Assembly: GCA_005772945.1 (NCBI GenBank)
Contig: SXIE01000042.1
Coordinates: 1-29,734 of the forward strand
Direction: 5' to 3'
Length of the DNA: 29,734 nt
DNA from: Pseudomonadota bacterium
Lineage (GTDB): Bacteria > Myxococcota > UBA9042 > PHBI01
Part shown: in pieces, positions 1-29,734 of the stretch
How positions within the stretch are numbered: the first letter of the stretch is position 1
How the letters are laid out: each line of letters starts with the position of its first letter
Notes under the pieces: generated by a model
What the model was told of the DNA's origin: nothing
The model's database searches: none
Seen by the model: only the letters and a program-made list of their open reading frames with translations
Made by a program: the position numbers and the translations under genes

Positions 1-1608
1 GCCGCCCGCGCCACCGGGGGTGAAGGTGCCGCACGACGCGCCGGTCACCTCTTGACCGCCGGCGCCGCCCGCACCATTGCCCGCGAGCTGCGTGCCGCCC
101 ATGCCGCTCGCGCCGCCGCCGGTGCCACCGCGCGCCTGGACCGGAAGCCAGCTGAGCATCTCGCCGCTCGCCGCGCCGTCGGGCCCCGGCGCCTTGATCG
201 TCGACTGGCCCGTCGGGGTCGACGCGAGCGCGGCGGAGCCGTCGATCGCGCCTTCGAGGACCAGGTTGCCGCTCACGCCGAGGACCGTCCACGCGGCGGA
301 CCCGCCCTCGATTCGCAGGACGCCACCCTCGTGGATCGTCACGTTGCCGTAGTCCTTGTGCGTGCCAATGGCGATCGTGAACGTGACGCCCGCGGCGATG
401 TCGAGGTCGCCGTCGGCCCCGAAGGGCCACGTGCTGCACGTCTTCGTCCCCTGGTCGCAGTGGCCGCTGGGGCAGTCGTTATCGACGTTACAGCCGACGC
501 ACAGGCCCCCCGCGTCACATACGCCTGGGCCGCCCGCATGACCGCATTGCGAACCGACCGCCCGCTGGGTCCAGGTCGTGCGGCGACTCGCGTCGCACAC
601 CTGGCACGGATCGCCTGGATTCACGGCGCCGACCTCGAAGCAGCTCGCGACCCCGAGTTGGTCGATGAGGCAGGTGCCGGACGTGATCCCATGCGAGCAC
701 CCGGTGCCGCCGCAGCTGTCGGCGGTGCAGCTCAGGCCGTCGTCGCACAGGTCTTCGCACGCGCCGAGGCCGCTTGTCGTGCAGCGGCGCGTTCCGCTGC
801 AATCGCCCTCGGCGCAGCCCGTCGCGTAACCCAGGAAGGCCCAGGCGTCGCGGCACTCGCACGTGGCACCCTCGTCGGGCACGCAGCCCGGATCGGCCCC
901 GATCACCTTCGGCACGCAGCGGAAACCGGCCGGGCATGCGCGCGTGAGGCACGACGTCGCGCAGAATCCGCCGAGCCCAGGCTGCTCCGACTCGACGCAA
1001 CCACCGTCCTGCTCGGCCTCGGGGTTGTCGCATTCCTCGTGCGTGCGACAGGGTCGGCATAGCTTCGCATGGGGCGCGACGCAAAAGCCCGTGACCACGC
1101 CCGCGACGGGATGGTGGCACTCGCGCCCATCGGGGCAGCTGGTCTCGCAGGGCGTCGCGCAGACAGGTCCGTCGATGTCCTCGATACAGGCGCGTGCAGC
1201 GCAGTCGACGTCGCGCTGACATCGGCAGCCCGGACCGCCCGCGAGGACACAGGGCGGGGAGACCTCGGTCTCGCTGACCTCGCTCGGCGTGCTGTCGGGG
1301 CTCGTCGTGGTGGCTTCCGGGCCGGCGGTCGCTTCGGCGTCGGGCATCTGCGAGTCGCCCGGCTCGCCGTCGCCGACGCCTGTGTCCACCTGGGTGTCGA
1401 AGACCTCGGTGTCACCCGAGGTCGTGACCTCGGCGAACTGCGAAGCCGGGACACAGCGGTGTTTGAACGTATTGCACACATAGCCGGGACCGCAGCTCGC
1501 GCTCGAAGCGCACGCGAACTCGAAGCCTGCGACCACATCCTCGCTGCAACCCACGCCCGCGCCGACGCCGACGCCCACGAGCAGACACGCCAACGCGACG
1601 ACCCGCAT
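1..1608 (-). CDS. Cys-rich exported lipoprotein, 3' end beyond the window
   Basis: The frame is open without a stop from here to the left edge, so the C-terminus is missing. I chose the ATG at 1608 because it begins a signal peptide (Met-Arg, then a Val/Leu/Ala/Gly run) ending in Gly-Val-Gly-Cys, a loose lipobox with Cys21. An in-frame ATG at 1662 would overlap the upstream gene by 19 bases and bury this signal. After a Thr/Ser/Glu/Asp-rich linker (about residues 60-115) come many Cys-X-X-Cys-like knots, including an ACxxxCDDGLSCTADSC-type block common in myxobacterial surface proteins. A Cys-free beta-rich part follows (LDIAAGVTFTIAIGTHK), then a Gly-rich tail (GGTGGGASGMGG) as the edge is reached. 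It is probably tethered to the envelope; substrate or partner is unknown. It is the last visible gene of the kinase-PEGA operon, 35 bases after the PEGA gene. Confidence 0.8.
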   Translation of the reverse strand, partial: MRVVALACLLVGVGVGAGVGCSEDVVAGFEFACASSASCGPGYVCNTFKHRCVPASQFAEVTTSGDTEVFDTQVDTGVGDGEPGDSQMPDAEATAGPEATTTSPDSTPSEVSETEVSPPCVLAGGPGCRCQRDVDCAARACIEDIDGPVCATPCETSCPDGRECHHPVAGVVTGFCVAPHAKLCRPCRTHEECDNPEAEQDGGCVESEQPGLGGFCATSCLTRACPAGFRCVPKVIGADPGCVPDEGATCECRDAWAFLGYATGCAEGDCSGTRRCTTSGLGACEDLCDDGLSCTADSCGGTGCSHGITSGTCLIDQLGVASCFEVGAVNPGDPCQVCDASRRTTWTQRAVGSQCGHAGGPGVCDAGGLCVGCNVDNDCPSGHCDQGTKTCSTWPFGADGDLDIAAGVTFTIAIGTHKDYGNVTIHEGGVLRIEGGSAAWTVLGVSGNLVLEGAIDGSAALASTPTGQSTIKAPGPDGAASGEMLSWLPVQARGGTGGGASGMGGTQLAGNGAGGAGGQEVTGASCGTFTPGGAGG

Positions 1609-1643
1609 TCCGCCGGCACGCCAGGACCCTTCGTCGTACGCGT

Positions 1644-2654
1644 TCAAAACCGTGTCCCCCATCCGAGCATCGCGCCACGCTCGACGGGCGCGACCCGGAA
1701 CCCGGTCACGCCGGCATCCGCGCGCACCGTGGGGCTCGTCGGATCGGGCAGTAGCAACAGCGTCGTGGCCGTCACGGCGCCGACCCCCGCGACGATGAAG
1801 CCCGCGAGGCCCACCGTCGAGAGGGTGTTGGCGTCCGACTCCAGCGCGAGCGCCTCGCGCCGCGTCATGGTCTCTTCGGCGATGACACCGTCGGCATCGG
1901 CGGCGTCTTCGATGCGCGCGCGCTTGCCGGCCGCCATGACCACGCCGACGATGCCGGTGACGGCGCCCGCAACGCCGACCCCGGCCGCAACCCAGGCGCC
2001 GATCGCGCGTGCCGAGGGCGCGACCGTCGGCACCTCGAGCGGCAAGAGGGCGACCGCGATCTCGACCTCGGCGCCGCCGGCGAGCTCGACGGCACGATCG
2101 ACGGAGTTGTAGCCGAGGAGCTGGACGTGGACCAGGTGATGGCCGGGCGTGACGAGGACCCTGCCGTCGGCAGGGACCGGCGTGATGCGTCCGTCGATCG
2201 TGACCTTGGCGTCGACCGGCGTCACGCGCAAGATGAGGAACGCGCGCAGGGCGGCGAGGCGCGCGCGGGCGTTCGCGCGATTGGCGTCCTCGGCGGCCAC
2301 GCCTTCGGAAATCCGCAAATACGTCTCGTAGAGGGCCACGGCCTGCTGGCTGTGACGCAAGAAGTCGTGCGACCCCGCGGCGAGCAGGACGAAGCGGGCC
2401 CGGAGCTGCATCGCGTCGGGACTCGCATCGCCCAGCACATCGAGGCGCGTCAGCGCGCGCTCGCACGTCACGATGGTCTGGTCATAGGCCTTCTGGCGAT
2501 AGCTCGACAGGGCCTCGTTCGCGAGCATCGCCTGCAGCTCCTCGAGCGGTGAGGGCGCGGCGGCCCGCGCGGGCGGCGCCGCGGCGAGCAGGTACGCACC
2601 CGAGAGGATCAGCGCGAGGACGAGGCGCCGGAGGCTGGCAGTGGGAGCGAACAT
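1644..2654 (-). CDS. PEGA-domain exported protein with two C-terminal membrane segments
   Basis: This is a 336-residue protein started at ATG 2654, which has GAGG a few bases upstream and begins a clear signal peptide (residues 1-31, ending Pro-Ala-Arg-Ala). The same frame extends upstream to 2756, but that overlaps the kinase gene and hides the signal. Residues 35-135 are helical, with a TPR-like pattern (AYDQTIVTCERALTRLD, QQAVALYETYLRI). Residues about 141-205 are a PEGA domain: a beta strand with VTPVDAKVTIDG, then GRVLVTPGHHLVHVQLLGY. Two hydrophobic helices follow at about 218-240 and 283-306. PEGA domains are typically surface or periplasmic modules, often encoded with myxobacterial Ser/Thr kinases. 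The gene starts 13 bases after the kinase stop, so the two are almost certainly co-transcribed, and it is a good candidate for the kinase's partner or downstream envelope component. The role is inferred from domain type and position only. Confidence 0.85.
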   Translation of the reverse strand: MFAPTASLRRLVLALILSGAYLLAAAPPARAAAPSPLEELQAMLANEALSSYRQKAYDQTIVTCERALTRLDVLGDASPDAMQLRARFVLLAAGSHDFLRHSQQAVALYETYLRISEGVAAEDANRANARARLAALRAFLILRVTPVDAKVTIDGRITPVPADGRVLVTPGHHLVHVQLLGYNSVDRAVELAGGAEVEIAVALLPLEVPTVAPSARAIGAWVAAGVGVAGAVTGIVGVVMAAGKRARIEDAADADGVIAEETMTRREALALESDANTLSTVGLAGFIVAGVGAVTATTLLLLPDPTSPTVRADAGVTGFRVAPVERGAMLGWGTRF

Positions 2655-2667
2655 CACACCTCGCGAT

Positions 2668-4443
2668 TCAGTGGGGGAGCTCGATGATGAGCGGCTCGGA
2701 CGTTGGCAAGGGCGCACGGACGTCAGGCGCGAGGCGCACGCCGGCATCGGCCGCACCGCGGACGCCGGTCGCGTCCATCCCGCCGCTGACGTCGGGACGC
2801 TCGCGCGGGGCGGTCACGCGGCGCGTCACAGGCCCTTCCACGGGCCGCGCGGTCGCGCCGCTGACGTCGCCGATCATGGGTCCGGTGGGATCCTCGGCGT
2901 CGCTCGCGTCGCCCGTGTCGCCCGTCCCGACGTCGTCGGCGTCGTGAGCAACGTCATTCTCGCTGTCACTTTCACTGTCACTCTCGGCGTCACTTACGCT
3001 GTCACTCTCGGCACCATTTTCGCCGTCCCGCTCGCTCGCCGCGACACCGGGCGCGGCCCCGTCCGCGGCCAGGTCGAGCGTCGCCCGCAGCCCCTCACGC
3101 GGGGGCCCGGCGCTGCTCTTGCTGAGCTGGACCGCTACGGGAATGGCGGCGCCGAGTACGACCAGAGCGCCGAGCGCGAGCGGCCAGCGCGCGCGCCGCC
3201 GCACCGGGTCCGCGTCGCCGACGAACCAAGACGGCATCTTCGCGTCGACCTCGTGCGCCACGGGCAACGGCGGGGGCGAGAGACTGCCGAGCGCGGCCGA
3301 CAGCAGCACGCGGTCGTGCTGGACTTTCTCGCGCTCGATCTGCAAGAGTCGCCGCTCGCTCTCCAAGCGCTCGAGCTCGCGCTTGACGTGCGAGATTTCA
3401 TTGCTGGGAATGAGGTCACTGAAGTCGCGCGCCCGGTCGAACGACGACTCGGCGGACTGCGCGATCGTGGCGAGCGCGACGCGAAACTCGGCGGCCGAGC
3501 GGAAGCGATCATCGGGCGCATGGGCGATGGCGCGACGAAAGAACGCGACCAGCGACGCCGGAAGCTCGACGTCCTTGCGGCGCCCGATGGGGTCGTCGTT
3601 GGGATCGTGCTTGTGGGCGAGCAGCGCTTCCTGCGGCTCGGGGAAGAGGCGACGTCCCGTGACGAGCTCGAAGGTGATGACGCCCACGGCATAGAGGTCA
3701 GACCACGGCCCGAGGTTGCGCGCCGTGAGTTGCTCGGGTGGCATATACGAGAGAGTGCCAGCGATGTGGCTGGTCTCTTGGCGCTCGACGAAGGACTTGG
3801 CGAGCCCGAAGTCGACGAGCTTCACGTGGAAGCGGTCGCCGTCGACCTCTTCGAGCATGATGTTGTCGGGCTTGATGTCGCGATGGATGATCCCTTGGTT
3901 GTGCGCGATCTCGAGGGCACGCAGGATCTGGTCGACGACGCGGCAGACGGTGGCGATGTCGAAGCCGGCGCGTTGGACGGCGCGCGTGCGCACCTCGGTG
4001 CCGAGCGTGCGCGAGCCGGGCACGAACTCCATCGCCAGGAACGGCTGCCCCGACGTCGTGCCATATTGCAGGAGGCCGACGATATTCGGATGGCGGAGGC
4101 GCGCCAGCGTGCGCGCCTCGTACTCGAACTTCTGGATGAGCGTACTCCGGTCCGCCGGCCGGAGCGCCTCGACGTCCAGCAGCTTGATCGCCGCATGAAG
4201 CTCGTAGAGCGGGCGCTGGAGCCCGAGCAGGACGCGCCCGAAGCCTCCGCGCCCGAGCTTGCGCAGGACCAGGAACTCGCCCACGAACGTCCCGACGAGC
4301 GGCTCGACCTGCGCCACCGGCAGCGCCTTGTGCCGCCGCGCCTCGGCATCGGGGACCATGTGGACGCCGAGCCGCGTGCATGGCGCGGACGCGCATGCCT
4401 GGCCGGTCGGCCCAATGGCCTCACAGATCGGACACAGACCCAT
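2668..4443 (-). CDS. Membrane-anchored Ser/Thr protein kinase
   Basis: This 591-residue protein phosphorylates Ser/Thr on proteins and should have its catalytic domain in the cytoplasm. The N-terminus has Cys4, Cys7, Cys17 and Cys22, a zinc-knuckle-like pattern seen in some myxobacterial kinases. The kinase domain covers about 57-330: Gly loop GRGGFGRV at 64-71, Lys87, catalytic HRDIKPDN at 187-194, DFG at 211-213, PPE at 235-237 and SDLYAVG near 248. All key residues are present, so it should be active. A charged coiled coil follows (KRELERLESERRLLQIEREK), then one membrane helix (WPLALGALVVLGAAIPVAV) near 430-450. The extracytoplasmic tail is extremely Asp/Ser/Glu-rich and has no recognisable sensor domain. 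It heads the three-gene operon and is divergent from the collagen-like gene. Close homologues of the Pkn type exist; no specific substrate can be named. Confidence 0.92.
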   Translation of the reverse strand: MGLCPICEAIGPTGQACASAPCTRLGVHMVPDAEARRHKALPVAQVEPLVGTFVGEFLVLRKLGRGGFGRVLLGLQRPLYELHAAIKLLDVEALRPADRSTLIQKFEYEARTLARLRHPNIVGLLQYGTTSGQPFLAMEFVPGSRTLGTEVRTRAVQRAGFDIATVCRVVDQILRALEIAHNQGIIHRDIKPDNIMLEEVDGDRFHVKLVDFGLAKSFVERQETSHIAGTLSYMPPEQLTARNLGPWSDLYAVGVITFELVTGRRLFPEPQEALLAHKHDPNDDPIGRRKDVELPASLVAFFRRAIAHAPDDRFRSAAEFRVALATIAQSAESSFDRARDFSDLIPSNEISHVKRELERLESERRLLQIEREKVQHDRVLLSAALGSLSPPPLPVAHEVDAKMPSWFVGDADPVRRRARWPLALGALVVLGAAIPVAVQLSKSSAGPPREGLRATLDLAADGAAPGVAASERDGENGAESDSVSDAESDSESDSENDVAHDADDVGTGDTGDASDAEDPTGPMIGDVSGATARPVEGPVTRRVTAPRERPDVSGGMDATGVRGAADAGVRLAPDVRAPLPTSEPLIIELPH

Positions 4444-4722
4444 CGCCCGCCCTGGCTAGATGCCGCGCGGCGCGTGCAGGCCGTCCCCACGCGCGGCAAT
4501 TGGAAGCTTCGAAGCCCACACCGCAGGCTCCGTGACACATTTCGGCTAACGCTAGAATGGTAAGGGGACGGCGCCTCAGGCGTCAACCGGCCGCGGCCGG
4601 CCACGGCGCACCGCAAGCGGGTGGCGCGGCACGTGACGGGCCATTCGGCCCCGTTGACGCGGGGGCTGAGGTGCGCGGATGCTGCGCCGCCTAGGGAATG
4701 GTCATCACCGGAGGCACCCGTC
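4444..4722. promoter_or_regulatory. Divergent intergenic region, kinase operon and collagen-like gene
   Basis: This 279-base gap between two divergent genes must hold promoters for both. A possible sigma-70-like pair on the plus strand is GTGACA at 4532-4537 and TAGAAT at 4553-4558, but the 15-base spacing is short. A perfect 14-base GC palindrome (CCGGCCGCGGCCGG) lies at 4587-4600; in this base composition it could be chance. No coding signal was seen here. Confidence 0.3.
4710..4714 (+). promoter_or_regulatory. Ribosome binding site of the collagen-like gene
   Basis: GGAGG lies eight bases before the ATG at 4723. It fixes that start over the upstream in-frame start at 4621. Confidence 0.7.
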
Positions 4723-7083
<2,361 letters not shown>

Positions 7084-7250
7084 TCGGGGGGGCCAGGCCA
7101 GCGGCCTCCTCCTTGCCCCGAATCACCTTGATCTCGAACTCGCGTGACACCGCACGCCGCTCGGTTGCCTTTTGCGCGATCTCGCGCGGAGCCGGGCAGT
7201 TGCCGTCGGCCGCGGCGTGATCCAAGATCGCGCCGTCGACACCATAGCGA
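7084..7250 (-). pseudogene. Possible coding remnant on the minus strand
   Basis: The gap between the two plus-strand surface genes contains a minus-strand frame whose composition is more protein-like than the surrounding antisense. It reads through segments such as YGVDGAILDHAAADGN and AVSREFEIKVIRGKEEA, with mostly G or C in third positions and normal use of Ile, Lys, Glu and Phe. It has no credible start, and the frame runs into sequence antisense to both neighbours. I do not recognise the family. It could be the debris of a displaced gene or simple chance. Confidence 0.25.
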
Positions 7251-7314
7251 GACAACCTGCCGCGCGCGCCCGTTTCCCGTTCGAACGTGCGCTGCGCGAC
7301 GTGCCTGCAAAGCT

Positions 7315-7319
7315 GGAGG
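7315..7319 (+). promoter_or_regulatory. Ribosome binding site deciding a GTG start
   Basis: GGAGG lies four bases before the GTG at 7324. This is short but usable, and it decides the start of the VCBS giant in favour of GTG 7324 over ATG 7351. Confidence 0.65.
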
Positions 7320-7323
7320 GAGC

Positions 7324-10300
7324 GTGACCACGAGCTCGCGATACACACCCATGTTGGCCATCGCGCTCCTCACCGCCACCGCCACGGCCCACGCCGATCA
7401 GGTCTCGTTCGTCGAGCCGCGCGCACTTCCGGTGCCCCTCCTCTCGGGCGGGGACGGCCTCGGCGGCGTCGCGGTCGCCGACTTCGATGGCGATACGCGC
7501 CCCGATATCGCCGTGACCTACAACAACCAGGATCGCAACTACCTCGGCGTCCTCCTGAACGACGGCGGAGGCGCTTTCCAAGCGCCCGTGAGCCAGTTCA
7601 CCGGTAGCAACACCGGCGGCGCCGGCATGATCGCCCGCGACTTCGACGGCGACGGCGTGATGGACGTCGCGGTCGCCTTCCCCACCCTGCGCCAGGTCCT
7701 CTTCTTCCAAGGACGCGGCGACGGCACCTTCGCGCGGCCCCGCCCGAGCCCGGTCCGGCATCGTTGCACCGGGATGCAAGTGGGACGTCTCGACGGCGAC
7801 GCCTTCGTCGACCTGGTCACCGTCAATCCGCAGGACAACTCGGTCAGTGTCCTCCTCGGCAACGGCGACGGCACCTTTCACCCCGCGACCGCGACCGGCT
7901 TCGATCCGGTCGACGTCAACCCCCAGACCTTGGCCGTCGCCGACGTCACCGGCGACCAGATCCCCGACCTCCTCGTCGGCAGCTACGATGCGCAATCGGT
8001 CGGCGTCCTCGCCGGCACGGGCGACGGCACCTTCCTCGCCCCGACCGCGCACGACGCGCGCGGGCAGGTCACCGCGCTTGCCCTCGGCGACTTCGATGGC
8101 GACACCCACACCGACGTTCTCATCGGCGTCGCAGGCGGACCGCGCACCCACGCCATCGCCCTCATGCGCGGCACCGGCGGCGGCGCCTTCGCGCCTCCCG
8201 CCGACGCCGACTTCCTGCCGACCGAGGCCTTTCCCGCCCGTTACTACATCGAAAACACCGCGCCCGATCTCGACGGCGATCACCTCCCCGACGCCGTCTT
8301 CGGCGCCCGCGCCAACCTCGTCGCCGTCGTCCGCGGCAGCCCGAGCGGCGTCTCGCTCGCGCACTACGTCGCCTCGCCCGGACCGACCACGCCCGCCGGC
8401 GCGCCCGACGGCAACGCCGTCAACGCCGCCGCGATCGCCGACTTCAACGGCGACGGCGCGCTCGATATCCTGACGGCCTCGTCCGACATCTACGGCGGCC
8501 GCATGGGCGGCCTGGCGCTGCTTTCCGGCGACCCCGCCGCCCCCGGAACCTTCCGGGCGCCACGCAGCTACTTCGCCCGCGTCGGCTGGCCCGTCGGCAC
8601 GCGCGGGCTCCTCCTCGGCGAGTTCACCAACGACGCCCACACCGATCTCCTCGCCTTCAGCGGCACCTTCGACGTGATGGCCGGCGCCGGCGACGGCACG
8701 TTTCCAGCCCCGCCGACCCTCGCACTCGGCACCGTCTCCGGACCCGGCGAGTTCTACAACACGCTGCGCGCCGCCGACCTCGACGGCAACTCCAAGCCCG
8801 ATCTCGTCTGGATCGGCACCGGCGGCGTCCAGGGCGGGCCCGGCCCGCGCTACCTCATCGCCTATGCCGACGACAGCGGCGCCTTCGCGAACGACCGCGT
8901 CGCCGTCTACCCGACCCCCTGGGGCGCCGGCCAGAACCTCCAGATCGCCGACCTCGACGGCGACGCCGATCTCGACCTCGTCTTCTTCGCCATCGCCGGC
9001 GGCGCCCCGTCGCATGGCGAGTTCGAGATCTTTCTCAACGACGGCCCCGCCACCCACGCCTTCACGCGCCTCCCCGGCAAGCCCGCGACCGGCACCCTCG
9101 CCTTCTACCCCGCCTCGGGCTTCGTCCTGGGCGACTTCGACGCCGACGGCGCGCTCGACCTCGTGACCCACGCCGCCACCGGCTACACCTATTCGAGCCG
9201 CTACCTCTTCTTCAAAGGCAACCGCGATGCCGCCACCGGGCACGGCGACGGCACCTTCCAGCCCGAGGTCGACTTCGCCGTCGACCTTCCGCCCTACACC
9301 GAGTTCACCGACATGCGCGCCGCCGATCTCGACCACGACGGCCACCTCGATCTGGTGGGCGGCGGCGCCTGGGGCGGCGTCTGGGTCCTCCGCGGCGACG
9401 GCCAGGGCGGCTTCGCGGCGCCGACCGTCTTCGACACCGGCGGCGGCGTGCGCGACCTCCGGATCATCGACCTCGACGGCGATGGCGAGCTCGACCTCGC
9501 GAGCGCCACCAACCACGGCGTGTCGGTCCTCACCGGCCTCGGCGACGGCAACTTCACGGCCCCGCTCCTCTTCGCGGTCGGTCACGGCGACGCGAGCTCC
9601 TTCGACCTCGCCGACCTCGACGGCGACGGCACGCTCGACGCCCTCACCGGCAGCAGCGCCACGAACAACGACGACTTTGTGGTCCTTCGCGGCGACAGCG
9701 GGCCGCGCGCCGATCTCGCGCTCACGGCCGGCGTCACCCCCGCCACCTTCGACGCCAGCGAGACCGTCCTCACCTTCACCTTCACCGCCACGAACAAGGG
9801 GCCGGACGCCGCTCCCGCCGCGCTCGTCCGGGTCCCCACGCGCGTCGGCGAAATCCTCCTCGACGCCACCACGAGCGTCGGCACCTGCCAGCCTGCGCCC
9901 GACGCCGTGACGTGCGCGCTCGGCGCTTTGGCCCCCGACGCCTCCGCCACCGTGACGCTCCAGGTCGTCGGCGCGCGCGCCGGCGCGCTCGGACTCTCCG
10001 CCAGCATCGCCAGCACCACGGCGGACCCGGCGACCGGCAACAACAGCGCCGTCGCCACCGCCCAGAGCGTCGACCGCGTCACCATCGAAGCCCCTGCGAA
10101 CCTCGAGGTCGGCGCCATGCAGGACTTCGTCGTGCGCTATGTCAATACCGACATGGCCACCCGCGCGGGCAGCGTCCTCGTCTTCGATCTGCCGATGGCG
10201 CTCGACTACATCTCGTCGAGCAAGGGCGGCACCTACTACCGCCTCGGGCATCGGGTCTTCTGGCGCCTCGGCGACCTGCCGCCCCAGACCGGCGGCTCCG

Positions 10301-12585
10301 TCAGCCTGCGCCTGCGCACGCAATGGGGCGTGCCCGTCCATATCCCGTTCGGCTTCCAGGCCTGGCTCGGCTGGGCGACCCCGGGTGGTTCGCCGATCGA
10401 CGTACAGCCCTACCTCGACTACCTCCCGCGCGAGGTCCTCGCTGACGACATCTTCGGCGCCGACGACGTCGACACGTTCCTGGCCGATCACCCCGCGGCA
10501 GCCGAGCTCTTCGCTCACGCCCAGAGCGAGGGCTACGCGCCGACCGGCGTCGGCCGTCACGTCGCGTACAGCGACGCCAGCGCGGTCGATCTCCTCTGGC
10601 TCGTCCGCCCCGATTCGCGCGAGGCCGCGGTCATCGACGTCACCAGCGACGGCGCCATCGGCTACCGCCTCGAGCCCGGGCGCTTCTCGCTCGTCGATGC
10701 CACGGGCGGCTTCACCTGCGAGGCGGCGACCGGCGACTGCATCGGCTTCGGCGCCTGGGCTCAGGTCCACAGCATCACCCAACAGGAGTGCCTCCGGAGC
10801 TGTCTCCTCGAGAAGATCCCCGGCGATCTGCTCGGCGACATCTTCAAGTTCTGGAACATCATCGGCGGAAGCGCCGACTGCGCCGACTGCGCCGGCAGCT
10901 CCGACCAGGCCTCCTGCGAAAAGTGCTTCGGCGCCAACTACATCCCGCTCGGCTCGAGCACGGTCGACGTGGCCGCCTGCGCGCGCGACTGCATCGCCTG
11001 CGACGAAGAGCAGCGCGCCGGCAATCCCACGCCGACCACGTGCCACGTCTGCACGCCCGGTGACAAGCGCTGGTCCTGCGACAAGATCAGCGGCTGGCTC
11101 AACCCGGCCGGCTGGGTGCGCACCTACGAATGGACCTACACCGAGTGCAACTCGTGGGGGATCTGGGGCCCCGTCGACCACACCAGCTGCCGCGGCCTCG
11201 ACTGCCAGGAATGCAACCCCGGCAAGTGCGAGCCGCCCGACGCCGCCTGCACCCAGATCCCCGCGCTCACCGCCGGCGACCCCAACGACAAGGTCGGCCC
11301 GCGCGTCGCGATCGCCGGCGACACCCTTGCCTACACCATCCACTACGAGAACGTCGGACTCGGCACCGCCTACGGGGTCTACGTGATCGACGAGCTCCCG
11401 CCCGAGCTCGACGAGACGACCCTCACGCTGCCCGCGGGCGCCCATTTCCTGCCCCGATCACGGCGCGTGACCTTCCGCGCCGGCGACCTCGCCCCGGGCG
11501 CGACCGGCTCGTTCGACTTCACGATCAAGGTCAAGGCCGAGACCCAGCTCGACACCGAGATCGTCAATCGCGCCTGGGTCGTCTTCCCGAGCGTCCCGTC
11601 CCAGACCCCGACCAACCCGGTCGTCTCGATCGTCCGCGCCCTGCGCGCCGACGACCAAAAACTCGCGACCGCGCAGCGGACCCCGCTCGCCATCACGCTC
11701 ACGGGCAACGACGGGACCGGCCCCGCGACGACCTTCACCGTCCTCTCCGGACCCGCCAACGGCACCCTCGGCGGCACCGCGCCCGCCCTCACCTACACGC
11801 CGGCGCCGAGCTTCGACGGCCTCGACCAGTTCACGTTCGTCGTCACGCGCGACGCGCTCACGAGCGCCCCGGCGACGGTCACGATCCGCGTCGACGCGAC
11901 CCCCGCCAATACGACCGCGCCGACCGTCGTCGCCGTCGCGCCGGCCGCCCAGAGTGCGGTCCGCGCCGATACGGCCACCGACCTCCCGGGAGGGACCTAC
12001 GCGCCGACCATCATCGCCTACATGAGCAAGCCCCTCGACCCGACGACCGTCACGCCCACCAGCGTGCGGCTCCTCCGCGGCACGACGCCCGTCCCGAGCG
12101 AAATCCGCTGGAACGGGCTCGACCAGAGCATCGTCCTCTTCCCGCTGGAGCCCCTCGCACCCGGCGAGACCTACGAGGCCGAGCTCGCGACCCCGCTCGC
12201 CGACAACAGCGGCAACCACCTCGCGGCCGCCTACCGCTGGACCTTCACGACCTTCCCGGTCGGCGACCTCGCGGTGAGTCCGGCCGCGCTCGACTTCGCC
12301 GCGATTCGCGTCGGGAGCGCCGCACGGCGCGCGCTGCATGTCCAAAACACCGCGGCCACCCCGACGACCATCAGCGCCGTCACTCTCGGCGGCAGCGACG
12401 CGAGCGACTTCACGGTGACCGACGACGGCTGCAGCGGCATCACCATCGAGCTCGGCGGCAGCTGCCAAGTCGAAATCCTCTTCACCCCCACTGCGCCCGG
12501 CCCCAAGGCCGCGACCCTGACGCTGACGTCGTCCAGCGCCGTCACCCCGACCCTCGCGGTCGCGCTCGCCGCAACCGCGTCGTAG
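7324..12585 (+). CDS. Giant exported VCBS/FG-GAP protein with DUF11 and ASH-type domains
   Basis: This 1,753-residue protein starts at GTG 7324, with GGAGG just upstream. A signal peptide ends near Ala-His-Ala24. Residues about 30-790 are VCBS/FG-GAP repeats with many DxDGDxxxD calcium loops (ADLDGDGTLDALTG), probably beta-propellers. Then come a DUF11/CARDB-like domain (796-905), a related beta domain (917-1015), and a Cys-rich block (about 1130-1315) with more than 20 Cys and several CxxC pairs. These are followed by a second DUF11 domain opening with GDPNDKVGP (1319-1436), a cadherin-like domain (1440-1530), a Big_5-like domain (1533-1645) and a final ASH/HYDIN-like domain (1647-1753). It is surely secreted or on the surface, with calcium-stabilised adhesion a reasonable guess. 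It ends at TAG 12583-12585, but the same frame continues into a MYXO-CTERM-like tail, so the present end may be a nonsense truncation. Confidence 0.88.
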   Translation: MTTSSRYTPMLAIALLTATATAHADQVSFVEPRALPVPLLSGGDGLGGVAVADFDGDTRPDIAVTYNNQDRNYLGVLLNDGGGAFQAPVSQFTGSNTGGAGMIARDFDGDGVMDVAVAFPTLRQVLFFQGRGDGTFARPRPSPVRHRCTGMQVGRLDGDAFVDLVTVNPQDNSVSVLLGNGDGTFHPATATGFDPVDVNPQTLAVADVTGDQIPDLLVGSYDAQSVGVLAGTGDGTFLAPTAHDARGQVTALALGDFDGDTHTDVLIGVAGGPRTHAIALMRGTGGGAFAPPADADFLPTEAFPARYYIENTAPDLDGDHLPDAVFGARANLVAVVRGSPSGVSLAHYVASPGPTTPAGAPDGNAVNAAAIADFNGDGALDILTASSDIYGGRMGGLALLSGDPAAPGTFRAPRSYFARVGWPVGTRGLLLGEFTNDAHTDLLAFSGTFDVMAGAGDGTFPAPPTLALGTVSGPGEFYNTLRAADLDGNSKPDLVWIGTGGVQGGPGPRYLIAYADDSGAFANDRVAVYPTPWGAGQNLQIADLDGDADLDLVFFAIAGGAPSHGEFEIFLNDGPATHAFTRLPGKPATGTLAFYPASGFVLGDFDADGALDLVTHAATGYTYSSRYLFFKGNRDAATGHGDGTFQPEVDFAVDLPPYTEFTDMRAADLDHDGHLDLVGGGAWGGVWVLRGDGQGGFAAPTVFDTGGGVRDLRIIDLDGDGELDLASATNHGVSVLTGLGDGNFTAPLLFAVGHGDASSFDLADLDGDGTLDALTGSSATNNDDFVVLRGDSGPRADLALTAGVTPATFDASETVLTFTFTATNKGPDAAPAALVRVPTRVGEILLDATTSVGTCQPAPDAVTCALGALAPDASATVTLQVVGARAGALGLSASIASTTADPATGNNSAVATAQSVDRVTIEAPANLEVGAMQDFVVRYVNTDMATRAGSVLVFDLPMALDYISSSKGGTYYRLGHRVFWRLGDLPPQTGGSVSLRLRTQWGVPVHIPFGFQAWLGWATPGGSPIDVQPYLDYLPREVLADDIFGADDVDTFLADHPAAAELFAHAQSEGYAPTGVGRHVAYSDASAVDLLWLVRPDSREAAVIDVTSDGAIGYRLEPGRFSLVDATGGFTCEAATGDCIGFGAWAQVHSITQQECLRSCLLEKIPGDLLGDIFKFWNIIGGSADCADCAGSSDQASCEKCFGANYIPLGSSTVDVAACARDCIACDEEQRAGNPTPTTCHVCTPGDKRWSCDKISGWLNPAGWVRTYEWTYTECNSWGIWGPVDHTSCRGLDCQECNPGKCEPPDAACTQIPALTAGDPNDKVGPRVAIAGDTLAYTIHYENVGLGTAYGVYVIDELPPELDETTLTLPAGAHFLPRSRRVTFRAGDLAPGATGSFDFTIKVKAETQLDTEIVNRAWVVFPSVPSQTPTNPVVSIVRALRADDQKLATAQRTPLAITLTGNDGTGPATTFTVLSGPANGTLGGTAPALTYTPAPSFDGLDQFTFVVTRDALTSAPATVTIRVDATPANTTAPTVVAVAPAAQSAVRADTATDLPGGTYAPTIIAYMSKPLDPTTVTPTSVRLLRGTTPVPSEIRWNGLDQSIVLFPLEPLAPGETYEAELATPLADNSGNHLAAAYRWTFTTFPVGDLAVSPAALDFAAIRVGSAARRALHVQNTAATPTTISAVTLGGSDASDFTVTDDGCSGITIELGGSCQVEILFTPTAPGPKAATLTLTSSSAVTPTLAVALAATAS

Positions 12586-12801
12586 CCAGAGGCCGAGGCG
12601 AGCGTCGAAACAGGCACCGCCGACCCCCAACCCGACGCGAGTACGCCCGACGCGACCCATCACCACGGCGGCTCGGGCTGCGGCTGCGACGCGAGCGGCG
12701 GCGACCCCGACGCAGGCCCTGCGCTACCGCTCGTGGCGCTCGCCGTCCTCGCCGCCCTCGCTCGCCGGCGGTCGCGGACGGGACCGACCCGACTCCAGTG
12801 A
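12586..12801 (+). pseudogene. In-frame MYXO-CTERM-like tail cut off by a TAG stop
   Basis: Read in the same frame as the preceding giant gene, the 71 codons after TAG 12583-12585 encode an Ala/Glu/Asp/Pro-rich linker, HHHGGSGCGCDASGG, a hydrophobic helix (ALPLVALAVLAALA) and a basic RRRSR end, with TGA at 12799-12801. Cys motif, one membrane helix and Arg cluster in that order are the MYXO-CTERM sorting-signal plan of Myxococcota. No independent start or ribosome site was seen. The obvious explanation is that it was once the C-terminus of the giant protein, for example GAG changed to TAG. Readthrough or a base-call error are alternatives. Confidence 0.75.
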
Positions 12802-12831
12802 CTGGAGCTGGGACTCCAGTGACTGGAGTCG
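12790..12831 (+). terminator. Long hairpin of two 21-nt repeat units at the end of the VCBS gene
   Basis: Two 21-base units, each containing the near-palindrome CTCCAGTGACTGGAG, fold together into one stem. The arms CGACTCCAGTGACTGGAG and CTCCAGTGACTGGAGTCG pair over 17 base pairs with one G-G mismatch and a six-base loop CTGGGA. The stop TGA of the MYXO-CTERM tail (12799-12801) is inside the 5' arm. There is no U-run, so factor-independent termination is not assured; RNA 3'-end protection is another possibility. Confidence 0.55.
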
Positions 12832-13190
12832 ACCGTCAACGTCTTCGCGCGGGAGATTGACGCGCCGCGTCGCCCATGAAACGGAGCTGCGCCGAGATCG
12901 CGATTCGCGGGGCCGGCGCGCGGCTACGCGAACGCGGCCGTGACACCGTGCGGTCCCGCGGTGGATTGGCGGCCTAGCAATTTGCGGCCACCTTGCGCGG
13001 CCATCGCGCGGCGTTCGCGATGGGCACACGCAGCGGCGGCGCAGGATGCGGGTACACGCGGGGCGGCGCGCCGACGACGCTGCCCCACCGCGGCGCATTG
13101 CTCGACTTGCCCGACTGCACGCGCTACCGCGGGCGCAGACCGGGCCGGCGACGCCACCGGGATCTTTGCGCGCGAATGCAAACGCGACGT
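12832..13190. other. Convergent intergenic region with no supported gene
   Basis: This stretch lies between the two convergent giant genes. Open frames exist in several readings, but none has a ribosome site, domain or protein-like composition. Near its right end, at 13166-13187, is a TTGCGCGCGAATGCAAACG stretch resembling the one at 28320-28338. In particular, no small immunity-type gene is visible downstream of the RHS gene. Confidence 0.5.
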
Positions 13191-13231
13191 CCAGTCACTG
13201 GAGTCGGCGTGCAGTCGCTGGAGTCGCCCGA
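13191..13231 (-). terminator. Degenerate copy of the 21-nt hairpin repeat after the RHS gene
   Basis: Two diverged units with period 20 (CCAGTCACTGGAGTCG and GCAGTCGCTGGAGTCG on the plus strand) lie about ten bases beyond the RHS stop. In the gene's direction they read CGACTCCAG-type units, the same orientation as at the other two sites. Pairing is weaker here, with only CGAC/GTCG and CCAG/CTGG blocks preserved. Confidence 0.4.
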
Positions 13232-13239
13232 ACAGGGGC

Positions 13240-16200
13240 TCAGGGAAACTCCCAAATCGTGGGGAAGCCCGCGCCCATGATGTTGTCGAACGAGCCGCCC
13301 TGATCGCGCTCTTTGTCGAGACGGAAGAACTCCCAGATCAGCTTGAGGGTCACTTTGCGCTCGGCCGAGTCACCCTTGAGCGCCAGGCCGATGGACCCAA
13401 TTTGGATGCCGCACGGGGCGAGCGGCTTCTGGATCGTGGCCTGCCCGGCGACCTTCGCGGCGCCCTTGTGGATCTCGAGCGCCATCGACTGTTTCGAGAC
13501 GGCCTGGCCGCGGAGCGGCGCCCACTCGAGCTCCATGTCGACATTCAGGCCGGGGAAGTTGTCCTTGTAGAACGGGGTCACGCCGAGGATGAGCTTCGCG
13601 CCGTCGGGCAGGTGCAGCTCCTGGCCGAACTTGATCCCGCCCGTGGAGAACACGTTCACGAAGAACATGATCGCGTCCGGGATGAGGATCAGGTGACCGA
13701 TCGCCTGGGCGACCTGCTGACTCTTACATTTGGCGACGACCGATCGCACCATGCTCTTGAGCGTGTTGAGCCCATTCTGGAGGGCGCTCGAGATGTTGAT
13801 CTCCATCACCGAGAAGAGGCCGCTCGGGTCCAGCTTGTTGATCGGATCGGCGTCCGCGTACTGGTACGGGTTGAAGCTCATCGGGCGCGTTGGTTCCCCG
13901 GCATGCGCATCGCGCGAGAGGAACGTGCCCGTCGCGGGGTCGTAGCTGCGCGCCCGCAGGTCGTAGGCGCCGGCGCCGGGCTCGAAGCGCTCGCCCGCGA
14001 AGAGGTACGGATGCTCGCTCGCACCTGCGTGCGCGAGCGTCTCGCCAAAGGGCAGGTAGTCGTAGCGGTCGCTCACGGCGCCGCTCTCATCGAGCAGTTG
14101 GCGCGTATTGCCGTGGCCGTCGTGGACCGGCCAGGCTTTGTCGCCGCCCTGTTCGCTCGCGAGGAGGCGCGTGCCCCAGGTGTAGGCGGCGGCGACGTCG
14201 CCGTCGGCGCCCCGCTCTTCGAGCACCTGATCATAGCCGGTCGGGCTCCGCCGATCGTGCACGAAGCGGGTCACGGTACCCCCGCTTGCGCGCTCGACGC
14301 GGCGCCCTTCGACGTCGTACGCGAACGAGGTCGTCGTGCCGCCGGTGCTGACCGATGCGAGCCGATCGAATGCGTCCCAGGCATAGGTCACGGTGGTACC
14401 GCCGCCGCTCATGCCGAGGCGATTGCCGCGCGTGTCGTACGTGAACGTCCGCGTGACCCCGCCGGTCGTGGCGCTGAGGAGCTCGTCGCCCGAACCGAAG
14501 GCGGAATCGGTCGTCGCGCCGTCACGCACCTCGCGCACGCGGTTGCCAACGGGATCGTACGCATAGCTGTGCGCGAAGGGGTTCGTGCCCGTGCGCGTCA
14601 CCGCGACGAGTCGGCCGGGCGCGTCGTAGTCGTACGTCTCGACCGCACCGTCGAGTGCTTCGAGGCGCGTGCGCTGGCCGCGCGCGGACCACGTCGCGAC
14701 ATAGCGCGCGAGCGTGTCGGCGCCGTTTTGGACCTCGACTTTCAACGGGCGGCCGCGCGTGTCGAACGTCGTCGTCTGCGTGACGCCGCTCGGCAAGGTG
14801 ACGCGTATGGGGTGCCCGGCGCGGTCGTAGTCGTAGCGCACGACGTCAGTCCCGCGCGTGACGCTCGCCAGGCGGTCGAGCGCGTCGTAGGTGTATTTCG
14901 TCGCGACCCCGTCGACCGCGACCTCCTCGAGGCGCCCGCCGTCGAGGTAGCGATACTCGACCTCGGCGCCATGCGGGTCGACGATCGTCGCGAGCCGGCC
15001 GTCTGCGTCATAGGTCATCTCGGTCGTGCCGCGCCCGTCGGTCGTGGTCAGCGGCAAGCCGCCCGCCGACCAGGTCACCGACTCGCTCAGCGCGCCGGCG
15101 ACGCGGCGCGTGACGCGGCCCATCGCGTCGTGCTCGAATGTGACCGTGCGCCCGTCGAAGCCGGTGCTGCTGACGACGCGGCCGGCAGCATCATAGGCGA
15201 GGACCTGCACACGCCCGCCGGGGATCACGCGGCGCGTCGGGCGCCCGTCGGCGTCATACGCGAACGAGGTGGTGCGCCCGAGCGCGTCGATGCGCGCGCG
15301 CAGCTCGCCGAAGGCGTCATAGACGAAGCGTGTCTCGGCCGCCGTTTCGGCCGTTTCGCCCGGCTCGCCGGGCTCGATCACCGAGATGAGCCGCCCGGCA
15401 CCATCGTACGCAAAGCGCTTCGTGTGTCCGTCCTCGTCGGTCTCGGCGACGAGCCGCCCGGCGGCGTCGTAGGCGGTCGCGCGCACGCTGTCGTCGGGAT
15501 GGATCGTCTGGGCGGGGAACCCGGCCGCGTCGTACGTCGTGCGGGTGCGCGCGCCGTTTGCGTCGGTCAACACGGTGCGCCTGCCGGCGAGATCGAGCTC
15601 GTAGGCGAGCTCGGGGCGCACCATGGCGCCGCTCACGCCGTCCTTCACCTCGGGTAAGATGACGCGCACGACCCGCCCGGCCGCGTCGTGTTCGTAGTCG
15701 GTGCGGTGCCCCGCGGCGTCGGTCGCCGCCGCGATGCGCCCGCCGGGGGTCAGCGTCAGGCGCTCGATCACGACGCCGTTCCTGCGCGTCGCGACCTTGC
15801 GCCCGAGCTCGTCGTACTCGGTCGCGGTGATGACGCCCGACGCATCGGTCGCGGATACGAGCCGGCCCGCGAAGTCGTGCGCGAAGGTCTCGACGCCGCC
15901 GTCGGGATGGCGCTGCTCACTCAAGAGGCCCCGTGCGTCGTAGACGAACTCCGTGCGCGCCCCGAGTGGGTCGACGATCGCGGTGCGCTGCCCCGCCGCG
16001 TCGTACTCGAAGTGCGTCGTCGCGCCCGCGGCGTCGGTCGCGGCCGTGACCTGGCCGTTCGCGTCGTAGACCCAGGTGGTCGTGCGCGGGGCACCGCCGT
16101 CGAGCGGCAGGCGGCGCTCGGCGACGAGGTGCGCGCTCGCGTCGTAGTCGAGCTCGGTGCGCTCGAGTACCACCCCGGCCGCGTCGACGGTCTCGATCAC

Positions 16201-18048
16201 GCTGACGTTGCCGCGAGCGTCGTAGGTTTGCCGCGTCACGGTGTCGCCGATCTGCGCGCGCGTCACCTGGCCGCTCCCGCCATACGCGAAGCTCGCCGAG
16301 CGCCCGCCCGCGCTCACGAGGCCGATGACGTTGCCGCGCGCGTCGTACGTGTAGGTGGCGACGCGCCCGATCGGATCGACCGAGCGCACGAGCTGGCCGT
16401 CGTCGAACGTGTTCGTGCGCGTGATCGCCAGCCGGTCGGGGTCGATCACTTCGACGAGCAGGTTGCCGTCGCTGAAGTCCGACTCGGTGCGTACGCCGTC
16501 GGCGTCGACCGCGAGCGTCGGGTTGCCGGACGCGTCGTAGGCGTAGACCACCGCGGTGTCGGTCGCCACGCCGCCGATCGTCACGCGGCCGTCGACGCCG
16601 ATCACGTTGCCGCGCGCGTCGTAGCGGAAGACGCGCGTCGTGCCGTCGGGATAGGTCGTGGTCATCGTGCGCACTTCGTCGTCGTAGGCGTGGCGCGTGC
16701 GTTGGCCCGCGGCGTCGGTCGTCGCGACGAGGCGTCCGCGCTGGTCGAACTCGCTGCGCACGACCGGGCGGCCGAGCGGATCCTCGATGCGCAGGAGACC
16801 GTGGCGCGTGTCGTAGAAAAAGCGCGTGACGTTGCCGAGCGCGTCGGTGTGGGCGACGAGGTCGCCGCTGGCGCTGTACGCGTAGCGCTGGGTCTGGCCG
16901 AGCGGATCGGTGAGTGCGGTGATGCGTCCGTAGGTGTCGCGCTCGAAGCCGACGCTCGCGTTGCCCGCGTGCGTGATGCCGTCCGCGGTGAAGGTGAGCG
17001 TATTGCCGTTGCGGTCGGTGACCGACTCGAGCCCCGCGGGCCCGATGAGGAAGACGCGGTCGTCGGCGGTCGCATAGCGGAAGCGGCTCGGCGCGTACGT
17101 TGCGAACGTGGTGTCGTCGAGCAGCGCGACCGGGCCCGGCTGCGGATCGGTGATCATCAGGAACTTGTTGTCGACGGACGCGAGCGTGCCGGTCGTGCCG
17201 GGGCGCGCGATGAACGCCGCGGTCACGAACGTGAACGGGATCAGGATCGATTGCGCCGGGGTCGGCGCGAAGTCGAAGGTCTCGACCTCCCCGCCGGGCA
17301 GCTCGATCGTGCATGTGTGCGCGCGCTCGGGCAGGAGTGCGAACGCGAGCCCGCCCTTGGCCGAGAACCAGCCTTCGCCGAGCGTCGGGGTCGCGCACTT
17401 CACCTTGACGCGCGTGAGCTCGAGGTCCCAGCCGACACCGAAGTCGCCGGGCGCCTTGTCGCGGCTCTCGTAGGTTCGGGTGATCGCGATCGGCAGCGTG
17501 CCGGTCGGAAGCGTCAGGTCGTTGAATGCGAGCGTGAAGAGGCCGAGCTTTTGCTGGCCATCGATGACCACGGTGATCTCGTGAGTGCTGCGCAGACCGG
17601 CGGCATCGAGCACCGTCAGACGTAGGAAATAAGCGCCGTTGACGAGGGTCGTGCCGTCGAGCTCGCCGAGCGTGCCGCCTTGGACCGGGTCCGTGCCCGA
17701 GGCGATCAGTTGCCAGTCGTTCGTGTTCGCGGGCGCGAGCTGGAGGTCGTAGCGCACGAGGTTGTCGTCGCTCGCGGTGCCGGTGATCGCGACCACGCCG
17801 AAGACGCTCTCGCCTTCGCCCGGCGAGGTGATCACCGCGGCCGGCGGGGTGGCGTCGCCTGCGATCTTGGCGGTGACGGTGACAGGTATCGACGCGTCGA
17901 CCGCGGCACGGGTCGCGGTGACGGTCGCGCTGCCGGCCGCGCTCGCAGTGACCGCGCCGTCGTCCGAGACGGTGGCCGCGTTGCCGCTGACCGACCAGGT
18001 GACCGCGCCGGTGATCTCCTGCGCGGAGCCGTCGGCAAAGATCCCCAT
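13240..18048 (-). CDS. RHS/YD-repeat protein, C-terminal part of a frameshifted giant
   Basis: The open frame from ATG 18048 gives 1,602 residues. Residues 1-60 are the second part of a BIG2 Ig-like domain (GIFADGSAQEITGAVTWSV). They are followed by another Ig-like domain (68-165), a DUF6531-like entry (LPTGTLPIAITRTYESRDK) and a long YD-repeat barrel, about 330-1390, with units such as TYDARGNVIG and FAYDADGRPTRR. The RHS core lies near 1365-1411: RARSYDPATGTFLSRD, then NPYQYADADPINKLDPSGL. The final 190 residues are a variable C-terminal domain I do not recognise. RHS shells usually encase a C-terminal cargo. This reading has no signal peptide and no ribosome site at 18048, and it starts in mid-domain. 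It therefore appears to be the downstream half of the lipoprotein gene that begins at 21329, displaced by one base. Confidence 0.85.
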   Translation of the reverse strand: MGIFADGSAQEITGAVTWSVSGNAATVSDDGAVTASAAGSATVTATRAAVDASIPVTVTAKIAGDATPPAAVITSPGEGESVFGVVAITGTASDDNLVRYDLQLAPANTNDWQLIASGTDPVQGGTLGELDGTTLVNGAYFLRLTVLDAAGLRSTHEITVVIDGQQKLGLFTLAFNDLTLPTGTLPIAITRTYESRDKAPGDFGVGWDLELTRVKVKCATPTLGEGWFSAKGGLAFALLPERAHTCTIELPGGEVETFDFAPTPAQSILIPFTFVTAAFIARPGTTGTLASVDNKFLMITDPQPGPVALLDDTTFATYAPSRFRYATADDRVFLIGPAGLESVTDRNGNTLTFTADGITHAGNASVGFERDTYGRITALTDPLGQTQRYAYSASGDLVAHTDALGNVTRFFYDTRHGLLRIEDPLGRPVVRSEFDQRGRLVATTDAAGQRTRHAYDDEVRTMTTTYPDGTTRVFRYDARGNVIGVDGRVTIGGVATDTAVVYAYDASGNPTLAVDADGVRTESDFSDGNLLVEVIDPDRLAITRTNTFDDGQLVRSVDPIGRVATYTYDARGNVIGLVSAGGRSASFAYGGSGQVTRAQIGDTVTRQTYDARGNVSVIETVDAAGVVLERTELDYDASAHLVAERRLPLDGGAPRTTTWVYDANGQVTAATDAAGATTHFEYDAAGQRTAIVDPLGARTEFVYDARGLLSEQRHPDGGVETFAHDFAGRLVSATDASGVITATEYDELGRKVATRRNGVVIERLTLTPGGRIAAATDAAGHRTDYEHDAAGRVVRVILPEVKDGVSGAMVRPELAYELDLAGRRTVLTDANGARTRTTYDAAGFPAQTIHPDDSVRATAYDAAGRLVAETDEDGHTKRFAYDGAGRLISVIEPGEPGETAETAAETRFVYDAFGELRARIDALGRTTSFAYDADGRPTRRVIPGGRVQVLAYDAAGRVVSSTGFDGRTVTFEHDAMGRVTRRVAGALSESVTWSAGGLPLTTTDGRGTTEMTYDADGRLATIVDPHGAEVEYRYLDGGRLEEVAVDGVATKYTYDALDRLASVTRGTDVVRYDYDRAGHPIRVTLPSGVTQTTTFDTRGRPLKVEVQNGADTLARYVATWSARGQRTRLEALDGAVETYDYDAPGRLVAVTRTGTNPFAHSYAYDPVGNRVREVRDGATTDSAFGSGDELLSATTGGVTRTFTYDTRGNRLGMSGGGTTVTYAWDAFDRLASVSTGGTTTSFAYDVEGRRVERASGGTVTRFVHDRRSPTGYDQVLEERGADGDVAAAYTWGTRLLASEQGGDKAWPVHDGHGNTRQLLDESGAVSDRYDYLPFGETLAHAGASEHPYLFAGERFEPGAGAYDLRARSYDPATGTFLSRDAHAGEPTRPMSFNPYQYADADPINKLDPSGLFSVMEINISSALQNGLNTLKSMVRSVVAKCKSQQVAQAIGHLILIPDAIMFFVNVFSTGGIKFGQELHLPDGAKLILGVTPFYKDNFPGLNVDMELEWAPLRGQAVSKQSMALEIHKGAAKVAGQATIQKPLAPCGIQIGSIGLALKGDSAERKVTLKLIWEFFRLDKERDQGGSFDNIMGAGFPTIWEFP

Positions 18049-21000
18049 GCTTTCAGCTGCTTGCGTTCGCCGACCAGCAGGCCGAGCGCGTCGGGCTCTA
18101 TCATTATTTGAGCGATCGGGCGGCTGCCGTCGATGCCGTCGCAGTCCTGATCGATGCCGTCGGCCTCGGCGTCGGGCGCGCCGGGGAAGGCCGCGGCGTT
18201 GGCGTCGTCGCAGTCGCCCTGATTCGGGGTGAAGCCGTCCGCGTCCGCGTTGCGGTCGGCGGGCCCGGGACCGCGCGACACGACGAGTGCGATCGCCGAG
18301 CCTGGCACCGCGAGCGAGCCCGCGGCCGGCGTCTGCTCCATCACCGCGCCGTCTGGCACCGTCGGGTGATCCGCGCGCAGGACGCGCCCGACGACGAAGG
18401 CGGCGGTCGTGAGCGCCGTCGTCGCTGCGGCCTGTTGCAGGCCGATCACATCGGGCACGGGCTCGGGCGCGACGACGCGGAGTGTGAACTCCAGGAGGTC
18501 ATAGCCGCCTTCGAGATCGGTCGCGGTCACGACCACCTGATGCTCGCCGAGGTCTTCCGCGATGGTCGGCCAGACCAACGCGTTGTCGCTGCCGAGGGTC
18601 ATGCCTTCGGGGCCGACCGCGAGCGCGACCGTGACGACGTCGCCGCGATCGGGATCGGCGGTATGGATCGGCGCGTGATACATCTCGCCGACGCCGACCA
18701 CCGTCGGCGGCGTGCCGAGAAACGCCGGCGGCGCGTTCGGGCGGCGGATGTCGAGCACCACCGTCGCGGTGTTCGACTCGAAGTTCGCGTCGTGCGCGCG
18801 GTAGGTGAAGCGGTCCGAGGCGCCTTCCTCCTCGGCAAGCGGCAGGTTCACGCGGAAGTTGTTCATGCCCGGCGTGAGCCAGTTCACCTCGGGCTGCGCG
18901 GGCACGTGGCCGGCGAGCGTCGCGTTCGTGATCGCGTAGGCCCACTGGTTCCACACCGGGCGCGTCGGGCTCCAGGGGGTCTGGGCGCTCGTATAGACCC
19001 ATATTCCGGTCGGGTTGCCCATAAGGCTGACGCCGGCCTCGTGCGCGACGAAGAGGTCGGCCGCGCGATCCCCGTCGATGTCGGCGATGACGAGGTTCGA
19101 GTCGTAGTACGGATGGCCCGTCTCGACGCCGCCCACCAGCTCGGCGCGCGTTGTGCCGTCGCGACCATCGAGGAAGAGGATGCCGCCCGCCGCCGCGCCG
19201 GTTTGCGCGTTGCCGCCGGCGAGGACGATCTCCATCACGCCGTCGCCGTCGAAGTCGAAGGCGGCCATGTCATGCACGCGGAGCGGGAGCCCGCCGACCG
19301 TCGGGGTATCGACATGCCAGGCGACCGTGCCGTCGCGACGCAGCGCCAGGACGTCGTTGCTGTTGCGTCCCGCGACGACGATCTCGACCGTGCCATCGCC
19401 GTCGATGTCCGCGATGACGAACCCGTCCGGCCAGCCGACGTTGGGCGCGGCGCGGTGCACGCAGTCGGTGTTCAGCGCCGTCGGGCGCGCCCGCCACAGG
19501 CAGCTGCCGTCGTGGTTGCGCACCTCGACGCCGCGCTGGGAGTTGACGATCACGATCTCGCCGAAGGCGTCGTCGTCCAGGGTGGCGGCGGCGACGAACG
19601 TGCGCGTCTGAGACTCGCTGACGGCCGGGGTGAACCAGCGGACCGTTCCGTCGGCGTTGACGATGTGACGATCGACGAGGATCTCCGGCCTGCCGTCGAG
19701 GTCGAGGTCGGCGACGACGACCGGCACCGACTCGTCCCGGTCGACGGTGCCGGCGCTGAGCGGCGTCGCCCAGAGCCGAACGTTATGGCGATCCCACGCG
19801 ATGAGGTGTGGGCTGACGACGGGATTCACCCCGATCGGCTCGATGGCGAGGATCTCGGGATAGCCGTCGCCGTCGAGATCGGCGACCGTGCGGTAGCCCG
19901 AGTCGTCGCGGCGGTCGAGGGTGGGATCGTCGGCCATCGGTCCCGACTCGACCTGGCCGAGGTGGTCGAAGATGACGTTGTGGCCGACCGAGACGCTCGG
20001 CATGACGATCTCGAGCGTGCCGTCCTGGTCGAGGTCGGCGAGCGCGGGCTGCGAGGCGCCGTAGTCGAGGTCGTCGTCGATGCCGCCCGGGTCGCCGTTG
20101 CCCCAGGTGTGGGTCGCCCAGACGAGCTCGAGCTCGGTCGTGCCGGGGTTCGCATGGAACATGACGAGCCAGTTGAGATTGCCGAAGCCGCTCTCGAACT
20201 GACAGCGCCCGATGATGTCGGCCTGCCCGTCGGCGTCGACGTCCCCGACGACGAAGCGACCGTGGACGAAGCAGCGACGTTGGCTATCGGGTCTGCGGAT
20301 GAAGCGATAGGCGGTGGCGGGCTCGAAGGGCGCAGCCGCGGGCGCGCCCGGACGATAGCCGAATGTGCCGTCGCCGTTGTCGGTGAGCGTACCGTACCGC
20401 GGTTGGGTGATGACGGTTGCCATCAGCGCGTCGCCGTCGGGGTCGACGTCGTTGCCGAGTGGCGTGAGCGTGGTCGTCACGCCGCGCGGGGTCACGAAGA
20501 GATCGTCGTTCGCGACCGGCGGGCCGTTGACGGGGATGACCCGCACGATGAAGTGCTCATCGGCGCTGTGGCCATCGCGGTCGGTGACCTGGACGACCAC
20601 GTCGTGCTCGCCCAGCTCGGCGACCTGCGGCGTCCACACGAAGCTGCCGTCCGTGAGGCGCGAGGTCGCGGGCGAGAGCGTGAGCGCGATCGTCAGCGCA
20701 TCGTCGGGCAGGTCGGGATCGGTGGCGCTGATGGGCAGCGCGAGCGTTTCGCCGAGCATGACGCGCTGATCGGGGATCGGACTCAGCGTGGGCGGAGCGC
20801 CCGGCGCGACGACGGTGATCGTGAACGAGGCGCTGGCCGTGAGGCCGCCTTGGTCGGTGACCACGAGCGCGGTCGTGTGCGCGCCGAGGTCAGCCTCGCG
20901 CGGCGCCCAGACGATGTGGCCGGTGCCGCGGTCGAGCGAGAGGCTCGTCGGTGCGTCGGTCACCGCGAACGTAAGCTGGTCGTTCGGCAGGTCGGGATCG

Positions 21001-21329
21001 GCACCGAGGGCGGTGCCCTCGTACAGATGACCGAAGACGATCGTCGCGTCGGCGGGGGCGCTCAGCGTCGGTGCGCGGTTCGGGATCTCGGGCACGTCGG
21101 GCACGTCGGGCGCGTCGGCTAGATCGTCGGGTAGATCGTCGGGCGCGTCGGGGACGTCGTCGGGCGCATCGGGGAGGTCGTCGGGCGCGTCGATCTCGGC
21201 GGCGCCGTCGGGCCTGTCCGACACGTCGTTGATGCGGTTGGCGTCGTCGTCCCCACAGGCGGGCGCGAGCGCGAAGAGGCAAGCCGCAAAGACGTCGCGG
21301 GCACGGCCCGGGGTCCAGCCTGGGTTCAT
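17832..21329 (-). CDS. FG-GAP/PASTA/MopE-motif lipoprotein, N-terminal part of a frameshifted giant
   Basis: The ATG at 21329, with GGAG about nine bases upstream, begins a signal ending Leu-Ala-Pro-Ala-Cys (Cys25), so the protein is a lipoprotein. Residues 44-83 are an Asp/Pro repeat linker. Two cadherin/dystroglycan-like domains and a Big_9-like domain fill about 84-345. FG-GAP repeats with DxDGDGxxE loops run from about 358 to 750, and another Ig-like domain starts near 863. A PASTA-like domain (VPDVIGLQQAAATTAL) is near 956-1018 and a MopE-type motif (GDCDDANAAAFPGAPDAEAD) near 1026-1066. A BIG2 domain then begins (LLVGERKQLKAWG) and breaks off at residue 1094. The remaining 71 residues, to the stop at 17832, are Arg/Pro/Ser-rich and look like translation of the wrong frame. 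One extra G at 18043-18046 would join it to the RHS frame as about 2,696 residues. Confidence 0.82.
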   Translation of the reverse strand: MNPGWTPGRARDVFAACLFALAPACGDDDANRINDVSDRPDGAAEIDAPDDLPDAPDDVPDAPDDLPDDLADAPDVPDVPEIPNRAPTLSAPADATIVFGHLYEGTALGADPDLPNDQLTFAVTDAPTSLSLDRGTGHIVWAPREADLGAHTTALVVTDQGGLTASASFTITVVAPGAPPTLSPIPDQRVMLGETLALPISATDPDLPDDALTIALTLSPATSRLTDGSFVWTPQVAELGEHDVVVQVTDRDGHSADEHFIVRVIPVNGPPVANDDLFVTPRGVTTTLTPLGNDVDPDGDALMATVITQPRYGTLTDNGDGTFGYRPGAPAAAPFEPATAYRFIRRPDSQRRCFVHGRFVVGDVDADGQADIIGRCQFESGFGNLNWLVMFHANPGTTELELVWATHTWGNGDPGGIDDDLDYGASQPALADLDQDGTLEIVMPSVSVGHNVIFDHLGQVESGPMADDPTLDRRDDSGYRTVADLDGDGYPEILAIEPIGVNPVVSPHLIAWDRHNVRLWATPLSAGTVDRDESVPVVVADLDLDGRPEILVDRHIVNADGTVRWFTPAVSESQTRTFVAAATLDDDAFGEIVIVNSQRGVEVRNHDGSCLWRARPTALNTDCVHRAAPNVGWPDGFVIADIDGDGTVEIVVAGRNSNDVLALRRDGTVAWHVDTPTVGGLPLRVHDMAAFDFDGDGVMEIVLAGGNAQTGAAAGGILFLDGRDGTTRAELVGGVETGHPYYDSNLVIADIDGDRAADLFVAHEAGVSLMGNPTGIWVYTSAQTPWSPTRPVWNQWAYAITNATLAGHVPAQPEVNWLTPGMNNFRVNLPLAEEEGASDRFTYRAHDANFESNTATVVLDIRRPNAPPAFLGTPPTVVGVGEMYHAPIHTADPDRGDVVTVALAVGPEGMTLGSDNALVWPTIAEDLGEHQVVVTATDLEGGYDLLEFTLRVVAPEPVPDVIGLQQAAATTALTTAAFVVGRVLRADHPTVPDGAVMEQTPAAGSLAVPGSAIALVVSRGPGPADRNADADGFTPNQGDCDDANAAAFPGAPDAEADGIDQDCDGIDGSRPIAQIMIEPDALGLLVGERKQLKAWGSLPTAPRRRSPARSPGRSAATRPPSRTTARSLRARPAARPSPRPVPRSTRRYLSPSPPRSQATPPRRPR
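18043..18048 (-). other. Frameshift site in a GGGG run inside the BIG2 domain
   Basis: On the minus strand the run is GGGG. With five Gs the reading would be KQLKAWGIFADGSAQE, a normal BIG2 pattern that joins the two open frames exactly. With four, the upstream frame becomes low-complexity Arg/Pro/Ser. A one-base loss in a homopolymer is the simplest explanation. Confidence 0.75.
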
Positions 21330-21447
21330 GACGATGCTCCGAGGGGAAGACGGCGAGGACGCGCAAGAGGGTCGGGTCGGTGAACCTACCTCAACGTGTC
21401 CCGCCGGAGCAATCACCGCGGTGGCGGCGATCCCAGGCTGGAGCTGG

Positions 21448-21489
21448 GACTCCAGTCACTGGAGCTGGGACTCCAGTCACTGGAGTCGG
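21448..21489 (-). terminator. Hairpin repeat across the stop codon of the desulfurase-like gene
   Basis: Two 21-base units with the core CTCCAGTCACTGGAG (plus strand) are separated by CTGGGA and pair into a stem of about 17 base pairs with one central mismatch. In the direction of the minus-strand gene, the stop TGA (21477-21479) lies inside the 5' unit, exactly as at 12790-12831. Both genes end Thr-Arg-Leu-Gln because of it. Confidence 0.55.
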
Positions 21490-23333
21490 GTCGTATGCAC
21501 GTACCGAAACCACGCGAGCCGATCGACCTCGGCGTCCCCCATCGGCGGATTCCACGCCGGAGGCGCGTCCCGCCAGCGTGCCTCGAGCGCCGCCGCGAGC
21601 TCCCGCGCCGCCGCCAGATACCCCTGGCGCTCGGCCGCCAGCTCGGCGCTCGTCCGCGGGTCCGTCGCCTCGCCCGCCTGGTCCGTCCGCGGCAGTGTCA
21701 TCGCGCGCGCCTCGGCCAAAAGCGACGCCGCATCGAGCACGATCGGCGGCGGGGTCTCCGCCGGATGCGCGAGGTGCCGCCACACCCCGTCCTGCCACGA
21801 CAGGCAGTACGCGGGCAGGAACGCGTCGCCGTGGTCGGCGACAAAAAGCACCGCGTCCAAGATGAACGCGATGTCCTCCGGCGCCCCATAATAAGGAAGC
21901 GACAGCCGCACCCAGCCGGGCTTCATCCCGATGACGCCGCGCGCGATGAGGGCGCGGAAGCGCTCCGACGTGGCGTCGTCGATTCCCAACAGGCGATGCC
22001 CGTAGGGCCCCGCGCACGCGCAGCCGGCGCGGTTCTGGATCCCGAAGAGCTGGTCGAGCAGCGCCGACACGAAGTCGTGATGGAGCCCCTCGACGTTGAA
22101 CGAGATGATCGCGAGGCGCGGCTGGTCGAGCGAACCGAGCAGGCGGATCCGCGGGTGGCGAGCGAGACGCGCCAGGGCCTCGGCCGCAATCGCTTGCTCG
22201 TGCGCGCAAATGTTGGCGGCCCCGACCAGCTCCTTCACGAGGAACGCGGCGCCCGCGCGCAGATCGCCCATGATCGCCGGCGTACCGCCCTCTTCGCGGT
22301 CTTCGAGGCGGGCGGTGTAGTCGACGCGGCGTCCGCCAGCCGAGACGTAGTCGACGGTGCCGCCGCCCGGACGCTCGGGGCGGCGCGTGCGGAAGAGGTC
22401 GCGGTGGGCGACGAGGACCCCCGAGGCCTGGGGGCCGGCCATGAACTTGTGGGTCGAGAGAAAGAGCGCGTCGATATGGGCGCCGCCCGCATCCGCATCG
22501 GCGTCGCCGTCGGCGTCGGCGTCGGCCGGCGGGTGCATGTCGATCGGCACGTAGGGCGCCGCCGCGGCATAGTCGAACACCGCGAGCGCCCCGTGGCGAT
22601 GGAGGATCCGCGCGAGGGCGCGGACGTCCGACAGGATCCCCGAGACATTCGAGGCCGCCGAGAACGCGCCGATGCGGAGCGGGCGCGCGGCGTACATCAC
22701 GAGCTTGGCCTCGAGGTCTGTGAGGTCGATGTGGCCGTCGGGGCGAAGGCCAACCTCGACGACGTCGGCGATCGACTCGCGCCAGGGCAGCTCGTTCGAG
22801 TGGTGCTCATAGGGTCCGACGAACACCACCGGGCGCTTGGCGAGCGGGATGTGACGCAGGAGCCCGAACTCGCGCTCGAGCGGCTCGGGGATACGCAGGC
22901 CGAGCAGGCCGACGAGCTTGTTGACGGCGTGGGTCGCGCCCGAGCCGCAGAAGAGCACGACGTCCTCGGGCCCCGCGCCGACCGAGCGCGCGATGACGGC
23001 GCGCGCGTCCTCGCGGAGACGCGTCATGAGCGCGCCCGTCGACGACACAGCCGTGTGGGTGTTGGCGTAGAAGGCGCGCACGCGATGGATCCAACGCTCG
23101 ACGAACGCGAGGTAGCGCCCGGTCGCGGTCAGGTCGGCGTACGTGATGAGCCGCTGACCGAACGGGGTCGTGATGTACGCCGAGCGCCCGACCTCGTTCT
23201 CGCGGAGAAGGGCCGCCATGTCTCTATCGCGAAGACCTCGCGTGAGGTCCGAATCAGACCCCGAAGCGAGGTTGCCCGCGAATGGGTCGAAGGCGAGATC
23301 GAGATCGGGAGCGCGCGCGCCGGGGTCGTTCAC
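21477..23333 (-). CDS. Cysteine desulfurase-like PLP enzyme (class V aminotransferase fold)
   Basis: This 618-residue protein resembles selenocysteine lyase/cysteine desulfurase-type enzymes, which take sulfur or selenium from (seleno)cysteine using PLP. Visible landmarks are LFCGSGATHAVNKLVG (128-141), the EHHSNELPWRES loop (176-187), FDYAAAAP with PLP-binding Asp254, and the Schiff-base Lys296 in STHKFMAGPQASG. A C-terminal active loop NRAGCACAGPYGHRLLG carries Cys438 and Cys440. Residues 271-282 are an Asp-Ala run, probably a surface insertion. The C-terminal 120 residues exceed the usual length of 400-450. The start is uncertain: GTG 23333 gives a plausible N-terminus, and ATG 23219 is the next choice. 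It stands alone, without suf or isc partners, so a specialised sulfur-transfer role is possible. Confidence 0.85.
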   Translation of the reverse strand: MNDPGARAPDLDLAFDPFAGNLASGSDSDLTRGLRDRDMAALLRENEVGRSAYITTPFGQRLITYADLTATGRYLAFVERWIHRVRAFYANTHTAVSSTGALMTRLREDARAVIARSVGAGPEDVVLFCGSGATHAVNKLVGLLGLRIPEPLEREFGLLRHIPLAKRPVVFVGPYEHHSNELPWRESIADVVEVGLRPDGHIDLTDLEAKLVMYAARPLRIGAFSAASNVSGILSDVRALARILHRHGALAVFDYAAAAPYVPIDMHPPADADADGDADADAGGAHIDALFLSTHKFMAGPQASGVLVAHRDLFRTRRPERPGGGTVDYVSAGGRRVDYTARLEDREEGGTPAIMGDLRAGAAFLVKELVGAANICAHEQAIAAEALARLARHPRIRLLGSLDQPRLAIISFNVEGLHHDFVSALLDQLFGIQNRAGCACAGPYGHRLLGIDDATSERFRALIARGVIGMKPGWVRLSLPYYGAPEDIAFILDAVLFVADHGDAFLPAYCLSWQDGVWRHLAHPAETPPPIVLDAASLLAEARAMTLPRTDQAGEATDPRTSAELAAERQGYLAAARELAAALEARWRDAPPAWNPPMGDAEVDRLAWFRYVHTTRLQ

Positions 23334-23371
23334 GCGCCGACGATGCCACCCTGTGCCGGCCTTCGCAACCA

Positions 23372-23613
23372 GCCGGTGTGCGTGTCGACGTCGCCACCAA
23401 GCAACCCGGCGCGCGGTATGCGTTGCGCATCCAGAACGACCGACGCGACGTGTGGATCGAATATCGCCAAGCCATCACCGGCAACCCCTGGCTCATGCAA
23501 GGCGTCGTCGTCTCCTGGTCACCGTTCGCCAATAGCGGCTCCTCGTCGGTCGTACTCGACGCGACGCCGGGCTCGCTCGCACTCTCTCGGATTGGGACGC
23601 CGGCATCACGTGA
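23372..23613 (+). pseudogene. Probable fragment of a gametolysin (M11)-like peptidase
   Basis: Between two minus-strand genes, the plus strand encodes a protein-like stretch: VRVDVATKQPGARYALRIQ, then RRDVWIEYRQAITGNPWLMQ, then VVLDATPGS. The Trp-Ile-Glu-Tyr-Arg-Gln and Leu-Asp-Ala-Thr-Pro-Gly-Ser pattern recalls the C-terminal part of bacterial gametolysin-like secreted peptidases. The HExxH active site and the N-terminus are absent, and no start is credible. Just after DATPGS a shift to another frame would give TLSDWDAGIT and a TGA at 23611-23613, suggesting a decayed gene end. The family call is from memory of the pattern only. Confidence 0.35.
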
Positions 23614-23641
23614 CCCCGACCGCTGCCGACGCAGCCCGCGC

Positions 23642-25132
23642 TCAGCGCACCTTGCGCGGCGAGAGCGGCGTCCCCCACGCGACGAGCGGCACGACCGTGC
23701 CGGCGACGTTGCCCGAGACATCGATCTGCGTGCCGCGCGGCAGCAGCCATTCGACCAGCGTCTTGACCGGCTCGAAGCTCTTCCCCGTCGCTTTGCCGTT
23801 TTTTGAGATCGCGCCGAAGTCGAGTTCGTCACGGACGACCAGGACCATCCCGGGCTTGATCACCTTCGCGATACTCTCATCGACGATCACCGGGGCGGTG
23901 CCATAGACCGTGGTGTCGACACCGCCCACGCGGCACCTCTGCTGGTACTTGACGCTGTAGGTCGACCCGTTGCGCTCGACGCGGTCGAACTTGTCCGTGT
24001 CGACACAACCGACAAGGATCTCACGCGCGTCCGAGACGCTCGCGAACGAGACCAGGAACCCGGCGTCGGAGGGGCTCACGCGGCGCACCACGCCGTACTT
24101 GGCGGACGACGGCGCGACCTTGAAACCGAACTGGGACAGGTCGTTCGTCACCGCGCGTCGACCCACCCGCGCGAGCGACGCGAACGCCTGCTCCGCGAGC
24201 GAGACCAGGTCACCATCGGCGAACGCGCCCGCTTCTGCGCAGCGCCCACGCGCCTCGAGGGACCACCCGAGTACGAGGTCGCCCCGGACGGCGCGTTCGA
24301 GGTCCGACACCGACTTCGCCTGCGACTCGGCGATGCGGTCGGCGATCGTTCGAGCGACCGTGTCGCGACAGAAGGAACGGTCGTCGGCGTCCATCTGGAG
24401 CGACCCCTTCGCCTCCGTGGCCCGGGTCCGCCACGCCACCAAGCGCTCGAATAGCGGTCGCGCCGCCGGCAACTCCCGATCCCACGCTGCGCGGCGGGTG
24501 CGCGCTTCCTTGGTGTAGCGGGCCACGTCGGCGACTGCGTCCGACCCATAGTACCTGGAGCCGATGTTCTCGAAGCGCGTCGCCTTCCCCGCGTAGGCGG
24601 CGGACGCGTCGCGAAGCAGCGCCGTCAGCTCCGTCGTCTCCGCGTCATCCAGGCCGACGAACGCGTTCGGAGGCAGATCGTCGGCGACGATGGCGCAGTT
24701 CCGGTCGAGCAGCTCGAATCTCACCCCCGGTCGACCCCCATACCCGGGCGTGTGCGGCCGGAGGCAAATGCCGACCAGAAAGCGGAGCTCGTCGGATGCA
24801 GAAACGGCCCCGCCCGCAAGCTCGCGCGCGTCGAGCTCAGGCGCGGTCGGCGCATGGAGAACCTCGCACGTGTAGCCGGGCAGCGAGGGCTGGTACCCTT
24901 GGACGTGCGGGTGTACGCGGCAGTCCTCGACCATTCCCAGGCGAAGGCGGGCCAGATGTAGGCGAAGCTCGTCGCGCGCCGTCAGCTCACGAGGGTCGGC
25001 GACGCGTTTTGCGCTTTCCGCAAGTGCCGCTTCGATGTCGGCAGCGCCGCGCACCGGCGCGTCCGCTCGCCCCGCCGCCGTGGACATGACCAGAGCCCAG
25101 AGGACGCCCAACGGAATGACGCGGTTTCGCAT
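23642..25132 (-). CDS. Exported protein of unknown function
   Basis: This 496-residue protein starts at ATG 25132, which opens a good signal peptide (MRNRVIPLGVLWALVMSTAAG, then Arg-Ala-Asp-Ala). Longer in-frame starts up to 25228 would hide it. The mature part has a helical N-terminal third with two Cys-containing loops (EDCRVHPHVQGYQPSLPGY, VGICLRPHTPG) and a charged middle with EARTRRAAWDRELP. The C-terminal half is beta-rich, with GMVLVVRDELDFGAI and LPRGTQIDVSGNVAGTVV. No lipobox, membrane anchor or known catalytic motif was seen. It is probably periplasmic or secreted. It is divergent from the methyltransferase gene and shares no operon with its neighbours. Confidence 0.75.
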   Translation of the reverse strand: MRNRVIPLGVLWALVMSTAAGRADAPVRGAADIEAALAESAKRVADPRELTARDELRLHLARLRLGMVEDCRVHPHVQGYQPSLPGYTCEVLHAPTAPELDARELAGGAVSASDELRFLVGICLRPHTPGYGGRPGVRFELLDRNCAIVADDLPPNAFVGLDDAETTELTALLRDASAAYAGKATRFENIGSRYYGSDAVADVARYTKEARTRRAAWDRELPAARPLFERLVAWRTRATEAKGSLQMDADDRSFCRDTVARTIADRIAESQAKSVSDLERAVRGDLVLGWSLEARGRCAEAGAFADGDLVSLAEQAFASLARVGRRAVTNDLSQFGFKVAPSSAKYGVVRRVSPSDAGFLVSFASVSDAREILVGCVDTDKFDRVERNGSTYSVKYQQRCRVGGVDTTVYGTAPVIVDESIAKVIKPGMVLVVRDELDFGAISKNGKATGKSFEPVKTLVEWLLPRGTQIDVSGNVAGTVVPLVAWGTPLSPRKVR

Positions 25133-25326
25133 GGGGACGTCCATAGCCAGGCCGGGCGCGCCGCCGCAAGCACCGGGGCGCCCAGCGGCACGTAGGCAGG
25201 TTACGCGCGTTCGCACAAGCGGCCGCACGCGCTGATCGCCCGGCGCGCGCGCGGCAACATTGTCGACTGGCGGGTGGGGTGCGCGCGCGGTAGGGTCCGG
25301 GGCGAGCGCCAGTCGAGGGAAAGCCG

Positions 25327-26196
25327 ATGTCTCAAGAGTCCAAGCGATCCGAGGCGATGGACCTCGACACCGTCCAAGAAGGCAACCAGGCCTGGTGGAC
25401 GCAACACACGATGTCGTACGACTGGCGCGACCGCGTGGGCCACGCGCGCTTCTCGGCGCCCTGGTACGACGAGATCGATCAGCGCTTCGTGCACGCGGCG
25501 CGCCTCTACGCCACTGACGTAGGCCCCTTCGATCGTCTCATTCCGTTCGAGCGCCTTCGCGGTAAGCGCGTGCTCGAGATCGGCTGCGGCATGGGGCTCC
25601 ACTCCGAGCTGATGGCGCGTGCGGGCGCGAAGATGTCGATCATCGACCTCTCGCCGACCTCGATCGAGGCGACCCAGCGCCGCTTCGCGCTGAAGGGCCT
25701 CAGCTGCGACATCCGCCAGGGCGACGCCGAGCACCTGCCGTTCGACGCGGCGAGCTTCGACTTCGTCTGGTCCTGGGGGGTCATCCACCACTCGGCGCGC
25801 ACCGGCCGCATCGTCCGCGAGATCGCGCGCGTCTGCGATCCCACGGGCGAGGCACGCGTGATGGTCTACAACCGCGAGGGCTCGTCGGCCTGGGCCAGCT
25901 TTCTGCGCGACTATCTGGTGCCGGGGGTCTTCCTCAAGAAGAGCTTCGACGAGGCGCTCTGGACGCGCTCGGACGGGTTCACGGCGCGCTTCTATGTGCG
26001 CGACCAGTTCGCGGATCTGTTCCGCACCTTCTTCGAGGACGTCCACTGCGAGGTGATGGGGCAGGACGCCGACGCGCTGCCGCTGCCGCACGCGCTGCGG
26101 CGCTTCGTGCTCCCGCTGGTGCCCGAGGCGGCGCTCAAGCGCTGGCAGGCGCGCATCGGGAGCTTTCTCTTCCTGACCGCGGGGCGCCCGAATTGA
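25327..26196 (+). CDS. Class I SAM-dependent methyltransferase
   Basis: This 289-residue cytoplasmic enzyme should move a methyl group from S-adenosylmethionine to a small molecule or sugar. GAGGGAAA precedes the ATG. The N-terminal segment NQAWWTQHTMSYDW is common in methyltransferases of polysaccharide loci. Motif I, VLEIGCGMG, is at 82-90; the acidic end of strand 2 is in MSIIDLSP; motif II-like DAEHLPFDAASFDFVWSWGV follows, then IHHS. The C-terminal part (FLRDYLVPGVFLKKSFDEAL) is longer and likely gives substrate choice. Its stop overlaps the TTG proposed to start the glycosyltransferase (ATTGA), so the two are likely translationally coupled. Context suggests methylation of a glycan or its precursor. 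Confidence 0.88.
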   Translation: MSQESKRSEAMDLDTVQEGNQAWWTQHTMSYDWRDRVGHARFSAPWYDEIDQRFVHAARLYATDVGPFDRLIPFERLRGKRVLEIGCGMGLHSELMARAGAKMSIIDLSPTSIEATQRRFALKGLSCDIRQGDAEHLPFDAASFDFVWSWGVIHHSARTGRIVREIARVCDPTGEARVMVYNREGSSAWASFLRDYLVPGVFLKKSFDEALWTRSDGFTARFYVRDQFADLFRTFFEDVHCEVMGQDADALPLPHALRRFVLPLVPEAALKRWQARIGSFLFLTAGRPN

Positions 26197-27395
26197 GGTC
26201 GTTCGCGAAGAGCGCGAAGCGCTTGCCCGCGGCGAAATCGTTCGCGAAGAGCGCGAAGCGCTTGCCCGCGGCGAAGTCGTTCGCGAAGAGCGCGAAGCGC
26301 TCGCTCACGCTGGTCGTGCCCGATCTCTTCGATCGCCCGAGCGGCATCGGACGCATCTCGCAAACGCTTGCACTTGCATGCACGGAATGGGTGCGAGCCC
26401 ATGGCGCGCAGCTCGCGGTCATCGCGCTGCACGACACGGGCGCCCAGCGCGACCTCCGCGTCTGCCCGGAGGACGTCGCCTATCGCGGACACGCCGGCGA
26501 TCGACGCCGGTTTGCGCTGGATGTCGTCCGCGCGGCCGTCGCGGCGCCGCGCGCGCTCGTCATCTTCGGACACGCGAACTTCGCGCCGCTCGGGCTCGCG
26601 ACCGCGCTGCGCAGAGGCCGCTATGCGGTCGTCGCGCACGGGGTCGAGGCCTGGGCGAAGCTCTCGCCGCTACGCGAGCTCGCGTTGCGTCAGGCAGCGG
26701 AGATCTGGCCGGTCAGCCGTTATACCGCCGAGGTCGTCGCGCGCGTGCACCGCATCCCCAACGCGCGCATCGTTCCCGTACGCAACTGCCTCGATCCGCT
26801 CCAGCCCCTTCGTTCGATCGGCCCACCACCCCCCGGGGCACCGCGCTTCCTGGTCGTCTCGCGCCTCACCTACGGCGACCGCGACAAGGGCGTCGACCGC
26901 GCCATCGAGGCCTTCGCGCTGGCACGCGCGCGCCTCCCCGAGGGCACGACGCTCGAGATCGTCGGCGACGGCGACGACCGCGCGCGCCTCGAGGCGCTGG
27001 CCCGCGCCGGCACCGTTGAGGGGCGCGTCGTCTTTCACGGCGCCGTGTCGGACGCCGCGCTCGACGCGCTCTTCGTGGCGTGCCGCGCGTTCGTCCTGCC
27101 CTCGCGCCTCGAGGGGTTCGGCCTCGTCTTCGCCGAAGCGATGGCCCGCGGGAGGGCCGTCATCGCGGCCGCCGCGGGGGCCACGCCCGAGGTCGTGGAG
27201 GACGGCGTGACGGGTCTCCTCGTCGCTTTCGACGACCGGCGCGCGCTTGCCGATGCGATCGTCGCGCTTGCCGAGGACCCTTCACACGCGACCCAGCTCG
27301 GCGTGGCGGGCCGCGCCCGACTCGATGCCCACTTCCTCTATCCGCGCTACGCGCGCGAGGTCGCCGCGCGACTCGACACACTGCTGGGAACCTGA
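26193..27395 (+). CDS. GT4-type glycosyltransferase with repeat-encoded N-terminus
   Basis: This is a GT-B fold enzyme that would transfer a sugar from a nucleotide donor to a growing glycan. From the TTG at 26193 it is 400 residues. The enzyme proper begins at about residue 38 (LTLVVPDLFDRPSGIGRI). The donor-binding half has FLVVSRLTYGDRDKGVDRAI, EIVGDGDDRARLE and the GT4 motif PSRLEGFGLVFAEAMARG, with Glu307 and Glu315 spaced as EX7E, and ends TPEVVEDGVTGLLV. The first 36 residues are three copies of SFAKSAKRLPAAK, encoded by the 39-bp repeat. Whether they are translated is unclear: no ATG or GTG lies between the repeats and the first strand, but TTG codons at 26223 and 26262 are alternative starts. 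TTG 26193 overlaps the methyltransferase stop, which favours coupling. Confidence 0.85.
   Translation: MRSFAKSAKRLPAAKSFAKSAKRLPAAKSFAKSAKRSLTLVVPDLFDRPSGIGRISQTLALACTEWVRAHGAQLAVIALHDTGAQRDLRVCPEDVAYRGHAGDRRRFALDVVRAAVAAPRALVIFGHANFAPLGLATALRRGRYAVVAHGVEAWAKLSPLRELALRQAAEIWPVSRYTAEVVARVHRIPNARIVPVRNCLDPLQPLRSIGPPPPGAPRFLVVSRLTYGDRDKGVDRAIEAFALARARLPEGTTLEIVGDGDDRARLEALARAGTVEGRVVFHGAVSDAALDALFVACRAFVLPSRLEGFGLVFAEAMARGRAVIAAAAGATPEVVEDGVTGLLVAFDDRRALADAIVALAEDPSHATQLGVAGRARLDAHFLYPRYAREVAARLDTLLGT
26199..26301 (+). repeat. 39-bp tandem repeat, two full copies and one partial
   Basis: Units begin at 26199, 26238 and 26277. The first two are identical except for one base at the end; the third stops being similar after about 25 bases. 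The conserved core is TCGCGAAGAGCGCG followed by AAGCGCTTGCCC. A related array in the opposite strand sense lies at 29371-29487. Confidence 0.9.
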
Positions 27396-27464
27396 CCGCG
27401 GGCCGACGCGCGGGGTATGTTTCGCTTTGTGAAGGACCGCTGGATCCAGTAGGCTCGCGGCGCG

Positions 27465-28304
27465 ATGAAGCTCCTGGACACCGCACGCCGCGCCCTCCGC
27501 GTCCATCCGTTGGACGCGCGCTTCGTCGTCGACGACGCGCTGGTCCTCGCGTGGAATGCGTATTCGCGCGCCAAGGAGCGCACGCTCCCTTCCGCCACGA
27601 AGGCGCTGCTCGCCCGCAACGCGAGCCTGCGCGACCTCCATCGCGGCCAGCGCTGCTGGATCCTCGGCAACGGCACCAGCCTCAACGAGCAGGACCTCAA
27701 GCGCCTGCGTGGCGAGCACACCTTCGTCGTCAATCGCTTCATCCACCATCCCGAGGCGGAGGCGATCGATCCGAAGTACTACGTCATCGTCGACCCCAAG
27801 TTCGGCAACGGCACCTGGGGTGAGTCCTTCATCGCGGACATCGAGGCCCGCGTCCCGCGCGTGAGGATGTTCACGGGGTCGGACGGGCATCGCTTCCTGG
27901 AATCCCGCGGCCTTCTTACTCACCACGAGCGCCACGTCGTCTTCCCGAACCAGCTCTATGCCTTCGGCTACGATCACGACATCGATCTGACGCGCGGAAT
28001 CCCGGGTCAAGACAACGTCACCAAGACCGCGCTCTCGATCGCCGTCTGGATGGGCTTCACGCGCATCAACCTCCTCGGCATCGACGGCGACGGGATCCTG
28101 CGCACCGATCAGACGCACTTCTATGGCAGCGTCCCGCGCCCCGCCGAGCAGGCCGAGTTCGAGAAGTCGCTCATGAGCTCGGCGATGGGCATGCGGAGCT
28201 GGCGCTCGGCCGTCTCGTACCTCGCGCGCCGCGGGGTTCGCCTGGTGTCGATGAACCCGCGCAGCGTCCTCACCGGGATCCCGACGGTGCCGTTCGAGGT
28301 TTGA
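27465..28304 (+). CDS. DUF115/GT42-like protein, putative glycosyltransferase
   Basis: This is a 279-residue protein with a Rossmann-like core. RCWILGNGTSLNEQDLKRLR (about 63-82) matches the G-x-G-x-S-L nucleotide-binding loop of DUF115/MptE-like proteins and of GT42 sialyltransferases. HTFVVNRFIHHP then IDPKYYVIVDP (101-111) is the second hallmark, and NVTKTALSIAVWMGFTRINL plus LLGIDGDG (about 210-217) is the third. In these families the first loop contacts the nucleotide. No membrane segment or signal is present. It lies 69 bases after the GT4 gene on the same strand, so it is likely part of the same glycan operon. I infer transfer of an unusual sugar, but the DUF115 pterin-kinase-like reading cannot be excluded. 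Confidence 0.75.
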   Translation: MKLLDTARRALRVHPLDARFVVDDALVLAWNAYSRAKERTLPSATKALLARNASLRDLHRGQRCWILGNGTSLNEQDLKRLRGEHTFVVNRFIHHPEAEAIDPKYYVIVDPKFGNGTWGESFIADIEARVPRVRMFTGSDGHRFLESRGLLTHHERHVVFPNQLYAFGYDHDIDLTRGIPGQDNVTKTALSIAVWMGFTRINLLGIDGDGILRTDQTHFYGSVPRPAEQAEFEKSLMSSAMGMRSWRSAVSYLARRGVRLVSMNPRSVLTGIPTVPFEV

Positions 28305-28326
28305 GCGGCGCGCATCCCTTGCGCAC

Positions 28327-28338
28327 GCATGCAAACGT
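28327..28338 (+). repeat. 12-bp motif GCATGCAAACGT, left copy
   Basis: This motif lies just beyond the stop of the TIGR04222-like gene and is repeated in inverted orientation at 29343-29354 on the other side of it. A longer related stretch, TTGCGC-CG-ATGCAAACG, is found near 13166-13187 downstream of the RHS gene. Confidence 0.4.
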
Positions 28339-28339
28339 C

Positions 28340-29197
28340 TCAGCGGCCGCAGCCGCCGCAACCGCCGCAGCTGCCTCCGTCGACGCCGCCGCACGCGCTG
28401 CCAGTCGCACACCCCACCGGTCGGGGCGGCGAAGGCGCCAGCGACGGGAACGCCATCCGCACGGTGGCCGCCCAGCCCGCCGCCTCGACCCCGCAGGCCG
28501 CGGCGAAGGAGAGTGCTTCGGGCGACGCGGGCGCGTCAACGCATGCATCACCGCGCAACCGTTGTTGGGCGGCGACCGTCGCGTGACCCGCGCGGGTACG
28601 CTGCCTGCCGCGAACGCAGACGCCGACGATGCTCGGAAGCGTGATCGTCAACAGCGCGAGCATCACGGCGAAGACGGCTTCCGAGCGACCGCGGCTCAGG
28701 GCGACGCCGAGCGCGACGAGGCCTACGACGAAGAGCCCCAATGCCAGGAAGCGGCGCCAACTCCGAAGGCGCCGGACCGCCGCCGGGTCGAGGATGAGCT
28801 TGCGCGCAGCGAGACCCACCTCGAGCTCGCCCAACGCGTGCGTGACGCGCGGCGACGCGGCCACCGCGAGGGCTGTCACACCCGCGGTGATGCTGTCGTA
28901 GACGGCCTGCTCGACCGGCGGCATGGCCGATCGCCCCGCAGGTCGCGTGTGCGCAAGCGTCCCGCGCGCACAAACCTCGAGCTCGCCCAAGTAGATGAGT
29001 CGGGCGATCGCGAGCTGCAGCGGCTCGCGCGCGCCGCCGCGCAAGAACGCGACCAGATACGGGTCGTCGAGCGGCACCGGCTCCGTATGACGGCCCAACA
29101 TGCGCGCGCGCACGACGAACAACGCACCCACCGTCGCCCCGAACACGAGGAGATAGAGGCCGAGGAGCTCCGGCCCCGCGAGGTCGAGGGGGCTCAT
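28340..29197 (-). CDS. TIGR04222-like membrane protein with Gly/Cys-rich tail
   Basis: This 285-residue protein starts at ATG 29197. The first membrane helix starts immediately (LLGLYLLVFGATVGALFVV), followed by DDPYLVAFLRGGAREPLQLA and LIYLGELEV, the typical TIGR04222 opening. Two more helices follow (FLALGLFVVGLVALGVAL; AVFAVMLALLTITLPSIVGV), and the protein ends in CGGVDGGSCGGCGGCGR, the Gly/Cys-rich tail usual in this group. The function of the family is unknown. The open frame extends upstream to 29491 through the 39-bp repeat array, but that segment is low-complexity and the helix start fits 29197. It is convergent with the glycan operon, leaving 35 bases between stops. No ribosome site is obvious. 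Confidence 0.75.
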   Translation of the reverse strand: MSPLDLAGPELLGLYLLVFGATVGALFVVRARMLGRHTEPVPLDDPYLVAFLRGGAREPLQLAIARLIYLGELEVCARGTLAHTRPAGRSAMPPVEQAVYDSITAGVTALAVAASPRVTHALGELEVGLAARKLILDPAAVRRLRSWRRFLALGLFVVGLVALGVALSRGRSEAVFAVMLALLTITLPSIVGVCVRGRQRTRAGHATVAAQQRLRGDACVDAPASPEALSFAAACGVEAAGWAATVRMAFPSLAPSPPRPVGCATGSACGGVDGGSCGGCGGCGR

Positions 29198-29342
29198 CGC
29201 CGAGCCCGGAGAGGCACCATCATGGCGGCATCGTCGCAGACGGCGCACCGCTGTCAAGTCCGCCATGGGAGCGCTTCCGCGCGCCGTCGACCTGTTTGAC
29301 GCCGCGCGATCTTCTTTCAGGCGACGCTCGTCTTCGGCGCGA

Positions 29343-29354
29343 ACGTTTGCATGC
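29343..29354 (-). repeat. 12-bp motif GCATGCAAACGT, right copy, inverted
   Basis: Reads ACGTTTGCATGC on the plus strand, the inverse of the copy at 28327-28338. Together they bracket a module of about one kilobase containing a single gene. Confidence 0.4.
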
Positions 29355-29370
29355 AGGCGGCGATCTTGTA

Positions 29371-29487
29371 TGGGCAAGCGCTGCGCGCTCTTCGCGAGAG
29401 GGCTTCGCCTGGGCAAGCGCTGCGCGCTCTTCGCGAGAGGGCTTCGCTTGGGCAAGCGCTGCGCGCTGTTCACGAGAGGATTTGCCG
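29371..29487 (-). repeat. Three copies of the 39-bp tandem repeat
   Basis: Units begin at 29371, 29410 and 29449; the first two differ at the last base and the third is diverged. Read on the minus strand, the core TCGCGAAGAGCGCG followed by CAGCGCTTGCCC matches the array at 26199. In the direction of the downstream gene both arrays encode a peptide containing Ala-Lys-Ser-Ala-(Lys/Gln)-Arg-Leu-Pro. Confidence 0.9.
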
Positions 29488-29565
29488 ACACCTTACCGCA
29501 GGGTGGCGCGTACAGCGCCTAGGCTCGACCTGTCTCGCGCAGGCCTGTGCCTGCGCCACTCATGC

Positions 29566-29570
29566 GGAGG
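29566..29570 (+). promoter_or_regulatory. Ribosome binding site of the right-edge lipoprotein gene
   Basis: GGAGG lies five bases before the ATG at 29576. It supports this short partial frame as a real gene start. Confidence 0.65.
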
Positions 29571-29575
29571 TTCTC

Positions 29576-29734
29576 ATGCGCGACGGCTCGCACACGCTGG
29601 CTCGACTCTCGTTCACGCTCGCTCTCACCCTCGCTGCGCCCTGGGCCTGTGCCCCGCGCGGTGAGCCCTCCTCGGGCCCGTCGGTCACGCCCGCGCCGAC
29701 CCCCGTCGCCGCACCCTCACAGGGCGCCGGCCCC
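29576..29734 (+). CDS. Start of a lipoprotein gene, 3' end beyond the window
   Basis: Fifty-three codons are open to the edge. The start is supported by GGAGG five bases upstream. The N-terminus is a signal peptide (MRDGSHTLARLSFTLALTLA) ending Ala-Pro-Trp-Ala-Cys, with Cys25 as the lipidation site. It is followed by a Pro/Ser/Ala-rich linker typical of surface-exposed lipoproteins. Too little is visible to assign a family. Confidence 0.7.
   Translation, partial: MRDGSHTLARLSFTLALTLAAPWACAPRGEPSSGPSVTPAPTPVAAPSQGAGP

What the first reader, a model, noticed from the sequence alone, without database searches (positions are those of the whole stretch)
13240..21329. Giant surface lipoprotein gene of about 2,696 codons split by a one-base homopolymer indel
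Two minus-strand frames meet inside one BIG2 domain. The upstream one stops making sense at KQLKAWG and the downstream one begins GIFADGSAQE. Adding one G to the GGGG run at 18043-18046 restores the domain and joins the frames exactly. The downstream half alone has no signal peptide or ribosome site. This could be an assembly error, pseudogenisation, or a phase-variable switch separating lipid anchor and propellers from the RHS shell.
Basis: partly seen in the sequence, partly recalled or inferred. Interest (0 to 1): 0.7.

Follow-up and report, generated by a model that had tools for sequence, protein, structure and literature searches.

The report
Broken giant RHS surface-protein gene
A giant surface-protein gene of a bacterium, probably a relative of the myxobacteria, has slipped out of reading frame in the middle; a second assembly shows the same break, so it looks like ordinary recent gene decay more than a sequencing slip or an on/off switch.

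Summary
Two minus-strand frames (from 21329, and 18048-13240) are pieces of one ancestral gene: lipoprotein-type signal, Ig domains, FG-GAP, PASTA, metal-binding motif, Big_2, RHS shell, C-terminal tip. Of 63 homologous proteins tested, 19 are single chains that match both frames and change frame at the junction. All 6 relatives' DNA loci that cover the junction read it in one frame. A second assembly (an 8,674-base Logan contig) has the same split and the same out-of-frame tail, with three amino-acid differences elsewhere, so a private assembly slip is unlikely, though it may stem from the same sample. Nothing found supports phase variation: the run is one of 197 four-base G or C runs in the window, no intact allele of this species is among the 120 hits listed, and the RNA there folds like shuffles. 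The downstream half is not eroded, so the break is young or the halves are still used. New: the neighbouring giant FG-GAP gene ends at a TAG, and the same frame beyond it encodes a MYXO-CTERM sorting tail. Two adjacent giant surface genes with different lesions favour decay.

The parts
17832..21329 (-). Upstream half: lipoprotein-type N-terminus, Ig domains, FG-GAP, PASTA, MopE motif, first part of Big_2; out of frame from about 18045 on
21255..21329 (-). Signal peptide up to the presumed lipid-bearing Cys (ALAPAC-GDDD)
   Evidence: By inspection; P0005, P0006 and P0008 have a Cys followed by xDDD at the corresponding place
19224..19409 (-). Best FG-GAP_3 stretch
   Evidence: Pfam PF13517, residues 670-731 of the ORF
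18276..18458 (-). PASTA domain
   Evidence: Pfam PF03793, residues 987-1047
18132..18215 (-). MopE-type metal-binding motif
   Evidence: Pfam PF11617, residues 1068-1095
18036..18093 (-). Junction where the coding frame changes, inside Big_2
   Evidence: Meeting place of the two matches of 19 homologues; codon usage
13240..18048 (-). Downstream half: rest of Big_2, DUF6531, RHS shell, C-terminal tip
17884..18012 (-). Second part of Big_2
   Evidence: Pfam PF02368, profile 33-76 of 79
17832..17835 (-). Overlap of the upstream frame's TGA with a GTG of the downstream frame; the start that P0003 was given
17416..17544 (-). DUF6531
   Evidence: Pfam PF20148
13816..14058 (-). RHS-associated core with PxxxxDPxG motif at 13819-13845
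   Evidence: TIGR03696, 61.3 bits, cut-off 32.5; motif
13243..13818 (-). C-terminal tip, 192 residues, homologous to the tips of P0005, P0006, P0008
   Evidence: 22-27% identity by blastp; two Cys invariant in 4 sequences
7144..12585 (+). Neighbouring giant FG-GAP / DUF11 / choice-of-anchor-D gene, ending at TAG
12586..12798 (+). MYXO-CTERM sorting tail in the same frame, beyond the TAG
   Evidence: TIGR03382 29.5 bits (cut-off 15.85), TIGR03901 26.5 bits (cut-off 20) on the piece 12586-12795

Best explanation
This was one gene for a giant outer-surface lipoprotein (lipid anchor, Ig domains, FG-GAP propeller, PASTA, metal-binding motif, Big_2, RHS shell, C-terminal tip) and it has recently lost its reading frame inside Big_2. 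Shown: the frame change; that homologues are single chains; that a second assembly has the same break. Inferred: the cell now makes at most a truncated lipoprotein with a short nonsense tail, and the RHS half, without export signal or good ribosome site, is hardly made or stays inside. The intact form would display an RHS shell with a cleavable tip at the surface, as proposed for teneurin-like proteins. The neighbouring giant gene is also cut, by a stop codon before its sorting tail, so the locus appears to decay under relaxed selection.
For: 19 of 63 homologous proteins change frame exactly here. 6 of 6 relatives' loci that cover the junction read it in one frame. Codon phase and usage switch there. 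The Logan copies carry the same break and nonsense tail: 1163/1165 and 1529/1531 identical. The neighbour gene ends at TAG before a MYXO-CTERM tail. Frame changes elsewhere in RHS relatives L003 and L007 and relics in other rhs genes (PMC2935791, passages) show that broken copies are ordinary.
Against: The downstream half shows no erosion: 5 of 145 otherwise invariant columns, within the range of the 10 homologues chosen, 0 of 140 to 19 of 159. It has no stop in 1,602 codons. It could therefore still be used. The Logan contig may come from the same sample. The ribosome-site test is soft: the first start codons of the two plus-strand giant ORFs score as badly.
Confidence: 0.7

Rival explanations
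1. Assembly or sequencing error: the real gene is intact and a short run was miscounted.
For: One-base frame changes at homopolymers are a known long-read error (recalled). Several database homologues (P0126, P0127, P0129, P0140, P0154) end in tails that look out of frame by eye, and loci L003 and L007 change frame elsewhere; some of these could be errors.
Against: The Logan contig has the same break with three amino-acid differences elsewhere. Logan contigs are built from reads with a SPAdes-like method and keep the major allele (PMC12424806, passages). The neighbour's lesion is an in-frame stop codon, not an indel.
Confidence: 0.15
2. The gene has split into two working genes: the lipoprotein half, and the RHS half translated by coupling at the GTGA overlap (17835-17832).
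For: The upstream frame's TGA overlaps a GTG of the downstream frame, the start given to P0003. Both halves look uneroded.
Against: Such an overlap is not rare by chance, by my rough estimate about 0.3. The ribosome site is weak. No export signal in the RHS half by inspection. No homologue examined is split at this place.
Confidence: 0.08
3. Phase-variable switch, or programmed frameshift, that connects and disconnects anchor and RHS shell.
For: It is a surface protein with a frame change at a G run. A tract as short as 5-6 bases has varied between Neisseria strains (PMC5084427, passage).
Against: The run is four bases long, one of 87 G and 110 C runs of exactly that length in the window; in that paper tracts of 8 or more were the mostly variable ones. 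No intact allele of this species among the 120 hits listed of 502. The 87 bases after the junction fold no better than shuffles (z -0.14). The homologues examined are plainly in frame here, so no recoding site is conserved.
Confidence: 0.06

Closest known systems
FG-GAP/PASTA/RHS giant proteins of uncultured bacteria (P0005, P0006, P0008)
   Same: Same domain order in one chain of 2,648-2,736 residues, 46-54% identical in each half, Cys-xDDD N-terminus, homologous tip
   Different: Theirs are single open frames; the window's is split
Bacterial teneurin-like proteins (PMC13018210, passages seen)
   Same: RHS/YD shell with PxxxxDPxG motif, N-terminal adhesion-type domains, lipoprotein anchoring in Myxococcota, small C-terminal domain; by sequence the shell matches teneurin-like chains 9pt5 and 9ifo among 31 PDB sequences
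   Different: No NHL propeller found; FG-GAP, PASTA and Big_2 instead; no immunity-like gene seen downstream
rhs genes of Enterobacteriaceae (PMC2935791, passages)
   Same: RHS core plus tip; pseudogenes and relics are ordinary
   Different: There dissociated tips lie downstream of the core; here the tip is attached and the break lies far upstream of the core

Membership tests
RHS/YD-repeat proteins | RHS/YD repeats and RHS-associated core | tested here: met
   PF05593 374 bits, 19 stretches; TIGR03696 61.3 bits against cut-off 32.5
RHS/YD-repeat proteins | PxxxxDPxG cleavage motif | tested here: met
   Present in the window and at the C-terminal place in 8 of 9 homologues printed; P0016 lacks it there. 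Cleavage itself not tested
Bacterial teneurin-like proteins | NHL propeller | tested here: not met
   No NHL match at E 0.01 in either half
Bacterial teneurin-like proteins | Teneurin-type YD shell | tested here: inconclusive
   PF25023 27.9 bits, below its cut-off of 50; PDB sequence matches to 9pt5 and 9ifo
Bacterial teneurin-like proteins | FN-plug and TIP domains | not tested
   No model for these was at hand
Polymorphic toxins | Toxic C-terminal domain | tested here: inconclusive
   No Pfam match; model mean pLDDT 61.8; no PDB fold match at E 0.001
Polymorphic toxins | Immunity gene directly downstream | tested here: inconclusive
   The 654 bases to the next gene hold open stretches but no coding-like phase in GC; no homology search was made of them
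Lipoproteins (signal peptidase II) | Lipobox | tested here: inconclusive
   By eye: window APAC, a poor fit to the consensus as I recall it; relatives LVAC, LASC, ALGC. No predictor was available
Phase-variable genes with simple repeats | Long repeat tract | tested here: not met
   Four-base run, one of 197 G or C runs of that length in the window
Phase-variable genes with simple repeats | Both alleles present in the species | tested here: inconclusive
   Only the broken allele among the 120 hits listed; reads could not be examined
MYXO-CTERM proteins (neighbour gene) | C-terminal Cys / hydrophobic / Arg-rich sorting tail | tested here: inconclusive
   The tail itself scores above both cut-offs, but lies beyond a TAG

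The most novel reading that the evidence does not exclude
Both giant surface proteins of this locus are made in two forms on purpose: a frame slip in one and stop-codon readthrough in the other decide whether the large domains stay attached to their anchor (lipid or sorting tail) or are released.
Probability: 0.04. Interest if true: 0.75.

Novelty: new member of a known kind. Interest (0 to 1): 0.27.

Why it matters
It shows that a suspected frame change can be checked without reads: single-chain homologues, a second assembly and codon phase together indicate a real lesion. It also warns that RHS giants in metagenomes can be annotated as two genes because of such breaks. If the two neighbouring interruptions were deliberate, they would be an unusual way to choose between anchored and released surface proteins.

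Tried and rejected
Phase variation: no support from tract length or hits. Literature: one search found 0 papers with at least 3 of the terms Rhs, frameshift, FG-GAP, Myxococcota. (14 papers, 12 listed) lists one, PMC5390034, that holds both RHS repeat and phase variation; I saw it in the listing only.

Programmed frameshift: the 87 bases from the junction fold like shuffles.

Toxin tip: no Pfam match. The AlphaFold model (mean pLDDT 61.8, four sequences) shows two long helices and a beta meander. Foldseek against PDB gave 519 matches at E 10 or better and none at 0.001. The model is too weak to name a fold.

Survey of Myxococcota genomes: the genome search gave no usable answer. One search covered 5 genomes with P0006: 3 had partial RHS matches at E 1e-20, none full length. 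One search covered 18 genomes: no match at E 1e-60; the tool warns that an empty answer shows nothing.

Plasmids: 1,583 records match P0001, all under 60% identity. Viral contigs: four weak matches to P0002 within residues 1050-1123.

Full report
The window is a contig of 29,734 bases (the row of P0243, the window's own protein, gives that contig length), 70.7% GC and without N. No whole genome is held for it and it has no tRNA gene. The MYXO-CTERM tail next to the gene suggests Myxococcota; that is inference.

Observation. The minus strand carries ORFs 21416-17832 and 18048-13240. The upstream gene starts most plausibly at 21329: that start has a better ribosome-site score than the GTG at 21416 and was also given to P0123. 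Pfam finds He_PIG, Big_9, FG-GAP, PASTA and a MopE motif in the upstream half, and the second part of Big_2, DUF6531 and RHS repeats in the downstream half. GC phase and codon usage change frame at the junction.

One ancestral gene. Of 63 homologous proteins used as tblastn queries against the window, 19 match upstream in one frame and downstream in the other, the matches ending or beginning within 18036-18093. The other 44, which include the two Logan copies, show a match in only one frame or none near the junction. Of 79 loci fetched from genome contigs, seven match P0006 at E 1e-20 or better over 80 or more residues. Six of them (L001, L002, L003, L004, L005, L007) cover the junction, and all six read it in one frame; L006 matches only upstream. 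Two of the six, L003 and L007, change frame at other places further downstream.

A second assembly. Searches found P0003 and P0123, each from a Logan contig of 8,674 bases, in clusters of three members. P0123 matches 1,163 of 1,165 residues of the upstream frame, including the whole nonsense tail. P0003 matches 1,529 of 1,531 residues of the downstream frame; one of its two differences is its start codon. So another assembly, with three amino-acid differences, has the same break. Logan contigs are built with a SPAdes-like method and collapse to the major allele (PMC12424806, passages). I could not see from which sample the contig comes; it may be the same one as the window. No intact copy of this species is among the 120 hits listed of 502, a search whose length limits (about 881 to 2,804 residues) would have admitted one.

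Age and consequence. At columns invariant in the other sequences, the upstream half deviates at 2 of 84 and the downstream half at 5 of 145. The ten homologues I chose deviate at 0 of 82 to 34 of 116, and at 0 of 140 to 19 of 159. There is no erosion, so the break is young or the halves are still used. The candidate starts of the downstream half, ATG 18048 and GTG 17835, have weak ribosome sites, but the first start codons of the two plus-strand giant ORFs score no better.

Function of the intact kind. The Logan copy of the window's protein and P0005, P0006 and P0008 share a Cys followed by xDDD near the N-terminus; the other three N-termini printed (P0010, P0013, P0016) do not. The window and these three relatives share a homologous tip with two Cys invariant in the four sequences. 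This suggests a surface protein whose shell holds or presents the tip. Bacterial teneurin-like proteins are described as toxin-carrying shells, predicted to be lipoproteins in Myxococcota and paired with immunity genes (PMC13018210, passages). The window's protein resembles them in plan. No NHL propeller was found and no immunity-like gene was seen downstream. I therefore file it under RHS/YD surface proteins and not under teneurin-like proteins. Whether the tip is toxic is unknown.

The neighbour. The convergent giant 7144-12585 ends in a choice-of-anchor-D/ASH domain and then TAG. Of the 12 ORF ends listed, this is the only TAG; the other 11 are TGA, one of them the stop after the frame change. 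In the same frame beyond the TAG lies a MYXO-CTERM tail above both curated cut-offs. Homologues P0252 and P0253 carry a short further tail after this domain, by eye. This gene too seems interrupted between its domains and its anchor. A stop codon is not a homopolymer error, so two neighbouring giant genes with different lesions point to relaxed selection. I have no second assembly for this lesion.

Verdict. The lesion most likely is real, sits in one gene, and is recent inactivation. Switching is not supported. The gene is a broken member of a known kind.

Noticed in passing
12583-12798: The giant FG-GAP gene 7144-12585 ends at TAG, and the same frame beyond it encodes a MYXO-CTERM sorting tail.
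   Followed up: partly
12789-12829, 13185-13226, 21438-21487: A palindrome (CTCCAGTNACTGGAG) occurs 5 times at up to 2 mismatches, against 0.03 expected, only on the two sides of the RHS gene, in pairs about 21 bases apart that could form hairpins. It was in none of 87 loci and in 3 stretches of viral contigs.
   Followed up: partly
26199-26301 and 29371-29479: Two arrays of 39-base tandem repeats whose units look like inverted relatives of each other by eye.
   Followed up: no
4621-7083: Collagen-like gene with tandem repeats and a beta-helix domain, followed by a run of seven G at 7086.
   Followed up: no
L003 about 16852-16924; L007 about 3473-3850: Frame changes elsewhere in relatives' RHS genes; homologues P0126, P0127, P0129, P0140 and P0154 end in tails that look out of frame by eye.
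   Followed up: partly
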